From contig NZ_JADHZD010000011.1 of NCBI RefSeq assembly GCF_020102855.1, forward strand, positions 62,001-126,000: a DNA stretch of 64,000 nucleotides, read 5' to 3'. Within the stretch, counting starts at the first letter, position 1; each line of letters opens with the position of its first letter. The position numbers and the translations under genes were made by a program. This stretch comes from Nocardioides lacusdianchii. Lineage in GTDB: Bacteria; Actinomycetota; Actinomycetes; Propionibacteriales; Nocardioidaceae. Below the pieces are notes generated by a model. It was not told where the DNA came from. It made no database searches and saw only the letters and a list, made by a program, of their open reading frames with translations. Below are positions 1-64,000 of this stretch, in pieces.

Positions 1-2
1 GC

Positions 3-845
3 GCCGCACCCGAGGCCCCCGCGCCGGAGAAGGCGGCTCCAGCCAAGAAGGCGGCTGCGAAGAAGGCGGATCCCGCCAAGAAGGCGGCTCCGGCGAAGAA
101 GGCGGCCGCGAAGACTGCGGCTCCGGCCAAGAAGGCCGCTCCGGCGAAGAAGGCCGCTGCGAAGAAGGCGGCTCCGGCCAAGAAGGCGGCTCCCGCCAAG
201 AAGGCCGCTCCGGCGAAGAAGGCCGCTCCCGGGAAGAAGGCTGCTGCCTCGAAGGTTGCGCCTGCCAAGAAGGCGGCTCCTGTGAAGAAGGCCCCGGCCA
301 AGAAGGCGGCGCCGACCAAGAAGTCGGCTCCGGCGAAGAAGACTGCTCCCACCTCGTCCTCCCCGAACCCGAAGGCTGCTCCTGTGACCAAGGCCGTGCC
401 CGCGTCCGCCGAGAAGGCTGCGCCCGTGAAGAAGGCCCGCAAGGCCACCCCCTCCACCCTCGTCGTGCTCGAGGGCGAGGACGCCTGGACCCGCGCCGAG
501 CTCAACGAGGTCGTCAAGGACCTGCGTGAGCACCGTGAGCGCCTCGCCGCCTCCGTCGGTCACGCCGAGGAGGAGTTGGCCCGCCTCATGCGCGACGCCG
601 GTGACGGTGCGGGCCACGACCAGGCCGACGTGGGCGCCACCAGCTTCGAGCGCGACCACGAGCTCACCGTCCTGGCCAAGGAGCGCGAGACCCTCGGGCA
701 GCTCGACCGGGCCCTGGCCCACATCGACGACGGCACCTACGGCGTCTGCGACTCCTGCGGCAACGCCATTGGCAAGAATCGGTTGATGGCGGTGCCCCAT
801 GCCACACTGTGCCTGACATGCAAGCAGCGCGAGGAGCGTCGCTGA
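3..845 (+). CDS. TraR/DksA-type zinc-finger protein with long Lys/Ala-rich tail (5' partial)
   Basis: The gene runs in from the left edge; 280 residues are visible. The first ~130 visible residues are a low-complexity AAPAKK/AAAKK repeat like the tail of eukaryotic histone H1 and of actinobacterial nucleoid proteins. The last ~110 residues form a DksA_C-like domain: an acidic helical segment with DQADVGATSFERDHELTV, then a C4 zinc finger, CDSC and CLTC separated by 17 residues. DksA relatives bind RNA polymerase; the basic tail suggests DNA or RNA binding (inference). Its 3' end overlaps the start of lspA by 37 nt. The true start lies outside the window. Confidence 0.85.
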   Translation, partial: AAPEAPAPEKAAPAKKAAAKKADPAKKAAPAKKAAAKTAAPAKKAAPAKKAAAKKAAPAKKAAPAKKAAPAKKAAPGKKAAASKVAPAKKAAPVKKAPAKKAAPTKKSAPAKKTAPTSSSPNPKAAPVTKAVPASAEKAAPVKKARKATPSTLVVLEGEDAWTRAELNEVVKDLREHRERLAASVGHAEEELARLMRDAGDGAGHDQADVGATSFERDHELTVLAKERETLGQLDRALAHIDDGTYGVCDSCGNAIGKNRLMAVPHATLCLTCKQREERR

Positions 846-1369
846 GTTCCAGCGACACAGTCCAGGACGACCCGTCCCGTCGGCGACCCCGTGCCCTGCT
901 GCTGTTCGCGTCGGTCGCCCTCGTGGCGTACGCCCTCGACCTCGGGACGAAGCAGTGGGCGCTCGCCGAGCTGGCCGACGGTGACATCGCGGTCCTGGGT
1001 GACTGGTTCGTCCTCCACCTGACGTTCAACCCCGGTGCCGCATTCAGCACCGGCACCGACTTCACCATCGTCTTCACGGGCCTCGCCGTGGTCGCGGTCG
1101 TGGTGGTCCTGTGGCTCAGCCGCCGGATCGCCAGCACGGGCTGGGCGCTCGCCCTGGGCTTCCTGCTCGGCGGCGTCGCCGGCAACCTCACCGACCGCCT
1201 CGTGCGCCAGCCCGAGCCGCTGCACGGGCACGTCGTCGACTTCCTGATGCTGCCCAACTGGCCGGTCTTCAACATCGCCGACATCTGCATCAACGTCGCG
1301 GCCGGCCTGATCATCCTGCAGACCTTCCGCGGGATCGCCCTCGACGGCACCCGGGAGTCCGACGCATGA
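809..1369 (+). CDS. lspA: Lipoprotein signal peptidase (signal peptidase II)
   Basis: Inner-membrane aspartic peptidase that removes the signal peptide of prolipoproteins after lipidation. The 186-residue protein has four hydrophobic segments and the family motifs: NPGAAFS, GNLTDR with the first catalytic Asp, VVDFL, and FNIADICIN with the second catalytic Asp. The start is GTG at 809 or ATG at 818, both inside the end of the zinc-finger gene, since no other in-frame ATG/GTG precedes the first membrane segment. Its stop overlaps the next ATG (ATGA at 1366), so it is coupled to the pseudouridine synthase gene, a common actinobacterial pairing. Confidence 0.96.
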
Positions 1370-2304
1370 GCACCCACACCGAGCAGCGCACCGTGCTGGT
1401 GCCCGACGGGCTCGCCGGCGAGCGCGTCGACGCCGCCATGGCGCGGATGTTCGGGTTCTCCCGCACCAAGGCCGCCGACCTCATCGCCCAGGGCCACGTG
1501 CTGGTCGACGGCGCGGACGTCGGCAAGAGCGACCGGGTCCACGCCGGCTCCATGCTCGACGTCACCATCCCGGCCGAGCGCGACCCGCTGGAGGTGAAGG
1601 CGGAGATCGTCGAGGGCATCCGGATCATCCACGACGACGACGCCATCGTGGTGATCGACAAGCCGGTCGGCGTGGCCGTGCACCCGTCCCCGGGCTGGCG
1701 CGGACCGACCGTCGTGGGCCACCTCGCCGGCGCCGGCTTCCGCATCTCGACCTCCGGTGCGAAGGAGCGCGAGGGCATCGTCCAGCGACTCGACGTCGGC
1801 ACGTCCGGCGTCATGGTGATCGCGAAGTCCGAGCGCGCCTACTCGGTGCTCAAGAACGCGTTCCGCCACCGCACGGTCGACAAGACCTACCACGCGCTCG
1901 TGCAGGGCCACCCGGACCCGCTGGCCGGCACGGTCGACGCCCCGATCGGTCGTCACCCGCAGCACGACTACAAGTTCGCCGTGATGGGCGACGGTCGCCC
2001 GAGCATCACCCACTACGAGACCCTCGAGGCCCACCGGTTCGCCAGTCTCCTCGAGGTCCACCTCGAGACCGGTCGCACCCACCAGATCCGGGTGCACATG
2101 AGCGCACTGAAGCACCCCTGCGTCGGCGACCTGACCTACGGCGCCGACCCCACCCTCGCCAAGCGCGTGGGGCTCGAGCGCCAGTGGCTGCACGCCATGC
2201 GCCTCGGCTTCGAGCACCCCGAGAGCGGCGACCACGTCACCTACGAGTCCACCTACCCCGACGACCTCGCGCGCGCGCTCGAGGTCATCCGTGATGAGCA
2301 CTGA
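1366..2304 (+). CDS. RluA-family pseudouridine synthase (RluD-like)
   Basis: A 312-residue RNA pseudouridine synthase. An S4 RNA-binding domain occupies about residues 10-75 ([20 protein letters not shown], then the VDG and HAGS turns). The catalytic domain carries [16 protein letters not shown], with the catalytic Asp in the RLD motif (the more usual first residue is His), and a [12 protein letters not shown] motif near the end. Length and order match RluD/RluC enzymes that modify 23S rRNA; which uridine is modified cannot be read from sequence. ATG 1366 overlaps the lspA stop by 4 nt. Confidence 0.94.
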
Positions 2305-2992
2305 GCCGGTCCTGCGTCCGGCCACGGCCGCTGACCTGCCGGCACTCGCCGAGGTCCACCTCGCCGCCCGTGCGGCTGCGGGTCCGGCGTTCCCGCCTGC
2401 GGCGCACCCCGACGACGAGGTGCGCGCCTGGGTGCGCGGCTGGGACCTGTCGGCGTACGACGTCCGCGTGGCGGAGCTCGACGGCCGTGTCGTCGGCTAC
2501 TCCCGGGCCACGCCGACCTGGCTCGACGACCTCTACGTCGCTCCCGTCGCGCAGGGCAGGGGAGTGGGGACCGCCCTCCTGCGCGACGTGCTGGCGGGCC
2601 ATCGCGACGGCGTCGGGCTGTGGGTCTTCGAGTCCAACCGGCCGGCCCGCGACTTCTACGCCCGCCACGGCTTCGTCGCCCTCGAGCGCACCGACGGCTC
2701 GGCCAACGAGGAGCGCGCGCCCGACATCCGCCTCGTGTGGCCCGGCAGCGACCCGGTCGCCTGCTTCCGCGCGATGATCGACGAGGTCGACCTCGTCCTC
2801 GGCGACGTGCTCGCCCGGCGTACGGCGCTCACCCGGGCCGTGCAGGCCGTCAAGCCGACCGGCGAGCGCGACCCCCGCCGCGAGGCCGAGATCGCCCGGC
2901 GGGTGGCGGACGTCGTCCCCGAGCTCGGCCGGGAGCGCGTGGCTCGGATCGTCGACGTCATCATCACCGAGTCCCTCGACGCCGCCCGCTGA
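2294..2992 (+). CDS. GNAT acetyltransferase fused to an AroQ-type chorismate mutase domain
   Basis: Residues ~5-150 are a GNAT N-acetyltransferase: [16 protein letters not shown] start, [15 protein letters not shown] acetyl-CoA loop, and [13 protein letters not shown] near the end. Residues ~155-232 look like a type II chorismate mutase: an R..ID.vD..L......R segment, VQAVKPTG, a DPRREAEI segment and a closing [12 protein letters not shown] helix. Those positions include the Arg/Lys/Glu expected to hold chorismate, so mutase activity is plausible but unproven. The natural acetyl acceptor is unknown. ATG 2294 is preferred over GTG 2291; both overlap the end of the pseudouridine synthase gene. 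Confidence 0.88.
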
Positions 2993-2993
2993 C

Positions 2994-3518
2994 GTGCTGC
3001 CGGGGCCCGGGGAGGTCCTGCACTTCAGCGAGGACCCCACGATCGAGCGGTTCGTGCCCCACGTCGCGGCCACCGCGCAGCAGCCGGAGGCCTACGTCTG
3101 GGCCGTCGACGCGCTGAACGCTCCCTGCTACTGGTTCCCGCGCCAGTGCCCGCGGGTCTGCTCGTGGGACGCCTCTCCTCCGGCGGGTGTCGCGCGCGTG
3201 CACGCTGTCGAGGAGCGGTGGCTGGCGACGGTGCGGGCGACCACGCTCCACGCCTACCGCTTCGCCGCGGCGGACTTCGAGCCCTTCGGCGACCGCCCGC
3301 ACGCCCACGTCGCGACGCACCCGGTCGTCCCCCTCGGCCCTCCCGTCCCGGTCGACGACCTGGTGGGCCTGCACGCCGCCCACGGGATCGAGCTCCTCGT
3401 GCTGCCGGAGCTCGAGGAGCACTTCGCGGACGTCCGCGAGCGCGGACGGGAGTTCTCCGGGATCCGCCTGGGCAACGCGGGCATCGGTCCGGGTGGTCCG
3501 TTCCCGACCCGCCGCTGA
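2994..3518 (+). CDS. DUF6886-type hypothetical protein
   Basis: A 174-residue soluble protein starting with GTG one base after the previous stop, so probably cotranscribed. The opening LHFSEDPTIERFVPHV, then VWAVDALNAPCYWFPRQCPRV with several Cys and aromatic residues, is the pattern I associate with the DUF6886 family. No catalytic role is known to me. It has no signal peptide or membrane segment. Confidence 0.75.
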   Translation: MLPGPGEVLHFSEDPTIERFVPHVAATAQQPEAYVWAVDALNAPCYWFPRQCPRVCSWDASPPAGVARVHAVEERWLATVRATTLHAYRFAAADFEPFGDRPHAHVATHPVVPLGPPVPVDDLVGLHAAHGIELLVLPELEEHFADVRERGREFSGIRLGNAGIGPGGPFPTRR

Positions 3519-3536
3519 GGCTGCGGCTGGCGGGGG

Positions 3537-3549
3537 CAGGATGGGTCCG
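3537..3549 (+). promoter_or_regulatory. Putative leaderless promoter -10 for the DUF2332 gene
   Basis: CAGGAT at 3537-3542 sits six bases before the GTG start at 3549, with no Shine-Dalgarno between. The same spacing recurs at several other genes in this window, which fits transcription starting at or near the start codon. Confidence 0.35.
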
Positions 3550-4511
3550 TGCTGCTCCACGACGACGTGATCGCCGAGTACCTCGACTTCGCCGCCTACG
3601 CCGCGGGCGACTCGCCCTGCTTCGAGGAGTGGGCGCGGGGCGTCGCCGACGACCCCGAGGTGCTGGCCTGGCTCGGCACGCTCCCGACGATCAAGCGCCA
3701 GCCCAACCTCGTGTTCGCGGCTGCGCGCTGGCACGGCGCTCCCGCGCCCGGGCCGTACGCCGGACTGCGCCGGGTGCTGCTCGGGCAGGAGCCGGACGTG
3801 CGCGCCACCGTCATGGCCCGCGCCACCCAGACCAACGAGGTGGGCCGGCTCGCGACGCTGGTGCCGGTGCTGGCGCTCGTGGAGGGCCCGCTGGCGCTGG
3901 TCGAGGTCGGTGCGAGCGCCGGGTTGTGCCTGTTCCCCGACCGCTACGACTACGCCTGGCCGCCGCTGGGAGGGTTGCGGGGGAGCGGCGGGCCGGTGCT
4001 CACCGCGCAGGCGAGCGGACCGCTGCCGCTGCCCGTCCGGCACCCGGAGGTGGCCTGGCGCGCCGGGATCGACCTCAACCCGCTCGACGTCACCGACCCG
4101 GACGCGACGGCATGGCTGGAGAACCTGGTCTGGCCCGAGCAGGACGAGCGTCGGGAGCGGCTGCGCGCAGCGATCGACGTGGCCCGCCAGGACCCGCCGC
4201 TGCTGGTGCGCGGCGACCTCCTCGACCGGCTGCCGGACCTGCTGGAGCAGGCGGCTCCCCACGGCACCCCGGTCGTGCTCCACTCGGCCGTGGTCGCCTA
4301 CCTCGACGAGCCCGACCGACGCCGGTTCCACGCGCTCATGACCGACCTGGTGACGGCCGGTCGGTGCCGCTGGATCAGCAACGAGGGGCCACGCGTGCTG
4401 CCGGACGTGACCGGCGACCGCGCGGTCCCGCCGGGGCGCTTCGTGACCGCGCTCGACGGTGTCCCGGTCGCCCTCAGCCACGGCCACGGCCACACCGTCG
4501 ACTGGCTCTGA
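3549..4511 (+). CDS. DUF2332 family protein
   Basis: A 320-residue protein. The segments ECP-like SPCFEEWARGVADDPEVL, LPTIKRQPNLVFAAARWHG, TQTNEVGRLATLVPVL, LVEVGASAGLCLFPDRYDY and PVVLHSAVVAYL are those of DUF2332 proteins, common in actinobacteria and probably related to SAM-dependent methyltransferases (VEVGASAGL resembles a motif I glycine loop). Function is unknown. It follows the DUF6886 gene by 30 nt. Confidence 0.88.
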   Translation: MLLHDDVIAEYLDFAAYAAGDSPCFEEWARGVADDPEVLAWLGTLPTIKRQPNLVFAAARWHGAPAPGPYAGLRRVLLGQEPDVRATVMARATQTNEVGRLATLVPVLALVEGPLALVEVGASAGLCLFPDRYDYAWPPLGGLRGSGGPVLTAQASGPLPLPVRHPEVAWRAGIDLNPLDVTDPDATAWLENLVWPEQDERRERLRAAIDVARQDPPLLVRGDLLDRLPDLLEQAAPHGTPVVLHSAVVAYLDEPDRRRFHALMTDLVTAGRCRWISNEGPRVLPDVTGDRAVPPGRFVTALDGVPVALSHGHGHTVDWL

Positions 4512-4670
4512 GCGGACCCGGCGCAGGGCCGGGTGTCCTGTCGGTGGGGCCGTGCACACTGACGTAGGCTGACGGCCTTCCCCCTTCTGGACACGAGGGC
4601 TGAGCAGTCAGCGCGACCCCCCAGAAACGACACCGTCAGCGACTCCTCGAAAGGTGCGGAAGTCTCCTCC
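4512..4670. other. Intergenic region upstream of dnaE
   Basis: About 160 bases with no gene. It carries a TGACGTAGGCTGACGG stretch (4560-4575) that could hold a -10 (TAGGCT) and a purine-rich GAAAGGTGCGGAAG before the dnaE ATG. I see no clear terminator hairpin. Confidence 0.35.
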
Positions 4671-7600
4671 ATGTCGGCCGGCTCATCCCCACGCTCCTCG
4701 GACAGCTTCGTGCACCTGCACGTCCACACCGAGTACTCCATGCTCGACGGGGCCTCGCTCCTCGACGGCCTGTTCAGCCGCACCAGCGAGCTCGGCATGC
4801 CGGCGATCGCGATGACCGACCACGGCAACCTCCACGGCGCCTACGACTTCTACTCCAAGGCGCGCAAGCACGGCGTGAAGCCGATCATCGGCATAGAGGC
4901 CTACATCACCCCCGGCACCCAGCGCGGCGAGCGCCGCCGGGTGCGGTGGGGCCAGGGCGACCTCGCCGAGGAGGGCGGCAACGACGTCGCGGGCGGCGGG
5001 GCCTACACCCACATGACGATGTGGGCCGAGAGCACCGAGGGCATGCACAACCTCTTCCGGCTCTCGTCGCGCTCCAGCCTCGAGGGCTACTACTTCAAGC
5101 CCCGGATGGACAAGGAGATCCTGGCCGAGCACAGCAAGGGCCTCATCGTCAGCACCGGCTGCCCCAGCGGCGCGATCCAGACGCGGCTGCGCCTGGGCCA
5201 GTACGACGAGGCGGTCCGCGAGGCCGCCGAGCTCCAGGACATCTTCGGCCGCGACAACGTGTTCCTCGAGCTGATGGACCACGGCATCGACATCGAGAAG
5301 CGGGTCCGCGACGACCTGCTGCGCCTCGGCAAGCAGATGGGCCTGCCGCCCATCGCCACGAACGACTCCCACTACAACAACCCGGAGGACGCCGCCGCCC
5401 ACGACGCCCTCATCTGCGTCGCGTCCGGCAAGCGGCTCTCCGACACCAACCGGCTCAAGTTCGACGGCGGCGGCTACTACATCAAGTCGGCTGCCGAGAT
5501 GCGCGAGCTGTGGGGCGACCGGTTCGGGATGCCCGAAGCGTGCGACAACACCCTCGCGATCGCCGAGCGCTGCGAGGTCGAGTTCACCGAGTCCACCGGC
5601 GGCTACATGGCGCGCGCCGACGTGCCGGCCGACGAGACCGAGGAGTCGTGGTTCCGCAAGGAGGTGTGGCGCGGCATCGAGGCCCGCTACCCCGGCGAGC
5701 TGACGACCCAGGAGGTCCGCGACCGGGTCGAGATGGAGCTCGCGATCATCTCGCAGAAGGGCTACTGCGGCTACTACCTCGTGGTCGCCGACTTCATCAA
5801 CTGGGCCAAGGACAACGGCATCCGCGTCGGCCCCGGTCGCGGCTCGGGTGCGGGGTCGATCGCGGCCTACGCGCTGCGGATCACCGACCTGTGCCCGCTC
5901 GAGCACGGCCTGTTCTTCGAGCGGTTCCTCAACCCCGAGCGACCCTCGATGCCCGACTTCGACATCGACTTCGACGACGCCCGCCGCGGCGAGGTCATCC
6001 ACTACGTCAGCGAGAAGTACGGCGCCGACCGCGTCGCCCAGATCGCGACGTTCGGACGGCTCAAGGCCAAGGCCGCCATCAAGGACGCCGCCCGCGTCCT
6101 CGACCACGGCTTCGCGATCGGCGACCGGATCACCAAGGCCTACCCGGCCGACGTGATGGGCAAGGGCGTTGCGCTCAAGGACATCTTCAACGCCGACCAC
6201 AAGCGCTACAACGACGGTGGCGAGTTCCGCGCGCTGCACGGCCAGGACCCCGACGTCCGCACCATCTACGAGACCGCGGTCGGCCTCGAGGGCCAGATCC
6301 GCAACTGGGGCGTGCACGCCGCCGGCGTCATCATGTCGAGCGAGCCGCTCATCGACATCGTGCCGATCATGGCCAGGCCGCAGGACGGTGCGGTCATCAC
6401 CCAGTTCGACTACCCGATGTGCGAGTCGCTCGGCCTGGTCAAGATGGACTTCCTCGGCCTGTCCAACCTCCGCATCCTCGACGACGCGATCAGCAACATC
6501 GAGGTCAACCGCGGCGAGACGGTCGTCCTGGAGGAGCTCGGCTTCGAGGACCGCGCGACCTACGAGCTGATGGGCCGCGGTGACACGCTCGGCGTCTTCC
6601 AGCTCGATGGCTCGGGCATGCGTTCGCTGCTCCGCTCGCTGCAGCCCGACGCCTTCGCCGACATCACGGCCGTCAGCGCGCTCTACCGCCCCGGCCCGAT
6701 GGGTGCCGACTCCCACAACAAGTACGCCCGTCGCAAGAACGGCCGCGAGGCGATCGAGCCGATCCACCCGGCGCTCGCCGAGGCGCTCGAGCCGGTGCTG
6801 GGGGAGACCTACGGCCTCATCGTCTACCAGGAGCAGGTGATGGCGATCGCGCAGGTGCTCGCCGGATTCACCCTGGGTGCCGCCGACAACCTGCGCCGCG
6901 CGATGGGCAAGAAGAAGAAGGAGGAGCTCGACAAGCAGTACGCCGGGTTCCAGGCCGGCATGCTCGAGCGGGGCTTCCCGCAGGTCGCGATCGACAAGCT
7001 GTGGGAGATCCTGCTCCCCTTCTCCGACTACGCCTTCAACAAGTCGCACTCCGCCGCCTACGGCGTCATCACCTACTGGACCGCCTACCTCAAGGCCAAC
7101 TACCCGACGGAATACATGGCCGCGCTCCTCACCTCGGTGAAGGACGACAAGGACAAGATGGCGATCTACCTCAACGAGTGTCGCCGGATGAAGATCCAGG
7201 TGCTGCCGCCCGACGTCAACGAGTCCCACGCCAACTTCACCCCCGTCGGCACCGACATCCGCTTCGGCCTCACCGCGGTGCGCAACGTCGGCAGCAACGT
7301 CGTCGACGGGATCGCCTCCGCCCGTGAGCAGAAGGGCCGCTACGCCGACTTCAACGACTTCATGGAGAAGGTCCCCGCGCTGGTGTGCAACAAGCGCGTG
7401 GTCGAGTCGCTGATCAAGGCAGGTGCCTTCGACGACATGAAGCACAAGCGGCGCGCGCTGGTCGCGGTGCACGAGACCGCGGTCGACCAGTTCGTCGACC
7501 TCAAGAAGAACGAGGCCATCGGCCAGGACTCCCTCTTCGGCGGCCTGAGCGAGGACGACGCCGGCTTCGGGGTGAGCGTGACCATCCCCGACATCGACGA

Positions 7601-8240
7601 CTGGGACAAGATGACCCTGCTCGGCCACGAGCGGGAGATGCTCGGGCTCTACGTCTCCGACCACCCCCTCCTCGGCCTCGAGCACGTCCTGTCCCAGGGC
7701 ACCGACTGCACCATCGGCCAGCTGATGCTCGACGAGGACCGCCCCCACGGCACCACCCTCACGGTCAGCGGGCTGGTCACCTCGGTCGCGCGCAAGATCA
7801 CCAAGCGGGGTGACCCGTGGGCCACCATCACGCTCGAGGACCTCGACGGCGCCATCGACGTGCTCCTCTTCCCCAGCGCCTACACCCTCGCGTCCACGCT
7901 CCTGGTCGAGGACCAGATCGTGCGGATCAAGGGCCAGCTCTCCCGCGACAAGGACCAGCCCGAGCTGCGCGCCCAGGAGGTCAGCGCCCCCGACCTGACG
8001 CAGGGGCCCGCTGGACCGGTGGTGATCAGCCTCCCGTCGACCCGCTGCACCCCGCCGGTCGTCGCCCAGCTCCGCGACGTCCTCGGCACCCATCCCGGGA
8101 TGACGGAGGTCCAGCTCCGCCTGCTGACCCGCAGCTCCACCAAGGTGCTGCGCCTCGACGACAACCTGCGCGTCAGCCCCAGCCCGGCGCTGTTCGCCGA
8201 CCTCAAGCAGCTGCTCGGCCCGGGGTGCCTGACCGGATGA
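4671..8240 (+). CDS. dnaE: DNA polymerase III subunit alpha
   Basis: Replicative DNA polymerase of 1189 residues, the normal size for actinobacterial DnaE1. The N-terminal PHP domain starts SFVHLHVHTEYSMLDG, with MTDHGNLHG following. The polymerase core has GPGRGSGAGS and MPDFDIDFDDARRGEV, whose aspartates are catalytic. Later come the YQEQVM and FNKSHSAAYG fingers motifs, a helix-hairpin-helix region, and an OB-fold near residue 1010 (TVSGLVTSVARKITKRGDPW). The ATG at 4671 gives an N-terminus of 9 residues before the PHP domain. Its stop overlaps the next gene by 4 nt. Confidence 0.98.
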   Translation: MSAGSSPRSSDSFVHLHVHTEYSMLDGASLLDGLFSRTSELGMPAIAMTDHGNLHGAYDFYSKARKHGVKPIIGIEAYITPGTQRGERRRVRWGQGDLAEEGGNDVAGGGAYTHMTMWAESTEGMHNLFRLSSRSSLEGYYFKPRMDKEILAEHSKGLIVSTGCPSGAIQTRLRLGQYDEAVREAAELQDIFGRDNVFLELMDHGIDIEKRVRDDLLRLGKQMGLPPIATNDSHYNNPEDAAAHDALICVASGKRLSDTNRLKFDGGGYYIKSAAEMRELWGDRFGMPEACDNTLAIAERCEVEFTESTGGYMARADVPADETEESWFRKEVWRGIEARYPGELTTQEVRDRVEMELAIISQKGYCGYYLVVADFINWAKDNGIRVGPGRGSGAGSIAAYALRITDLCPLEHGLFFERFLNPERPSMPDFDIDFDDARRGEVIHYVSEKYGADRVAQIATFGRLKAKAAIKDAARVLDHGFAIGDRITKAYPADVMGKGVALKDIFNADHKRYNDGGEFRALHGQDPDVRTIYETAVGLEGQIRNWGVHAAGVIMSSEPLIDIVPIMARPQDGAVITQFDYPMCESLGLVKMDFLGLSNLRILDDAISNIEVNRGETVVLEELGFEDRATYELMGRGDTLGVFQLDGSGMRSLLRSLQPDAFADITAVSALYRPGPMGADSHNKYARRKNGREAIEPIHPALAEALEPVLGETYGLIVYQEQVMAIAQVLAGFTLGAADNLRRAMGKKKKEELDKQYAGFQAGMLERGFPQVAIDKLWEILLPFSDYAFNKSHSAAYGVITYWTAYLKANYPTEYMAALLTSVKDDKDKMAIYLNECRRMKIQVLPPDVNESHANFTPVGTDIRFGLTAVRNVGSNVVDGIASAREQKGRYADFNDFMEKVPALVCNKRVVESLIKAGAFDDMKHKRRALVAVHETAVDQFVDLKKNEAIGQDSLFGGLSEDDAGFGVSVTIPDIDDWDKMTLLGHEREMLGLYVSDHPLLGLEHVLSQGTDCTIGQLMLDEDRPHGTTLTVSGLVTSVARKITKRGDPWATITLEDLDGAIDVLLFPSAYTLASTLLVEDQIVRIKGQLSRDKDQPELRAQEVSAPDLTQGPAGPVVISLPSTRCTPPVVAQLRDVLGTHPGMTEVQLRLLTRSSTKVLRLDDNLRVSPSPALFADLKQLLGPGCLTG

Positions 8241-8797
8241 GCGACCAGGTGGTCGTCGAGCAGGAGAGGCGCAGCGCGGCCGGAGCCCTCGGTCGTCTCG
8301 GCGTCCTCGTCGCGGTGTTCGTCGCCGCGGGCGCGGGCGCGGGCGTCGTGTGGGAGCGGCTGTGGGACGCGCCCGGGGGCCTGACCTACCAGGGCCAGTG
8401 GTACCTCGAGCCCGCCGGGCCCGACGTGGCCTTCGAGGGCGTCGCGTTGTTCGTCCTGATCGCCTTCCCGCTGGGACTGGTGCTGGCCGCCCTGGCGGGG
8501 CTGTGGCGCGGTCACGAGGTCGTGACCCTCGTCGGCGTGCTCGCCGGCGCGGCGCTCGCCTCCGTCGTGATGTACGCCGTCGGCAGCGCCCTGGGGCCGG
8601 CCGACCCGCAGGCACTGGCGGCGGGCGCGCCGGACTACACCCCGCTCTCGGGCGACCTCGCGCTCACCGCCCCGGACTCCGATCGGGAGCCGTGGCTCTC
8701 GACCGCGCTGGTCGCCTTCCCGGCGGGCGCGATGGCTGGTCTGGTCGGCACCTACCTTTTGGGAAGTCGGGGGTTGCGACGGCCCTCCCGCGGGTAG
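8237..8797 (+). CDS. Actinobacterial four-helix membrane protein, function unknown
   Basis: A 186-residue protein with four hydrophobic segments (about residues 18-38, 70-92, 100-120 and 155-175). The predicted outside loop is Asp/Pro-rich. It starts at ATG 8237, overlapping the dnaE stop (ATGA). It resembles the small DUF2567-like membrane proteins found downstream of dnaE in other actinobacteria, but that assignment is from memory. No catalytic motif is visible. Confidence 0.75.
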   Translation: MSDQVVVEQERRSAAGALGRLGVLVAVFVAAGAGAGVVWERLWDAPGGLTYQGQWYLEPAGPDVAFEGVALFVLIAFPLGLVLAALAGLWRGHEVVTLVGVLAGAALASVVMYAVGSALGPADPQALAAGAPDYTPLSGDLALTAPDSDREPWLSTALVAFPAGAMAGLVGTYLLGSRGLRRPSRG

Positions 8798-8839
8798 GCT
8801 GACCCGCGACCACACTGGTAGTCCCGAGCACCTCGGGAC
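8795..8839 (+). promoter_or_regulatory. Putative promoter and 5'-UTR hairpin for the DUF3352 gene
   Basis: TAGGCT at 8795-8800, overlapping the stop codon of the upstream gene, is a fair actinobacterial -10, with TTGCGA at 8773-8778 as a weak -35. Downstream, GTCCCGAG (8821-8828), CAC, CTCGGGAC (8832-8839) forms a perfect 8-bp stem. Without a T-run it is more likely a leader structure than a terminator. A GGGAGC ribosome site precedes ATG 8865. Confidence 0.45.
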
Positions 8840-8864
8840 GCTGCAACGGGGGAGCGGGAGCAAG

Positions 8865-10583
8865 ATGAGCATGTCACCGGGTGGACCGGAGTACCTCGAG
8901 GGATCGGGGCCGGCCACGACCGCCCCCGACAACGACAACCGCAAGCGGCTGATCGCGCTCGGCGCCATCGTCGCCGGCGGCGCGGTGGTCGCAGGTGGCG
9001 CCTGGGCGGCGACCAGCTTCTTCGCCACCGGTGAGCAGCCCGCCGAGGCGTTGCCCGCCTCGACCGTCGCCTACATGAGCGTCGACCTCGACCCCAGCGG
9101 CGGGCAGAAGATCGAGGCGATCCGGACGCTGCGCAAGTTCCCGGCCTTCACCGACGAGATCGACCTCGAGACCGACGACGACCTCCGCGAGCGCCTGTTC
9201 GAGGAGATCACCTCCTCCGGCGAGTGCGAGGGCCTCGACTACGCCGAGGACGTCGCGCCGTGGCTGGGCTCGCGCGCCGCCGTGGCAGCGGTCGACCTCG
9301 GTGAGGACGAGCCCGCGCCGGTCGCGGTCGTCCAGGTGACCGACGCGGGTGCGGCCGAGGAAGGGGTCCAGACCCTGATCGACACCTGCGGCGGCGGGTC
9401 GAGCGACGAGAGCGGTGACGTGGGCGGCTGGGCCGTCGAGGGCGACTGGCTCGTGCTGGCCGAGACCGACGAGATCGCCGACCAGGTGGTCGAGGCCGGG
9501 GGCTCCGGCACGCTCGCCGACGACGCGGCCTACGCGAAGTGGACCGGCGAGGCGGGTGACGACGGCTTCATGTCCTTCTACGTTGCCAAGAGCGCCGCCC
9601 AGTACCTCGGCGACGTGGCCGCGCTGGGTGCGCCGCTGACCGGGATGTCGTCGGACTCGATGGGCGGGTTGGACGAGCCCTTCGACCAGGAGTGCCTCGA
9701 CTCGGCCACGACGTCCGAGGAGTTCGACGCTTGCTTCTCCGAGCCGACCGAGCCCTCCTCCGACAGCGGCTCGGGCGAGGTCCCGCCGGAGCTCCAGCAG
9801 GTGATCGACGACTTCGACGGCATGGCCGCCACCGTCCGCTTCGACGACGGCTCGATGGAGATCGAGTACGCCGTGTCCAACTATCAGCCCGACATGACGA
9901 AGTTCGTCGACTCCGACGAGGGTGCCTCGATGGTCGCCGGACTCCCCGAGGACACGGTGGCCGCGCTGGGCTTCTCCCTCGAGGAGGGCTGGGCCGAGGC
10001 GTTCGTCGACTACATCAAGACCACGCTGCCCGACGACACGGCGTCGATCGACGAGGGCATCGCGGAGCTCGAGAGCGAGACCGGGCTCGAGTTCCCCGAG
10101 GACATCGAGACGCTGATGGGCGAGGGCGTGACGATCTCCCTCGGCGGGGGCATCGACCCCGACGCGATCGCCAACGGCGGCCCCGGTGAGCTGCCCGCAG
10201 GCATCACCATCAAGGGTGACGCCGAGGAGATCCAGGCAGTGCTCGACAAGATCGTCGACCAGGTGCCCTCGGAGATGACTCCGATGATGGAGGTGACCGA
10301 GGGGGACGGCTACGCCGTCCTGGCGTTCCAGGACGGCTACCGCGGCAAGCTGGAGGCCGGTGGCGACCTCGGTGGCACCGACGACTACGGCCGGGTGGTG
10401 GAGGACGGCGACGCCCAGTCGGTGCTCTACGTCAACTTCGACGCCGACGACAACTGGCTGGTCCGCGTCACCGACGACATGCCCGAGGTGAGCGAGAACC
10501 TCGAGCCGCTCTCGGCCTTCGGGATCAGCAGCTGGGTGGACGGCGACGTGCTGCACGGCCAGATGGAGCTGACGACCGACTGA
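8865..10583 (+). CDS. DUF3352 domain protein, single-pass and secreted
   Basis: A 572-residue acidic protein. One membrane segment (residues ~28-50, LIALGAIVAGGAVVAGGAWA) anchors a large extracytoplasmic part. LPASTVAYMSVDLDPSGGQK and the later repeats of the same kind (LPEDTVAALGFSLEEGW) mark DUF3352, a family of envelope proteins of unknown function. Cysteines are few and could form two disulfides. Strong Asp/Glu bias gives a very low pI. It has its own promoter and is convergent with ybaK. Confidence 0.87.
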   Translation: MSMSPGGPEYLEGSGPATTAPDNDNRKRLIALGAIVAGGAVVAGGAWAATSFFATGEQPAEALPASTVAYMSVDLDPSGGQKIEAIRTLRKFPAFTDEIDLETDDDLRERLFEEITSSGECEGLDYAEDVAPWLGSRAAVAAVDLGEDEPAPVAVVQVTDAGAAEEGVQTLIDTCGGGSSDESGDVGGWAVEGDWLVLAETDEIADQVVEAGGSGTLADDAAYAKWTGEAGDDGFMSFYVAKSAAQYLGDVAALGAPLTGMSSDSMGGLDEPFDQECLDSATTSEEFDACFSEPTEPSSDSGSGEVPPELQQVIDDFDGMAATVRFDDGSMEIEYAVSNYQPDMTKFVDSDEGASMVAGLPEDTVAALGFSLEEGWAEAFVDYIKTTLPDDTASIDEGIAELESETGLEFPEDIETLMGEGVTISLGGGIDPDAIANGGPGELPAGITIKGDAEEIQAVLDKIVDQVPSEMTPMMEVTEGDGYAVLAFQDGYRGKLEAGGDLGGTDDYGRVVEDGDAQSVLYVNFDADDNWLVRVTDDMPEVSENLEPLSAFGISSWVDGDVLHGQMELTTD

Positions 10584-10598
10584 GTCGCTCGTACGCAC

Positions 10599-11087
10599 TC
10601 AGCGACCGATGGTGGCGGTCACCGCACCGGTGACCGCCACCAGGTCGTGCGGGGCGAGCTCGAGGTCGAAGCCGCGTCGCCCGCCGGAGACCAGGATCGT
10701 GCCGTGCTCGAGCGCGGAGGCGTCCAGCACGGTCGGGTGGGCGCGCTTCTGACCGATGGGGGAGATGCCTCCCGCGACGTAGCCGGTGGCCCGCTCGGCG
10801 GCTGCGACCTCGGCCATGACCGCCTTGCTCCCGCCGAGGGCGCGCGCCAGGGCCTTCAGGTCCAGCTGCCCGGAGACCGGGACGATCCCGACGACCAGCC
10901 GGCCGTCGAGCGAGGCGAGCAGCGTCTTGAAGACCCGCGCCGGGTCGACGCCCAGCGCCTCGGCCGCCTCGAGGCCGTACGACGCCGCGCGGGGGTCGTG
11001 CTCGTAGGCGCGCACCTCGTAGGCGATGCCCGCGGCGCCCAGCGCCACGGTGGCCGGGGTGCCGCCGGGGGACTTGCGCTTTGCCAC
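10599..11087 (-). CDS. ybaK: Cys-tRNA(Pro)/Cys-tRNA deacylase, YbaK/EbsC type
   Basis: Trans-editing enzyme that hydrolyses Cys mischarged on tRNA(Pro). The 162 residues fit the family: [22 protein letters not shown] start, [20 protein letters not shown], the conserved [28 protein letters not shown] segment (the Lys and the GGISP loop form the editing pocket), and [11 protein letters not shown]. The 3' end of the gene contains a 14-bp perfect inverted repeat (10611-10641). Convergent with the DUF3352 gene, 15 nt apart. Confidence 0.94.
10611..10641. terminator. 14-bp perfect inverted repeat inside the ybaK 3' end
   Basis: GGTGGCGGTCACCG (10611-10624), CAC, CGGTGACCGCCACC (10628-10641). The arms pair perfectly with a 3-base loop. 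It encodes [10 protein letters not shown] near the YbaK C-terminus, so one stretch serves as coding sequence and as a very stable hairpin. It may end transcription coming rightward from the DUF3352 gene; there is no T-run. Confidence 0.5.
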
Positions 11088-11219
11088 GGCTGCTCACTCC
11101 TCGCGTTCGTCATGGTGGATTTTCGACGCGCTCGTGCGACTTCGTTCCTCAGCCGCGTCGCTTGCTCGATCTGGCCGCGCCCACGCGCCGCGCTCCTCCC
11201 TCACGCGCCGCTGCGCGTC

Positions 11220-11885
11220 TCAGTTCGGCGACCACGCGGTGCGCGCGACCTGGGTCGCGGGCAGGGAGGGGATGACGTTGATCGCGCGGAGCTCCTCGGT
11301 GAGCAGGCGCGTCACCAGCCGGAGCCGCTCGGTGGCGTCGGGCGCCTCGAGCAGCGACTGGCGCTCGGCCATCGGCAGCGGGGTGAGGGCGGACAGCGTC
11401 CAGGCGAGGTAGTCGGGGTCGCGCGGCAGCGTGCCGCTGAACGGGTCGCCCTGGAGCTCGGTCATCGCTGCGCGGAAGGCCGTGAAGGTCGAGCGCGCGC
11501 GGTCGAGCACGTCGATGGGCACCTCGACCTCGGGCTCCGGCATCACCGCGACCATGCCCTGGGGGAACTCGTCGCCGCGCGACATCTCCTCCAGCTTCAG
11601 CCGCTCGCGTGCGACCGCGACGATGTCGAAGGTGCCGTCCTCGCGGCGGTCCACCTCGGTGAGCTGCAGCACGCACCCCACGCGGTAGACCGACTGGGCG
11701 CCGTGGTCGCCGACCTCGTAGCCCTCGCGGATCGCCACGGTGCCGAAGACCCGCGCCGCCGGGTCGTCCACCGTGAGCAGGTGCCGCACGAGCATGCGGT
11801 AGCGGTCCTCGAAGACGTGGAGCGGCAGGCTCATCCCCGGGAACACCACGGTGTTCAGCGGGAACATCGGCAGCGGGTCGCTCAC
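11220..11885 (-). CDS. LON peptidase substrate-binding domain protein
   Basis: A 221-residue protein made almost only of the Lon N-terminal (LAN/PUA-like) domain: [66 protein letters not shown]. There is no AAA or protease domain, so it is a stand-alone member. The role in actinobacteria is unclear. The 130-bp gap to ybaK holds no gene that I can support. Confidence 0.92.
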
Positions 11886-11950
11886 GTTGCGAGACTAGCC
11901 GGGCGTGTCCACCCGGCACCCGCGACTTCGGTCCGACCCGCCGGGGAACC

Positions 11951-11963
11951 TAGACTCGGGGGC
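11951..11963 (+). promoter_or_regulatory. Putative leaderless promoter -10 of hisD
   Basis: TAGACT at 11951-11956 is followed by only seven bases before the hisD ATG (11964), with no room for a leader and no Shine-Dalgarno beyond a G-run. This fits a leaderless mRNA. Confidence 0.5.
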
Positions 11964-13286
11964 ATGTCCCTCATCCGCCGCATCGACCTGCGGGACGCCG
12001 ACCGGGCGTCCGTCGACTATCGCGCGAGCGTGCCTCGCGCCGAGTTCGACGTCGAGGCCGCGACGCATCAGGTGCAGCCGATCATCGACGCCGTCCGGGC
12101 CCGGGGCGTCGAGGCGATCACCGAGTTCTCCGCCCGTTTCGACGGCGTCGAGACCGAGGACATCACCGTGCCGCGCGAGGCCATCCGGGCCGCGCTCGAG
12201 GAGCTCGACCTGGGCGTGCGCGCCGCGCTGGAGGAGTCGATCCGCCGGCTGCGGATGACGTCGGAGGCCGAGCTCGAGCACGACGTGACCAGCGAGGTCG
12301 CGCCGGGCGCGACCGTCACCCACCGCAAGGTGGCCATCGACCGCGTCGGCCTCTACGTCCCCGGCGGGCTCGCGCCGCTGGTCAGCAGCGTCGTCATGAA
12401 CGTCGTGCCCGCCCAGGTCGCCGGGGTGCGCTCGATCGCCCTCGCCAGCCCGCCGCAGAAGAACAACGGCGGCCTGCCGGAGCCCGCGATCCTGGCTGCG
12501 TGCGCGCTGCTCGGCGTCGACGAGGTGTACGCCGTCGGCGGCGCCCAGGCGATCGCGATGTTCGCCTACGGAGCCGGTCCGTGCGCGCCGGTCAACCTGG
12601 TGACGGGCCCCGGCAACATCTACGTCGCGGCGGCCAAGCGGCTGCTGCGCGGCGTGGTCGGCATCGACTCCGAGGCCGGTCCCACCGAGATCGCGATCCT
12701 CGCAGACGACAGCGCCGACCCGGCGTACGTCGCCGCCGACATGGTCAGCCAGGCCGAGCACGACCCGATGGCCGCATCCGTGCTGGTCACCGACTCGCTC
12801 GCCCTCGCCGACGCGGTCGAGGCCGAGCTCGACAAGCAGGTCCACGCGACCCGCCACACCGAGCGGATCCTCACCGCGCTCGGCGGTCGCCAGTCCGGCA
12901 TCGTGCTGGTCGACGACATGGACCAGGGCGTGGAGGTCGTCGACGCCTACGCCGCCGAGCACCTCGAGATCCAGACCCTTGACTCCGCCGGCCACGCCGC
13001 GCGCATCCGCAACGCTGGCGCGATCTTCGTCGGACCGTGGTCCCCGGTCTCCCTGGGCGACTACTGCGCCGGCTCCAACCACGTGCTGCCCACCGCCGGC
13101 TGCGCCTGCCACTCCAGCGGGCTGTCGGTGCGCGCCTTCACGAAGTCGGTGCACGTCATCGACTACTCGCGTGAGGCGCTCGCCGAGGTCGCCGACCACG
13201 TGGTGACCCTGTCGGGGGCCGAGGACCTGCCCGGCCACGGCCAGGCGGTCAGCGTCCGGTTCGACGCCGAGCCCACGCAGCCGTGA
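11964..13286 (+). CDS. hisD: Histidinol dehydrogenase
   Basis: Last two steps of histidine synthesis, L-histidinol to L-histidine with 2 NAD. The 440 residues carry the family blocks: [59 protein letters not shown] and [17 protein letters not shown], with the Zn-binding Gln/His and the catalytic His-Glu region in the usual places. The start at 11964 gives [13 protein letters not shown], the standard N-terminus. First gene of hisD-C-B-H; stop overlaps hisC by 4 nt. Confidence 0.98.
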
Positions 13287-14413
13287 GCGGCCGGTTCCCA
13301 CCCCTGCGCGAGGAGCTGCAGGGGATCGAGCCCTACGGCGCGCCCCAGCTGACGCTCGAGCAGGCGCCGGTCCAGCTCAACGTCAACGAGAACCCCTACG
13401 GTCCCTCGCCGGAGGCCGCGGGCGACATCGCGCGTGCCGTCGGCGAGGCGGCGGTGACGCTGAACCGCTACCCCGACCGGGAGTTCGTCGAGCTGCGCGA
13501 GGCGCTGGCGGCGTACCTCAACACGTCGGGCGGCTCCGGCATCACGCCCGCGATGGTGTGGGCGGCCAACGGGTCCAACGAGGTGATGCTGCAGCTGCTG
13601 CAGGCCTTCGGCGGCCCCGGACGCGTCGCGCTGTCGTTCGCGCCGACGTACTCGATGTATCCCGAGTACGCCCGCGACACGATGACCGAGTGGGTGGCCG
13701 GCCACCGCGCCGAGGACTTCTCCCTCGACCTCGACGCCGCGCGGGAGCTCGTCCTCGAGCGCAAGCCGTCGGTGGTGCTGCTGCCCAGCCCCAACAACCC
13801 CACCGGCACCGCCCTCCCGCCCGAAGCGGTGTCCATGCTCTGCGAGGCTGCCGGGTCCTACGAGCCCGGGGGCCTCGTGGTGGTCGACGAGGCCTACGGC
13901 GAGTTCCGCCGCGCCGGTACGCCGAGCGCGCTGGAGCTGCTGCCCGAGCACCGCAACCTCGTGGTGACGCGCACGATGAGCAAGGCGTTCGCGCTGGCGG
14001 GCGCCCGACTGGGCTACCTCGCCGCGGACCCCGCCATCGGCGACGCGATCCGGGTGGTACGGCTGCCCTACCACCTCTCCGCCGTCACCCAGGCGACCGC
14101 GCTCGCCGCGCTGCGGTACGCGCCGGAGCTGCTCGGCCGGGTCGACGACCTGCGCGCCGAGCGCGACGCGACCGTGGTGTGGCTGCGCGAGCAGGGCTTC
14201 GAGGTCGCCGACTCCGACGCCAACTTCGTGCTGTTCGGCCGCTTCGGCGACCGGCACGCGGTCTGGCAGGGGCTGGTCGACCGCGGGGTGCTGATCCGTG
14301 AGACCGGACCCGAGGGCTGGCTGCGCGTCTCGGTTGGCACCCCCGACGAGATGGCAGCATTCAGGAAGGCACTGATGGACGTGACCATCGACGCGAACGA
14401 GGAGCAAGCATGA
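13283..14413 (+). CDS. hisC: Histidinol-phosphate aminotransferase
   Basis: PLP enzyme converting imidazole-acetol phosphate to histidinol phosphate. It is 376 residues, fold type [15 protein letters not shown] at the start, [22 protein letters not shown] (Asp contacting the PLP ring) and [17 protein letters not shown] with the Schiff-base Lys, then the phosphate-binding Arg near the C-terminus ([13 protein letters not shown]). The GTG start overlaps hisD; the stop overlaps hisB (ATGA). Confidence 0.97.
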
Positions 14414-15018
14414 GCCGCACCGCCAGGATCGAGCGCACCACCAAGGAGTCGAAGGTGCTCGTCGAGGTCGACCTCGACGGGACCGGCCGCTCCGAGGTGT
14501 CCACCGGCGTGGGGTTCTACGACCACATGCTCGACGCCTTCTCGCGCCACTCGCTGACCGACCTCGTCGTCCGCACCGAGGGCGACACCCACATCGACGC
14601 CCACCACACCGTCGAGGACACCGCGATCGTGCTCGGCCAGGCCCTGCGCGAGGCGCTGGGCGACAAGTCCGGCATCCGCCGCTTCGGTGACGCGACCGTG
14701 CCGCTCGACGAGGCGCTCGTCCAGGCAGTCGTCGACGTCTCGGGCCGCCCCTACTGCGTGCACACCGGCGAGCCCGAGGGCCAGGTCTACGTCGCGATCG
14801 GCGGCACCGGTGCGGCGTACCAGGGCTCCCTGACCCGCCACGTCTTCGAGACCATCTCCTTCCACGCCCACCTCGCGCTGCACGTGCGCGTGCTGGCCGG
14901 ACGCGACCCGCACCACCTCGTCGAGGCGCAGTTCAAGGCGTTCGCCCGGGCGTTCCGCGACGCGGTCGCGATCGACCCGCGCGAGACGGGTGTGCCGTCG
15001 ACCAAGGGCAGCCTGTGA
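14410..15018 (+). CDS. hisB: Imidazoleglycerol-phosphate dehydratase
   Basis: Mn-dependent dehydration of imidazoleglycerol phosphate. At 202 residues it is the monofunctional form, without the phosphatase part of enterobacterial HisB. The two metal-binding motifs are visible: [19 protein letters not shown] (HHxxED) in the middle and the [14 protein letters not shown] version near the end, plus [16 protein letters not shown]. Four-nt overlaps on both sides. Confidence 0.98.
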
Positions 15019-15653
15019 CCCCTGACGTCGTCGTCCTCGACTACGGCTCGGGCAACCTGCGCTCGGTCGTGCGGGCCGTCGAGCGCGCCGGCGCCGAGGT
15101 CACCCTGACCGGCGACTTCGAGACCGCTCTCGCGGCCGACGGCCTCGTGGTGCCCGGCGTGGGGGCGTACGCCGCCTGCATGGAGGGCCTGCGCGCCATC
15201 AAGGGCGACCGCATCATCGGCCGGCGCCTGGCGGGCGGCCGGCCGGTGCTGGGCATCTGCGTGGGCATGCAGGTGCTGTTCTCCGGCGGTGTCGAGCACG
15301 GCGTGGAGACCGACGGCTGCGACGAGTGGCCCGGCCTGGTCACCCGCCTCGAGGCCGACGTGGTGCCGCACATGGGCTGGAACACGGTCGAGGTGCCGTC
15401 CGGTTCGCGGCTCTTCAGCGGCATCGAGGACGAGCGGTTCTACTTCGTGCACTCCTACGCCGCGCGGTCGTGGGACCTGGTCACCAACGACCGCACGCGC
15501 GCGCCCCTGGTGACGTGGGCCGAGCACGGGGGAGACCGGTTCGTGGCGGCGGTCGAGAACGGGCCCCTCGCGGCGACCCAGTTCCACCCCGAGAAGTCGG
15601 GGGACGCGGGCGCCGAGCTGCTCAAGAACTGGGTCGCGTCGCTCCGCGCCTGA
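15015..15653 (+). CDS. hisH: Imidazole glycerol phosphate synthase, glutaminase subunit
   Basis: Supplies ammonia to HisF. Class I glutamine amidotransferase of 212 residues: [11 protein letters not shown] start, [11 protein letters not shown] oxyanion strand, [12 protein letters not shown] with the nucleophilic Cys, and [12 protein letters not shown] with the catalytic His and Glu. Its partner hisF lies 5.4 kb downstream after an interruption of the his gene order. Confidence 0.97.
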
Positions 15654-15720
15654 GGTCTTGCTCGGACCTCCGGTCTGCACCAGTGGTCGCGGCCCGCTAC
15701 CGCGTGCCACAGTGTCGTCC

Positions 15721-16659
15721 GTGTCCAAGGTCGCAGTCGTCGGAGCCGGAGCGGTCGGGACCGCCATCGCCTATGCAGCACAGACCCGTGGCACCTGCCG
15801 TGAGCTCGCGCTGTTCGACCTCAACGCCGGCAAGGTGCGCGCCGAGGTGCTCGACCTCAACCACGGCCTCCAGTTCACCCCGATGGCCCGGATCACCGGC
15901 AGCGACGACCTGGAGGTCTGCGCCGGCGCGGACGTCGTCGTCATCACGGCCGGCGCCAAGCAGGACCCCGGACAGACCCGCCTCGACCTCGCCGCGGCCA
16001 ACGTGGCGATGTGCCGCGAGCTCGTGCCCGAGCTGGTGCGCCTCGCGCCCGACGCGCTGCTGCTGGTCGTGACCAACCCCGTCGACGTGGTGACCTACGC
16101 CGCGCTGGAGTTCAGCGGTCTGCCGCCGCACCGGGTCTTCGGCTCGGGCACGGTGCTGGACTCCTCCCGACTGCGCTTCCTCATCGCCGAGCACACCCGC
16201 GTGGCCGTGCAGAACGTGCACGCCTACATCGCCGGCGAGCACGGCGACTCCGAGGTGCCGCTGTGGTCCACCGCGACCATCGGGGGCGTGCCCGTGAAGG
16301 ACTGGGAGGGCAACGGCGTACGCACCCTCGACGAGGAGGTGCGCACCCGCATCCACCACCAGGTGGTCACCTCGGCCTACGAGATCATCGCCGGCAAGGG
16401 GGCCACCAGCCTCGCGATCGGCCTGGCCGTCTCCCGTGTCCTGGAGGCGGTGCTCAACGACGAGCACCGGGTGCTGCCGGTGACCTCACGCCTCGACGAC
16501 CTGCACGGCCTCTCCGACGTCTGCCTGTCCATGCCGTCGGTGGTCGGGCGCAACGGCATCGAGAGCGTGCTCGCCACCCCGCTCGCCGACGACGAGCTCG
16601 ACGCGCTGACCGCGTCCGCCGCCGCGGTCACCGCCGTGGCACGGAGCCTGGGCCTCTAG
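15721..16659 (+). CDS. ldh: L-lactate dehydrogenase
   Basis: NAD-dependent 2-hydroxyacid dehydrogenase, 312 residues. VAVVGAGAVGTAIAYA is the Rossmann loop; AGAKQDPGQTRLDL has Gln at the specificity position (Arg in malate dehydrogenase), followed by the loop Arg; VTNPVDVVTYAAL and IAGEHGDSEVPLWS hold the substrate Arg/His region. I chose GTG 15721 because it places VGAGAVG at the usual distance; GTG 15712 is also possible. It sits within the interruption of the his genes. The stop shares CTAG with the gene on the other strand. Confidence 0.93.
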   Translation: MSKVAVVGAGAVGTAIAYAAQTRGTCRELALFDLNAGKVRAEVLDLNHGLQFTPMARITGSDDLEVCAGADVVVITAGAKQDPGQTRLDLAAANVAMCRELVPELVRLAPDALLLVVTNPVDVVTYAALEFSGLPPHRVFGSGTVLDSSRLRFLIAEHTRVAVQNVHAYIAGEHGDSEVPLWSTATIGGVPVKDWEGNGVRTLDEEVRTRIHHQVVTSAYEIIAGKGATSLAIGLAVSRVLEAVLNDEHRVLPVTSRLDDLHGLSDVCLSMPSVVGRNGIESVLATPLADDELDALTASAAAVTAVARSLGL

Positions 16660-17162
16660 CCCGACGCGCCCTGGTCCGACTCGGCGAGCGCCTTCAGGGT
16701 GAGCAGCTGCTTGCGGGCCATCACCAGGTCGCCGACCGACAGCGCCGGTGCGAGGATGCGGTGGGTGCGCGCGGCCACCTTCAGCAGCAACCGGGTGCCC
16801 GTGGCCTCCGGCACGACGGCGTACGACATGTACGCCGACATGATCCGCGCGGTGAGCTCGCGTCCGGGGTCGACCGCCAGCACCTCGCCCTGGTCGATCC
16901 CGAAGGCCCGGGTGAACGGGTCGCCGGGCGTGGGCTCCGGCACGTCGCGCAGCTCGCGAGGCGAACGGCGCCCGAGGTTGTCGACGAGGTCGTAGGAGTA
17001 CGGCGCGATCCGCACCTGCCGCAGCCGCGCCCACACCGTCTCGGGGTCGGCGTGGACAGTGACGCCCCGCCACGCCTCGAGCGTGGGGGCGGCGACGAGC
17101 GCGTCGCAGCCGTAGCGCCGCTCCACCTCGGCCTGCGTCACGCCCCACCGATCGCCGATCAC
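16656..17162 (-). CDS. SRPBCC-fold (polyketide cyclase/dehydrase-like) protein
   Basis: A 168-residue soluble protein. WRGVTVHADPETVWARLRQVRIAPYSYDLVDNLGRRSP is the entry strand and helix of the START/SRPBCC lipid-binding fold, and the Arg-rich C-terminal helix closes it. No ligand can be named. It is convergent with ldh and overlaps it by 4 nt. Confidence 0.78.
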   Translation of the reverse strand: MIGDRWGVTQAEVERRYGCDALVAAPTLEAWRGVTVHADPETVWARLRQVRIAPYSYDLVDNLGRRSPRELRDVPEPTPGDPFTRAFGIDQGEVLAVDPGRELTARIMSAYMSYAVVPEATGTRLLLKVAARTHRILAPALSVGDLVMARKQLLTLKALAESDQGASG

Positions 17163-17192
17163 GCTGCCACGCTAGTCGGGGCCGCCACTTCG

Positions 17193-17239
17193 TTGGTCGA
17201 GTAGCCGGAGCTAGGTACGAGCGGAGGCGTATCGAGACC
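17193..17239. repeat. Intergenic palindromic repeat, GGTCGAGTAG...GTATCGAGACC type
   Basis: A 47-bp element starting TTGGTCGAGTAGCCGGAG and ending GGAGGCGTATCGAGACC. The outer ends form an imperfect inverted repeat (GGTC...GACC with internal GAG/CTC pairing). I recall this element as widely dispersed in Nocardioides intergenic DNA. A second copy lies inside the HNH gene about 1 kb downstream. Confidence 0.75.
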
Positions 17240-17264
17240 CGCGCCCACTGTCGGACCCCTTCCC

Positions 17265-17277
17265 TAGACTCGAACAC
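17265..17277 (+). promoter_or_regulatory. Putative leaderless promoter -10 of the HNH gene
   Basis: TAGACT at 17265-17270 lies seven bases before ATG 17278. Same arrangement as hisD. Confidence 0.5.
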
Positions 17278-18792
17278 ATGATCGAGACACTGGAAGCGGG
17301 GCCGGAGGCTGGGGCAGACGCCCTGAGCCCCGCAGCCCTGCTCGCCTCGATCCGCTCCCGCAAGGCGGCTGAGGATCAGGCCGCGGCCGATGTGCTGGAG
17401 CTCGCTGCCAGGTGGGCGGACCTGCACCCGCCGGAGTCGATCCACAGCGCAGCGTCGTTCACGGTGGCGGGGTGTGAGCACGAGGAGCCGATCGCCGGAC
17501 CGGGTACGCCGCTGGTGGCGGAGTTCTGCGTCGCCGAGCTCGGCACCGTCCTCGGCATCACGAGCGTGTCGGCGAAGAAGCTGATCGGTCATGCCCTGGA
17601 GCTGCGCCACCGTCTCCCGCGGTTGTGGGCGCAGGTCCACGCGGGACGGGTGCCGGCGTGGCGGGCTCGTGCGGTCGCCGAGGCGACGATCCACTCGACC
17701 CCTGCGTTGACTCGTGAGGCGGCGCGGTTCGTCGACGCGCAGGTCGCGGCCGTGGCCGGCAGGATCGGGCCCGCGCAGCTGGACCGGCTCGTCGCGGAGA
17801 CCATCAAGCGCTACGACCTCGCCACGGTGGACCCGGCGGCGGATCCGGAGGACGGTTACCTGCACGTGGACCCGCGCCACGTGACGATCCACGACCAGGA
17901 CGTGCACTTTGCCGGGACGGTGCGGCTCGAGGCCGAGGTCGACCTCGCCGACGGTCTCGACATCCACCAGGCCCTCGCCTACCGTGCTGCCACTCTCAAG
18001 GCCCTCGGGTCCGAGCTGCCGCTCGACGCACGGCGCGCCAAGGCCCTGGGTGACCTGGCCCGGACGCAGACCGCGCTCGACCTCCACGACTCTGCTGCTG
18101 GTCGAGCAGCCGGTGGATCTGCTGGTGATCGAGCAGCCGGTGGATCTGCTGGTGGTCGAGTAGCCGGTGGATCTGTTGGTGGTCGAGTAGCCGGTGAGGA
18201 ACGAGCCGGCGTATCGAGGCCCGACCTCCCCGCAGCCCGTCAGGTCGTCCTCCACGCCCACTTCGACGCCACCACGGCCGGCGACACCACGATCTTCAGT
18301 CCGACCGGTCGGCTCGAGGAAGGCCAGCGGCTGGTCCTGCTCGACCAGCTGAAGTCGTGGTGCGGTGACTCGCGGACGAAGGTCACGGTCAAGCCGGTCA
18401 TCGACCTCAACGAACCGAAGTCTGCGCCGGGATACGAGATCCCGGACCGGATCCGTGAGCACGTCATCCTCCGGGATCGGACCTGCGTGTTCCCGTGGTG
18501 CGCGCGGCCCGCGCGTGGTTGCGACGTCGACCACGTCACCGAGTTCGACCACGACGCCGAGGCAGACGGTCGACCCCAACCCGGACCGACGGAGACCGAG
18601 AACCTGGGCGCGTTGTGCCGGTTCCACCACAGGCTCAAGACCCACTCCGCCTGGCGCTACGACATGGTCGCGCCCGGAGTGTTCGAGTGGACCTCTCCTC
18701 ACGGCCACCGATACCGCCGCGACCGCACGGGCACCACCGCACTCGACCCACCTGACCCCGGCCGTCCCCGGGTCCCGTCGCCGCGAAGATGA
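17278..18792 (+). CDS. DUF222/HNH endonuclease-signature protein with an internal repeat insertion
   Basis: A 504-residue member of the multicopy actinobacterial DUF222 + HNH family (13E12-repeat type). Residues ~15-260 are the helical DUF222 part. The C-terminal HNH motif reads CVFPWCARPARGCDVDHV, then NLGALCRFHHRLKTH, with the metal-binding Cys and His pairs. Residues ~273-312 are an odd Gly/Ala/Ser-rich insert (about four 9-residue repeats, GGSAGxR(A/V)A), encoded by tandem copies of a dispersed repeat read in frame. Cellular role is unknown; the family is often linked to mobile DNA. Confidence 0.92.
   Translation: MIETLEAGPEAGADALSPAALLASIRSRKAAEDQAAADVLELAARWADLHPPESIHSAASFTVAGCEHEEPIAGPGTPLVAEFCVAELGTVLGITSVSAKKLIGHALELRHRLPRLWAQVHAGRVPAWRARAVAEATIHSTPALTREAARFVDAQVAAVAGRIGPAQLDRLVAETIKRYDLATVDPAADPEDGYLHVDPRHVTIHDQDVHFAGTVRLEAEVDLADGLDIHQALAYRAATLKALGSELPLDARRAKALGDLARTQTALDLHDSAAGRAAGGSAGDRAAGGSAGGRVAGGSVGGRVAGEERAGVSRPDLPAARQVVLHAHFDATTAGDTTIFSPTGRLEEGQRLVLLDQLKSWCGDSRTKVTVKPVIDLNEPKSAPGYEIPDRIREHVILRDRTCVFPWCARPARGCDVDHVTEFDHDAEADGRPQPGPTETENLGALCRFHHRLKTHSAWRYDMVAPGVFEWTSPHGHRYRRDRTGTTALDPPDPGRPRVPSPRR
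18095..18220. repeat. Tandem ~27-bp array and repeat copy inside the HNH gene
   Basis: Two full 27-bp units (18119-18145 and 18146-18172) are flanked by a 24-bp variant ending at 18118 and a partial unit at 18173-18198. Each contains GGTCGAG(C/T)AGCCGGTG, the left half of the intergenic element at 17193. The last unit continues into GCGTATCGAGGCC, the right half. It stays in frame, adding a flexible repeat to the protein. Confidence 0.85.
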
Positions 18793-18804
18793 CCACGCCC
18801 TATA

Positions 18805-18866
18805 CCCCGCCACCCACGCGTCGGCGGGGTCACAGGCACGTCCCGGTCCGCCCGGCGCGGCCGGGC
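18805..18866. terminator. Two hairpins between convergent genes
   Basis: CCCCGCC (18805-18811) pairs with GGCGGGG (18823-18829), and GCCCGGC (18850-18856) pairs with GCCGGGC (18860-18866). They fill the 75-bp gap between the convergent HNH and DUF3626 genes and could act in both directions. Confidence 0.5.
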
Positions 18867-18867
18867 C

Positions 18868-19710
18868 TCACGAAGAAGCAGGTGCCCCGAGCGCCGCGAC
18901 GCAGTGCCAGACCTTCTTCAGGTCCTGCGGATCCTCGTCCCCTCGGAGTGCGGCACGGCCGATGACCGCGGCGTCCAGGACGCCGGCTGCGGCGATCCTC
19001 CTGCCGACGTCGACGATCCGCGGCCCGCGCAAGTCGGGGTGCCGCTCGAGCACGTCGATCGGCAGGCGGCGGCCCTCGTGCCACTCGACCGGGACGCCCA
19101 GCGTGTGCGCCTGGTCCGCGACCTCGGTGCCCCTGAAGCACGGGTCCAGCACGAGCGCCTCGACGTCGGTGTCGAGCCTGACCGTGCCGTGCACATGGGC
19201 CTCGACGTAGTCGTCCAGCACCCCGTGCCCCTGACCGTCGGCGAGCTGGATCAGGTCGAACCGCTCGGCCGTGCCCATTGCCGTCGGGTCGAAGGTCGAG
19301 TCAGGGAAGCAGAACGTGCTTCGGTCCAGGACCGACTCCTTCAGGCGGAGGTGCGAGGACCCGAAGCGCGGTGCCCCGCCGATCGGTCGCCGACGGTGGT
19401 TCAGGGCCCCGTACTTCGGGCGCTGGGCGGCCGGTGCGTCGTCGTACGCGTCACCGAAGATGCGTTGCTCCCACCGCCACCGGTCGCCGCCGGGATGCGC
19501 GGTGAGCCCACCGTTGCTCGTCCCGGTCTCGAACTGCGAGCGGTAGACGCCGTCCCGGGCGAGGCACTCCAGCACGTTCGCACCGTCGAGGACCCGGTCC
19601 GGGTGGAAGTTGAGCGTGACGCGCAGCGAGCGGTCCAACGCACCGCCCGACGACGCCGCCGCAACGTGGGCGACCGCGCGAGCCGACCAGGAGCTGGTCG
19701 GCGTCACCAC
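18868..19710 (-). CDS. DUF3626 domain protein
   Basis: A 280-residue protein. LRVTLNFHPDR, GVYRSQFETGTSNGGLT and RWEQRIFGDAYD are the DUF3626 blocks as I know them; further on, PKYGALNH, FGSSHLRLKESVL and DYVEAHVHGTVRL follow the family order. Family function is unknown; a toxin-like enzymatic role has been discussed for some of its members, which I cannot test here. Stand-alone gene between two rightward genes. Confidence 0.82.
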   Translation of the reverse strand: MVTPTSSWSARAVAHVAAASSGGALDRSLRVTLNFHPDRVLDGANVLECLARDGVYRSQFETGTSNGGLTAHPGGDRWRWEQRIFGDAYDDAPAAQRPKYGALNHRRRPIGGAPRFGSSHLRLKESVLDRSTFCFPDSTFDPTAMGTAERFDLIQLADGQGHGVLDDYVEAHVHGTVRLDTDVEALVLDPCFRGTEVADQAHTLGVPVEWHEGRRLPIDVLERHPDLRGPRIVDVGRRIAAAGVLDAAVIGRAALRGDEDPQDLKKVWHCVAALGAPASS

Positions 19711-19809
19711 CGTGCTCCTCCGCCACCGATCCCCATGGGGTCAGTCAACCCGACGTGTGCCCCGTCTCGTGCCAGCGAGGGCACTCCCGGCCCGGCACGG
19801 CGCGACTCC

Positions 19810-19821
19810 TAGGATTCACCC
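19810..19821 (+). promoter_or_regulatory. Putative leaderless promoter -10 of hisA/priA
   Basis: TAGGAT at 19810-19815, then six bases, then ATG 19822. It shows that the second his block has its own promoter. Confidence 0.5.
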
Positions 19822-20571
19822 ATGCCCAGCACCCCCGAGCAGCCCTACCTCGAGCTCCTGCCCGCCGTCGACATCAAGGGCGGCCAGGCCGTCCAGCTGG
19901 TGCAGGGCGTGGACGGGTCGGAGAAGCGCTTCGGCGACCCGGTCGAGGCCGCGCTGCGCTGGCAGGAGGCGGGCGCCGAGTGGATCCACCTCGTGGACCT
20001 CGACGCGGCGTTCGGGCACGGCCACAACCGCGACCTCCAGGCCAGGATCGTCGGGGCCCTCGACATCCAGGTGGAGATGAGCGGCGGCATCCGCGACGAC
20101 GAGTCGCTGGAGGCCGCGATGGCGACCGGCTGCCGGCGCGTCAACATCGGCACCGCCGCGCTCGAGCAGCCCGAGTGGTGCGCGAAGGCGATCGCGACGT
20201 ACGGCGACCGCGTGGCCGTGGGCCTCGACGTGCGGGGCACCACCCTCGCCGCGCGCGGCTGGACCCGCGAGGGCGGCGACCTCTACGAGACGCTCGCCCG
20301 TCTCGACTCCGAGGGCTGCGCGCGCTACGTCGTCACCGACGTCAACAAGGACGGGATGCTCCAGGGCCCCAACCTCCAGCTGCTCCGCGACGTCTGCGCC
20401 GCCACCGACAAGCCCGTCGTGGCGAGCGGCGGCGTCACGACCCTCGACGACATCCGCGCCCTGATGACGCTCGTCGGTGAGGGCGTCGAGGGCGCGATCG
20501 CCGGTACGGCGCTCTACGAGGGTCGTTTCACCCTCGAGGACGCGCTCGCCCTGACGAGGCCGACGTCGTGA
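19822..20571 (+). CDS. hisA: Phosphoribosyl isomerase A (HisA/PriA)
   Basis: (beta/alpha)8 isomerase acting on ProFAR in histidine synthesis. The 249 residues open with [18 protein letters not shown] (first catalytic Asp) and carry [25 protein letters not shown] and [17 protein letters not shown] with the second Asp, then [12 protein letters not shown]. In actinobacteria this protein usually also isomerises phosphoribosyl anthranilate for tryptophan (PriA); no trpF is in this window, but the dual role here is inference. The stop overlaps the nudix gene by 4 nt. Confidence 0.96.
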
Positions 20572-21020
20572 GCCTGGAGTTCACCGACTACCACACCCGG
20601 CTGGCGGCGTACGCCCTGCTGGTCGACGAGGACGAGCGCGTGCTCCTCGCGTGGTGGAACGGCGAGGGCCACAGCGACCCCGAGTGGTCGCTGCCCGGCG
20701 GCGGCATCGACTTCGACGAGTCGATCACCGACGGGCTGGTGCGGGAGGTCTTCGAGGAGACCGGCTACCGCATCGATCCGGGCGCGCTCGTGACCGACCA
20801 CCACTTCACCGCCCGCGGCCGGACCTTCGACGGATGGTTCCGCTCGCAGCGGTTCGTCTTCGAGGCCACGATCACCGGGGGAGAACTCGGGACGACCGAG
20901 GTCGGCGGTTCGACGGACCACGCCGCGTGGGTGCCGCTCTCCGACCTGGAGGGACAGCCGCGCTCGGAGATCGTCGACATCGCGCTGGCCGCCCGTGGGG
21001 CCCAGGGGGCACGCGCATGA
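20568..21020 (+). CDS. NUDIX hydrolase
   Basis: A 150-residue protein. The Nudix box reads [24 protein letters not shown], written here as GGGIDFDE...REVFEETGY: the G(5)E(7)REUXEEXGU spacing is complete, with the metal-binding glutamates. It is wedged between hisA and hisF with 4-nt overlaps on both sides, so it is made with the his enzymes. A nucleotide-sugar or nucleotide-cleaning role is possible; the substrate cannot be read. Confidence 0.93.
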
Positions 21021-21808
21021 GCCTCGCGATCCGCGTCATCCCGTGCCTCGACGTCGACGGCGGCCGCGTCGTCAAGGGCGTCAACTTCACCGAGCTCCGC
21101 GACGCCGGTGACCCGGTCGAGCTCGCCCGCCTCTACGACGCCGAGGGCGCCGACGAGCTGACCTTCCTCGACATCTCCGCCTCCCACGAGGGCCGCGCGA
21201 CGACGATGGAGGTCGTCAGTCGGTGCGCCGAGGAGGTCTTCATCCCGCTCACGGTCGGTGGCGGGGTGAGCAGCGTCGACGACGTCGACCGCCTGCTGCG
21301 CGCCGGTGCCGACAAGGTCGCGGTCAACACCGCCGCCATCCACCGCCCCGAGCTCGTCGCCGAGATCGCCGACCGCTTCGGCAACCAGGTGCTGGTGCTG
21401 AGCGTCGACGCCCGCCGCGTCGGCCCCGACCACGAGGGCAGCGCCAGCGGCTTCGAGGTGACCACCCACGGTGGGCGCAAGAGCGCCGGCCTCGACGCGA
21501 TCGAGTGGGCCGTGCGCGCCGCCGAGCTGGGCGCGGGCGAGATCCTCCTCAACGCCATGGACGCCGACGGCACCACCGACGGCTTCGACCTCGAACTGAT
21601 CCGGGCCGTACGCCGCGAGGTGAGCATCCCGGTCATCGCCAGCGGGGGAGCGGGCGCGGTCGAGCACTTCGCGCCGGCCGTCGACGCGGGCGCCGACGCG
21701 GTCCTGGCCGCGACGGTCTTCCACTTCGGCACCCTGCGCATCGGGGACGTCAAGGCAGGTCTGTCCACGGCCGGCCACCCGGTCCGCTGGGGCGCGCACG
21801 CGCCGTAG
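21017..21808 (+). CDS. hisF: Imidazole glycerol phosphate synthase, cyclase subunit
   Basis: Closes the imidazole ring using ammonia from HisH. 263 residues, TIM barrel: [20 protein letters not shown] (catalytic Asp), [54 protein letters not shown] (second Asp) and [16 protein letters not shown] 21017 overlaps the nudix stop. Confidence 0.98.
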
Positions 21809-21817
21809 GATCAGCCC
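21806..21817 (+). promoter_or_regulatory. Putative leaderless promoter -10 of the amino-acid ABC operon
   Basis: TAGGAT at 21806-21811, whose first three bases are the hisF stop codon, lies six bases before ATG 21818. Confidence 0.5.
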
Positions 21818-22723
21818 ATGCTGAAGACCGCCCGGCCGCGCTCGATGCGGCACCTCGTCCTCGCGGCGACCGCGACCGCGACCCTCGTCCTGACGGCGTG
21901 CGCCCCGACCGACGAGGCCGACTCCGGCTCCGACAGCGCCGCCGACGGCTCGTCGGAGTCGCCCGCGGCCGACGAGTGCACGCCCGACTCGATGGAGACC
22001 ATCGCCGACGGGACCCTGACGATCGCGACCGACGACCCGGCCTACGAGCCGTGGTTCGTCGACAACGACCCGACCAACGGCCAGGGCTACGAGTCCGCGG
22101 TGGCCTACGCCATCGCCGAGCAGCTCGGCTACACCCAGGACCAGGTCACCTGGGTCACCGTGCCGTTCAACAAGGTCGTCCAGCCGGGCCCGAAGGACTT
22201 CGACTTCGACGTCAACCAGGTCTCCATCACCGAGGCGCGCCGCAACGCTGTCGACTTCTCGTCCGGCTACTACGACGTCGTGCAGACGGTCATCACCAAC
22301 AAGGGCAGCTCGATCGACGGCGTCACCAGCATCGCCGACCTCGCCGACGCCAAGCTCGGCGCCCAGGTGGGCACCACGAGCTACACCGCGATCATCGACC
22401 AGATCCAGCCCTCGGAGGAGCCGGCCGTCTTCGACACCAACGACCAGGCGGTGCAGGCGCTGAACAACGGCCAGATCGACGGCATCGTCGTCGACCTGCC
22501 CACCGCCTACTTCATGACGGCCGTCCAGCTCGACGACGGCACCATCGTCGGCCAGCTGCCGCTGCCCGCGGGCGAGCCCGAGCAGTTCGGCGCGGTGCTC
22601 GACAAGGACAGCCCGCTGACCGACTGCGTGTCCGGCGCCGTCGACGCCCTGCGTGAGGACGGCATCCTCGACCAGATCAGCCAGGAGTGGCTGGCGCAGC
22701 AGGGCGCACCCGAGCTGTCCTGA
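21818..22723 (+). CDS. Polar amino-acid ABC transporter substrate-binding lipoprotein
   Basis: A 301-residue lipoprotein: signal peptide with lipobox LTAC (Cys27), an acidic Ser-rich linker, then a type II periplasmic binding fold. TLTIATDDPAYEPWFVD, the ESAVAYAIAEQLGY helix, FDVNQVSITEARRNAVDFS and ADAKLGAQVGTTS are typical of the Glu/Gln/Arg/His-binding family (SBP_bac_3). Exact substrate unknown. The stop overlaps the permease ATG by one base. Confidence 0.93.
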   Translation: MLKTARPRSMRHLVLAATATATLVLTACAPTDEADSGSDSAADGSSESPAADECTPDSMETIADGTLTIATDDPAYEPWFVDNDPTNGQGYESAVAYAIAEQLGYTQDQVTWVTVPFNKVVQPGPKDFDFDVNQVSITEARRNAVDFSSGYYDVVQTVITNKGSSIDGVTSIADLADAKLGAQVGTTSYTAIIDQIQPSEEPAVFDTNDQAVQALNNGQIDGIVVDLPTAYFMTAVQLDDGTIVGQLPLPAGEPEQFGAVLDKDSPLTDCVSGAVDALREDGILDQISQEWLAQQGAPELS

Positions 22724-23594
22724 TGCCGGAACGGGTGGCCTCCACGGCCGCTGGGGACTGGGCGCCGTCCGCGGTCCAGCGCGACCGCGACGAGTGGCGG
22801 AGGCGTCGTACGCTCCGCAGCGCGGCGATCGCGGCGGCCAGCACCCTGCTCCTGCTCGGCGCGCTCGCTGGCGCCGTGGTCAGCTCACCGGGCTGGGACC
22901 GGGTCCGCGAGACCTACTTCAGCTGGGACAAGGCGGTCTCGTCGTTCCCGGCGGTGCTCGACGGGCTCTGGCTCAACATCCGCGTCATGGCGATCTGCTG
23001 GGTCCTGATCCTGGTGCTCAGCCTCACGGTCGCGGTGGTGCGGACGCTGCGCGGCCCCGTCGCGTTCCCGTTGCGGCTCCTCGGGACGGCGTACGTCGAC
23101 ATCTTCCGCGGCCTGCCGCTGCTGCTCGTGATCTTCCTGCTCGGCTTCGGTGGTCCCGCCCTGCGCCTGCAGGGGCTGCCCACCTCGCCCCTGTTCTGGG
23201 GCGGCACCGCGCTCGTGCTCTCCTACTCGGCCTACGTCGCCGAGGTCTTCCGGTCCGGCATCGAGTCGGTGCATCCCAGCCAGCGGCTCGCCGGTCGCTC
23301 GCTGGGGCTGTCCTACGGCCAGACGCTGCGCCACGTCGTGCTGCCGCAGGCGTGGCGGCGGGTGATCCCGGCCCTGATGAACGACCTGGTCTCGCTCCAG
23401 AAGGACTCCGGACTGATCGCGGTCCTCGGGGTCTACGACGCCATCCGCAGGGCGCAGATCGAGACGTCGCTCGACTTCAACTACACGCCGTACGTCGTCG
23501 CGGGCGCGCTGTTCTGCTGCCTCACCATCCCGATGGCCAGGCTCACCGACCGCTACGCCCGCAAGAAGGGCTACCACGGGGCAGGAGGCCATCT

Positions 23595-23598
<4 letters not shown>
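22723..23598 (+). CDS. Polar amino-acid ABC transporter permease
   Basis: A 291-residue HisM/GlnP-type permease with about five to six membrane segments. TAYVDIFRGLPLLLVIFLLGFGGP matches the FRGxPxL start of the family, and the EAA loop reads SAYVAEVFRSGIESVHPSQ, then AGRSLGLSYGQTLRHVVLPQAWRRVIPAL. A 45-residue cytoplasmic extension precedes the first membrane helix. It is the only permease, so it probably works as a homodimer. Confidence 0.93.
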
Positions 23599-24332
<734 letters not shown>

Positions 24333-24380
24333 CCCCACCCGTCCGGTCGATCCGATTCGTCCGCTGTCGGTCCCGAGGAA

Positions 24381-24416
24381 TAGCCTGACCCGGCTGGTTG
24401 GTTGCGCTCGGCAACC
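24381..24416 (+). promoter_or_regulatory. Putative promoter and leader hairpin before the ABC exporter
   Basis: TAGCCT at 24381-24386 could be a -10. It is followed by GGTTGC (24400-24405), GCTCG, GCAACC (24411-24416), a 6-bp stem in the leader of about 70 nt before GTG 24460. Confidence 0.35.
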
Positions 24417-24459
24417 GACGTGGTCGGCGGACGAGACGGACAGGCGAGGTGCGACACCG

Positions 24460-26283
24460 GTGGGCGAGGACGCGGAGCTGAAGGGCACCACCACGCGCGA
24501 CGGCTTCCGGGTCCTGTGGGTCGGCGTCAAGCGCGAGCCCAAGGTCTTCACGGTCGCCACCCTCGGGGCGGTCCTCTTCGGTGTGCTCACCGTGGCCGAC
24601 GCCTGGGTGCTCGGCTGGTCCACGGAGAACGTGCTGATCCCGGCCTTCGACAACGGCGAGATCGGCACCGACATGCTGGTCTGGGTCTTCGCGCTCTTCA
24701 TGGCCGTGGCCATCCTGCGCGCTGTCGGCATCGTCGCGCGCCGCCTCGGCGGCGGCATCATGTACTACCGGATGCAGTCGCACACCCGTCGGGCGGTGAC
24801 CAGGCAGTACCTCTCCCTCCCGATGGAGTGGCACCAGCGCCACCCGACCGGCCAGCTGCTGTCCAACGCCTCCTCCGACATCGAGGCCGCCTGGTCGCCG
24901 ATCATGCCGCTGCCCATGGCGCTCGGCACCGTCGTGATGATGGTCATCGCGGTCGTCCAGATGTTCGTCGCGGACGTCGTGCTGGCCCTGGTCGGGCTGC
25001 TGGTCTTCCCGGCCGTCGTGGCGGCGAACCTCCTCTACCAGCACTACTCCTCGCCCCTGATGACTCGCGCGCAGGGCCTGCGCGCCGAGGTCAGCGAGAT
25101 CGCCCACGAGTCCTTCGACGGCGCCATGGTCGTCAAGACCCTCGGCCGCGAGACCGAGGAGACCGACCGCTTCGGCGCCAAGGCCCGTGAGCTGCGTGAC
25201 GTCAACATCCGCGCAGGCCGCATCCGCGCGATCTTCGACCCGGCCCTGGCCAGCCTCCCGGGACTCGGCGTCCTCGTGGTGCTCGCCGTCGGCGTCGCGC
25301 GCGTCACCAGCGGTGCCACTGACGCGGGCGACGTCGTCACCGTCGCCTACCTCCTCACCATCGTCTCCTTCCCGATCCGCGCCATCGGCTGGCTGCTGGG
25401 CGAGTTCCCGCGCTCGGTCGTGGGCTACCGCCGCGCCAAGGCCGTGCTCGACGCGCAGGGGTCGATGCAGTGGGGCGACGCCGAGCTGCCCCGCACCGAG
25501 GAGGGCGCCCTCCTCGAGGTCCAGGATCTCCACTACTCCTACGACGCCGAGACGCCCCTGCTGCGCGGAGTCGACTTCGACGTACGCCCGGGGCGCACCG
25601 TCGCGCTCGTCGGCGCGACTGCGTCGGGCAAGAGCACGCTGACCAGCCTCATGACGCGACTCGTCGATCCCGACTCGGGCACGGTCCGCGTCGACGGGCA
25701 GGACGTCACGCAGCTGCGCAAGGGCCAGCTCTCGCGCAGCGTCTCGCTGGTCCCGCAGACCGCCTTCATGTTCGACGACACGGTCCGCGACAACGTCACC
25801 CTGGGCGCTGACGTCCCCGACGAGGACGTGTGGGCGGCCCTGCGCACAGCGCAGGCAGACGGCTTCGTCGCGGCCCTGCCCGGGGGGCTGGACTCCCTGC
25901 TGGGCGAGCGCGGCACGTCGCTGTCCGGTGGCCAGCGCCAGCGGCTGTCCCTGGCCCGTGCGCTGGTGCGCCAGCCCCGGCTGCTGATCCTCGACGACGC
26001 CACCTCCGCGGTGGACCCCGAGGTCGAGGCACGCATCCTCGCCTCGCTGCGCGACGACGTCGGCGGGTCCGCCGCCTCGCTCGTGGTCGTCGCCTACCGC
26101 AAGGCCACGATCTCCCTGGCCGACGAGGTCATCCACCTCGACGGGGGTCGGATCGTGGGGCGCGGCACCCACGCCGAGCTGCTGGCCTCCAGCCCGGCCT
26201 ACGCCCAGCTCGTCAACGCCTACGAGGTCGACGCAGACGCAGACGCCGGTGCCGGTGCCGGCGCAGAGGGGACCACGCGATGA
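24460..26283 (+). CDS. ABC exporter half-transporter, degenerate ATP site subunit
   Basis: A 607-residue type IV ABC exporter: six-helix membrane domain (about 1-320) then an ATPase domain. Walker A is GATASGKSTLTS, signature LSGGQRQRLS, but Walker B reads LLILDDATSAVD (Asp where the catalytic Glu should be) and the H-loop reads VVAYRKATI (Tyr for His). It therefore should contribute a non-hydrolytic site with the partner encoded next (4-nt overlap). Substrate unknown; multidrug or lipid exporters have this layout. Confidence 0.93.
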   Translation: MGEDAELKGTTTRDGFRVLWVGVKREPKVFTVATLGAVLFGVLTVADAWVLGWSTENVLIPAFDNGEIGTDMLVWVFALFMAVAILRAVGIVARRLGGGIMYYRMQSHTRRAVTRQYLSLPMEWHQRHPTGQLLSNASSDIEAAWSPIMPLPMALGTVVMMVIAVVQMFVADVVLALVGLLVFPAVVAANLLYQHYSSPLMTRAQGLRAEVSEIAHESFDGAMVVKTLGRETEETDRFGAKARELRDVNIRAGRIRAIFDPALASLPGLGVLVVLAVGVARVTSGATDAGDVVTVAYLLTIVSFPIRAIGWLLGEFPRSVVGYRRAKAVLDAQGSMQWGDAELPRTEEGALLEVQDLHYSYDAETPLLRGVDFDVRPGRTVALVGATASGKSTLTSLMTRLVDPDSGTVRVDGQDVTQLRKGQLSRSVSLVPQTAFMFDDTVRDNVTLGADVPDEDVWAALRTAQADGFVAALPGGLDSLLGERGTSLSGGQRQRLSLARALVRQPRLLILDDATSAVDPEVEARILASLRDDVGGSAASLVVVAYRKATISLADEVIHLDGGRIVGRGTHAELLASSPAYAQLVNAYEVDADADAGAGAGAEGTTR

Positions 26284-28088
26284 GTGCCACCGCACCCACC
26301 TCCGGCACCAAGATGGACTCCGGCGAGGAGATCGGCGCCTGGGCGACGATCCGCCTCGGCATGAAGTACTCCCCGGAGCTCCGCGAGGGCCTCGGCTGGA
26401 CGCTCGCCCTGGCCGTCATCGCCTCGTGCGGGCAGATCGTGGTGCCCATCGCGGTCCAGCAGACCCTCGACAAGGGGCTCAACGGCCCCGGCGGCCCCCG
26501 CTTCGACTTCGTCGCCTGGATGGGCGTGCTCGCCGCCCTCGCGATCGTCGTCACGAGCGTCGCGTCCTACGCCATGACCAACCGGCTCTTCACCACCTCC
26601 GAGCACGGCCTGGCCACCCTGCGCACCAAGGCCTTCCGCCACGTCCACGACCTGCCACTGCTGACCCAGAACACCGAGCGCCGTGGCGCGCTGGTCTCGC
26701 GCGTCACCTCCGACGTCGACCAGGTGAGCCAGTTCCTGGTGTTCGGTGGCCTGATCTTCGTGGTCAGCATCGGGCAGATCCTGGTCGCCACCGTCCTGAT
26801 GCTGTTCTACAGCTGGGAGCTCGCCGCAGTCGTGTGGCTCTGCTTCGCACCGCTCTTCGGTTCGATCCGCTGGTTCCAGAAGAAGCTCTCCGCCGCCTAC
26901 ACCGTCGTACGCCAGCAGGTGGGCGTCCTGCTCGGCGCCATCTCCGAGCCCGTCGTCGGCGCCGCCGTGGTCCGCACCTACGGTGTCGAGGACCGCACCC
27001 AGCGCCGCATCGACACCGCGATCTCGGACTGGCAGAACGCCTACACCCACGCCCAGACCTACACCGTCACGTCCTTCTCCCTGGGCGGCCTGTCGGGTGG
27101 TCTGGCCAACGCCGGCGTCATCATCGTCGGGATCCTGCTGGGCTTCACCTCTGACATGACCCCGGGACGGGTGCTCGCCTTCGCGTTCCTCGTCACCCTG
27201 TTCGTCGGCCCCGTGCAGATGGGCACGCAGATCCTCACCGACGCGCAGAACGCCATCGCCAGCTGGCGTCGCGTCCTCGGGATCCTCGAGACCCCCGCCG
27301 ACCTGATCGACCCCGGCCCCGAGGGCGAGGCGCTGCCGCGCGGCCCCATCGACGTGCGGTTCGACCGCGTCACCTTCGCCTACCCCGCCGGACCGCCGGT
27401 GCTGCGCGACATCGACCTCACCATCGACGCCGGCACCCGGGTCGCGATCGTGGGGGAGACCGGGTCGGGCAAGTCGACCTTCGCCAAGCTGCTCACCCGC
27501 CTGATGGACCCCACCGAGGGCTCGGTGCTGCTCGACGGCATCGACGTACGCCGCATCGACGCCGGGTCGCTGCGCCGCAGCGTCGTCCTCGTGCCGCAGG
27601 AGGGCTTCCTCTTCGACGACACCATCGCCGCCAACGTGCGCTACGGCAAGCTCGACGCGACCGAGGACGAGATCCGTGCTTCGGCCGTCGAGCTCGGCGT
27701 CGACGACTGGGTGGCCGGCCTCCCGCGCGGCCTGCACACCCAGGTCGGCCAGCGAGGCGAGTCGCTCTCGGCCGGCGAGCGCCAGCTCGTCGCGCTGCTG
27801 CGGGCCCACCTCGCCGACCCGGACCTGCTGGTCCTCGACGAGGCCACGAGCGCGGTGGACCCGTCGCTGGAGATGCAGATCGGCCGCGCGCTCGAGCGAC
27901 TCATGCAGTCGCGCACGTCCGTGACGATCGCGCACCGGCTCTCCACTGCGGAGAGCGCGGACGAGGTGATCGTGGTCGACAAGGGCCGCGTCGTGCAGCG
28001 CGGACCGCACACCGAGCTGGTCGCCCAGCACGGCAGCGTCTACTCAGGCCTGCACCGCAGCTGGATCGCCCAGCACTCCCACGGCTGA
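26280..28088 (+). CDS. ABC exporter half-transporter, catalytic subunit
   Basis: A 602-residue partner of the preceding subunit: cytosolic N-terminus, six membrane segments, then an ATPase domain with Walker A GETGSGKSTFAK, Walker B LLVLDEATSAVD and H-loop TIAHRLST, all intact. Its signature is LSAGERQL instead of LSGGQ, which is the half that would face the degenerate Walker site of the first subunit. ATG 26280 overlaps the preceding stop by 4 nt. Confidence 0.94.
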   Translation: MSATAPTSGTKMDSGEEIGAWATIRLGMKYSPELREGLGWTLALAVIASCGQIVVPIAVQQTLDKGLNGPGGPRFDFVAWMGVLAALAIVVTSVASYAMTNRLFTTSEHGLATLRTKAFRHVHDLPLLTQNTERRGALVSRVTSDVDQVSQFLVFGGLIFVVSIGQILVATVLMLFYSWELAAVVWLCFAPLFGSIRWFQKKLSAAYTVVRQQVGVLLGAISEPVVGAAVVRTYGVEDRTQRRIDTAISDWQNAYTHAQTYTVTSFSLGGLSGGLANAGVIIVGILLGFTSDMTPGRVLAFAFLVTLFVGPVQMGTQILTDAQNAIASWRRVLGILETPADLIDPGPEGEALPRGPIDVRFDRVTFAYPAGPPVLRDIDLTIDAGTRVAIVGETGSGKSTFAKLLTRLMDPTEGSVLLDGIDVRRIDAGSLRRSVVLVPQEGFLFDDTIAANVRYGKLDATEDEIRASAVELGVDDWVAGLPRGLHTQVGQRGESLSAGERQLVALLRAHLADPDLLVLDEATSAVDPSLEMQIGRALERLMQSRTSVTIAHRLSTAESADEVIVVDKGRVVQRGPHTELVAQHGSVYSGLHRSWIAQHSHG

Positions 28089-28108
28089 GCCGCGGACCGG
28101 GCAGCGCC

Positions 28109-28543
28109 TCAGGACGCGAGGACCTGGCTGATGAGCAGGTCGGCGTCGAAGAAGTCCGACTCGGTGCCCGGCGCGACGAGCGCCGCGGTGCGGGCGATGA
28201 AGTCGTGGATGTCGCCGGCTCGGGCCAGCAGCACGAGGTGCCCGTCGGGCGAGCTCAGCTCGATGCTGACCATCGCGCGGCCGCTGACCCCGACGGTGGG
28301 GGACACGTGCACGTCGCCGTCGCCGGAGGGGCTCTCGGTGCCCCGGATCAGCAGGTCGCGGCCGAAGGTCCACACCAGGTTGCCGTCGGAGGTGATGAAC
28401 GTCATCGCCACGGCGAAGGGGTCGGAGCTTCGGTAGCCGAGGACGGTGTCGATCTCGTGGCGGATGCCGCGCTCGTCCATGCACTCGACCGTGATGTCCA
28501 ACGCGACATCGGACAGGGTGTGCCCGCTACCGGACATGTTCAT
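28109..28543 (-). CDS. SsgA-family (SsgB-like) cell-division regulator
   Basis: A 144-residue protein of the actinobacterial SsgA/SsgB family, which in Streptomyces recruits FtsZ to division sites. Family blocks: YRSSDPFAVAMTFITSDG, VWTFGRDLLIRGT, GDVHVSPTVG, VSIELSSPDGHLVL and LVAPGTESDFFDAD. I chose ATG 28543 because AAGGAG lies five bases before it; ATG 28603, with GAGGGG five bases before, would add 20 residues and is a real alternative. Probably acts in division in this non-sporulating lineage (inference). Confidence 0.88.
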   Translation of the reverse strand: MNMSGSGHTLSDVALDITVECMDERGIRHEIDTVLGYRSSDPFAVAMTFITSDGNLVWTFGRDLLIRGTESPSGDGDVHVSPTVGVSGRAMVSIELSSPDGHLVLLARAGDIHDFIARTAALVAPGTESDFFDADLLISQVLAS

Positions 28544-28603
28544 GGAGGCTCCTTGGGGTGCGCCCGGGGGTGAGGCCGGATTGAGTTGTTCATGAGACGA
28601 CAT

Positions 28604-28746
28604 CCGGACCCCCTCGTGATGCGAAACGACAAAATATGGTCAACACTGGTTTAGACCGGATCTTGACCCGGACTCATGATGAACTTGACGTTACATGCGA
28701 TTAGAGCCCTGCGTGGGCGTGTGGCGCAGCCCGGTAGGTTTTCCCC
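28604..28746. promoter_or_regulatory. Divergent promoter region, ssgB-like gene and PGPGW gene
   Basis: About 140 bp with an AT-richer centre (28617-28700). Rightward, TAGGTT at 28735-28740 lies six bases before ATG 28747, a leaderless arrangement. For the leftward gene I see no convincing -35/-10 pair. Confidence 0.45.
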
Positions 28747-29244
28747 ATGACAGGGGCAGCGAAGCGCATCGCTCTCGAGATCCTGGGGTGGGTGCTCCTG
28801 CTCCTGGGCGTGGCCGCGATCTTCCTGCCCGGCCCGGGGCTGCTCGGCATCTTCGCCGGGCTCGCCCTGCTCTCCCAGCAGTACGACTGGGCCGAGCGCC
28901 GCGTGGAGCCCGTCCGCATCCGCGCGCTCCTGGGTGCGGCGGAGGGCGTGGAGACGTGGCCGCGCATCGTCGCCTCGTGCCTGGGCGCCGTGGCGCTGGC
29001 CGCGTGCGGCGTGCTCTGGATCATCAAGCCGCCGGCGCCCGAGTGGTGGCCGGTGTCGGAGACGTGGTGGCTGCCGGGCGGGATCTGGACGGGCATCACC
29101 CAGGTCGCGTCGGCGTTCATCGCGATCGCGTTGATCGTCTACAGCTACCGCCGCTTCCACGGCCACCCGGAGAAGGCCGCGGAGCTGCGCCGCCAGATCA
29201 AGGGCGAGGGCTCCGAGCGCGAGCAGGCCGCCGACCGGTCCTGA
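28747..29244 (+). CDS. PGPGW/TIGR02611-type membrane protein
   Basis: A 165-residue protein with about four hydrophobic segments. LLLLGVAAIFLPGPGLLGIFAGLALL carries the Leu-Pro-Gly-Pro-Gly motif of the family, followed by a charged ERRVEPVRIR loop, then two segments and a Tyr/Arg-rich cytosolic tail. Function unknown. It is the last gene before the tRNA that carries the integrated element. Confidence 0.84.
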   Translation: MTGAAKRIALEILGWVLLLLGVAAIFLPGPGLLGIFAGLALLSQQYDWAERRVEPVRIRALLGAAEGVETWPRIVASCLGAVALAACGVLWIIKPPAPEWWPVSETWWLPGGIWTGITQVASAFIAIALIVYSYRRFHGHPEKAAELRRQIKGEGSEREQAADRS

Positions 29245-29264
29245 GCGGACCTCGGACCCCCTGA

Positions 29265-29293
29265 TTGCAGTGGCGCTGCCGCCATGGGATATC
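29265..29293 (+). promoter_or_regulatory. Promoter of tRNA-Val
   Basis: TTGCAG (29265-29270) and GATATC (29288-29293) are 17 bp apart and place the start about 7-10 bp before the tRNA. Confidence 0.55.
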
Positions 29294-29306
29294 GTTCCGG
29301 CGTCGC

Positions 29307-29378
29307 GGGCGATTGGCGCAGTGGTAGCGCGCTTCGTTCACACCGAAGAGGTCACTGGTTCGAACCCAGTATCGCCCA
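29307..29378 (+). tRNA. tRNA-Val(CAC)
   Basis: A full cloverleaf is visible. Acceptor GGGCGAT (29307-29313) pairs with ATCGCCC (29371-29377). The anticodon stem CTTCG/CGAAG holds the loop TTCACAC, anticodon CAC. The T arm is CTGG-TTCGAAC-CCAG. A is the discriminator base; CC follows but the encoded CCA is not complete. Its 3' part is the attachment site of the element that follows. Confidence 0.96.
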
Positions 29379-29380
29379 CC
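29359..29380. repeat. attL: 22-bp core at the tRNA-Val 3' end
   Basis: The 22 bp beginning TTCGAACCCAG and ending TCGCCCACC (T loop to two bases past the discriminator) recur exactly at 44498-44519 in the same orientation. The bases on either side differ. This marks the left end of the integrated element, and the tRNA stays intact. Confidence 0.93.
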
Positions 29381-29395
29381 CGAGTAGCTGCAGGT

Positions 29396-29429
29396 GAGAG
29401 GCCCTTTCCCATCCGGGGAAGGGCCTCTC
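29396..29429. terminator. Element-borne terminator after tRNA-Val
   Basis: GAGAGGCCCTT (29396-29406) pairs with AAGGGCCTCTC (29419-29429), an 11-bp stem with inner CCC/GGG. It lies inside the element and replaces the original tRNA terminator, now displaced to 44535. Confidence 0.75.
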
Positions 29430-29448
29430 GTGCAACATACGTGCAACA
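29429..29448. promoter_or_regulatory. Putative integrase arm-type sites, left end
   Basis: Two direct CGTGCAACA copies, 29429-29437 and 29440-29448, begin 11 bp apart. The same pair occurs at the right end (44360-44378). Paired boxes at both ends suit arm-type binding sites of a tyrosine integrase. Confidence 0.6.
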
Positions 29449-29533
29449 AGACCGACGCTGATCCGGCCAATGCTTGGCATGACTTGCTGTGTCGTTCGGC
29501 GGTGCGGCCGCTGTCAGCGGGGCCCACCGATCG

Positions 29534-29731
29534 TCAGGAATGCCCGGCGGGAATTTGTCGAGGGGTGGCCTCGAGGTCCTCGAGCTTGATCCGGATAGCG
29601 CGCTTGCCACAGCGGTACGCCGGGAGGTTGCCGGCGGCGATCCAGCGGCGGATGGTCTTGGTCGAGACCGACATGGCCTCGGCGGCCTCCTCGAGGCTGA
29701 GGTAGACGGGGATGGTGCGTCGTTCAGCCAT
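29534..29731 (-). CDS. Small HTH (excisionase/MerR-like) protein
   Basis: A 65-residue protein: PVYLSLEEAAEAMSVSTKTIRRWIAAGNLPAYRCGKRAIRI is a winged helix DNA-binding domain of the excise/helix_turn_helix_17 type. It probably serves as Xis, directing excision, or as a regulator. The start at 29731 overlaps the end of the upstream HTH gene by 8 nt, so the pair is coupled. Confidence 0.85.
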   Translation of the reverse strand: MAERRTIPVYLSLEEAAEAMSVSTKTIRRWIAAGNLPAYRCGKRAIRIKLEDLEATPRQIPAGHS

Positions 29732-29963
29732 CCGAGCCCACCTCCGTGTGCGTGATGGTCGCTGAGGCGAGGAAGCGTCGGGCTTCGGCGACGGTGATGT
29801 ACAGCCGGCCGACGCCTTGGAAGCGGGTCCACCTGGGTCCCACGCCACGCTGGCGCCAGTCGCGGACGGTGCGCTGGGGTGTGCGGATGAGGTCGCAGAA
29901 CTCTTCGAACAGGATCAGGTTGTTGTCGTCCCAGTCGTCGGGGATGCCGATGGGTGTCACCAT
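29724..29963 (-). CDS. Second small HTH DNA-binding protein of the element
   Basis: A 79-residue protein starting MVTPIGIPDDWDDNN; LILFEEFCDLIRTPQRTVRDWRQRGVGP is a helix-turn-helix, with TRFQGVGRLYITVAEARRFL as the wing. I place the start at 29963: an upstream ATG at 30056 would encode the first residues through the iteron array at 30038-30081. It and the Xis-like gene form a two-gene unit. Confidence 0.75.
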   Translation of the reverse strand: MVTPIGIPDDWDDNNLILFEEFCDLIRTPQRTVRDWRQRGVGPRWTRFQGVGRLYITVAEARRFLASATITHTEVGSDG

Positions 29964-30037
29964 CACGTCGCCTTTCGTCGTGGCCGTCGACGGATTCGAG
30001 GGCCTTCTCCCGGAAAAGCAACGGCCTGCTGTGCGGA

Positions 30038-30081
30038 TCGGACATCCGCTGGCCATCCGTTGGTCATGCGATGGTCATCCG
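30038..30081. repeat. 11-bp iteron array
   Basis: Four near copies of GGYCATCCG end at 30048, 30059, 30070 and 30081, exactly one helical turn apart (ACATCCG, GGCCATCCG, GGTCATGCG, GGTCATCCG). They lie just upstream of the HTH pair. They could be an operator for those proteins, an excision site, or an origin. Confidence 0.7.
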
Positions 30082-30156
30082 TGTCGAGGTCGGCGTCTCC
30101 GTAGTCACCTATGTCGTCGCTGGTCCCTCGAGCGATCACCCTTGGGGAAACCCGGA

Positions 30157-30453
30157 TCAGCGACCGATCCCGCGGGACGGCGGCACGGTGGATGGGACCG
30201 GCGGGGTTGTGCGCCGCGGCCCGTCGCGCAGTGCCGCAGCCTGCAGTGCGGTCGCGGGTGAGGGCGCCGGTGTGGTTGCGGGTGAGGGCGCGTTCGGTCC
30301 ATACCGGTCGATGTCGTCCGCGGCCCTCTGGGCGGCCTGGGCGGGTCCGAGGTCCGCACGGTCACGGCTGAAGACCTCAACCCACTGGCTGCGGGCGTCA
30401 TCGACCGTCTCGGCGACGAGGTGGGCGACGTTGTGGTGACGGCCCCGGGTCAT
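30157..30453 (-). pseudogene. C-terminal fragment of the TraA relaxase/helicase, out of frame
   Basis: A 98-residue frame starting MTRGRHHNVAHLVAETVDD, then VEVFSRDRADLGPAQAA. Reading the same frame upstream gives ASAYVAMTRGR, the usual helicase motif VI of TraA proteins, so it is the continuation of the gene at 30450-32933. The main frame instead ends ETPARRRRTSL. The shift maps to about 30471-30479 (a GGCGCGGCG stretch). Confidence 0.8.
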
Positions 30454-32933
30454 AGCGACGTACGCCGACGCCGCGCCGGTGTTTCACCGAGGGCGATGTG
30501 TGCCGAGTCGACAGTCTCGCCCTGGGCCCCGTAGGCAGTGGTGGTGAATGCCAGCTCGACGTGCTCGCGGACGTACTCGGCGGGAAGCGCGCGCTGCCCG
30601 GCGCGACCGACCACCAACAGGCTGCCGTCCTCACCGACACCGGCGACGGTCCAGGTGTCACGGTTGGCGACCTCGAGGTCGCGGTCGTTGCGTCGGGTCG
30701 CGACTCGGTCGCCGAGGCCGATTTGCTCACCACGACGCGTGACAGGCTCGCCAGCACTGTCCCCAGCCCGCTCACCAGATGGCTCACCAAGTCGTGTGTC
30801 AGAGCCGTGACGGCGGTCGCGGATGGCTGCGTTGAGCGCACTCACCTGGTCGCGGGTGTCGGCGATGATCAGCTGCTCACCATCCCTGGCACCATCCTTG
30901 ACACTGCCATCGACACCGTCGGCGCCGATGGCGGCGAGGGCTGCGGTGCGTTCGACGTCGGTTGCGTGAAGGACGATCTGCCCGCGCTTGAGGATGGCGT
31001 CGAAGACCTCACCGGGCCGCTCACCCGAACGCATGAGAAGTGAGAGGTCGGCGTACGCGGGATCGGTGAACCGGTGGACCGACTCGAGCTCATGACGGGC
31101 TGCGGGTGACACCCAGCGCGCGGCGAGGTCGAGGACACCGCCACGCCCAACTGCCGGGAGCTGGTGGCGGTCACCGAGGAGCGCGACCCTGGCGTGGGCT
31201 CGGTCGGCGATGGCGAACAGCGCGCGGGCTGTGTCCTGGTCAAGCATGCCGGCCTCGTCGACGAGCAGGACGTCGCCGGGAAGCAGGCGTGCGCGGGCCT
31301 CAGGTGTGGCGTCGGTCTGCGACCAGTGGCCGTCCTCATCCCACCGGTAGCCGTGTTGGTGGATGAGCCAGGCTGCGGAGAAGGCGTCGGCGCCGACCTG
31401 CTGCTGGGCTGCTTGAGCGGCCTTGAGGGTGGGGGTGACGACCACGAGTCGACGGTCGGCGGCGTCGAGTACGTCGCGTGCCGCTGCGAGGGTCGTGGTT
31501 TTCCCGGTGCCGGCGGCGCCTTCGATCACGAGCAGACCGGCGCCGCCGGCCAGCGCCGCCACGATACGTCGCTGCGTGGGGTCGAGCCGCGCCAGATCAA
31601 CGGGGCCGCGGACCCGGACCGCGTCGGTCACCGGCCGCGCGGCGCGTGCGGCGATGCTCTCGATCAGGTCGGCCTCGACCGCAAGGACCCGCTCGGAGGT
31701 CAGGCTGCGGGCGTGCTCAGGGACGTCGTCGCGGTCCAGCAATGGCACGCACCGTGTCCGGGCACGCTCGGCGATGTCCTCGACCAGCTCGTGCCGCACC
31801 CCACGTTCCGCGACGACGCCGACGGCGGCGATCAGTCGTTCGACCTCACCGCGGATGTCGGGGGCGTTCCACGCCGACCGCTTAGACCCGAGCCGGGTCA
31901 GCACGAGATCGGCCGCGACGTCGCGGTTGAGTCGACCGATATGCAGACCCGGTTCCGTCGCGGGAATGGTGGGTGGGTTGAACCCGAGGTCGCGCAGCTC
32001 GTTGTTCCATGCGGCGACGAGGTCGGCGCCGCTGCGTGGCACGACCTTGTCGGGTCGCGCGTCGGCCCACGCACGTCGGTCCCACGTCTGGCGCAGCCGC
32101 GGCCCGGGCTCGGTGCCGGGATGCGATGCTCGCCAAGCAGCCTCGTACCGATCGACGTTGCGGCCGATCTGCGCGGCGCGCTGGCTGAACCGTCCGACGT
32201 ACGGCGCGAGCTGCTCGATCTCGCCGTCGTCATCCAGCGTGTACCCCCGCGCAGCCAGGGCTGCCCGGAACTCGGGGTCGCACATCACGGCCGCGTGCCC
32301 GATCCCGTTGAGCGCCTCGATGCTGTCCACCACCCCGACCGAGTGAAGGCCACGCCACGCCCCACGCGCGAAGACGCGTGCGCTGATCTGCACGTGCAGG
32401 TGACGGTGCGGGTCACCGGCACGCGACGTGTAGTGCTGCACCACCGCGGCCTCGAGCTTCTCCACCGGTACCTGCAACTGCCGACCACGCGGCCCGACGC
32501 GGGTGGTGGCGTGCTCGCCCACCCACCCGATCACCTCACCTGCGGCTCGGTCCATCGCCGCGTCGTACGCCGCCGCGATATCGGGGTTAAGTGCGGCGGC
32601 GACCGACCACGACTTCGGGCCGTTGACGACGACCTCGACGAACCGGAGTGCGTGCGAGTCGTCGCGCAGCCGCCCCTTCGGCGTTCCGGTCTCGATGTCG
32701 TAGCCCGCGACCCAGCGTTCATAGGCGTCCCCATCGAGCGTCCCCCCGTCCTGGACTGCGGTAACACCGCGTCCCCCCTCCCTCGGCGGAGTCGCGGCGA
32801 TGTATCGCTCGGCCACCCCGGTGCCCTCGGCCAGGTAGTAGTCATCAACCCGGGAACGGTCGGCCTCGACGTAGGAGCGCGCAGCGGACGCCGAGCCGCG
32901 GTAGAACTTGATTCCACCGTGCACGCCCGTCAC
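30450..32933 (-). CDS. MobF-family relaxase/helicase TraA, truncated by frameshift
   Basis: 827 residues. The TrwC relaxase domain (about 1-300) opens with GGIKFYRGSASAARSYVE, has candidate nicking tyrosines (Tyr21 and the DDYYLAEG pair), NGPKSWSVAAAL, and the metal-binding three-His motif DPHRHLHVQIS. From ~450 follows a RecD-like helicase: Walker A IEGAAGTGKTTTLA, Walker B VLLVDEAGMLD, GDRHQLPAVGRGG and TTAYGAQGETVDSAHIAL. The frame is lost just before motif VI. DNA nicking may persist while helicase activity is probably lost, unless the shift is programmed. GTG start at 32933. Confidence 0.88.
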   Translation of the reverse strand: MTGVHGGIKFYRGSASAARSYVEADRSRVDDYYLAEGTGVAERYIAATPPREGGRGVTAVQDGGTLDGDAYERWVAGYDIETGTPKGRLRDDSHALRFVEVVVNGPKSWSVAAALNPDIAAAYDAAMDRAAGEVIGWVGEHATTRVGPRGRQLQVPVEKLEAAVVQHYTSRAGDPHRHLHVQISARVFARGAWRGLHSVGVVDSIEALNGIGHAAVMCDPEFRAALAARGYTLDDDGEIEQLAPYVGRFSQRAAQIGRNVDRYEAAWRASHPGTEPGPRLRQTWDRRAWADARPDKVVPRSGADLVAAWNNELRDLGFNPPTIPATEPGLHIGRLNRDVAADLVLTRLGSKRSAWNAPDIRGEVERLIAAVGVVAERGVRHELVEDIAERARTRCVPLLDRDDVPEHARSLTSERVLAVEADLIESIAARAARPVTDAVRVRGPVDLARLDPTQRRIVAALAGGAGLLVIEGAAGTGKTTTLAAARDVLDAADRRLVVVTPTLKAAQAAQQQVGADAFSAAWLIHQHGYRWDEDGHWSQTDATPEARARLLPGDVLLVDEAGMLDQDTARALFAIADRAHARVALLGDRHQLPAVGRGGVLDLAARWVSPAARHELESVHRFTDPAYADLSLLMRSGERPGEVFDAILKRGQIVLHATDVERTAALAAIGADGVDGSVKDGARDGEQLIIADTRDQVSALNAAIRDRRHGSDTRLGEPSGERAGDSAGEPVTRRGEQIGLGDRVATRRNDRDLEVANRDTWTVAGVGEDGSLLVVGRAGQRALPAEYVREHVELAFTTTAYGAQGETVDSAHIALGETPARRRRTSL

Positions 32934-33019
32934 CGCCCATCAGCACTCGTCACCTAGCCTTGAAATGACGCCCGGCCCGCCCCAAGGGGCGGACCGAACT
33001 ACGGACCTTCGTAGCATGC
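32934..33019. other. Upstream region of the relaxase gene with two inverted repeats; oriT candidate
   Basis: CCGCCCC (32977-32983), AA, GGGGCGG (32986-32992) is a 7-bp hairpin, followed by CTACG (32999-33003) and CGTAG (33010-33014). MobF origins of transfer often lie next to the relaxase gene and contain inverted repeats by the nick. Here this is only a positional guess; the GC hairpin could instead be a terminator. Confidence 0.35.
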
Positions 33020-33301
33020 GTGCCGCTCGGTTTTGAAGGCTTTCGAGGTGGGTGCGGCGGTGCGGAATCCGGGTCCGTCACTGAACGTCAATCGAGCCGT
33101 CGCGCTGCAGGAGGCGCCGACGACTTCGGGTGGTGTGGCTGGATCGGCGTGGCCGTCGTAGCGTCATCGATCTTGGCTTTCGTCGGCCAACTTGGCGCGA
33201 CGATGCGGGCGCTCCTCCGGACCGTTTTGGGGCGTCCGGCTGTATCGGTGAGCAACCGACCTGAACCCAACCCGGCACCCGGTTCGCCGGCCGGAAGCTG
33301 A
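33020..33301 (+). CDS. Small hypothetical protein, doubtful
   Basis: A possible 93-residue frame from GTG 33020. It has one plausible membrane stretch, WIGVAVVASSILAFVGQLGA, near residues 42-61, and a Pro-rich tail. I see no good ribosome site and no family. It may be non-coding sequence of the element. Confidence 0.3.
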   Translation: MPLGFEGFRGGCGGAESGSVTERQSSRRAAGGADDFGWCGWIGVAVVASSILAFVGQLGATMRALLRTVLGRPAVSVSNRPEPNPAPGSPAGS

Positions 33302-33333
33302 TGCGTCCGCCGCCCATCGACACGATTGTGTTA

Positions 33334-33353
33334 CCGGATCTGCCGATGAGCGG
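33334..33353 (+). repeat. Array repeat copy 1
   Basis: CCGGATCTGCCGATGAGCGG, a short form joining the left part of box 1 to box 2. It stands before the VanZ-like gene and starts the repeat-separated array. Confidence 0.8.
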
Positions 33354-33407
33354 GTGCGGTGCATCGCCGTCCGTGGCGAGTCGCTGGGGTTGAGGCGTCC
33401 CCACCCT

Positions 33408-33419
33408 TAGGTTCGGACC
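33408..33419 (+). promoter_or_regulatory. Putative leaderless promoter -10 of the VanZ-like gene
   Basis: TAGGTT at 33408-33413 with six bases before ATG 33420, so this array gene has its own promoter. Confidence 0.45.
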
Positions 33420-33977
33420 ATGTTCGACGACGACGTCTGGCGGTACCTCCCGCTTGGTCCGCTGCCCACTCTCCTCGTGGCCGTTGTCGGGCTCGCTGCG
33501 GCTACCTACGTCACGGTGAACCGTTCCCGAACCGCTCGTACGGCGGCGGCGGTCATGCTCGTGTTCTCGGTGCTAGTTGTGCTCGTCGTGACAGCGCGAG
33601 GCACCCTGGCGAGCCCCGACGGGGAGTTCAGTTGGAGACTCGGCGAGTCGATCCGAGGCGAACTCGGCAGCGTGAACCGGGCATTGGGCCTGGTCAACGT
33701 CTTCGGGAATGTCGCGTTGCTTGTTCCGGTCGGCTGGATGGCCGCCGTCCTGTCGGATCGCCGAGAAGTACTTGTCGGGGTAGCGAGCGCGCTGGCGCTG
33801 TCGGTGTTTGTGGAGGTGTGGCAGATGCTCTCGGGGTCGTTCGGCGATGTCGACGATCTAGTCCTGAACTCCCTTGGAGGACTAGTGGGGGCCACTCTCG
33901 CTGTCATGCTGAAGCCCGTGCGGCGAGGCCGTACGGCTGGCGCTCCCGTAGTGGCGCAGAGCGAGTCCGCAGGCTAA
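33420..33977 (+). CDS. VanZ-like membrane protein
   Basis: A 185-residue protein with four to five hydrophobic segments. NVFGNVALLVPVGWMAAVL and LALSVFVEVWQMLSGSFGDVDDLVLNSLGGLVGATL match the VanZ family pattern. VanZ gives low-level teicoplanin resistance in enterococci; most relatives have unknown functions. First unit of the array, between repeat copies 1 and 2. Confidence 0.88.
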   Translation: MFDDDVWRYLPLGPLPTLLVAVVGLAAATYVTVNRSRTARTAAAVMLVFSVLVVLVVTARGTLASPDGEFSWRLGESIRGELGSVNRALGLVNVFGNVALLVPVGWMAAVLSDRREVLVGVASALALSVFVEVWQMLSGSFGDVDDLVLNSLGGLVGATLAVMLKPVRRGRTAGAPVVAQSESAG

Positions 33978-34021
33978 GGAGCAGCCCTACCCAGCCGACA
34001 TCGGTGCTTCGGAAGAACATT

Positions 34022-34097
34022 CGGATCTGCCGCGTTGAGGGCGGCTACGCTCGCCCGGATCTGCCGCGTTGAGGGCGGCTACGCCCGCCCGGATCTG
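34022..34097 (+). repeat. Array repeat copy 2a: tandem 34-bp units
   Basis: Two 34-bp units (34022-34055, 34056-34089) start CGGATCTGCCGCGTTGAGGG and differ by one base; the third start, CGGATCTG, begins at 34090. The same 34-bp unit recurs at 36157-36190. Confidence 0.9.
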
Positions 34098-34199
34098 GCA
34101 CCCCTCTGTGTCAACGGGTGCTTGGAGTGAGGGTCTTCCGGCTGGCTGATGGTCGGCGTAGCGTCGGCTTCGCGGGTCCGGGAAGTGGCTGATCCAAAG

Positions 34200-34217
34200 T
34201 GCCGATGAGCGGGTGCG
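34200..34217 (+). repeat. Array repeat copy 2b: box 2
   Basis: TGCCGATGAGCGGGTGCG, matching the box 2 of copy 1 over 18 bases. It lies about 100 bp after copy 2a and just before the transposase remnant. Confidence 0.8.
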
Positions 34218-34522
34218 AGTCGGCCGTGCTGGATTGGAGAGTCGCCCCGCAGTGCCCTCCCGGATCCGCTCCATCCTGCTGTTGAGCGAACTGGGCGTCG
34301 GCGACGAGCTGGCGGTAGACGACGTCGGACAGGCGTCGCTTCAGGCACCGCAGTGCGACGCGAACCGGTTGCGGTCGGCGAACCGTGCCACGTCACCGAC
34401 GTAGCCGCGTTCAGTGTTCGCGGCCGTGGCGCCGAAATTCGCGGAGAGTTCCCAGCTTCCGGCTGGCTGCAAGGCGTAGGAAATCGAGTGCGCCGGCCAT
34501 AACAGCCGCGTAGAACTGGTGT
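34218..34522 (-). pseudogene. Transposase C-terminal remnant (IS110-like), frameshifted
   Basis: On the minus strand, 34330-34270 encodes ALRCLKRRLSDVVYRQLVAD, like the C-terminal end of IS110-family transposases as I remember them. The preceding residues VGDVARFADRNR are in the next frame, so at least one indel separates them. No start, terminal repeats or DDE/DEDD core are present. The rest of this ~300-bp gap shows no gene. TAGAAC at 34511-34516 may be the -10 of the PhyH gene. Confidence 0.55.
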
Positions 34523-35446
34523 ATGGACATGAGTAGAGCAGTGCAGTCTTGGGTCGACGACGGCTTCGTCATCCTGCCGAGCTATCTCCCAGATGACGTC
34601 CTGGCGCCAGCCGTCGACGACCTGGAGCTCATGTTCCCCAATGCCGACGACTTCCACGACGGCATCGACCCCGCACGCAACGCCCGCTTCATCGGCGACG
34701 AGTTCAACGGCATCGACAGCTTCCCGTTCACCAGCCTTGCGCTGTGCCGTGTCCCCGTCTCTGCTGCCCTCGTCTCCCTCGCCGAAGCGCTGTTGGGCAC
34801 GCAAGACATCCGTTTGTACTCCGCGGAAGCGTGGGGCAAGTACGAAGGAGCAGCCGACTACGACCAGGACCTCCATCGTGACTTCCTCAACCACACCATC
34901 CTTGCGCCCTCCAGTGCACCTCAATTCCGACAGCTCGAGCTCTTCGTCTTCCTGTCGGAGGTCACCCCCGAGCTAGGTGCACCACGGATGGTTCGACGGT
35001 CCAGCATCACCGACGAACTACCCGCGAAACCGAACTTCTTCCCCGCACATGCCGTCAGTGAGGACGACGAAGGCTTCGTCGATGCGGCCGGCCGGCCCGA
35101 CTTGTACGAGATCGAGACACCGGCGGCCGGCCCAGCAGGAACCGTCGTGGCCTTCCAGCCGCAAACGGTGCACAGAGGTGCCGCCATCACCCAGCCACGC
35201 GGGTCCCGGTTCACGATGCACCTCAACTACCGGCCGGCAGAAGCAGAGTGGGCCCACCGACATGCCTGGGCCGACCGCAGCCACAACCCGCACTGGTACA
35301 CATTCGTCGAGCAAGCCAACCCCCGGCAGCTCGAGCTGTTCGGCTTCCCCCCGCCCGGACACTCCTACTGGACCGTCGAGACCCTGACCGGCGTCAGCCA
35401 GCGCTACCCCGGCCTCGACATGAACCCGTGGCGGTCGAGCCTCTAG
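34523..35446 (+). CDS. Phytanoyl-CoA dioxygenase (PhyH) family protein
   Basis: A 307-residue Fe(II)/2-oxoglutarate oxygenase. The iron triad is His118, Asp120 (DLHRDFLNHT) and His217 (QTVHRGAAIT), with an Arg at about 226-229 for 2-oxoglutarate. RQLELFVFLSEVTPELGA and AGTVVAFQPQTVHRG are the jelly-roll strands. The substrate cannot be told; relatives act on small metabolites and lipids. It lies alone between repeat copies 2 and 3. Confidence 0.9.
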   Translation: MDMSRAVQSWVDDGFVILPSYLPDDVLAPAVDDLELMFPNADDFHDGIDPARNARFIGDEFNGIDSFPFTSLALCRVPVSAALVSLAEALLGTQDIRLYSAEAWGKYEGAADYDQDLHRDFLNHTILAPSSAPQFRQLELFVFLSEVTPELGAPRMVRRSSITDELPAKPNFFPAHAVSEDDEGFVDAAGRPDLYEIETPAAGPAGTVVAFQPQTVHRGAAITQPRGSRFTMHLNYRPAEAEWAHRHAWADRSHNPHWYTFVEQANPRQLELFGFPPPGHSYWTVETLTGVSQRYPGLDMNPWRSSL

Positions 35447-35486
35447 CCGGCACACGCTCCGAGGTCGATGCTTCGCGAACGTCGCA

Positions 35487-35525
35487 GTCTGCCGCTGATG
35501 GTGCGCGCATCTGCCGATGAGCGCG
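35487..35525 (+). repeat. Array repeat copy 3
   Basis: GTCTGCCGCTGATGG (box 1, degenerate) followed by GCATCTGCCGATGAGCGCG (35507-35525, box 2). It sits in the ~220-bp gap after the PhyH gene, which otherwise holds only upstream sequence of the next gene. Confidence 0.8.
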
Positions 35526-35665
35526 TACTCGTTCGCTAGCGTCAGTCTGTCGGCGGCTGCGCGACCTACGGGAGTCACGCGAGCGACGACCATTACGTTC
35601 GTCAGTGCTCTGGAACCATGAGAGGCCGTCGTTCGTCTTAGTTTCTACTGCCAGAGTGAGGTGTC

Positions 35666-36097
35666 GTGTCTCTTCGAATCGCATCGTGTGCAGTTCTCGT
35701 ATTGGCGGCAACAGCAGGCTGCACCAACCAGCGCGAATCGGTGCGCGTCGATGGCTCCCCGGAGGGCGGGACGACGGCGAGCCCCACTGCTGGTGCGCTC
35801 CCGTCTGAGTGCACGCCGTTAGTCCGGTTCAAGGGAGTCGTTTATCAAGGACTGGGCTACACCAATCAGGTTGGCGAGAAGATCGGGTGGGCTCGGGAGG
35901 CCGAGTGCCTCGACGTGACTGGGGAAGGTCCTCTCTTCACCCAAGGGTCACCTGAGGTCCGCGTGAGTGTCGTGCGCGGCTATCCCCCCACCGCCGTCCT
36001 CGCGGCCTCCGTCAGTAACACCCTGTACAGCGTGTATGTCGCCGACACCGTGCCCCCAGCGGAACGCGAAGCCATCGTTCGCGATCTCGCTGAGTGA
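35666..36097 (+). CDS. Small lipoprotein, unknown function
   Basis: A 143-residue protein with a signal peptide and lipobox TAGC (Cys19), so membrane-anchored outside. The mature part has a Ser/Thr/Pro-poor linker, then CTPLVRFKGVVYQGLGYTNQ and VYVADTVPPAEREAI. It resembles the DUF6281-type lipoproteins in general layout; I am not certain. GTG start. Third unit of the array. Confidence 0.72.
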   Translation: MSLRIASCAVLVLAATAGCTNQRESVRVDGSPEGGTTASPTAGALPSECTPLVRFKGVVYQGLGYTNQVGEKIGWAREAECLDVTGEGPLFTQGSPEVRVSVVRGYPPTAVLAASVSNTLYSVYVADTVPPAEREAIVRDLAE

Positions 36098-36156
36098 CCT
36101 GTCGAGCCAGAAGGTGTGGTCCCAACCCCGATCAAAGCAGCCCTCACCCATACGAC

Positions 36157-36233
36157 CGGATCTGCCGCGTTGAGGGCGGCTACGCTCGCCCGGATCTGCC
36201 GCGACCCGTGCGACCGCTCATGCCGATGAGCGG
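36157..36233 (+). repeat. Array repeat copy 4 (most complete)
   Basis: One 34-bp unit (36157-36190), a second CGGATCTGCCGCG (36191-36203), then CCGCTCATGCCGATGAGCGG (36214-36233), in which CCGCTCAT and ATGAGCGG pair perfectly around GCCG. The 34-bp unit is almost identical to copy 2a. Confidence 0.9.
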
Positions 36234-36243
36234 ACGCCGCAGT

Positions 36244-36255
36244 TAGGGTCGAGGC
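36244..36255 (+). promoter_or_regulatory. Putative leaderless promoter -10 of the 88-residue gene
   Basis: TAGGGT at 36244-36249, six bases before ATG 36256 and only 10 bp after repeat copy 4. Confidence 0.4.
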
Positions 36256-36522
36256 ATGGCGAGCGTCTCCATTGTGAACAACGGGAAGGCGTTGCTTTGC
36301 GTGCTTGCCGAGCCGCTGGGTGAGGACTTCTGGATTGAGCCCGATCAGACGTTGACCTTCTCGACCCCCGACGAGAGGCCGATGGTTTCCTGGTATGAGG
36401 GCGGTACGTCCGTCTGGGTCAACGACGGCGACCCATACGACGTAGCCGTCACGACCGGAGCGGGCGAGGCCGTCACGTGTGGTTTCCAGCGGCCACCGGG
36501 TGCGTTCGAACCGGCCACCTGA
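36256..36522 (+). CDS. Small soluble hypothetical protein (88 residues)
   Basis: MASVSIVNNGKALLCVLAEP start; EPLGEDFWIEPDQTLTF and EGGTSVWVNDGDPYDVAV suggest a small all-beta fold. No signal peptide and no family that I recognise. The gene fills the interval between repeat copies 4 and 5. Confidence 0.65.
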   Translation: MASVSIVNNGKALLCVLAEPLGEDFWIEPDQTLTFSTPDERPMVSWYEGGTSVWVNDGDPYDVAVTTGAGEAVTCGFQRPPGAFEPAT

Positions 36523-36539
36523 CAACCGCCCGAAACGAC

Positions 36540-36585
36540 CGCACATGCCGCGACCCGTGCTTCTGCACATGCAGATGAGGGAGCC
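36540..36585 (+). repeat. Array repeat copy 5 (diverged)
   Basis: CACATGCCGCGACCCGTGC matches the 36197-36210 part of copy 4; TCTGCA/TGCAGA then forms a small palindrome and GCAGATGAGGGAG replaces box 2. Confidence 0.65.
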
Positions 36586-36603
36586 TCGCCCCAATGCTGG
36601 GCG

Positions 36604-37113
36604 TCAGTCGTCGTTGGTGGCGACGACCAGCATGGGCTCGTGGTCACCCCGACCACCCACGCAACGTCGCCACTCAGTCGGCGCACTCATGCCTACCGCC
36701 TTCCAGACGTCTTGCACCCAGCCCGACAGTGCGACTGAATCGCCTACATCGAAGGAGTCGTAGTCCCCGGTCAGACGGATGCGCGGCGACTCTGCTGACA
36801 AGCGGGAACCGTATGGCGCGAAGAGCAGCAAGGTCCGACCGTCCTCCAGAGTGACTGTGACGCAGCCTTCGGGACTCACACCGGCGGTCACGTTGTAGCG
36901 GGCGTCGTCGAATTTCTCGAACGATGGTGCGTCACCTGGAGCCAGGAGGGCCTGGGGTTGGTCCAACGCACTGTTCGCGGGCGTCGCCGCCTGTTGCCTG
37001 TTGTCGGACGCATTCCGGGCGGGTTCGGCCGTGCTGGAGCAGCCAGACATGGCAGCCAGCAGCACACCTGCGACAGCCGCCGCGTGTATCTCTGCCCCGC
37101 AGGTGACCCTCAC
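36604..37113 (-). CDS. Small lipoprotein, unknown function
   Basis: 169 residues from GTG 37113 (the best start: it gives a short signal sequence AAAVAGVLLAAMSGC with lipobox MSGC). The mature part contains PEGCVTVTLEDGRTLLLFAPYG, RIRLTGDYDSFDVGDSVALSGWVQDVW, which reads like a small beta-barrel, and a C-terminal WRRCVGGRG. The frame extends further upstream without a credible start. First leftward gene of the array. Confidence 0.65.
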   Translation of the reverse strand: MRVTCGAEIHAAAVAGVLLAAMSGCSSTAEPARNASDNRQQAATPANSALDQPQALLAPGDAPSFEKFDDARYNVTAGVSPEGCVTVTLEDGRTLLLFAPYGSRLSAESPRIRLTGDYDSFDVGDSVALSGWVQDVWKAVGMSAPTEWRRCVGGRGDHEPMLVVATNDD

Positions 37114-37173
37114 GCACCTGAGTATGGCTTCGACGTGGGCATGTGGGCCTTTGCGTGACCGAACCGCAACGTC

Positions 37174-37214
37174 TGGATCTGCCGCGTTGTGTTCGCGGAT
37201 CCGCCGATGAGCGG
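37174..37214 (+). repeat. Array repeat copy 6
   Basis: TGGATCTGCCGCG (37174-37186) then CGGATCCGCCGATGAGCGG (37196-37214): box 1 and box 2 with a 9-bp spacer. It sits in the ~200-bp gap between divergent genes. Confidence 0.85.
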
Positions 37215-37312
37215 CCGTCGAACTCAGGGGTATCCCCGATACCGTCGCGCCGCTTGCGCACCTACGTTGAGGGTTATCTGGTGCCACTGGCGCCCCGATC
37301 GGAAGGTGCGAG

Positions 37313-37813
37313 ATGAGCGTCTCACCCGAGCCCGGCGATGTCGTTCGTTCTATCGTCACGGCTGACTACCGCCCGGTTGAGAACTCCGTCGAGATAGTCC
37401 GAGAAAGGCGGACCGGCGACCACTACGTGGGGGCCGTGGCATTCGAGGACGACAGCGGCGTACAGCGCCGTGGGCTCTACGGTCTGCAACTTCACCACTA
37501 CGGGGTGTGGCGACCCAACGGCCACTGCATGGGCAGCGCGCGTCCCACCAACGAGCGAGATGTCTGGATGACCTGGGGAGGCTGGGGCGGGGACACTCAC
37601 GAGATGTCCGTCGTGGGCGGATGGGTCGCTGACCCGTCCGTGAGCGTGGCACGAGCGATTGACGATGCGACGGGTCGCATCCTCGACGACGACGTAGAGA
37701 ACGGTGTGGCGCTGTTCGTCTTCGACGGCTACTTCGGCCGCTACGCGCGGATGGAGTTGCTGGACCCAGACGGGGAGCCGACGAGGACCGGCCCCCTAAA
37801 CCGTCGCCCCTGA
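37313..37813 (+). CDS. Hypothetical protein (166 residues)
   Basis: A soluble protein with GGAAGG eight bases before ATG 37313. It has Trp/Gly-rich stretches (YGVWRPNGHCMGSARP, MTWGGWGGDTHEM, VVGGWVADPS) and ALFVFDGYFGRYARMELLDPDG near the end, suggesting a beta-rich fold. No family recognised. Bounded by repeat copies 6 and 7. Confidence 0.68.
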   Translation: MSVSPEPGDVVRSIVTADYRPVENSVEIVRERRTGDHYVGAVAFEDDSGVQRRGLYGLQLHHYGVWRPNGHCMGSARPTNERDVWMTWGGWGGDTHEMSVVGGWVADPSVSVARAIDDATGRILDDDVENGVALFVFDGYFGRYARMELLDPDGEPTRTGPLNRRP

Positions 37814-37835
37814 CAAGCCCTGTCTCCATCCTCAG

Positions 37836-37873
37836 ACTTGCCGCGAGCAGCGCATCCGCACGTGCCGAGATCC
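37836..37873 (+). repeat. Array repeat copy 7 (diverged)
   Basis: ACTTGCCGCGAGCAG, then GCATCCGCACGTGCCGAGATCCG (37852-37873 region). Box 1 shares TGCCGCGAG(C/T)AG with copy 8. Confidence 0.6.
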
Positions 37874-37914
37874 GTACTCGGTTCGAACTCTGCTTCCCGG
37901 GCCATCGGCCAGTG

Positions 37915-39123
37915 TCATCGGCGGCATTCTGTGTACCCGTCGGGCCACCAGCCGTCCTCTTGCTGGGTGAGGGAGTAGACGATGAGGGCGGCTCCGTCGG
38001 CATCGCTGGCGATGACTTGGGCGGCGCGCTCTTTCGTGTGGACAGCACTGATGGACAGTGAGCCGAGGAACGGGACGACGGCTTCTTGGGGTGTGGGCTG
38101 CCCCGGACCGGGAATGTCCAAGGCCACGCTGGTCTGTTCCGCGAAGGGGCAGGAGAGGCCGCCGTAGACGGTGTCTGGACTGGGCTCGCTCCCGCCGGGC
38201 TGCGGTGGGGGGACGACGGTGACTTCCGACTGTACGGAGGCGATCTCTTGTTGTCCCTGCGGCAGGCACGGGTGTGGGTCGATGCGGTCAGCCGGGTGGA
38301 ACCCGCCTCCCATCTGGACCGTGTCGCCGCTGCGTGCCGCGGGATTGCCTTCGGAATCGCGGAGGGTCACCAGTCCGTCCTCGTCACTGGTAGCGGTGTA
38401 CCCGGAGGGCCAGGTCGCGTAGGTCCGTGTACCTGCGGGTGGGTGGTCCAGCGCAACGCATCCGTTCTCGTCCAGCGCTAGCGTTCCTGTGAGCAGCGCC
38501 TGGTGTCCGGGTTCGCCCGGCTTCCAGTCGTTGGTGGGCAGGTTCACCGTGTTGGCGGAGGTACTGACGACTACTTCCACGACTTCTGTCGGGTTGCCTT
38601 CCTCGGACACGGTGAGGTGCTCTGGGGGCGACGCCAATCCGGTCACGGTGACCACAACAGGCACGGCATCGGCGGTGCACACCGCGTTCACGTCCGCATG
38701 TGCCAGTTGCAAGGAGAGCGTGCCGTCACGGTCGGTGACGGCCGGGGTCGGTGGACAAGAACTGCTGTAGCCGCCGCGGCTGGCGTACATCAGGCCGCCG
38801 CCGTCGGGATCCCACGCGGCTTCTCCGCTCGCCAGTCCCCTGCTGGTGAGGGCATCGTCACCCGCCTCGACTGTGGCGTTGAGTCCGTTCCCATTGGTGG
38901 CGCCGTCTGCGACGAGCGTGTCGCCGCCGGTCGGCCCCAAGCGGGAGAAGGCGAAGGAGCCGCCCATCACCACGAGAACGACTAGCGACACCGCGCCGAC
39001 CTGTACGCGTCGTCGGCGGCGCTTCGCCGCCCGGCCCGAAGCAAGGACGTCGGCGAGCGGCGGCTGTCCGACGGGCATCTCGTCCAGAAGTCGAGTCAGC
39101 GTGGCGGGTGCGTCTTTGCTCAT
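37915..39123 (-). CDS. Membrane-anchored anti-sigma-like protein
   Basis: 402 residues: an N-terminal cytosolic part (PATLTRLLDEMPVGQPPLAD), an Arg-rich stretch, one membrane helix (about 41-61, VQVGAVSLVVLVVMGGSFAF), and a large outside part with two CSSCPP-like Cys regions. It starts at ATG 39123, overlapping the sigma-factor stop by 4 nt. That pairing suggests it holds the sigma factor at the membrane; no ZAS motif is visible, so this is inference. Confidence 0.72.
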   Translation of the reverse strand: MSKDAPATLTRLLDEMPVGQPPLADVLASGRAAKRRRRRVQVGAVSLVVLVVMGGSFAFSRLGPTGGDTLVADGATNGNGLNATVEAGDDALTSRGLASGEAAWDPDGGGLMYASRGGYSSSCPPTPAVTDRDGTLSLQLAHADVNAVCTADAVPVVVTVTGLASPPEHLTVSEEGNPTEVVEVVVSTSANTVNLPTNDWKPGEPGHQALLTGTLALDENGCVALDHPPAGTRTYATWPSGYTATSDEDGLVTLRDSEGNPAARSGDTVQMGGGFHPADRIDPHPCLPQGQQEIASVQSEVTVVPPPQPGGSEPSPDTVYGGLSCPFAEQTSVALDIPGPGQPTPQEAVVPFLGSLSISAVHTKERAAQVIASDADGAALIVYSLTQQEDGWWPDGYTECRR

Positions 39124-39626
39124 CGGGGGCGTCCTTCGGCGAGGTCTGCGATGTGGCTGTTGCCCGCTAGTTGCCCCAGCGCACGGGAGAGGCGGCTCTT
39201 CACGGTGCCGGGGGCGATGCGCAGGATGTCGGCTGTCTGCTGTTCGCTCAGTTGCGCCAGGTGGCGCAAGACGATCACTTCACGGTGTTCCCGGCTCAGG
39301 TCGTCCAGCGCACGGCGAAGGGCGTCGGCGATCTCCACCTGCGGGGTTGAGTCGGGGACGTGCTGTTGAGGGAGCACGCTGGTCGGGCGTTCCCCCCACC
39401 ACCGGCGCCGACGACTGTCCTTGTGAGAGTTCAGCAGGATCCGGTACACGTACGCGTCTCGGTCATCAGCCTTGGAGACCTTGCCCCACGCCAGGTAGCA
39501 GCGAAGCAAGGTCGTCTGTGCCAAGTCGTGCGCATCTTCGAGCGTGCACCCGAGGACCACGGCAGAACGCACGAGGTTGCCCCAGCGCGCCGCCGCGTAG
39601 GCGGAGAAGTCTCCGTCGTGGTCCAT
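39120..39626 (-). CDS. SigE-family ECF sigma factor (module A)
   Basis: 168 residues. Region 2 (FSAYAAARWGNLVRSAVVLGCTLEDAHDLAQTTLLRCYLAW) and region 4 (LREHREVIVLRHLAQLSEQQTADILRIAPGTVKSRLSRAL, starting with SREHREV) are both complete with a short linker. It is the upstream partner of the membrane protein at 37915. Lies leftward within the array. Confidence 0.9.
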   Translation of the reverse strand: MDHDGDFSAYAAARWGNLVRSAVVLGCTLEDAHDLAQTTLLRCYLAWGKVSKADDRDAYVYRILLNSHKDSRRRRWWGERPTSVLPQQHVPDSTPQVEIADALRRALDDLSREHREVIVLRHLAQLSEQQTADILRIAPGTVKSRLSRALGQLAGNSHIADLAEGRPR

Positions 39627-39768
39627 CAGCGCTCCTGTTCGTCTCTACCCCTCCGACGAGATGGGCAGGCACCTAGGTTCCACCACAGCCCCGACAGGTG
39701 GGCAGGCTGTCCGTGCGCCTTGGATCCTCGGGCGGCGCAGATGGTCTCCTGACGATCTAGCCAAACGT

Positions 39769-39794
39769 CCGGATCTGCCGCGAGTAGTGCGCGG
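39769..39794 (+). repeat. Array repeat copy 8
   Basis: CCGGATCTGCCGCGAGTAGT then GCGCGG; box 1 is intact and no clear box 2 follows before the next gene at 39822. Confidence 0.75.
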
Positions 39795-39821
39795 GATGGC
39801 AGCGATGGGAAGAATGCCGTC

Positions 39822-40556
39822 ATGTCCCAGCGAGAGCGGCTACGAGAGTTTCGCGCTGCCGTGTTCACGGCGGATGGAGAGGCGCTGGTGTCGCTGCTCC
39901 GCGCGGGTCCCTGGCCAGGTCACGCGCTCCAGTTGATCGGTGATGGGCTGCTCGCGGCGCTGGCTCAGAACGTCGGTGGAGCGCGCGGGCTGGCTGAGCG
40001 GTGCGTGACCGCTTTGCGCGAGAGGTACTGGGAGGGCGACGAGGATCTGGTTGCGGCGTTGACGGCGAGACTGGGGGCTGAGCAAGCTGCGTTGTTGAGG
40101 AGCTTGCCGGTCGATCTCGACGAACTCGTTGATGTGCTCGAGGGAGATGCGGTCGCGGGAGGCGGCCGCATTGATCTTCACACCGGCGAGGTGTGGCCCG
40201 AGGCGGTGTTTGAGTGCGGGCTCGAGAGCGAGGAGGAGGGGGAGGATGAGGACCTCGACGACGGCGAACGCTGGCTGTGGGTCGTCAGCGAGGGCTCACG
40301 CGCTGGCTATCGCGACATGGAGCTGTTCGTGGCCGGTGTCGCCGAACCAGACCTCGCCGGCCTACTGGCGCGGGCGTTGGAGGGTCGGGGCGCGTTCCGT
40401 CGTTTCAGAGACGAGCTGACAGGCTGGCCCGACCTTCAAGATCGCTGGTATGTGTACTCCGCGGAACGGCGGCGGGGCCGCGCCCGAGCCTGGCTCGCCG
40501 CCGAAGGCTTCACCCCGGCAGCGCCGGCCGCCGCCGGTGCTCAGAAGACGACCTGA
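39822..40556 (+). CDS. UPF0158-family protein
   Basis: 244 residues. An N-terminal helical part (1-95) precedes the UPF0158 part: VDVLEGDAVAGGGRIDLHTGEVWPEAV, RWLWVVSEGSRAGYRDMELFVAGV, EGRGAFRRFRDEL and DRWYVYSAERRRGRARAWLA. The DMELF and GAFRRF blocks are the family hallmarks. Function unknown. Between repeat copies 8 and 9. Confidence 0.85.
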   Translation: MSQRERLREFRAAVFTADGEALVSLLRAGPWPGHALQLIGDGLLAALAQNVGGARGLAERCVTALRERYWEGDEDLVAALTARLGAEQAALLRSLPVDLDELVDVLEGDAVAGGGRIDLHTGEVWPEAVFECGLESEEEGEDEDLDDGERWLWVVSEGSRAGYRDMELFVAGVAEPDLAGLLARALEGRGAFRRFRDELTGWPDLQDRWYVYSAERRRGRARAWLAAEGFTPAAPAAAGAQKTT

Positions 40557-40578
40557 TCGCGGCAGCCCCCGCGCATCG

Positions 40579-40602
40579 CGGCAGATCCGGGCGAGCGTAG
40601 AG
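40579..40602 (-). repeat. Array repeat copy 9 (inverted)
   Basis: Read on the minus strand, TACGCTCGCCCGGATCTGCC then GCG equals the junction inside the tandem units of copies 2a and 4. A weak box 2-like CATGTCGATGG lies beside it. Confidence 0.8.
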
Positions 40603-40754
40603 ACCATCGACATGCGGGGACTAGATGTGGCGCCGTTGTTTCGGGACGGGGTTCCGGTCCTGGAGCCGGTACCTCAGTCGGCACTTGATGACAACCGATC
40701 CGCCTCTTCTGCGTATTTGTGTGTGACAGCATCGGTACGAACTCAGGAGCAGCG

Positions 40755-41594
40755 ATGGACCTCATGGACCGTTTCGAGAAGGCCACGTCGGGTGGTCCTG
40801 AGCATCGGGCGATCGAGGACAGGCTGGCCGTTGGCCGCCGTGCCAGCGCACGACGCAGGGCAAGCCTCGCCGTCGGGGCAACGGCCGCCGTACTAACTGC
40901 CGCCGGTGTCGTCTGGGCCGTCCAGCCCGGCGTCGACTCGGTTTCTGGCAAGGACATCGTCGCGTCCGACGCAGGCAGCGTTGAGCGCGACTCTGGGGCA
41001 CCGGAGTCGCCCACGAGCACGCCGTCCCCTCCGACCGCCCTGTTCCGCTACGACCTCGACACCGCCGCGCTTGAGGTGGCCGACGGTGTCACCATCGTGC
41101 GACAGGTCGAGAACCCGGTCCCTCACAAGGACGTCACGTCAGCGGCCGCCGTGGTGGACTACAGGGGCGAGCGCAGGTGGGTCATGGCAGCCGTCGTCCG
41201 CGGGCGGTCGGGCTGGGGATCCGACATAGAGGCGACCTCGTCCCGGAACTTTGGGCAGTGGGTGCATGAACTCACGGTTCTGAACACGGCGCAGATGTTC
41301 AGCGACGGCTCATTCCACGGCGACTGGGTCACGCTGGACAGCGACGGCGGTCTGACGGCTCAGAATGGGGCCACCGTCGTGGAGCAATCCACTCCGGCGA
41401 GGATCGACCAGGCACCCGCTGATGTGCCCAGCGCAGTTGGCACGATCGACGTTGACGGGGCGCTGTTGTGCGTGGTCGCTCGGATGCTTCCTGGTGAGGA
41501 CGTCGACATCACCTACTTGGCAGAGTCCGAGCACCAGGGTTGCGGAGAAGCCGTACCAGGCATCGACTACCCGGGCGCTCCGGCAACCTCATGA
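40755..41594 (+). CDS. Membrane-anchored anti-sigma-like protein (module B)
   Basis: 279 residues from ATG 40755, which has GGAG five bases before; a longer frame from 40719 is less likely. A short cytosolic region (LMDRFEKATSGGPEHRAIED), an Arg-rich stretch, one membrane helix (about 38-57) and an outside part with two Cys. Overlaps the sigma gene by 4 nt, in the order anti-sigma first, opposite to module A. Confidence 0.72.
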   Translation: MDLMDRFEKATSGGPEHRAIEDRLAVGRRASARRRASLAVGATAAVLTAAGVVWAVQPGVDSVSGKDIVASDAGSVERDSGAPESPTSTPSPPTALFRYDLDTAALEVADGVTIVRQVENPVPHKDVTSAAAVVDYRGERRWVMAAVVRGRSGWGSDIEATSSRNFGQWVHELTVLNTAQMFSDGSFHGDWVTLDSDGGLTAQNGATVVEQSTPARIDQAPADVPSAVGTIDVDGALLCVVARMLPGEDVDITYLAESEHQGCGEAVPGIDYPGAPATS

Positions 41595-42139
41595 GGCGAG
41601 CAGAACGCGAAGCGGCCTACTCGGCATTCGTCCTGTCCAGACAGGACCACCTCCGACGCATCGCATACGCCCTGTGTGGCAACTGGCACGACGCCGACGA
41701 CCTGCTTCAAGTCGCGTTGACAAGGCTCTACACGGCGTGGCCACGCATCTCCTCTGACGGGAACCCCGAGGCCTACGTGCGCACCATCTTGATGCGAGCA
41801 AACGTCGATAACCACCGCCTGCGGGGCCGTCGTGTTCGCACGGCGCGCCTCGATGCAGCCGGTGACCCAGCCGCGCTGGCTGGGTTCCCCGTTGACGAGC
41901 GCGACGCGCTCATCGAGGCCGTTCAACGGCTCCCGGAGATGCAGCGCAAGGTCATCGTGCTGCGGCACTGGCTCGGCTTTGACGTGCACGAGACAGCCCG
42001 CGAACTGAACATCTCCGACGGCACGGTCAAAAGCCACTCATCACGCGGCCTGGCGGCGTTGCGGGCTCGGCTCGAAGCCGAGTCCGACGAGGAGGAGCAA
42101 CCCACGGGCGCCGTAGGCCACCAGGCACAACGAGCGTGA
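41591..42139 (+). CDS. SigE-family ECF sigma factor (module B)
   Basis: 182 residues. Region 2: YSAFVLSRQDHLRRIAYALCGNWHDADDLLQVALTRLYTAW; region 4: LPEMQRKVIVLRHWLGFDVHETARELNISDGTVKSHSSRGLAALRARL. Both are complete. ATG 41591 overlaps the stop of the upstream membrane protein. Distinct in sequence from the module A factor. Confidence 0.92.
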   Translation: MRRAEREAAYSAFVLSRQDHLRRIAYALCGNWHDADDLLQVALTRLYTAWPRISSDGNPEAYVRTILMRANVDNHRLRGRRVRTARLDAAGDPAALAGFPVDERDALIEAVQRLPEMQRKVIVLRHWLGFDVHETARELNISDGTVKSHSSRGLAALRARLEAESDEEEQPTGAVGHQAQRA

Positions 42140-42206
42140 CCACAAGGGCCACACGGCAACAGCGGCGGTGTCGTCGCAACATGCCATTCTCAATAAGCAG
42201 CGCAAC

Positions 42207-42227
42207 CGGTCATCGGCAGATGCGGGT
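42207..42227 (-). repeat. Array repeat copy 10 (inverted box 2)
   Basis: On the minus strand, CACCCGCATCTGCCGATGAC then CG matches box 2 of copy 3. It is the last copy, 90 bp before the second recombinase gene, in a ~180-bp gap with no gene. Confidence 0.75.
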
Positions 42228-42317
42228 GACCCAGAGACGATCTGCCCGAAACTGCTCGCGGAGCGCGAGCGGAGCACGTCTATTGACGGGCGGGCAGGTG
42301 CGGCGCGTCGTAGATGC

Positions 42318-43229
42318 ATGGACACCGACACCCTTCCAGCACTGATCGACGCTGATGACCCCATGCTGCGCCTCGCCGTCGCCGCCCACCTAGCCCGCTA
42401 CAAGGGACGCACCCGCGCCCACACCGCCTCCGACCTCAACGCCTACCTGCGTTGGTGCGTCGAACATGACCTCATGCCACTGCAAGCGCAGCGAACTCAC
42501 ATCGAGCTCTACCTACGCTGGCTTCAAGAAGTGCGACGTCTGCAGCCCTCGACAGTCTCCCGGCGCCTTTCCGTGCTCGCCACGTTCTATCGAACCTGCG
42601 TCATCGACCGGGTGCTCGAGCACTCACCGGCCGAGTACGTCCGACGCCCTCACGTGCCGCAAGAGTCGCCCACGCTCGGCCTCAGCCATCTGCAGTTCGA
42701 GGCCATGCTCACCGCAGGACGCGACTCCGCCAACCCCAACGACTTCGCCCTCGTCGCCATGCTCGGTCTCCTTGGCTTGAGGATCTTTGAAGCTACCGGC
42801 TCGAAGATCCAGGCGCTTGGCGAAGCTCGTGGCCATCGCGTGCTCACCGTTCATGGAAAGGGCGACAAGACGGCCCAAGTCCCGCTGCCACCGGCTGTTG
42901 CCCGCGCCATCGACCGAGCGATCGATGAGCGCCAAGACGGTCCGATCCTCCTCAACCGAGATGGCCGACGGATGGACCGGCACGCCGCCACCCGAAGGCT
43001 ACGAGTCCTAGCCAGGTCCGCGGGTGTCACCACCGCTCGGATGCACCCACACATGCTGCGCCACACCTTCGTGACCACGATGCTCGACGCCGGCGTTGAC
43101 CTGCGCGACGTCCAGATCGCCGCTCGCCACGCCGACCCGCGCACCACGATGCGCTACGACCGTGCGCGCAACAACCTCGATCGTCACCCGAACTACATCT
43201 TGGCGGCATTCATGGCGTCAGCGACATGA
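42318..43229 (+). CDS. XerC/D-like tyrosine recombinase at the end of the array
   Basis: 303 residues from ATG 42318. A SAM-like N-terminal core-binding domain (DADDPMLRLAVAAHLARYKG, TASDLNAYLRWCVEHDLMPL) is followed by the catalytic domain: first Arg in LLGLRIFEATG, Lys of GKGDKTAQVPLP, HMLRHTFVTTML (His, Arg) and AARHADPRTTMRYDRA (His and nucleophilic Tyr). It differs from the element's own integrase and lies beside the repeat array, so it is the candidate enzyme for moving array units. A simple XerC/D-type recombinase or relic is the alternative. Confidence 0.9.
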   Translation: MDTDTLPALIDADDPMLRLAVAAHLARYKGRTRAHTASDLNAYLRWCVEHDLMPLQAQRTHIELYLRWLQEVRRLQPSTVSRRLSVLATFYRTCVIDRVLEHSPAEYVRRPHVPQESPTLGLSHLQFEAMLTAGRDSANPNDFALVAMLGLLGLRIFEATGSKIQALGEARGHRVLTVHGKGDKTAQVPLPPAVARAIDRAIDERQDGPILLNRDGRRMDRHAATRRLRVLARSAGVTTARMHPHMLRHTFVTTMLDAGVDLRDVQIAARHADPRTTMRYDRARNNLDRHPNYILAAFMASAT

Positions 43230-43246
43230 GAGCCCACCCTCATGAC
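43226..43246. terminator. Small inverted repeat between the two recombinase genes
   Basis: CATGAG and CTCATG pair around AGCCCACC in the 10-bp gap between the convergent stops. Weak terminator candidate. Confidence 0.3.
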
Positions 43247-44343
43247 GGAGTCCTCGTCACCAAGTCTGAGAGCGCTTCGGCGATGACCTTGTCGCGGTTC
43301 TGAGCCGCGTGTTGATAGCGCAGCGCTGCGCCTGCCGTGGAGTGCCCGAGCCGCGCCATGAGCTCGGCGAGCGTGGCGCCCGTACTGGCGGCCAGGACGG
43401 CCCCTGTGTGGCGGAGGTCGTGGAAACGCAGGTCGGGTCTTCCTGCCTCCTCACGGGCCTTGTAGAAGACCTTGTAGAGCGTGGCGGGTGCCAGGTGTCT
43501 GGTCGGGTCTCCGGCAGCGGGGAAGAGAAGTCCTTCGCGGCCTCCGGTGATGTTGCCGGCCAAGTGTGCTTTCACTGCGGGCAGCAGGTGCGGCGGGATC
43601 GTGACGTCTCGTGTGCCCGCGTCTGACTTCGGAGTGCCGACGATGAACTGTCCATCGACTCGCACCACTGCGCGACGGATCTTCACGACACCACCGGTGA
43701 GGTCGACGTCTTGTCGGCGTAGCTCGGTGATCTCCCCGAACCGGAGGCCACACCAGGCGGCGAGCAGCACCATCAGTCGGTAGCGCTCCGGCATGGCCTG
43801 GGCGAGCGCTTCGAGTTCGGGCAGAGTCGCCGGCTCGATCTGCTTGGCACGCTTGACATTTCCGGCGCCGCGGATGTGGCACGGGTTGTGCGTGATGAGA
43901 CGACGCTGCACGGCGTCTCCGAGAATGGTCCGCAGCAGCCCGTAGGCGTGCGCTCGAGACGTCGGGGTCGAGTCCCCGAGCCGGTAGTACCAGTCATCGA
44001 CGAGGTCGGCGGTGATGTGCTTGAGCGCTATGTCGCCGAAGGTGGGCAGCAGCTTGGCGTCGAGGATCTTTCGGTAGTGGTAGCGGCTGCGGGGTTTGAG
44101 GGTGCGGTTCGTCAGCCAGCGTTCGGCGTGCTCCCCGAACGTGATCGGCGGCTTGGTCGTGGGCGGGGTCCAGTCCTCACTCTTGATCTCACGACGTCGG
44201 TCCGTGAGCCAACCCTCGGCATCCTCAGCCGTCTCGAAGGTGACTGGCGCCTTGTGTCGGAGCGTGTCGGGGCCGAGATAGGAGGCTTGCCAACGTCCGG
44301 ACGGGAGCTTCCGGATAGCTCCGAAACCGCGCCTGCGTGCCAT
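43240..44343 (-). CDS. int: Tyrosine integrase of the tRNA-Val element
   Basis: 367 residues from ATG 44343. An arm-binding AP2-like N-terminus (RGFGAIRKLPSGRWQASYLG), the SAM-like domain (TFGEHAERWLTNRTLKPRSRYHYRK), and the catalytic domain with Arg in CGLRFGEITEL, RFHDLRHTGAVLAASTG, LMARLGHSTAGAALRYQHA (Tyr nucleophile). Its upstream region holds the right-hand arm boxes, and attR is ~155 bp away; the gene therefore belongs with this attachment site. An earlier start would run through those boxes. Confidence 0.94.
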   Translation of the reverse strand: MARRRGFGAIRKLPSGRWQASYLGPDTLRHKAPVTFETAEDAEGWLTDRRREIKSEDWTPPTTKPPITFGEHAERWLTNRTLKPRSRYHYRKILDAKLLPTFGDIALKHITADLVDDWYYRLGDSTPTSRAHAYGLLRTILGDAVQRRLITHNPCHIRGAGNVKRAKQIEPATLPELEALAQAMPERYRLMVLLAAWCGLRFGEITELRRQDVDLTGGVVKIRRAVVRVDGQFIVGTPKSDAGTRDVTIPPHLLPAVKAHLAGNITGGREGLLFPAAGDPTRHLAPATLYKVFYKAREEAGRPDLRFHDLRHTGAVLAASTGATLAELMARLGHSTAGAALRYQHAAQNRDKVIAEALSDLVTRTPS

Positions 44344-44359
44344 GCCTGATTTCCCCTCG

Positions 44360-44378
44360 CGTGCAACAACGTGCAACA
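44360..44378. promoter_or_regulatory. Putative integrase arm-type sites, right end
   Basis: CGTGCAACA at 44360-44368 and 44370-44378, same pair as at the left end (29429-29448). Located just upstream of int, so they may also control its expression. Confidence 0.6.
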
Positions 44379-44497
44379 AGGATGGCAGAAAGTGTCCGCT
44401 TGCGTCCACGTCGAGAGGCGATACAAAGTCCCATTACCGCAGGTCAGCGGCCTATTGACCACTTCTGTCCAGTATCGCCGCTGCCCGGGCAATAGAA

Positions 44498-44519
44498 TTC
44501 GAACCCAGTATCGCCCACC
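44498..44519. repeat. attR: 22-bp core
   Basis: Exact copy of 29359-29380. The base run before it (AATAGAA) is not tRNA sequence. An 11-base part of the core, CCAGTATCGCC, appears again just upstream at 44469-44479. The right flank leads to the displaced tRNA terminator. Confidence 0.93.
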
Positions 44520-44534
44520 ACCACGACCAGGTCT

Positions 44535-44559
44535 GAGGCCCCCGATGGGGGTCTCTTTC
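44535..44559 (+). terminator. Original terminator of tRNA-Val, displaced
   Basis: GAGGCCCCC (44535-44543), GAT, GGGGGTCTC (44547-44555), then TTTCC. Its position right after the attR core shows where the tRNA unit ended before insertion. Confidence 0.75.
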
Positions 44560-44797
44560 CATGTCCGGTCCCCCCTAGGGGTGTACGTTTGGCGCGTCGG
44601 ACAGTTTGCCCGCTCGCGGTGACACGCTCACCACCGTGGGTCGACCTTCGGCAGTCCCAACTGGGGACGCTCCTTTTCAAGAAGGCGGCGAGGAGCGTCA
44701 CGCGCGGAACATGTGTGCCCTCCCTACGCAGCCCCCCGGGGGGCCGCATCTGGGGAGGGCTGGACACACCTCTCGGCGACCTGGTCGCTCGTCGCTC
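44560..44797. other. ~240-bp gap with a strong cruciform
   Basis: No gene supported. GTGTG-CCCTCCC (from 44713) and GGGAGGG...CACAC (to 44769) enclose GCCCCCCGGGGGGC (44731-44744), a perfect palindrome, so a long stem can form. It may end transcription of the leftward gene at 44798. Confidence 0.55.
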
Positions 44798-45091
44798 TCA
44801 GGGGCGCGGGTTGTCCCGACGCCACGGCTTGGTGTCGCGCCGCGCACCCATCCCGGCGGCGCACTTGCGGCACACCTCACGCACCTCGTCGGCGTCCCGT
44901 CCCGTGGCGGGCTGTGCGTCGACCCACTGCACGTGCGAGAACCGGTACAGCCGCGCCCTGCCGATCTGCACGCCGCAGACGGTCTGGTTGGTGCCACGCA
45001 CCCACGCGTGCACGAGACCGGCCGGCGCACGGAACCCGTCCGGGTCCACCCAGCTGTCCGACGCTGCGACGGCTGCGTCCTTCGGTGCCAT
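44798..45091 (-). CDS. Small hypothetical protein (97 residues)
   Basis: MAPKDAAVAASDSWVDPDGF start, then VHAWVRGTNQTVCGVQIGRARLYRF and EVCRKCAAGMGARRDTK. The Cys pair CRKC, plus the single Cys further up, could bind a metal. I recall similar small proteins in related actinobacteria but no function. The frame continues upstream with no better start. Confidence 0.65.
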   Translation of the reverse strand: MAPKDAAVAASDSWVDPDGFRAPAGLVHAWVRGTNQTVCGVQIGRARLYRFSHVQWVDAQPATGRDADEVREVCRKCAAGMGARRDTKPWRRDNPRP

Positions 45092-45259
45092 GACCCCCGG
45101 TAACCACCACCCGGCCCTGCCATACCCGCCATACCCGGCCCTGCGCACCCACAGGGACCTCGTGCATGTCCGGGCCGTTCGGCCCTGTACGCCGCTGCGG
45201 CCGCGGAGCACCGTGGAGGGCAGGCCGGGAGGACCGGCCGGCCACACAGAGGGGTCGTC

Positions 45260-45451
45260 ATGGACGAGCACCACGAAGCCGAGGAGCCCGCCGAGATGTC
45301 CAGCGCCGTGCGCTCACGGTTCTGGGCGGGACTGAACCACGCGTCCGACCACGGGGCGGACGGACAGGAGCCCGACGTCGGCGAGGCGCAGCCGGGCGGG
45401 GCCGGCCCCACGGCACAGGAGTCCTTCGCATCTCAGGACCAAGGGCCCTGA
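45260..45451 (+). CDS. Small acidic hypothetical protein (63 residues)
   Basis: MDEHHEAEEPAEMSSAVRSR start with AGAGGGG six bases before the ATG. Acidic, with a Gly/Gln-rich tail. No family recognised. The 170-bp gap before it contains no supported gene. Confidence 0.5.
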   Translation: MDEHHEAEEPAEMSSAVRSRFWAGLNHASDHGADGQEPDVGEAQPGGAGPTAQESFASQDQGP

Positions 45452-45659
45452 CCAGCCGACAGCGTGGCGCCTAGCGTCAGTGGTGCGCGCCGGACAGCCG
45501 GGGGACCAGATGACGCGCGACGGGTCCGGGTCGCCGTGCTCACGCAGTGCGTACGACCCCGACCCACCACCGGGGGCCTTGCGACCGACGCTGGCAAGGC
45601 CCCCGGTTCCTCGCGGCAGCGGGCGCATCCCGAGCCGGTCCCGGGGTACGGGTGCAGGC

Positions 45660-45812
45660 ATGGACGACGACCGCGAGATGCCCACGACCAACCAGCCCCT
45701 CAACGCACCCGGCCCGCGCCCCAAGGTCACCCCGCTGCTCGCCGTGCTCGGCGTCGTGCTGCTGGTCGCGCTGATCTTCAGCGTGATCTCGCTGCTGCGC
45801 TACAACACCTGA
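45660..45812 (+). CDS. Small single-pass membrane protein (50 residues)
   Basis: MDDDREMPTTNQPLNAPGPR followed by a membrane helix, VTPLLAVLGVVLLVALIFSV, and a short basic end. Too small for a family call; length and charge follow the pattern of small actinobacterial membrane proteins. The 208-bp gap before it holds no supported gene. Confidence 0.55.
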   Translation: MDDDREMPTTNQPLNAPGPRPKVTPLLAVLGVVLLVALIFSVISLLRYNT

Positions 45813-45837
45813 GCCCGGGCATCCCGGGCCGCGCGGG

Positions 45838-47979
45838 TCACGGCTGTCGGAGCCGTACGGCCAGCAGCGCGACGTCGTCCTCGGGCGTGCCGTCCACCAT
45901 GCCGTCGAGCAGACGGTCGCAGAGGTCCTCGACGTCGGCAGCGCCGGGCGCAGTGGTGCGTACGAGGTCGATGAGCTCGTCGATGCCCTCGTCGACGTCG
46001 CGCCCGCGTCGCTCGACGAGGCCGTCGGTGTAGAGGATGAGCGTGGCGCCGGGCTCGACGAAGGCCACCTGCTCCGCGCGGCGGGTCTCCGGGTCGAGCC
46101 CGAGCAGCAGGTCGTTGTCGTCCACGTCGGCGAGACGGGTGACGTCCCCGCCCGGCGTCAGCAGCAGCGCCGGCGGGTGTCCTGCGTGCGCCCAGCGCAG
46201 CACGACCTCCTCGCCGGCGTCGGCCCCGGCGCGGGGATGGCGCTCGAAGCGTGCGACCACTGCGGTGGCGGTCGTCTCCATCTGGAGCGACTGCATCACC
46301 GTGTCGACCCCCGACAGCACGGCGGCCGGCGCGTAGCCGCTGTGCACGGCCAGCCCGCGCAGCAGGCCGCGCAGCTGCCCCATGGCGGCCGCGGCCTCCA
46401 CGTCGTGCCCCACCACGTCGCCGACGACGACCACGACGTCGTGCCCGCCGGGGCCACGGCTCTGCTGGAGGAACGCGTCGTACCAGTCGCCGCCGATGCG
46501 CGCCACGTCGCCCGCGGGGGCGTAGCGGGTGACGATCTCGAGGTGCTCGGGCCGGGGCGGATCGGTGAGCATGCTGCGCTGGAGGGTCTCGGAGACCTCG
46601 CGCTGCGAGGCGTACAGCCGTGCGTTGTCGAGGGCGAGGGCCGCGCGGGACCCGATGTCCTCGAGCAGGGACTGGTCAGCGGTCGAGAAGGCCCGCCGGT
46701 CGTGGCCGCGGAAGAGGCTCACCACGGCGACTGTGCGACCGCGGGCGCGCAGCGGCACGATCATCGCGCTGGAGGGCGCCAGCTCGTGCAGGCGCTCGCG
46801 GGCCGGACCGGGGGACAGCACGGTGGCGATCCGGTCGGTCGCGTCCGAGGTGAGGAGGACCGATGCCATGTTGCGTACGGCGTGGGCCAGGAAGGACCCG
46901 TCGGTCAGCGCACCGAGGCGCAGCGAGGCGTACTCGCGCAGCGTCCCGGTCAGGGTCTCGTCGGTGTGGGCCCAGGTGACGTCGCGCAGGCCCCGGCGCC
47001 AGTCGCTGGCCTGCGGGTCCTCCACCAGCGTCACCAGGCACCAGTCGCCGAGCTCGGGGACCAGCAGGGTCGCGAGCCGGCTGACGCCCTCGGTCGGGTC
47101 GAGCGTGTCGCCGAGGTCCTCGGAGACCGATGCGAGCAGCGCGAGGCGGTGCGCGGACCGGTCCAGCGCGTCCTGCGTGGCACGACGCGCGGAGATGTCG
47201 TGGAAGTAGACGGCGAGCCCCTCCGGCGAGGGCCAGGCGCGGACCTCGTACCACCCGTCCAGGGGGGCCGGGTAGTGCGCCTCGAACGACACCGGACCAC
47301 CGGTGGCGAGGGCCTCGCGGTAGTGGGTCTCGAACGTGCTCCCCACCGCCGCGGGGAAGGCCTCCCAGATGCTCTCGCCCAGCAGGCGGGCCCGGCCCTG
47401 GCCGAGCAGCCGCTCGGCCTCGGAGTTGACGTAGGTGAAGCGCCACTCGTGGTCGAGCTGGTAGAACGCCGACGACATCGACTCCAGGACCCGGCCGACC
47501 CGGGCCTCGCCGTCGTGCACCGAAGTCGTGTCATAGGCAGCGCCCACGAGGCGTACGGCCCGGCCCGTGGTGTCGTCCGCCAGGGCACGGCCCCGCGCCT
47601 CGATCCACCGGAGCTCACCGGTCGGCAGGACGACGCGGTACTCGGCCTCGTAGTCACCGCACGTGGCGATCGCCCGCTCCAGGGCGTCGCTGACGCGCCG
47701 CAGGTCGTCGGGGTGCACGCACCGGTTGAAGGACTCGATGGTGCCGCCGAAGGACTCCTCGTCGAGCCCGAACAGCTCGAGCAGCCGACCGTCCCACCTC
47801 AGCCGGTCGTGGACGAGGTCCCAGACGAACGCGCCGACACCTGCGGCGTCCACCGCCAACCGCCACGCGATGCGGTCGCTCTCGGCGTCGAGCGTGGTCG
47901 CCGAGCGTGGCGGCGGGACCCGCGGGGCGGACTCGTCGCGCGCGTGCTCGTCCGCGCTCGTCGGACCGCTGTGGGACAC
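45838..47979 (-). CDS. PAS-PAS-GAF-SpoIIE (PP2C-type) protein phosphatase
   Basis: 713 residues. PAS 1 (about 32-150) with the FVWDLVHDRLRWDGRLLELF start and YRVVLPTGELRWIEARG end; PAS 2 (about 155-270) from VLESMSSAFYQLDHEW; GAF (about 290-450); PP2C_SIG (about 480-710) with IGGDWYDAFLQ, VVVGDVVGHDVEAAAAMGQ, and the VLYTDGLVERRG Asp-Gly region. It should dephosphorylate an anti-sigma-factor antagonist in response to a signal sensed by PAS/GAF. Single gene; GTG start. Confidence 0.92.
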   Translation of the reverse strand: MSHSGPTSADEHARDESAPRVPPPRSATTLDAESDRIAWRLAVDAAGVGAFVWDLVHDRLRWDGRLLELFGLDEESFGGTIESFNRCVHPDDLRRVSDALERAIATCGDYEAEYRVVLPTGELRWIEARGRALADDTTGRAVRLVGAAYDTTSVHDGEARVGRVLESMSSAFYQLDHEWRFTYVNSEAERLLGQGRARLLGESIWEAFPAAVGSTFETHYREALATGGPVSFEAHYPAPLDGWYEVRAWPSPEGLAVYFHDISARRATQDALDRSAHRLALLASVSEDLGDTLDPTEGVSRLATLLVPELGDWCLVTLVEDPQASDWRRGLRDVTWAHTDETLTGTLREYASLRLGALTDGSFLAHAVRNMASVLLTSDATDRIATVLSPGPARERLHELAPSSAMIVPLRARGRTVAVVSLFRGHDRRAFSTADQSLLEDIGSRAALALDNARLYASQREVSETLQRSMLTDPPRPEHLEIVTRYAPAGDVARIGGDWYDAFLQQSRGPGGHDVVVVVGDVVGHDVEAAAAMGQLRGLLRGLAVHSGYAPAAVLSGVDTVMQSLQMETTATAVVARFERHPRAGADAGEEVVLRWAHAGHPPALLLTPGGDVTRLADVDDNDLLLGLDPETRRAEQVAFVEPGATLILYTDGLVERRGRDVDEGIDELIDLVRTTAPGAADVEDLCDRLLDGMVDGTPEDDVALLAVRLRQP

Positions 47980-48069
47980 CGAGGCCTACCTTCATGCCAG
48001 ATCCGGGCAACCCGCCGTCTCGAGGCACCGGCTACAGGGTGTCACACCGGCGGGCACCGCCATGGCGTT

Positions 48070-48660
48070 TCAGGCGTGACGCGGGCGCGCGGCCGGCGGC
48101 AGGTCGTCCTCGGGGGCGACGGGCGCCGACAGCGGGTCCGCGGGGAGCTGCTCCACCTGCTCGCGGCACCACACGGAGACCTCGCGCGTGCCCGACAGCA
48201 CCGCGGCACGGAAGTCTGCCCACGGCTCCCACGCGGTCTCGCCGACCTCGGTCGGGTCGGGGTCGACCGGCCCCGGTGCGAGCGCGACGTAGACCGGGCA
48301 CATCTCGTTCTCCACGACCCCGTCCTGCTCGGCGCGGTAGCGGAACCGCGGCAGGACCAGGCGCAGGTCGGTGAGGTGGGTGCCCAGCTCCTGCTCGACC
48401 CGTCGGCGCACGGCCTCGGCGAGCGGCTCCCCGGGTGCCGGGTGCCCGCAGCAGCTGTTGGTCCAGACGCCGGGGAAGGTGCGCTTGTCGTCGGCACGAC
48501 GGGTGAGCAGGACGTTGCCCGCCCCGTCGAAGAGGTAGCACGAGAAGGCGAGGTGCAGCGGCGTCCCGGCGTGGTGGACGCCGAGCTTGTCGGCGGTGCC
48601 GACGGCGTGGCCCTCCTCGTCGAGGAGCACCACCTGCTCGGGGGCGGCGAGGTGGGTCAT
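48070..48660 (-). CDS. idi: Isopentenyl-diphosphate delta-isomerase (type 1)
   Basis: Interconverts IPP and DMAPP. A 196-residue Nudix-fold protein with TNSCCGHPAPGE (catalytic Cys), FRYRAEQDGVVENEMCPVY with the catalytic Glu, and the LLTRRADDKRTFPGVW metal-site region. A proline/alanine-rich tail follows residue ~175. Last gene of the operon; it supplies DMAPP for the isoprenoid chain. ATG 48660 overlaps the oxidoreductase stop by 4 nt. Confidence 0.96.
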   Translation of the reverse strand: MTHLAAPEQVVLLDEEGHAVGTADKLGVHHAGTPLHLAFSCYLFDGAGNVLLTRRADDKRTFPGVWTNSCCGHPAPGEPLAEAVRRRVEQELGTHLTDLRLVLPRFRYRAEQDGVVENEMCPVYVALAPGPVDPDPTEVGETAWEPWADFRAAVLSGTREVSVWCREQVEQLPADPLSAPVAPEDDLPPAARPRHA

Positions 48661-49694
48661 GAGGTCCTTCCGACAGGTCGGGCGAGCTGGTTGACGGCGG
48701 TGGAGAACAGCCAGGGGGCGCGGGCCGCCGCCGGGACGAGGTGGCGGCGCACCGTCGGCTGCCCGGTGGCGCGCAGGAGGAGGTGGGTGAGCGCCTCGTG
48801 GCGCAGGCCGAGCCGGCGGGCGACGGACGCGTAGTGCTGGGGGCGTCCGGCGGCCAGGCACTCCACCGCGGCCCGGGCCTGGCCCAGCCCGAGCGCGAGC
48901 CCCTCCCCGGTGAGGGCGTCGACGTAGCCCGCGGCGTCGCCGACCAGCAGGACCCGGCCGCGCACGCGGGAGCTGGCCCGCTGGCGCAGCGGTCCGGCGC
49001 CCATCACGGTCGTGCGCGGACCGGTGAGGCGCTGCTCGAGCACCGGGAAGTCGGCGAGCAGGTCCTCGAAGCGGGAGCCGGCGTCGGCGAGAACGGCGAC
49101 GCCGACCAGGTCGTCGCCGACGGGGGTCACGTAGGCCTCGGCACGCCGCGACCAGTGCACCTCGACGTACGACGACCACGGCGCCTGCCGGACGTGGCAG
49201 CGCAGCCCGAAGCGGCGCCGGCCCGAGTGAGGCACCTCGAGCCCCACCAGCCGGCGCACGGGGGAGTGCAGCCCGTCGGCCGCGACCAGGTAGCGCGCCC
49301 GGCGTCCCTCGACGACGAGGTGGTCACCCCGGTCGTCGACGGTGCGGACCGGGGTGGGGTCGACCTCGATCCCGGCGGCCTCCACCTGCTCGGACAGCGC
49401 GGCGTGGAGCACCGTGCGGCGTACGCCTCGACCCGGGCCGGCGGCGAAGGCGGCGCGGACCTCCTTGCCCACCCGGTCGTCGAGGTAGTGGATGCCGGCC
49501 AGGTCGCGACCGTGCGGGTGGACGCCCAGGTCGGCGAGCTCGGCGACGGCGCCGGGCATGAGGCCCTCGCCGCACGCCTTGTCGACCGGGCCGCCGCGCG
49601 GCTCGTGCACCAGGACCGACAGCCCGGCCCGGTGGGCGTGCAGCGCCGTGGCGAGGCCGACGGGCCCGCCGCCGGCGACGACGAGGTCATGCAC
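48657..49694 (-). CDS. FAD-dependent oxidoreductase of the type III PKS group
   Basis: 345 residues. GGGPVGLATALHAHRAGLSV is the FAD loop, YLVAADGLHSPVRRLVG and [21 protein letters not shown] are the GD and DG motifs of the GGR/aromatic hydroxylase superfamily; DKACGEGLMPGAV resembles geranylgeranyl reductases. It could hydroxylate or reduce the polyketide or a prenyl chain. GTG start, 8-nt overlap with the methyltransferase gene. Confidence 0.85.
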   Translation of the reverse strand: MHDLVVAGGGPVGLATALHAHRAGLSVLVHEPRGGPVDKACGEGLMPGAVAELADLGVHPHGRDLAGIHYLDDRVGKEVRAAFAAGPGRGVRRTVLHAALSEQVEAAGIEVDPTPVRTVDDRGDHLVVEGRRARYLVAADGLHSPVRRLVGLEVPHSGRRRFGLRCHVRQAPWSSYVEVHWSRRAEAYVTPVGDDLVGVAVLADAGSRFEDLLADFPVLEQRLTGPRTTVMGAGPLRQRASSRVRGRVLLVGDAAGYVDALTGEGLALGLGQARAAVECLAAGRPQHYASVARRLGLRHEALTHLLLRATGQPTVRRHLVPAAARAPWLFSTAVNQLARPVGRTS

Positions 49695-50229
49695 CGGCGG
49701 CCTCCGTGGTCCGGGGCAGGGTCGCCAGCGCGCGGTCCTCGACCCGGATCCGGACCGCGAGCAGGCCGGCGTTGAGGACGGTGAAGACCAGCGCGGTGAT
49801 CCAGGCGGCGTGCACGAGCGGCAGGGCGATGCCCTCGACCACGACCGCGACGTAGTTGGGGTGGCGCATGAGCCGGTAGGGGCCGCCCGTCACCGGCGGC
49901 AGTCCCGGCACGATGATGACGCGGGTGTTCCACCGCCGCCCGAGGGTGCTGATGCACCACCAGCGCAGGGCCTGCGAGGCGACGACGAGGGCGAGCATCG
50001 ACCACGCCAGGACGGACGGGACGTCCGGGCGCCGGACCCATGCCTCGACGAGGGCGCCGACGAGCAGGCCGGTGTGCAGCACGACCATGAAGGGGAAGTG
50101 GCCCTGGCCGCTCTCGACTCCGCCGCGCTCCTTGCTCCACGCGGCGTTGCGCACCGACACCACCAGCTCGGCCACGCGCTCGAGGCCGACGAGGGCGACG
50201 AGGACGGTGAAGGCCAGCAGCGTGGTCAC
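49687..50229 (-). CDS. Isoprenylcysteine carboxyl methyltransferase-type membrane enzyme
   Basis: 180 residues with about four to five membrane segments. [41 protein letters not shown] is the ICMT core with the SAM-binding RHPNY. Known type III PKS partners of this fold (BpsB of Bacillus) O-methylate alkylpyrones. Adjacent to the PKS by a 4-nt overlap; same role is likely here. Confidence 0.88.
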
Positions 50230-51284
50230 GACGTCGCCCTCAGCAGCACGAGCTCGGAGCAGAAGCCCGGGCCCATGGCCAGGAGCACGCCGTGGGTGCC
50301 GGGGGCGGGCGGGCGCTCGCGCAGCGTGTCCTCCAGGACCTGGAGCACCGAGACCGAGGAGAGGTTGCCGACCTTGGCCAGCGACTCCCAGGTGAGCCGC
50401 ACCGCGTCGCGGGGGACCTCCAGCGCCGACTCGAGCGCCTCGATGACCTTGGGGCCGCCGGGGTGGCACACCCACCACCCGATGTCGGCGCGGGTGAGCC
50501 CGTGGGAGTCGAGGAACGCGTCGACGTCGCCGCGCAGGTAGCGCTCCACGAGGTGCGGCACCTCGGCGTCCAGGACGATCCGCAGGCCGCTGGCGGCGAC
50601 GTCGAAGCCCATGGTGCGCTCGCTGTCGGGGTAGAGGCGGCTCCGGGAGTCGAGGACCTCGACCGGACCGCCGGGCCGACCCTCGCTGCCGACGGCGACG
50701 ACCGCGGCGGCACCGTCACCGAAGAGCCCGCTGGCCACCAGGTTGGGCACCGACACGTCGTCGCGCTGGAGGGTGAGCGAGCACAGCTCGACGGCGACGA
50801 GCACGGCGGTGTGGCCGGGGTGGCCGAGCAGGTAGTCGTGCACCCGGGCGATGCCGGCCGCGCCAGCCACGCAGCCCAGCCCCACCAGCGGCATCCGGCG
50901 TACGTCCTCGCGCAGCCCCACCTGGGCGGCGATGCGCGCGTCGAGCGAGGGGACCGCCAGGCCCGTGACGGTCGCGGTCACGACCAGGTCGACGTCGGAG
51001 GGCGTCAGGTCGGCGGCCTTGAGCGCGTCGACGAGGGCGCGCGAGCCCAGCTCCACGGCGTGCTCGATGAACTGGTCGTTGGCGTGCCCGAAGTCCTCGA
51101 GCCGGGCGTAGTCCTCCAGCGGCAGCACCGTGTGGCGTCGCTCCACGCCGGCGTTGCGGTGGAAGCGCCGCAGCAGGGCGTGGTCGAGGCTGCGCTGGGA
51201 GATCACCTGGGCGAAGGCCTCGGTGATCTCGGCCTGGGGATGGGAGTGCGCCGGCAGCGCACCTCGGACGGAGAGGATCCTCAT
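50226..51284 (-). CDS. Type III polyketide synthase
   Basis: 352 residues, chalcone-synthase fold. The catalytic triad is Cys138 ([10 protein letters not shown]), His274 ([10 protein letters not shown]) and Asn307 (KVGNLSSVS). [18 protein letters not shown] and the FCSELVLL closing strand are normal for bacterial alkylpyrone/alkylresorcinol synthases. It should join malonyl units to an acyl starter; chain length and product cannot be read. Confidence 0.95.
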
Positions 51285-51285
51285 G

Positions 51286-52494
51286 TCAGCTACCTCGATG
51301 TGATCGGGACGGGGGCGGGTCGGACGGGAGGGACGGACGGGCGAGGGCGCCGAGCAGGCCGCCTGCCAGGCGGGGGCCGATCCGGCCGTCGCCGAGGCCG
51401 AGCTCGACGAGCGTGTCGAACGCGTGGCGGTCGCGGCCGGCCGCGCGGATGCCGGCGTCGACGATCCGGGGGGACTGCGCGAGGCGCGAGGCCAGCCAGG
51501 TGTGGCGCAGGTGGGTGCCCAGCATCTCGCGGACCACGGTGCGGTGCCGCTCGCCGGCGTCGTCGCCACGGCCGAGGGCCACGGCGCGTGCGGCGGTGCG
51601 CCCGGCGGCGATGCCGGTGGCGACGGCGTAGTAGATGCCCTCGCCGGTCATCGGGTTGACCAGGCCGGCCGCGTCGCCGACCAGCAGCACGCGACCGTCG
51701 GGCTGCTCCCAGCGCCAGGAGCTGAGGGGCAGGTGGTGCCCGCGCCAGTCGGTGCCGGTGCTCGCCATGCCGGGCAGGAGCTCCTCGAGCTGCTCGAGCA
51801 GCAGGCGCCGGCTCGGCGGGCTCCCCTCGCCGCGGCCCCGCGGCAGCAGCTCGCCGTAGCCGACGTTGGCGAGGCCGTCGCCGCGGTCGAACGCCCAGGC
51901 GTACGACGGCTGGGTGCGCTCGCCGTAGCGGATCACCTGACGCCCGGCCAGGTGCGGGGGAGTCGGCGCGTAGCCGCGGATCGCGAGCGCGCGCTGGTCG
52001 CGTCTCCGTCCGAGCAGCGCGGTGCGCACGAGCGAGTGGGCCCCGTCGGCGCCGACGACCACGCGCGCGGCGAAGCGCTCGGAGACCACCGCCCGCCCGG
52101 GCTCGGTCGTGACGGATGTGACCCGGTGGCGGCGCAGGACCGCACCGGCGGCCACGGCCTTCTCGACCAGGCGGGCGTCGAGCACCCGGCGCGGCACGAC
52201 GTAGGCCTCGCGGCGCATCGGCCCCGCGACGCGTACGTCGCCGCGGGACAGCTCCAGGTCGCGCAGCGGCGCCCAGCCGTCCACCACGTCGGCGGCGCCG
52301 ACCTCGGCGAGCCGGTCGATGGCGTGCGGGGCGATCCCGTCGCCGCACGACTTGTCGCGCGGGAAGTCACTCCGGTCGAGCAGCAGCACCCGCAGGGTCG
52401 GGTCGGCGGTGAGCGCGCCGAGGGCGGCCGACGACCCGGCCGGGCCCGCGCCCACCACGACGAGGTCCCACTGCTCCACGCCCGGGGCGCTCAT
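51286..52494 (-). CDS. Geranylgeranyl reductase-family FAD enzyme
   Basis: 402 residues. [17 protein letters not shown] (FAD), [17 protein letters not shown] (the family Cys-Gly-Asp signature), [18 protein letters not shown], and [20 protein letters not shown]. Such enzymes saturate isoprenoid chains. Alone or with the second FAD enzyme it may reduce a prenyl chain added by the UbiA protein. ATG 52494 overlaps the UbiA stop. Confidence 0.9.
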
Positions 52495-53315
52495 CGGGCC
52501 ACCACGAGCAGGGTCGCGTCGACCAGCGCGATGGCGATGGCGGCGAGGAAGGGAGCGCGACGGGGGCCGGTGACGACCACGACGGCCAGCGCGAGCACGA
52601 GCGCCGCCGTCGCCACGGTCACGGCGGTCGGGGGTGCCGCGCCGACGAGGGCGACGAGGGAGGCGGTGACGAGGACGACGGCTGCCACGGGGGCGATGCG
52701 GGCGCGCCCGAGGCGGTGCGGCAGGCCGCGTACGCCCGTGGCCGCGTCGTCGTCGAGGTCGGGCAGGACGTTGAGGAGGTGGGCGCCCACGCCGAGCAGG
52801 GCAGCCGCCAGCGGCCACCACCACGGCGGCAGCTCACCGTCGGCCAGGGACACGACCGCGGTGAGGCCGCCGAACGAGAGGGCGTACGGCGCCCAGGACC
52901 ACGCCGTCGCCTTGAGCCCGAGGTTGTAGGCCCAGGCCGACGCCACGCAGCCGAGGTGCACCAGCCCTGCTGCGGTGCCGAGCGCCATCGACAGCAGCAC
53001 GCACACCACGACGGCGGCGGCGCAGGCGGCGCGGACGCCGCGCACGGACACCTCCCCGGTCGCCATCGGCTTGTCGGTGCGTCCCGCGGCAAGGTCGCGC
53101 GGGAGGTCGATCAGGTCGTTGCTCCAGCCGATCGACAGCTGCCCGGCGAGCACGGCCGCGACCACGAGCGCGGACCGGGATGCATCCAGTCCCTGGGCCA
53201 CGCAGAGGAGTCCGGCCAGGACGGTCACGGCCACTGCCGGGCCGGCGTGTGCGGCGCCCAGGACGCCGAGGGCCGCGCGCGAGCCGCGGCGCGCGGGTGC
53301 GGTGGCGGCGCTCAT
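52491..53315 (-). CDS. UbiA-family prenyltransferase
   Basis: 274 residues, about nine membrane segments. First Asp-rich motif NDLIDLPRD, second DLDDDAATG, both in the right places. It transfers a prenyl diphosphate to an acceptor. Two readings: prenylation of the type III PKS product (its downstream genes suggest it), or lycopene elongation to a C50 carotenoid (CrtEb-type; its upstream genes suggest it). Sequence alone does not decide. Confidence 0.88.
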   Translation of the reverse strand: MSAATAPARRGSRAALGVLGAAHAGPAVAVTVLAGLLCVAQGLDASRSALVVAAVLAGQLSIGWSNDLIDLPRDLAAGRTDKPMATGEVSVRGVRAACAAAVVVCVLLSMALGTAAGLVHLGCVASAWAYNLGLKATAWSWAPYALSFGGLTAVVSLADGELPPWWWPLAAALLGVGAHLLNVLPDLDDDAATGVRGLPHRLGRARIAPVAAVVLVTASLVALVGAAPPTAVTVATAALVLALAVVVVTGPRRAPFLAAIAIALVDATLLVVAR

Positions 53316-54154
53316 GTGCCCACCCTTGCTCGCCGCGCCAACGACGTCGGTGCCAGCGTCGAGGCCAGGCCCAGCGCGAGCGCGGCGACCAGCCAGCCGG
53401 CCAGCACGTCAGCGACGTAGTGCTCGCCGGTGTAGACGAGCACCGCCGCCATCGTCACGGCGTAGGCGAGCAACGCCCCGCGTGCCCACCGTGACACCGA
53501 GGGCCAGAGGAAGAGGGCGACGAGCAGCGCAGCCCCGGCGTGCAGCGACGGCATCGCCGCCACCGGGTTGCTGCCGTCCTGCCCGAGCTGGGTGAGGCGA
53601 CCGACCACGTCGAGGTGGAGGTAGTCCCACCCGACGTGGGAGATGCGCTCCACCGGTCCGATGTCGCCGCTCTCGGAGGCGAGCCACGGCGGTGCGGCGG
53701 GGTAGGCGACGTAGATCGCGATCCCGAGGAACGACATGGACAGCACGGCCACCAGCCACGAGGTGAATCGCTCGCGCAGCCGGAACCAGACGAGGGTCGT
53801 CAGCAGCGGGATGGTGACGAAGTGGGTGACGTAGACCAGCGCCGCGATGGCGTCGTACCACTGCGGGGAGCCGGCGAGCAGCCGCTCCTGGAGCCACACG
53901 GTGGGCACGGCACCGAACAGGCGCTCGTCGGCCACCGCGGGACCCGAGACGTGCAGCGGCGCGCCCACCCGGTTGGTCGTGGCCCCGTCACCGGTCTCGA
54001 GCGGCGCGCTGACCCACCCGGCGACGGCGTAGGCGAGGAGGATCGCGCTCAGCGGCGACCACGAGATGAGGAACTGCGCGATCGGGCCGTGGCGCGAGTC
54101 GTCGCCGGACGTCTCGGCCCGCTCCCCGGTCCGCGCCTGCGCCTCGGTGCTCAC
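53312..54154 (-). CDS. PAP2-superfamily membrane phosphatase or transferase
   Basis: 280 residues with about six membrane segments. AMPSLHAGAALLVALF is the C2 motif with its His, YTGEHYVADVLAGWLVA the C3 motif; the C1 motif is not obvious, as in the inositolphosphotransferase-like PAP2_3 group. It may act on prenyl or lipid phosphates. GTG 54154 overlaps the acyltransferase stop. Confidence 0.87.
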   Translation of the reverse strand: MSTEAQARTGERAETSGDDSRHGPIAQFLISWSPLSAILLAYAVAGWVSAPLETGDGATTNRVGAPLHVSGPAVADERLFGAVPTVWLQERLLAGSPQWYDAIAALVYVTHFVTIPLLTTLVWFRLRERFTSWLVAVLSMSFLGIAIYVAYPAAPPWLASESGDIGPVERISHVGWDYLHLDVVGRLTQLGQDGSNPVAAMPSLHAGAALLVALFLWPSVSRWARGALLAYAVTMAAVLVYTGEHYVADVLAGWLVAALALGLASTLAPTSLARRARVGT

Positions 54155-54651
54155 GACCGGCTCCCGCGCCGCGACAGCCGCACGAGGATCGCCTGGGTGC
54201 GGAAGCGGTTGTAGCGCTGGATGAGGATGAAGGGCAGGTTCACGAGCACCCCGTACCCCATCAGGAGCGCGGCAGGCAGCGGCGGGTTCCAGAGCACGAA
54301 GAGGGGGCTGCACGCCATCGCCCACCAGTGCCCGAGCTCGGCGCGACGCGTCTCGCGGACGAACTGCTCGAGCCCCGCGACGTCGGCCGAGGGCAGCTGC
54401 CGCTTGCTCACCCCGCCCGCGAACAGGGCGCCGGCCTCGGGGAGCCGGTCCTTCCACCGGTGGATGCGCAGCCGGCGTCGGTAGAGCCGTCCGTCGCGCT
54501 CGAACGCCCGCTGGCGCAGCACGAACCCGTCCCGGCCCAGCCGATCGTCGCCGAGGCGGTGCGCGGCATATCCGGTGGCGGCGTGGAAGACGCCCCAGGC
54601 GACCACGTCGACGGCCACCGTGACGGTCTGCGGCATCACGTAGCGCAGCAT
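54151..54651 (-). CDS. CrtO-like carotenoid glycosyl acyltransferase
   Basis: 166 residues. RRLRIHRWKDRLPEAGALF, VSKRQLPSADVAGLEQFVRETRRAELGHWW, and NLPFILIQRYNRFRTQAILVRL match the pattern of glycosyl-4,4'-diaponeurosporenoate acyltransferase, which acylates the sugar of staphyloxanthin. In a C40 operon it would act on a different glycosyl carotenoid. ATG 54651 shares its A with the previous stop (GTG 54654 also possible). Confidence 0.86.
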   Translation of the reverse strand: MLRYVMPQTVTVAVDVVAWGVFHAATGYAAHRLGDDRLGRDGFVLRQRAFERDGRLYRRRLRIHRWKDRLPEAGALFAGGVSKRQLPSADVAGLEQFVRETRRAELGHWWAMACSPLFVLWNPPLPAALLMGYGVLVNLPFILIQRYNRFRTQAILVRLSRRGSRS

Positions 54652-55820
54652 CACGCCACCTCGCGGGCGGAGTCGTGCCCGCGCAGGTCCACGTCGCGAC
54701 CTCGCCACCGCACCGACCGGCGTACGCCGCTCAGGACCGCGGAGCGCGCGAAGAGCAGGTCGAAGGCGAGCAGGGAGACCGGGGTCAGGGCCCAGGTCCA
54801 CCAGCGGAAGGACCCCAGCCGGCGCAGCACCGCGCGCAGCTGCCAGGCGAGGGCGACGTACGCCGCCACCCACACCGCTGCGTGCCCGCCGACCAGTGTG
54901 CCGCCGATCCCCGTCGTCGCGTCGAGCAGCGTCAGCGCGGCGCCGACGGCGACCGCGTGGTGCACGGAGACGAAGAGCCCGGTGCCGAGCGCGGCCGGGA
55001 GCCACGCGGTGGAGGCCCCGGAGGCGATGTTCTTCGTCCAGCCCGCCGCGAGCTGGCCCACGCCCTCGGGGTAGCTGCGCATCCGCACCGACGCACCTCC
55101 CGTCGCGCACACCACCGGCAGGCCGGCGCGGTGGTAGGCCGCGGCGAGGGCGGCGTCGTCGAGGATCGCGGAGCGGACCGCGGCGTGACCGCCGACGGTG
55201 GCGAGGTCGGACCGGGAGGTGAGCAGGCAGGGTCCGAAGGCCATCGGGACGCGCGAGCGCACCGCCCTCGCCCGGGGGCCGGTGAACGCGGCGCTCGCCA
55301 TCACCGCGACGACGTTGAACCACGCGGAGAGCTGCTCGTGCGGGCGGACGACGCGGTGGTAGGGCTGCACCGACACCAGCCCGCCAGAGCCGGCGTGCAG
55401 CTCGAGGAGCCCGGCGAGGGCGTCCGGCGCCAGCACGGTGTCGGCGTCGAGGAAGAGCAGGAGGTCGCCGTCGGTGACGTCGGCGCCCACGTGGCAGGCC
55501 CATGCCTTGCCGGTCCAGCCTGCGGGCGGCTGTCCTGCGGGCACGACCCGGGCGCCGGCGGACCGTGCCACCTCGGCGGTGGCGTCGCGGGAGTCGTCGT
55601 CGACGACCACGACCTCGCGCACCGGGGTGTCGAGCGCGGCGAGCGAGGAGAGGAGGTCGGGCAGGGTGAGTGCCTCGTCGCGCGCCGGAACGACGACCGA
55701 GACCCGCGCCGAGGACGGTGCGGCCGCGGTGCCGCGAGGCGGCACACGGAGATCGGCGAGCAGCCAGCGCGCCGTCGCCATCGCGGCGAGGACGAGGACC
55801 ACCACGACGACGTCGCTCAT
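54651..55820 (-). CDS. CrtQ-like carotenoid glycosyltransferase (family 2)
   Basis: 389 residues. One N-terminal membrane helix, then a GT-A fold: VSVVVPARDEALTLPDLLSSL, VVVDDDSRDATAEVA, GKAWACHVGADVTDGDLLLFLDAD and GGWTKN-type AAGWTKNIASGA; C-terminal membrane segments end the protein. It resembles 4,4'-diaponeurosporenoate glycosyltransferase (CrtQ), partner of CrtO. Expected reaction: addition of a sugar to a hydroxylated or carboxylated carotenoid. Confidence 0.88.
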   Translation of the reverse strand: MSDVVVVVLVLAAMATARWLLADLRVPPRGTAAAPSSARVSVVVPARDEALTLPDLLSSLAALDTPVREVVVVDDDSRDATAEVARSAGARVVPAGQPPAGWTGKAWACHVGADVTDGDLLLFLDADTVLAPDALAGLLELHAGSGGLVSVQPYHRVVRPHEQLSAWFNVVAVMASAAFTGPRARAVRSRVPMAFGPCLLTSRSDLATVGGHAAVRSAILDDAALAAAYHRAGLPVVCATGGASVRMRSYPEGVGQLAAGWTKNIASGASTAWLPAALGTGLFVSVHHAVAVGAALTLLDATTGIGGTLVGGHAAVWVAAYVALAWQLRAVLRRLGSFRWWTWALTPVSLLAFDLLFARSAVLSGVRRSVRWRGRDVDLRGHDSAREVA

Positions 55821-57214
55821 GCGCGTGCTCGGTCCAGGCGGGTGACGACCAGCGGCATCCCGCCGCGCGGGTGCACCGCCACCCTGGCCTGCGGCTCGGG
55901 TCGGCTCCAGCCCTCGGGCACGGCGAGCCGGTGCTCGCGGAGCACCTCGTCGAGCACCATGACCATCTCGCCGAGCGCGAACTCCCGTCCGATGCAGAGG
56001 CGGGGCCCCTGCCCGAACGGCAGGTACGCCGTGCGGCCCGCCCCCGGGTCGAGGAAGCGCTCCGGACGGAACGCCAGCGGCGCGGTCCACGGGTCGGGCC
56101 GGCGGTGCACGAGCCACGGGCTGATGATGGCGAGGGTGCCGGCGGGGACGTCGTGGCCCGCGACGACGTCGTCGGCCAGCGAGCGCCGCGAGAGCGCCCA
56201 CGCGGGCGGGAAGAGACGCAGCGCCTCGTCGATAACGGCGCGGGTCCACGGCAGGGCCTCGCGCGTGGCGACCAGCGACACCGGCCCCGGGTGCGCGGCG
56301 AGCTCGGCGCGGGTGCGGTCCTGGACCTCGGGGTGCTCGGCCAGCAGCATGAACGTCCACGCCAGCGACGCGGCGACGGTCTCGTGCCCCGCGACGATCA
56401 TGGTGACGAGCTCGTCGCGGACCTCGGCGTCGGTGAGCCCGCTGTCGAGCAGCAGGCCCAGCAGGTCGTCGCCGTGAGGAGCCGTGCTCGTCCGACCGTT
56501 GCGGGCCCGGCGCTGGGCGATGATCTCCGCCGACGCCGCGTCCAGGCGGCGCCGCGCCGAGCGCAGCCGCACGTTGAGGCGCGTGGGCGTCCAGTGCGCC
56601 CGGGGGAGGATCGCGCGGCCGAGCCGGACCACGAGTTCCGCGGCGTCGCTCGTCGCGTCGAGCAGGGTCTGGGCCTGGCCGGACAGGTCGGCGGAGAAGA
56701 GCGCGCGTCCGACCGCGTCGAGGCCGATGGTGTGGGTCAGCGCGGCCACGTCGACCACCCCGGTGCCCCCGCCGGCGCCGACCGCGGCGGGCAGGCGTAC
56801 GCCGACAGCGGACCGTGCCGCGGCCCGCACCTGCTCGCCGACCGCCTCGAGGCGCTGGTGGTGGAATGCGGGGGCAGCGAGGCGACGGTGGTCGATCCAG
56901 CTCGGCTCCGCGGAGGCCAGCAGGCCCTGTCCCGTGACCCGGGCGAGGGCGGCGTACTGCACGGTGTCCTTGCCCCAGCTGCGTGCCGAGGTCTGCAGGA
57001 CGTGGCGCACGGCAGCGGGGTCGTTGAGGAGCAGCGCGGGAGCACCCGGCACCGGGAAGGACACGAGGTCGCCGTACTCCTGGGAGACCGAGGCAAGGAA
57101 CGACAGCGGGTCGGCTCGGATGGAGCGGAACTCACGGGCCATGTCGAGCGAGGTCGGCCCGGGTACGCCGATGTCGGTGGGCTGCATCTCCTGCAGCCTC
57201 GTCGAGATGCTCAC
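55817..57214 (-). CDS. Cytochrome P450 of the carotenoid group
   Basis: 465 residues. I-helix VAGHETVAASLAW, K-helix EALRLFPP (ExxR), and heme loop FGQGPRLCIGREFA with the ligand Cys. No membrane anchor. Its place between lycopene cyclase and the CrtQ-like gene suggests that it makes the hydroxyl or carboxyl group that the next enzyme glycosylates, as CrtP does by another route in Staphylococcus. GTG 57214. Confidence 0.92.
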   Translation of the reverse strand: MSISTRLQEMQPTDIGVPGPTSLDMAREFRSIRADPLSFLASVSQEYGDLVSFPVPGAPALLLNDPAAVRHVLQTSARSWGKDTVQYAALARVTGQGLLASAEPSWIDHRRLAAPAFHHQRLEAVGEQVRAAARSAVGVRLPAAVGAGGGTGVVDVAALTHTIGLDAVGRALFSADLSGQAQTLLDATSDAAELVVRLGRAILPRAHWTPTRLNVRLRSARRRLDAASAEIIAQRRARNGRTSTAPHGDDLLGLLLDSGLTDAEVRDELVTMIVAGHETVAASLAWTFMLLAEHPEVQDRTRAELAAHPGPVSLVATREALPWTRAVIDEALRLFPPAWALSRRSLADDVVAGHDVPAGTLAIISPWLVHRRPDPWTAPLAFRPERFLDPGAGRTAYLPFGQGPRLCIGREFALGEMVMVLDEVLREHRLAVPEGWSRPEPQARVAVHPRGGMPLVVTRLDRARA

Positions 57215-57549
57215 GCGGCCTCCTGCGCAGGCCGGCGCCGGCCGAGCCACGTCCAGACGACGCAGCTGGTCAGCACCAGTGCGAAGCCGAAGGCCAGGTC
57301 CTCGACCGGTGCGTAGACCAGCCGGCCGTCGCCGACGAGCACGATCCTGTCGCTGCCGATGATGGCGTCGGGGGAGTAGCGCACGATCCCGCGCCCAGTG
57401 AGCCAGCCGTTGGTGAGCAGCTGGAAGAACACGATGATGGCGTAGGCCGACCACCAGTCCCGGGTCGAGGTCACGCGCGTGCGCAGACCCCACCGGTCCA
57501 GGGCCAGGGCGACGAGCACGCCCACCACCGCGAGGGCCGTGTAGGTCAC
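57211..57549 (-). CDS. crtYd: Lycopene cyclase subunit, second (CrtYd-like)
   Basis: 112 residues with three membrane segments, ending VEDLAFGFALVLTSCVVWTWLG, where the PxE(E/D) motif expected of the family is PVEDLAFG. Works as a heterodimer with the preceding small protein; ring type (beta or epsilon) is unknown. GTG 57549 overlaps the first subunit by 4 nt. Confidence 0.85.
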   Translation of the reverse strand: MTYTALAVVGVLVALALDRWGLRTRVTSTRDWWSAYAIIVFFQLLTNGWLTGRGIVRYSPDAIIGSDRIVLVGDGRLVYAPVEDLAFGFALVLTSCVVWTWLGRRRPAQEAA

Positions 57550-57890
57550 GCGTCCCCCTCGTGCGCGGCGCTCGCGAGCCGACGTCGGGCGGCGCTGACG
57601 CCCTCGAGCGTCAGCACCGCCACCAGCGGGATCACGACGAAGAAGCCGATCTCCTCCAGCGGCAGGCCGCCGACGCGCCAGGGCAGCGTCTGACCGGCGT
57701 CGAAGGACCAGTGCCCGGCCGCGGTGGCGTAGAGGTCCCACACCACGAACGGCGTCCCGGCCAGCAGCACGGTGAGCAGCAGCCGCCGGGGCTGGCGCAG
57801 CACGTCGAGCCGGAAGGCAGGCACCAGCGGCAGGGTCCCGGCCAGGCAGAAGGCAAGCATGGCGACGTAGGACCAGTGGACCAGGCTCAT
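57546..57890 (-). CDS. crtYc: Lycopene cyclase subunit, first (CrtYc-like)
   Basis: 114 residues, three membrane segments. GTPFVVWDLYATAAGHWSFD and VGGLPLEEIGFFVVIPL carry the PLEE motif of split lycopene cyclases. The split form is the actinobacterial type and is also used for C50 carotenoids in Corynebacterium/Micrococcus. Confidence 0.87.
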   Translation of the reverse strand: MSLVHWSYVAMLAFCLAGTLPLVPAFRLDVLRQPRRLLLTVLLAGTPFVVWDLYATAAGHWSFDAGQTLPWRVGGLPLEEIGFFVVIPLVAVLTLEGVSAARRRLASAAHEGDA

Positions 57891-59506
57891 CGGCCGCCCA
57901 CCGGCTGCGCCGACCGGTCACCGGTCAGTCGCTTGAGCACCAGCTCGGCGCTGATCAGGCACATCGGCAGGCCGACGCCGGGCACCGTGGTCGAGCCGGC
58001 GTAGAGGAGCCCGTCGACCTTCGCCGAGGTGTTCCCCGGGCGGAGGAAGGCGCTCTGTCGCAGCGTGTGCTCGAGGCCGAGCGCCCCGCCCCGCCAGGAG
58101 TGGTAGCGCGCCTCGAAGTCCTCGGGACCGACGGTGTGGCGCACGACGACCCGGTCGGCGAGGTCGTGGACCCCCGACCACCGGGCGACCTGCGCGATCG
58201 CGGCGTCAGCCGTGCGCTCGACCTGCTCCGAGCCCGCACCGTCGTCGCCCCCGCGCCCGATGCGGGTGTCGGCCGGCACCGGGACGAGGACGAAGAGGTT
58301 CTCGTGGCCCGCGGGCGCCACGGTCGGGTCGGTCTCGGAGGGCTTGCAGACGTAGACCGACGCCGGTTCGGGGACGCGGGCGTCCTTGCCGAAGATGTCG
58401 CCGAAGTTCTGCCCCCAGTCGCTGGTGAAGAACAGCGAGTGGTGCGGCAGCTCGGGCAGCGACCCCTCCACGCCCAGCATCGCCAGGACAGCGCCCGGTC
58501 CGGGCGAGCGGTCGCGCCACACGCGCTCGGGGTGCGTCTGCAGAGCGGTCGGCAGGAGGGCGGTCTCGAGGTGGTGGAGGTCGGCGGCACCGACGACGAC
58601 GTCGGCCGGCAGCACGACCCGGTCACCCGAGGCGTCGAGGTGCTCGACACCCGTCACCCGCGCCCGGCGCCCGGCGCCTTCCGTCACGATCGCGGTCGCC
58701 TCGCACCCGGTGTGCAGCCGCGCCCCGTGGCGCTCGGCCAGGGCGGCGATGACCTCGATGAGGCGGGTGAACCCGCCCTGCGGGTAGAGCACGCTGTCGC
58801 CGAGGTCGAGGCGGCTCATCAGGTGGTACATGCTCGGCGCGCGGCTGGGGGAGGAGCCGAGGAAGACCGCGGGGTAGCCCAGCACCTGCCGCAGCCGGTT
58901 GTCGGAGAACGACGCGGCGACGTGGCTCTCCAGCGACCGGGTCAGCAGCCGGCTCAGCTTCGGGGTGCTGCGGACGACGTCGGGGTGGAGGAACGACGAG
59001 GTGGCGTCGAAGTTGCTGTAGAGGAAGCGGCGCAGCGCCATGTCGTAGGTCTCCTCCGCCGAGCGGAGGTAGGCGTCGAAGCGCTCACCGGCACCGGGCT
59101 CGAGGGACTCGAACAGGGCGCGGTTGTGCGCCCGGTCGGGGCGTACGTCGATCGACTCGTCGTGGCCCTCGAAGAACACCCGGTAGCTCGGGTCGAGGAC
59201 GGTGAGGTCGAGCTCGGCGTCCGCCGTGGTGCCGAGCAGCGAGAAGAAGTGCTCGAACACCTCCGGCATCAGGTACCACGACGCGCCGGTGTCGAACCGG
59301 AACCCGCTGCGCTCCACGCTGCCGACCCGACCGCCGAGGTCGTGGTTCTTCTCGACGAGGTCGACGCTGTGCCCCCGCGAGGCAAGCAGGGCGGCCGTGG
59401 CCAGCCCGGCGATGCCGCCACCGATGACCACGATCCGCTGCGCGGACCCGTCGGGGGCGGTCGTGCCCGTGCGCCGGCCGAGCCGGTCGGGGAGTGCCAT
59501 TCTCAT
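57887..59506 (-). CDS. crtI: Phytoene desaturase
   Basis: 539 residues. IVVIGGGIAGLATAALLASRGHSVDLVEKN is the FAD site, GGRVGSVERSGFRFDTGASWY the substrate region, and near the C-terminus GLLYAGSTTVPGVGLPMCLISAELV is the CrtI signature. It desaturates phytoene to lycopene. ATG 59506 with a second ATG two codons later. Confidence 0.95.
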   Translation of the reverse strand: MRMALPDRLGRRTGTTAPDGSAQRIVVIGGGIAGLATAALLASRGHSVDLVEKNHDLGGRVGSVERSGFRFDTGASWYLMPEVFEHFFSLLGTTADAELDLTVLDPSYRVFFEGHDESIDVRPDRAHNRALFESLEPGAGERFDAYLRSAEETYDMALRRFLYSNFDATSSFLHPDVVRSTPKLSRLLTRSLESHVAASFSDNRLRQVLGYPAVFLGSSPSRAPSMYHLMSRLDLGDSVLYPQGGFTRLIEVIAALAERHGARLHTGCEATAIVTEGAGRRARVTGVEHLDASGDRVVLPADVVVGAADLHHLETALLPTALQTHPERVWRDRSPGPGAVLAMLGVEGSLPELPHHSLFFTSDWGQNFGDIFGKDARVPEPASVYVCKPSETDPTVAPAGHENLFVLVPVPADTRIGRGGDDGAGSEQVERTADAAIAQVARWSGVHDLADRVVVRHTVGPEDFEARYHSWRGGALGLEHTLRQSAFLRPGNTSAKVDGLLYAGSTTVPGVGLPMCLISAELVLKRLTGDRSAQPVGGR

Positions 59507-60387
59507 GCTCGTCCTTCGTGGAGTGAGCCCAGCGCGAGGCGGAGCTTGACTGCGGCGGGCACGCGCACGCGCTGCCGGCGGATGTCGGCGGCCGGCGTCG
59601 CGCGCAGCCGCGCGGCCAGCTCGGCGAAGGTCGCGTGCGCGGCGCGCACCGCGCGCCGGCTGCTCGGGGGCAGGTCGGGGACCACGGCGGCCGCCGCGGC
59701 CAGGTCGGCGTCGATGTCGTCGAGGATCCGGTCCCGGTCGCGGTCGCAGAAGCGCTCCACGTCGAGGCCGGGGAAGTAGTCGCGCCGCAGGACGTCGTGG
59801 TCGTCGGAGAGGTCACGGACGAAGTTGAGCTTCTGGAAGGCCGCGCCGAGCCGCCTCGCCCCGGGGGTGAGGTCCTCGTAGGCGCGGGCGCGGTCACCGA
59901 CGGCGTCGGGCGCGGCGAGGAAGGCCCGCAGGCACATCAGGCCGACGACCTCGGCCGAGCCGTAGACGTAGCGGTCGAAGCTCTCCTGGGTGTGCGTCGT
60001 GGTGTCGAGGTCGGTGCGCATCGAGGCGAAGAAGGGCGCCACGACGTCGTCCTCGATGCCGACGGCCTGCGCCGTGCGGGCGAAGGCGTGCACCACGAGG
60101 TTGCCGCTCCAGCCGGTCGCGAGGGCGTGGCGTACGTCGTCCTCGAGCCAGTCGAGCATGGTGGCACGGGCGTCGCGCCCGAGCGCGGGATCGGGGTTGT
60201 CGACGATCTCGTCGGCGACCCGCACCAGGGCGTAGACGTTGCGGACCTGGGTGCGCACCGGCTCGCCGAGCAGGCGCGAGGCCAGGCCGAAGGAGCTGGA
60301 GTACTGGCGGATCACGACGGCCGAGCTCTCCTCGGACACCACGTCGTAGAGGTTGCGCGGGACACCGCGCCCGACGAACATGCTCAC
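59503..60387 (-). CDS. crtB: Phytoene synthase
   Basis: 294 residues. VVIRQYSSSFGLASRLL opens the domain; RVADEIVDNPD and the second Asp-rich LNFVRDLSDDHDVLRRDYFP bind Mg-diphosphate. It condenses two GGPP into phytoene. GTG 60387 overlaps crtE by 4 nt; ATG 60381 is the alternative. Confidence 0.95.
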   Translation of the reverse strand: MSMFVGRGVPRNLYDVVSEESSAVVIRQYSSSFGLASRLLGEPVRTQVRNVYALVRVADEIVDNPDPALGRDARATMLDWLEDDVRHALATGWSGNLVVHAFARTAQAVGIEDDVVAPFFASMRTDLDTTTHTQESFDRYVYGSAEVVGLMCLRAFLAAPDAVGDRARAYEDLTPGARRLGAAFQKLNFVRDLSDDHDVLRRDYFPGLDVERFCDRDRDRILDDIDADLAAAAAVVPDLPPSSRRAVRAAHATFAELAARLRATPAADIRRQRVRVPAAVKLRLALGSLHEGRA

Positions 60388-61427
60388 GCCGCCGCCTCGC
60401 GTCCGCCGACGAGGACCGAGGTGGAGGCCTCGAGGTCGTCGAGGAGCTCGACGGGGACGCCGACCTCGTCGACCATCGCCCGCGCGGCGGTGAGGTGCTC
60501 CGCGGCGAGGTCCTCGACGAACGCGCGGGACCCCGAGGTGGTCAGCAGCTCGCGCACCCGGGCGAGGTCGTCGTCGTCGAGGTCGCGCCCGACGAGGGGA
60601 CGCACCTGCTCCCACTCCGCGGTCGTCCGCGCGTGGACGAGCAGGGGCGTCTGCTTGCCTGCGCGCAGGTCGCTGGTCGTGCTCTTGCCCGAGCGCGCCG
60701 GGTCGCCGAAGACGCCGATCAGGTCATCGACCAGCTGGAAAGCCAGGCCCATCGAGCGGCCGGCCTCACCGAGCCGGGCGACCACGGGCTCCGCGGCACC
60801 GGCGAGCACCGCGCCCGCCTGGAGCGGGAGGGAGAACGAGTAGGCGCTGGTCTTCTGCTCCTCCATCGCCAGGCTCTCGGCGAGCGACACCTCGTGGTGG
60901 GCCATCGTGAGGCGTACGTCTGCCAGCTCGCCCGACGCGGTCGTGTGCAGCGCGACGTCGAAGAGGTCGAGGAGGCAGTGCACGACGTCGGTCGGGGCGC
61001 CGCAGGTGGCCACCGCACGTACGGCGGCCGCGAGGGCCAGGTCGCCGGCCAGGATGGCTGCGGTCAGGCCGTAGGCGCCCATCGCCTCGGGACCGGCGCC
61101 ACCACGGTGTGCGGCGTCGCGGAAGGTGCCGCTGACGTTGGGCCGTCCGCGCCGCAGGTGGTCGTCGTCGATGACGTCGTCGTGGATGACGAACGCGGTG
61201 TGGAGCAGCTCGACGGCAGCACCCACCTCCGCAGCGACCAGCGGCAGGGTCCCGCCCAGGGCGTCGTGCGTCGCGACGACCAGGCGCGGGCGCAGCCGCT
61301 TGCCGTCCTCGGTGGCCGCGGCCAGCGCGTCCCAGAGCGCCGCGTGGTGGGGATCGATCGCGGTCGCCCGCACGCGTCCCTCGTCCAGCAGCCTCGCGAG
61401 TGCCTCGTCACAACTGGTCGAACTCAT
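60384..61427 (-). CDS. crtE: Geranylgeranyl diphosphate synthase
   Basis: 347 residues. First Asp-rich motif FVIHDDVIDDDHLRRGRP, second QLVDDLIGVFGDPARSGKS. It supplies GGPP to phytoene synthase and possibly to the UbiA enzyme. Start ATG 61427 has GGAGGG five bases before. First gene of the operon, divergent from the MerR gene. Confidence 0.95.
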   Translation of the reverse strand: MSSTSCDEALARLLDEGRVRATAIDPHHAALWDALAAATEDGKRLRPRLVVATHDALGGTLPLVAAEVGAAVELLHTAFVIHDDVIDDDHLRRGRPNVSGTFRDAAHRGGAGPEAMGAYGLTAAILAGDLALAAAVRAVATCGAPTDVVHCLLDLFDVALHTTASGELADVRLTMAHHEVSLAESLAMEEQKTSAYSFSLPLQAGAVLAGAAEPVVARLGEAGRSMGLAFQLVDDLIGVFGDPARSGKSTTSDLRAGKQTPLLVHARTTAEWEQVRPLVGRDLDDDDLARVRELLTTSGSRAFVEDLAAEHLTAARAMVDEVGVPVELLDDLEASTSVLVGGREAAA

Positions 61428-61512
61428 CGGTGCCCTCCATGAGCTGCTCAAACCCACCGCTCCCAAAAACCTATGCAACACTGCCAAGGAAATCTAGGCG
61501 AGAGGTAGAGGA
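61428..61512. promoter_or_regulatory. Divergent control region, crtE operon and MerR-DICT gene
   Basis: 85 bp, AT-richer than its surroundings at 61462-61495. TAGGTT on the minus strand (61473-61468) could be the crtE -10. GAGGTAGAGG precedes the MerR ATG. I do not see a clean long palindrome of MerR type. Confidence 0.45.
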
Positions 61513-62394
61513 ATGGCACACCAGCATCCCACCTCGCCGCCCCCCGGGTCCAAGGTGTCCGGGGGCGAGCTGTCGATCGGCGAGCTCTCCCGTAGGACCG
61601 GGGTACCCATTGCCACGATCCGCAGCTGGGAGTCGCGCCACGGATTTCCGCGGCCCCGTCGCCAGGACGGCGGGCACCGCCGCTACGACGGGTCCGACGT
61701 GGAGGCCGTGCGCGGCGTGCTCGAGCGCCGCCGCGGCGGCCTGTCCCTCACCGCGGCCATCGAGCGGGCGGCGTCCCCGCGGGTGCGGTCCGGGTCGGTC
61801 TTCGCCGAGCTGCGACAGCGCCACCCGGAGCTGGTGCCGCACGTGCTCTCGCGCGACACGCTGCTCGCGATGAGCCGCGCCATCGAGGACGAGTGCTGCG
61901 CGCGTGCCGCGCAGCCGCTGCTCTTCGGTGGCTTCCAGCGCGAGAGCCGGCTGCGCGGGTCGCTCGACCGCTGGCGCGAGCTGGCGCGCACGTCGCGCCG
62001 CACCGTGGTCTTCGCCGACCTCCCGAACCCCGCTCCGCTGGCCGACGGAGCACCTGTCGAGGTGGGACTGCCCGCGGACGCCCCGCTCAACCGGGAGTGG
62101 CTGGTCGTGTGCGACGCCGGCGACCTCCCCGCCTGCCTGGCCGCCGTCGAGCTCCCCGGACGATCTGGTGCTGCGCCGTCCGAACGCAGCTTCGAGGCCG
62201 TGTGGTCGCTCGACCCCCGCGTCGTGCGCGACGCGAGCCGGGTGTGCTCGGTCCTGGCCGACGGCTACCGGCCCGGCTGGCGTCCTGCTGGTCCGCAGCT
62301 GACCGACGACGAGCCCCCGCCCGCGTCGGAGGACCTGCGGCGTGCGTCCCACCTCTTCGAGAGGATGGTCTCCTACCTCGATGCGACGAGGTGA
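61513..62394 (+). CDS. MerR-family regulator with a DICT sensory domain
   Basis: 293 residues. Winged helix at about 18-88: LSIGELSRRTGVPIATIRSWESRHGFPRPRR...GGHRRYDGSDVEAV. Then a DICT-like part (about 125-260): QPLLFGGFQRESRLRG, WRELARTSRRTVVFADLP, REWLVVCDAGDL. DICT proteins are linked to light-related control in several bacteria. It likely controls the operon that starts 85 bp away on the other strand. Confidence 0.88.
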   Translation: MAHQHPTSPPPGSKVSGGELSIGELSRRTGVPIATIRSWESRHGFPRPRRQDGGHRRYDGSDVEAVRGVLERRRGGLSLTAAIERAASPRVRSGSVFAELRQRHPELVPHVLSRDTLLAMSRAIEDECCARAAQPLLFGGFQRESRLRGSLDRWRELARTSRRTVVFADLPNPAPLADGAPVEVGLPADAPLNREWLVVCDAGDLPACLAAVELPGRSGAAPSERSFEAVWSLDPRVVRDASRVCSVLADGYRPGWRPAGPQLTDDEPPPASEDLRRASHLFERMVSYLDATR

Positions 62395-62403
62395 GGCAGA
62401 CAG

Positions 62404-63099
62404 GTGACTCGGACGGGGGACGCAGTGGCGATCAGGGCAGTGGTGCTCGACATCGGGGGAGTCCTCGAGGTCGTCGACGACGAGGTGTTCCCCGCTCCCG
62501 CCGAGGCCCGGCTGGGCCTGGCCCCCGGCAGCATCTCCGGCGGGCTGGCGGCGTTGCCGGGCGACGCGATGCTGGGCGAGGTGACCGAGGACGAGGTCCG
62601 CGCGGAGTGGCAGCGGGCGCTCGGGCTCGACGACGACCAGGTCGACGGGCTGCTCGAGGACTACTGGCGGTGGTACGTCGGCACCCTCGACCGCCCGCTG
62701 CTCGACTGGTTCGCCTCGCAGCGCCCGGCGCGGCTCACCGGCATCCTGTCCAACTCCGGTCCCGGCGCCCGTGAGCGCGAGCGCCACCACGGGTTCGAGG
62801 ACCTCACCGACGACATCGTCTACAGCCACGAGGTGGGGGTGGCCAAGCCCGACCCCGCGGCGTACGAGCTCACCGCCCGCCGTCTCGGGGTCGAGCCCCA
62901 CGAGGTGCTGTTCCTCGACGACGTCGAGGCCAACGTCGACGCCGCGCGGCGCGCCGGCTGGCACGCCGTCCTCCACCGCGACACCGCGACGTCGATCGCG
63001 GAGATGGAACGGATCATCGCCGAGACGTCCCGGGACCGACCGGCTCAGGCCGGGTCGCTGCCCGACTCCCCGGGCGGGTCGGGGAGCGGCCAGACGTAG
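62404..63099 (+). CDS. HAD-superfamily hydrolase (HAD-IA)
   Basis: 231 residues. Motif I VVLDIGGVLEV has Gly in place of the second Asp, as in many HAD-IA dehalogenase-like members; motif II ILSNSG, motif III KPDPAAYELTARRL, motif IV LFLDDVEANVDAARRAGW. A small phosphatase or dehalogenase; substrate unknown. GTG start nine bases after the MerR stop. The 3' end overlaps the next leftward gene by 55 nt. Confidence 0.92.
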   Translation: MTRTGDAVAIRAVVLDIGGVLEVVDDEVFPAPAEARLGLAPGSISGGLAALPGDAMLGEVTEDEVRAEWQRALGLDDDQVDGLLEDYWRWYVGTLDRPLLDWFASQRPARLTGILSNSGPGARERERHHGFEDLTDDIVYSHEVGVAKPDPAAYELTARRLGVEPHEVLFLDDVEANVDAARRAGWHAVLHRDTATSIAEMERIIAETSRDRPAQAGSLPDSPGGSGSGQT

Positions 63100-63530
63100 G
63101 GAAGGTCGTCGGGAACCCCCGGGAACAGCGGGCCGTAGTGCGCCGGGTCCTTGCGCACGAGCGCCGACCGGTGCGCGCGGTGGAAGTCGTCGTCCCCGAT
63201 CCACCACGGCAGGTCCCCGGTCGCCGCGAGCTCCTCCTGGCTACGGATGCCGGTGACACCGGCCGCCCGGAGGTCGACCACGAGGGTGGCGGCGCAGGTG
63301 TCGTCGTGGCCGCGACCGGTCCACGCCTCGCAGCACGCGAGGGCGTAGCGTCCGAGCGCCTCGAGGTGTCCGCGCCACATCCGTACGGCGGGGTGGTGGC
63401 GCCAGCCGTAGCCGGGGACCGTCAGGCCCCTGACTACCTGGAGGCACTCGACGCGCTGCTTGCCCAGCCGCTTGGCATCCAGCACGGCAGCAGAACGCGC
63501 GAAGTCGGGCCAGGGGAGGAAGGTCTGCAT
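63045..63530 (-). CDS. MSMEG_6728-type hypothetical protein (pyrimidine-dimer glycosylase-like)
   Basis: 161 residues. MQTFLPWPDFARSAAVLDAKRLGKQRVECLQVV, GYGWRHHPAVRMWRGHLEAL and DLPWWIGDDDFHRAHRSAL are the family blocks; the LDxxRLGKQRVE start recalls pyrimidine-dimer DNA glycosylases. Activity is unproven. ATG 63530 chosen because the family begins MQTFLP. Confidence 0.86.
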   Translation of the reverse strand: MQTFLPWPDFARSAAVLDAKRLGKQRVECLQVVRGLTVPGYGWRHHPAVRMWRGHLEALGRYALACCEAWTGRGHDDTCAATLVVDLRAAGVTGIRSQEELAATGDLPWWIGDDDFHRAHRSALVRKDPAHYGPLFPGVPDDLPYVWPLPDPPGESGSDPA

Positions 63531-63615
63531 CGGGATCCACGCTAGGCACGCCCCCGTCCGCGCTGCACCGCCCGAGGGGAGGGGGTGAAGGTGCGGAGGC
63601 TGGGTACGGGGACGC

Positions 63616-64000
63616 ATGCACCACACCTCCGACCGCACCCCTGACCACACCGACAAGCCTGACTCGCCCACCGACCTCACGAAGCCGTCGTGGACCTACG
63701 TCCTGCGCAAGACGTGGCGGGAGTTCTCCGACGACCAGTGCACCGACCTGGCCGCCGCGCTGACCTACTACGCCGTGCTGGCCATGTTCCCGGCCGCCGT
63801 CGCGATGCTGTCGCTCGTCGGCCTCGTCGGCGACGGCCGCGCCACGGTCGACGCGCTCCTGCAGGTGCTGCGCGACGTCGGGGCGAGCGGTGCCGCGGAG
63901 GTCCTGGAGCCCACGCTCGTGGAGCTGAGCCAGACCTCGGCCGCCGGGTTCGGCCTGGTCGTCGGCCTCGCGCTCGCGCTGTGGTCCGCGTCGGGCTACG
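63616..64000 (+). CDS. YihY/virulence factor BrkB-family membrane protein (3' partial)
   Basis: 128 residues are visible. A polar Asp/Thr/Pro-rich start is followed by WTYVLRKTWREFSDDQCTDLAAALTYYAVLAMFPAAVAMLSLVGL, the typical YihY opening with its first membrane helix, and the next helix begins at GFGLVVGLALALWSASGY. Probable inner-membrane transporter-like protein. The gene runs off the right edge. Confidence 0.92.
   Translation, partial: MHHTSDRTPDHTDKPDSPTDLTKPSWTYVLRKTWREFSDDQCTDLAAALTYYAVLAMFPAAVAMLSLVGLVGDGRATVDALLQVLRDVGASGAAEVLEPTLVELSQTSAAGFGLVVGLALALWSASGY

Follow-up and report, generated by a model that had tools for sequence, protein, structure and literature searches.

The genes for a carotenoid and those for a prenylated phenolic (quinone-type) lipid, which are usually separate sets, are packed into one operon in Nocardioides lacusdianchii. 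The operon occupies positions 61427 to 48070 on the minus strand of the window (that is, the whole 64,000-nucleotide stretch analysed) and comprises a carotenoid half, module A (crtE-crtB-crtI-crtYc-crtYd-P450-glycosyltransferase-acyltransferase-PAP2), followed by a phenolic lipid half, module B (UbiA-geranylgeranyl-reductase-family enzyme (GGR)-type III polyketide synthase (PKS)-ICMT-FAD oxidoreductase-idi). We consider it likely that two membrane-lipid pathways have been joined end to end, with crtE and idi feeding both and a CarH-like MerR–DICT regulator controlling both, and that this joining occurred, most simply, in an ancestor of one clade of the soil-dwelling genus Nocardioides. No description of such a fused operon was found among the titles and abstract openings of the literature searched.

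All fifteen reading frames, crtE first and idi last, are intact, and each of the 14 junctions is a 4- or 8-nt overlap or a 1-nt gap, consistent with the 1–8-nt overlaps or 1-nt gaps that the initial annotation had reported; its reading that carotenoid and type III PKS pathways are joined in this operon also holds, with the two modules meeting between PAP2 and UbiA. The tally is twelve 4-nt overlaps, one 8-nt overlap and one 1-nt gap: the first ten junctions from the crtE side each overlap by 4 nt, and the last four are a 1-nt gap (GGR–PKS) and overlaps of 4 nt (PKS–ICMT), 8 nt (ICMT–FAD oxidoreductase) and 4 nt (FAD oxidoreductase–idi). Start choice decides two of these values: crtB overlaps crtE by 4 nt from a GTG at 60387 and leaves a 2-nt gap from an ATG at 60381, and the acyltransferase overlaps the glycosyltransferase by 4 nt from a GTG and by 1 nt from the next ATG. 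In the operon, all 14 junctions are tight (−20 to +1) with the chosen starts, and 12 of 14 under the nearest-start rule of a crude gene caller; in the rest of the window, this caller defines 34 junctions between same-strand genes, of which 13 are tight. The packing exceeds chance, the probability of 14 of 14 at p = 13/34 being 1.4e-6. Across the 16 genomes with a fused operon, 12 to 14 of the 14 junctions have a start between −20 and +10 of the upstream stop, as counted by a script that takes the start nearest that stop and is thus biased towards tightness. Dense packing is no peculiarity of the fusion, as the stand-alone modules show it to a similar degree. A scan for sigma-70-like promoters gave none inside the operon and also none anywhere in 45500–62500, and therefore carries little weight; a terminator scan of the same region gave three terminator-like sites against 1.4 expected and was likewise left out of account.

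On the basis of its gene content, we read module A as an acyl-glycosyl C40 xanthophyll pathway. The crtE gene (60384–61427, minus strand, as are all operon genes) encodes a geranylgeranyl diphosphate synthase-like protein (PF00348, 166.6 bits; none of the NCBIfam models searched scored above its own cut-off) and is probably a module A gene that supplies both modules. It is followed by a phytoene synthase-like crtB (59503–60387; PF00494, 125 bits), which is the only PF00494 match of the genome at E ≤ 0.001, a phytoene desaturase-family crtI (57887–59506; TIGR02734, 548 bits, above cut-off), and the lycopene cyclase subunits crtYc (57546–57890; PF18916, 36 bits, and TIGR03462, 64 bits) and crtYd (57211–57549; 28 and 44 bits for the same models), with all four scores above cut-off. 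The cytochrome P450 (55817–57214; PF00067, 227 bits) has as its best PDB sequence match 7wzl, a P450 without an assigned role, and as its next four LUTEIN DEFICIENT 5 (6j94 and 6l8i), CYP175A1 (1n97) and 1wiy (a cytochrome P450 according to the entry, which we take to be CYP175A1); carotenoid hydroxylases are among these five solved matches, and hydroxylation of a carotenoid ring is its likely role. A family-2, CruG/HpnB-like glycosyltransferase (54651–55820; PF00535, 72 bits, above cut-off; 89 bits against the CruG model NF045692, under its cut-off of 600) and a CrtO-type glycosyl-carotenoid acyltransferase (54151–54654; PF18927, 107 bits, above cut-off) adjoin each other in all 18 stand-alone A loci mapped. 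The last gene of the module encodes a PAP2_3 membrane protein (AUR1/phosphatase-like; 53312–54154; PF14378, 113 bits, above cut-off), which is present in 18/18 stand-alone A loci and 0/39 stand-alone B loci; its structure model (pLDDT 45) is too poor for use. This protein has no obvious step in the pathway, and a relative from another family has module A without it. The predicted route would lead from geranylgeranyl diphosphate (GGPP) through phytoene and lycopene to a cyclised carotene, which the P450 would hydroxylate, the glycosyltransferase glycosylate and the CrtO-type enzyme acylate, giving a C40 acyl glycoside of the zeaxanthin/cryptoxanthin type. Staphyloxanthin of Staphylococcus is an acyl-glycosyl carotenoid built on a C30 chain. 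Thermozeaxanthin of Thermus is another such compound, as stated in the part of the source drawn on here (PMC4021367). The operon resembles acyl-glycosyl carotenoid pathways in having a glycosyltransferase and an acyltransferase that would act after the carotenoid and in its CYP175A1- and LUT5-like P450, but differs in its two-subunit CrtYc/CrtYd cyclase, its PAP2 protein and its gene order.

On its gene content, we likewise read module B as a pathway to a phenolic lipid or quinone, similar to Agq, Srs and Pkq. It opens with a UbiA prenyltransferase (52491–53315; PF01040, 76 bits, above cut-off) and a GGR-family FAD enzyme (51286–52494; TIGR02032, 182 bits, above cut-off); of the 39 stand-alone B loci, 31 have the latter and eight lack it, some of the stretches being cut. 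The type III PKS (50226–51284; PF02797 and PF00195 above cut-off) has the catalytic residues Cys138, His274 and Asn307, and its nearest solved structure is Pks11 (4jao, 412 bits). Next come an ICMT/PEMT-type methyltransferase in an SrsB/PkqB-like position (49687–50229; PF04140, 97 bits, above cut-off), an FAD-dependent oxidoreductase in an SrsC/PkqC-like position (48657–49694; PF01494, 52 bits, above cut-off; 109 bits against TIGR02032, under its cut-off of 158.8) and, last, a type I isopentenyl diphosphate isomerase, idi (48070–48660; NF002995, 239 bits, above cut-off). In each of the 16 fused genomes the operon's idi is the sole idi match at E ≤ 1e-25. As idi also follows PAP2 without module B in G105 and G300, of which G105 lies outside the fused clade, it may originally have been a module A gene. 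From UbiA to the FAD oxidoreductase, the enzymes would build a phenolic polyketide with a long chain, methylate it, oxidise its ring and attach a prenyl chain, which the GGR-family enzyme would reduce; crtE and idi would supply both modules from one isoprenoid pool.

Comparable clusters are known for this half. In the Agq cluster of Actinoplanes missouriensis, reportedly the subject of Awakawa 2011, agqA-D comprise the PKS gene and, next to it, genes for a UbiA, an FAD enzyme and a methyltransferase. Module B resembles the descriptions of this set (the UbiA at the level of the family PF01040), whereas the present operon adds a GGR-family gene, idi, a Phe at the PKS Trp site discussed below and the upstream carotenoid module. 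The Agq products are described, in the portions of the sources used, as alkyl-O-dihydrogeranyl-methoxyhydroquinones, made by prenylation and hydroxylation of a type III PKS product (PMC3569393, PMC10896814). The srs genes of Streptomyces griseus and pkqABC of Mycobacterium smegmatis appear, in the sections consulted, as three-gene operons for a phenolic lipid or polyketide quinone, with the order PKS–methyltransferase–oxidoreductase that is also met here (PMC9927152, PMC5916927); in the present operon the trio instead sits within fifteen genes that include a prenyltransferase, a reductase and carotenoid genes.

The PKS carries Phe227 where the alkylresorcinol synthases ArsB, SrsA and PkqA carry Trp (we placed the ArsB-281 site by aligning the PKS with Pks11, where it corresponds to Trp230), so we dropped its classification as an alkylresorcinol synthase. 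According to the excerpts available, Trp at this site is linked with resorcinol formation, and Tyr or Gly goes with pyrones (PMC5916927, PMC9927152). Phe replaces Trp in 45 of 55 PKS loci of one set, including all 16 fused loci, and in 27 of the best 80 loci listed in another (which include no Actinoplanes), including all eight fused. Both this replacement and the pyrone association would suit a module B whose product is neither a hydroquinone nor a quinone but an alkylpyrone or a different non-resorcinol polyketide, a reading that is compatible with two joined pathways and that we regard as a serious but minority possibility. Against it, every locus with a Phe-type PKS retains the FAD enzyme next to it (45/45 in the first set and 27/27 among the best 80 listed), and the ICMT lies on the PKS strand in 80/80 of the latter, with both PKS types, which fits a methylated, oxidised ring; the FAD oxidoreductase lies on the PKS strand in 76 of these 80. 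The fused loci of this set include those of N. furvisabuli, N. flavus and N. cavernae, and N. zhouii has module B genes without module A.

Divergent from crtE lies a regulator gene (61513–62394, plus strand) whose product combines a CarH/CarA-type MerR domain (PF13411) with a C-terminal DICT domain (PF10069), both above cut-off; a Pfam search at E ≤ 0.001 gave these two domains only, with no cobalamin-binding sensor domain found. The CarH model NF052513 matches residues 18–102 only (50 bits, under its cut-off of 400). In an AF2 model (pLDDT 84.5), residues 18–90 superpose on Thermus CarH (5c8d_F; Z 13.0, rmsd 1.6, 71 aligned, 38% identity), and the structure search gave 41% identity between the MerR domain and that of CarA. 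The protein is thus akin to the CarH/LitR/CarA MerR-type repressors of carotenoid genes in its MerR domain, for which CarH and CarA are the closest matches of the structure search, and in its divergence from crt genes, but has a DICT domain where their cobalamin-binding half would be. Given this replacement, and the resemblance of the modelled DICT half to TrmB sugar-binding and PLD-fold domains (Z about 9–11), its signal may be other than B12 and light; no solved photoreceptor domain was among the matches listed for the DICT half, which may nonetheless be such a domain.

An alignment of 29 regulator–crtE intergenic regions contains a recognisable two-box site, with variants, which we regard as a putative operator (GCCTAGATT and TTGCATAGGTT; 61468–61499, minus strand); exact TTGCATAGG occurs in 14 of the 29 regions and CTAGA in 20. 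The site has a single match in the 4.5-Mb genome, versus none for a reversed-pattern control. Every fused locus (16/16) has the regulator next to crtE, as do 11 of the 18 stand-alone A loci, the other seven being without it. The strict form of the site is found in 13 of the 16 fused loci, in 7 of the 11 regulator-bearing A loci and in none of the six regulator-less A loci whose mapped stretch includes crtE (G188, whose fetched stretch is without crtE, is outside this count). The 21 strict matches on both strands of all loci are the same 21 found upstream of crtE (13 fused, 7 A and 1 other). No two-box site precedes any of the 39 stand-alone B modules, 37 of which are informative because the stretches of G146 and G050 end at the first gene. 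As the regulator and site are kept at fused loci and the site is found before none of the stand-alone B modules, module B seems to have been brought into the control unit of the carotenoid genes. By acting at this site upstream of crtE, the regulator would control both halves, with the overlapping genes taking expression across the joint between PAP2 and UbiA.

By marker genes, 16 of 196 Nocardioides genomes have the modules fused, 13 have them apart (including G289, counted here despite broken frames), 4 have A only, 50 have B only and 113 have neither. In the mapped loci, which also draw on G148, G093, G050, G058, G028, G011, G023, G063 and G132 from outside this sample, the modules part at the junction of PAP2 and UbiA: the 39 stand-alone B loci hold no P450, and the 18 stand-alone A loci hold no GGR or PKS. 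An rpoB tree places 15 fused genomes, all in one clade of 24 that has nine unfused genomes interspersed (G164, dropped for 9% contamination, G300 and G223, without an rpoB match, and G289 are outside the tree; G279 is on a very long branch). Adjacency was thus probably inherited rather than gained many times, and a single fusion followed by splits is the preferred history, though short of proof given the support of the defining node (SH-aLRT/bootstrap 89.2/84) and the weakness of inner nodes. The nine unfused members indicate that the fusion is not essential. Both this inheritance and these unfused members would also be expected if the adjacency were a neutral relic of one chance joining, with internal promoters keeping the halves separately controlled. 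We consider such neutrality unlikely, as PAP2 and UbiA overlap by 4 nt at the joint in 14 of the 16 fused genomes, which leaves room for an internal promoter only inside PAP2, and as gene order is kept at roughly 59–92% protein identity to the window (two nearest relatives excepted).

The same distribution bears on whether UbiA could instead be a lycopene elongase (CrtEb type), making the first half a C50 carotenoid pathway (CrtEb/CrtYe/CrtYf). Small two-subunit cyclases of the CrtYc/CrtYd kind occur in C50 pathways too, the UbiA gene lies within the operon, and in G181, which lacks a PKS, a divergent idi adjoins module A, with a UbiA homologue on its far side. However, UbiA travels with the PKS and not with the crt genes, being present in 35 of 39 stand-alone B loci versus 1 of 18 stand-alone A loci (that of G181), and at least 17 of those 35 B loci are in genus-sample genomes without a match to the module A acyltransferase; we have set this very improbable reading aside. 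The initial annotation had offered either two membrane lipids under one control, which the above data support, or one hybrid product, in which an enzyme such as the acyltransferase or UbiA would link a polyketide phenol to the carotenoid or to the carotenoid glycoside; despite the overlap through the joint and the common crtE and idi, the latter is the least probable reading weighed here and was set aside on gene distribution, as 67 of the 83 genomes with either marker hold the halves apart or only one of them, the mapped loci part at the PAP2–UbiA joint, the gene sets of mapped stand-alone modules match those of the fused halves apart from gaps (GGR in the eight B loci; in G188, crtE, crtB and crtI, which were not located next to its other module A genes), and each of the fifteen genes also occurs outside fused loci.

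In summary, gene packing and one common control region suggest that both membrane lipids of the two joined pathways are made together in the cell. As a more speculative extension, doubtful but possible, the operon might be a membrane-remodelling regulon in which one GGPP pool feeds the joint production of a carotenoid glycoside bearing an acyl group and a prenylated, redox-active polyketide (hydro)quinone. Its repressor would be CarH-like, with a small-molecule-sensing TrmB/PLD-like DICT domain in place of the B12/light half, and the Phe227-type PKS and the reductase would give a product unlike the known Agq/Pkq lipids. The arrangement brings two lipid classes so far studied apart, a pigment that protects membranes and a polyketide quinone (a type of compound able to carry electrons), into one operon, with one precursor supply and apparently one switch. 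Whatever induces the carotenoid may point to what actinobacterial phenolic lipids do, which is poorly known. Naturally fused, split and half-only strains are available for comparison, as are a candidate operator and a regulator of the CarH kind whose sensor domain has received little study.

The interval from 61427 to 48070 holds 15 intact reading frames on the minus strand, as determined by a frame check of the window. The initial annotation had described all genes from crtE to idi as overlapping or 1 nt apart, and this is borne out: the 14 junctions consist of twelve 4-nt overlaps, one 8-nt overlap and one 1-nt gap, given a GTG start choice for two of them (that is, crtE|crtB and glycosyltransferase|acyltransferase). 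Among same-strand junctions elsewhere in the window, 13 of 34 were tight according to a crude gene caller. Profile matches identify the first nine genes as crtE, crtB, crtI, two lycopene cyclase subunits (crtYc and crtYd), a P450, a family-2 glycosyltransferase, a CrtO-type acyltransferase and a PAP2_3 protein, and the last six as a UbiA prenyltransferase, a geranylgeranyl-reductase-family enzyme (GGR), a type III polyketide synthase (PKS), an ICMT-type methyltransferase, an FAD oxidoreductase and idi. A PAS-PAS-GAF-SpoIIE phosphatase gene (45838-47979, minus strand) lies 90 nt 3′ of idi, and such a gene follows the operon in all fused genomes except G082 and G293 (14 of 16); it is possibly a stress-signalling partner. 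Nearby, G+C is lower (about 0.65-0.70) across 29307-44343, a stretch with the appearance of an integrated mobile element: it includes a tRNA-Val (29307-29380), and its minus strand encodes a TrwC relaxase (30450-32933), a sigma factor of the sigma-70 family (39120-39626) and an integrase of phage type (43240-44343).

The operon is composed of two modules, the first nine genes (A) and the remainder (B), and there is good support for reading it as two pathways, each of a known kind, fused into one operon with a common control region. With the acyltransferase as marker for A and the PKS for B, A was detected in 33 and B in 79 of 196 Nocardioides genomes; when fusion was defined as both markers on the same strand with starts ≤4.3 kb from each other, 16 genomes were fused, 13 carried the halves apart, 4 had A only, 50 had B only and 113 had neither. 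In gene maps of 80 fetched stretches and the window, A retained its order from crtE to PAP2 apart from G188, in which crtE, crtB and crtI were not found adjoining the remaining A genes, and G279, in which crtYd was not detected. B comprised UbiA-GGR-PKS-ICMT-FAD, with or without idi, and with UbiA or GGR displaced or absent in some. Stand-alone A loci (n = 18) encoded PAP2 in 18, UbiA in one, and GGR and PKS in none, and stand-alone B loci (n = 39, some ending at contig ends) encoded UbiA in 35, GGR in 31, and PAP2 and P450 in none. As the halves also occur separately or alone, a single hybrid product of all fifteen genes, one of two alternatives raised initially, is very unlikely; the other, two membrane lipids under one control, is favoured by the separable modules and common control region.

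Beyond these maps, A genes occurred at 8 of the best 80 named PKS loci, all 8 from Nocardioides, and the acyltransferase profile matched 27 of 345 genomes in a class-wide sample. Among seven more distant acyltransferase contexts, one from another family comprised crtE to acyltransferase plus idi without PAP2, and no other A gene was seen in the remaining six. In G181, which has no PKS, a UbiA homologue (58%; L109:15403-16173) lies past a divergent idi adjoining module A. A locus from another genus of the same family (L078, G050) carries B genes followed, on the same strand and after about 5 kb, by DICT-crtE-crtB-crtI, and is a separate instance of the two sets lying close together.

Among solved structures, an unassigned P450 is nearest to the operon's P450, and the carotenoid hydroxylases LUT5 and CYP175A1 come next. 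The PAP2_3 protein (53312-54154, minus strand), kept in 18/18 stand-alone A and 16/16 mapped fused loci, is weakly similar to phosphoinositol dihydroceramide synthase (49 bits against a cut-off of 480) and may attach a phospho head group to the carotenoid glycoside. The closest model for module A is the thermozeaxanthins, described in excerpts of PMC4021367 as carotenoid glucosides esterified with branched-chain fatty acids. For B, the PKS-methyltransferase-oxidoreductase arrangement is that of the srs and pkq operons (excerpts of PMC9927152, PMC5916927). Those operons yield phenolic lipids and polyketide quinones, and the quinones serve as electron carriers in mycobacteria (excerpts of PMC9927152, PMC5916927, PMC10896814). 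The additional presence of UbiA is reminiscent of the Agq cluster. The nearest solved structure to the PKS is Pks11 of M. tuberculosis, and the top named relatives of the PKS among the matches listed are from Nocardioides (N. furvisabuli at 99%). Given that Phe227 replaces the Trp associated with resorcinol formation, module B may yield a phenolic or quinone-type lipid or, alternatively, a non-resorcinol polyketide such as an alkylpyrone; Phe occupies this site in every fused locus, in 45 of 55 loci of the compared genomes and in 27 of the best 80 named loci.

In an rpoB tree of 40 genomes, all 15 fused genomes included fell within a single 24-genome clade supported at 89.2/84 (SH-aLRT/bootstrap), or at 100/100 when its sister pair, G159 and G167, is included, and the halves were apart in all eight both-module genomes outside it. 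Nine unfused genomes are dispersed within the clade. In gene trees (bootstrap/SH-aLRT), G187 (B only) is sister to fused G141 (100/90) and G294 to fused G082 (96/72) for PKS, and split G205 is sister to fused G143 (100/100) for crtI. Moreover, G117 and G205 have crtE immediately 5′ of UbiA in B and idi 3′ of PAP2 in A, as expected if the halves remained after deletions in a fused copy. The simplest reading is thus one fusion followed by several separations; deep nodes are weakly supported and transfer is also possible. At E ≤ 1e-25, each fused genome has one idi match, always inside the operon, and two of 13 split genomes (G117, G194) have two.

A MerR-DICT regulator gene (61513-62394, plus strand) is divergent from crtE in 16/16 fused and 11/18 stand-alone A loci. 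Alignment of 29 regulator-crtE intergenic regions (those 27 Nocardioides loci and two from a neighbouring genus) revealed two recognisable boxes, which define a candidate operator (61468-61499, minus strand); its pattern has a single match in the genome, and a reversed-pattern control has none. A similar strict pattern lies 5′ of crtE in 13/16 fused, 7/17 A and 1/3 other crt loci, and the three remaining fused loci carry one-base variants in the alignment. The strict pattern was found in 0/6 A loci without the regulator but with crtE in view, and neither a strict nor a loose match was found in G181 and G199, both with the regulator. In the AlphaFold2 model of the regulator (pLDDT 84.5), the DNA-binding domain is of the CarH/CarA type by structure search, and we infer that it binds the putative site. 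DICT domains have a predicted role in light response (excerpts of PMC8612252). The modelled sensor half is a middling match to the sugar-binding domain of TrmB (Z 10.8 over 131 aligned positions, at an rmsd of 3.9) and also resembles PLD-fold proteins; this TrmB/PLD-like fold may be informative on DICT domains generally.

In summary, both kinds of pathway that are joined are already known, and what is new is the fusion itself, the fused clade, the control site with its regulator type and the Phe-type PKS. Given that stand-alone B loci lack the strict site pattern (0/39, with upstream sequence present for 37) and fused loci have the site, module B appears to have been brought under the carotenoid switch in the fused strains.
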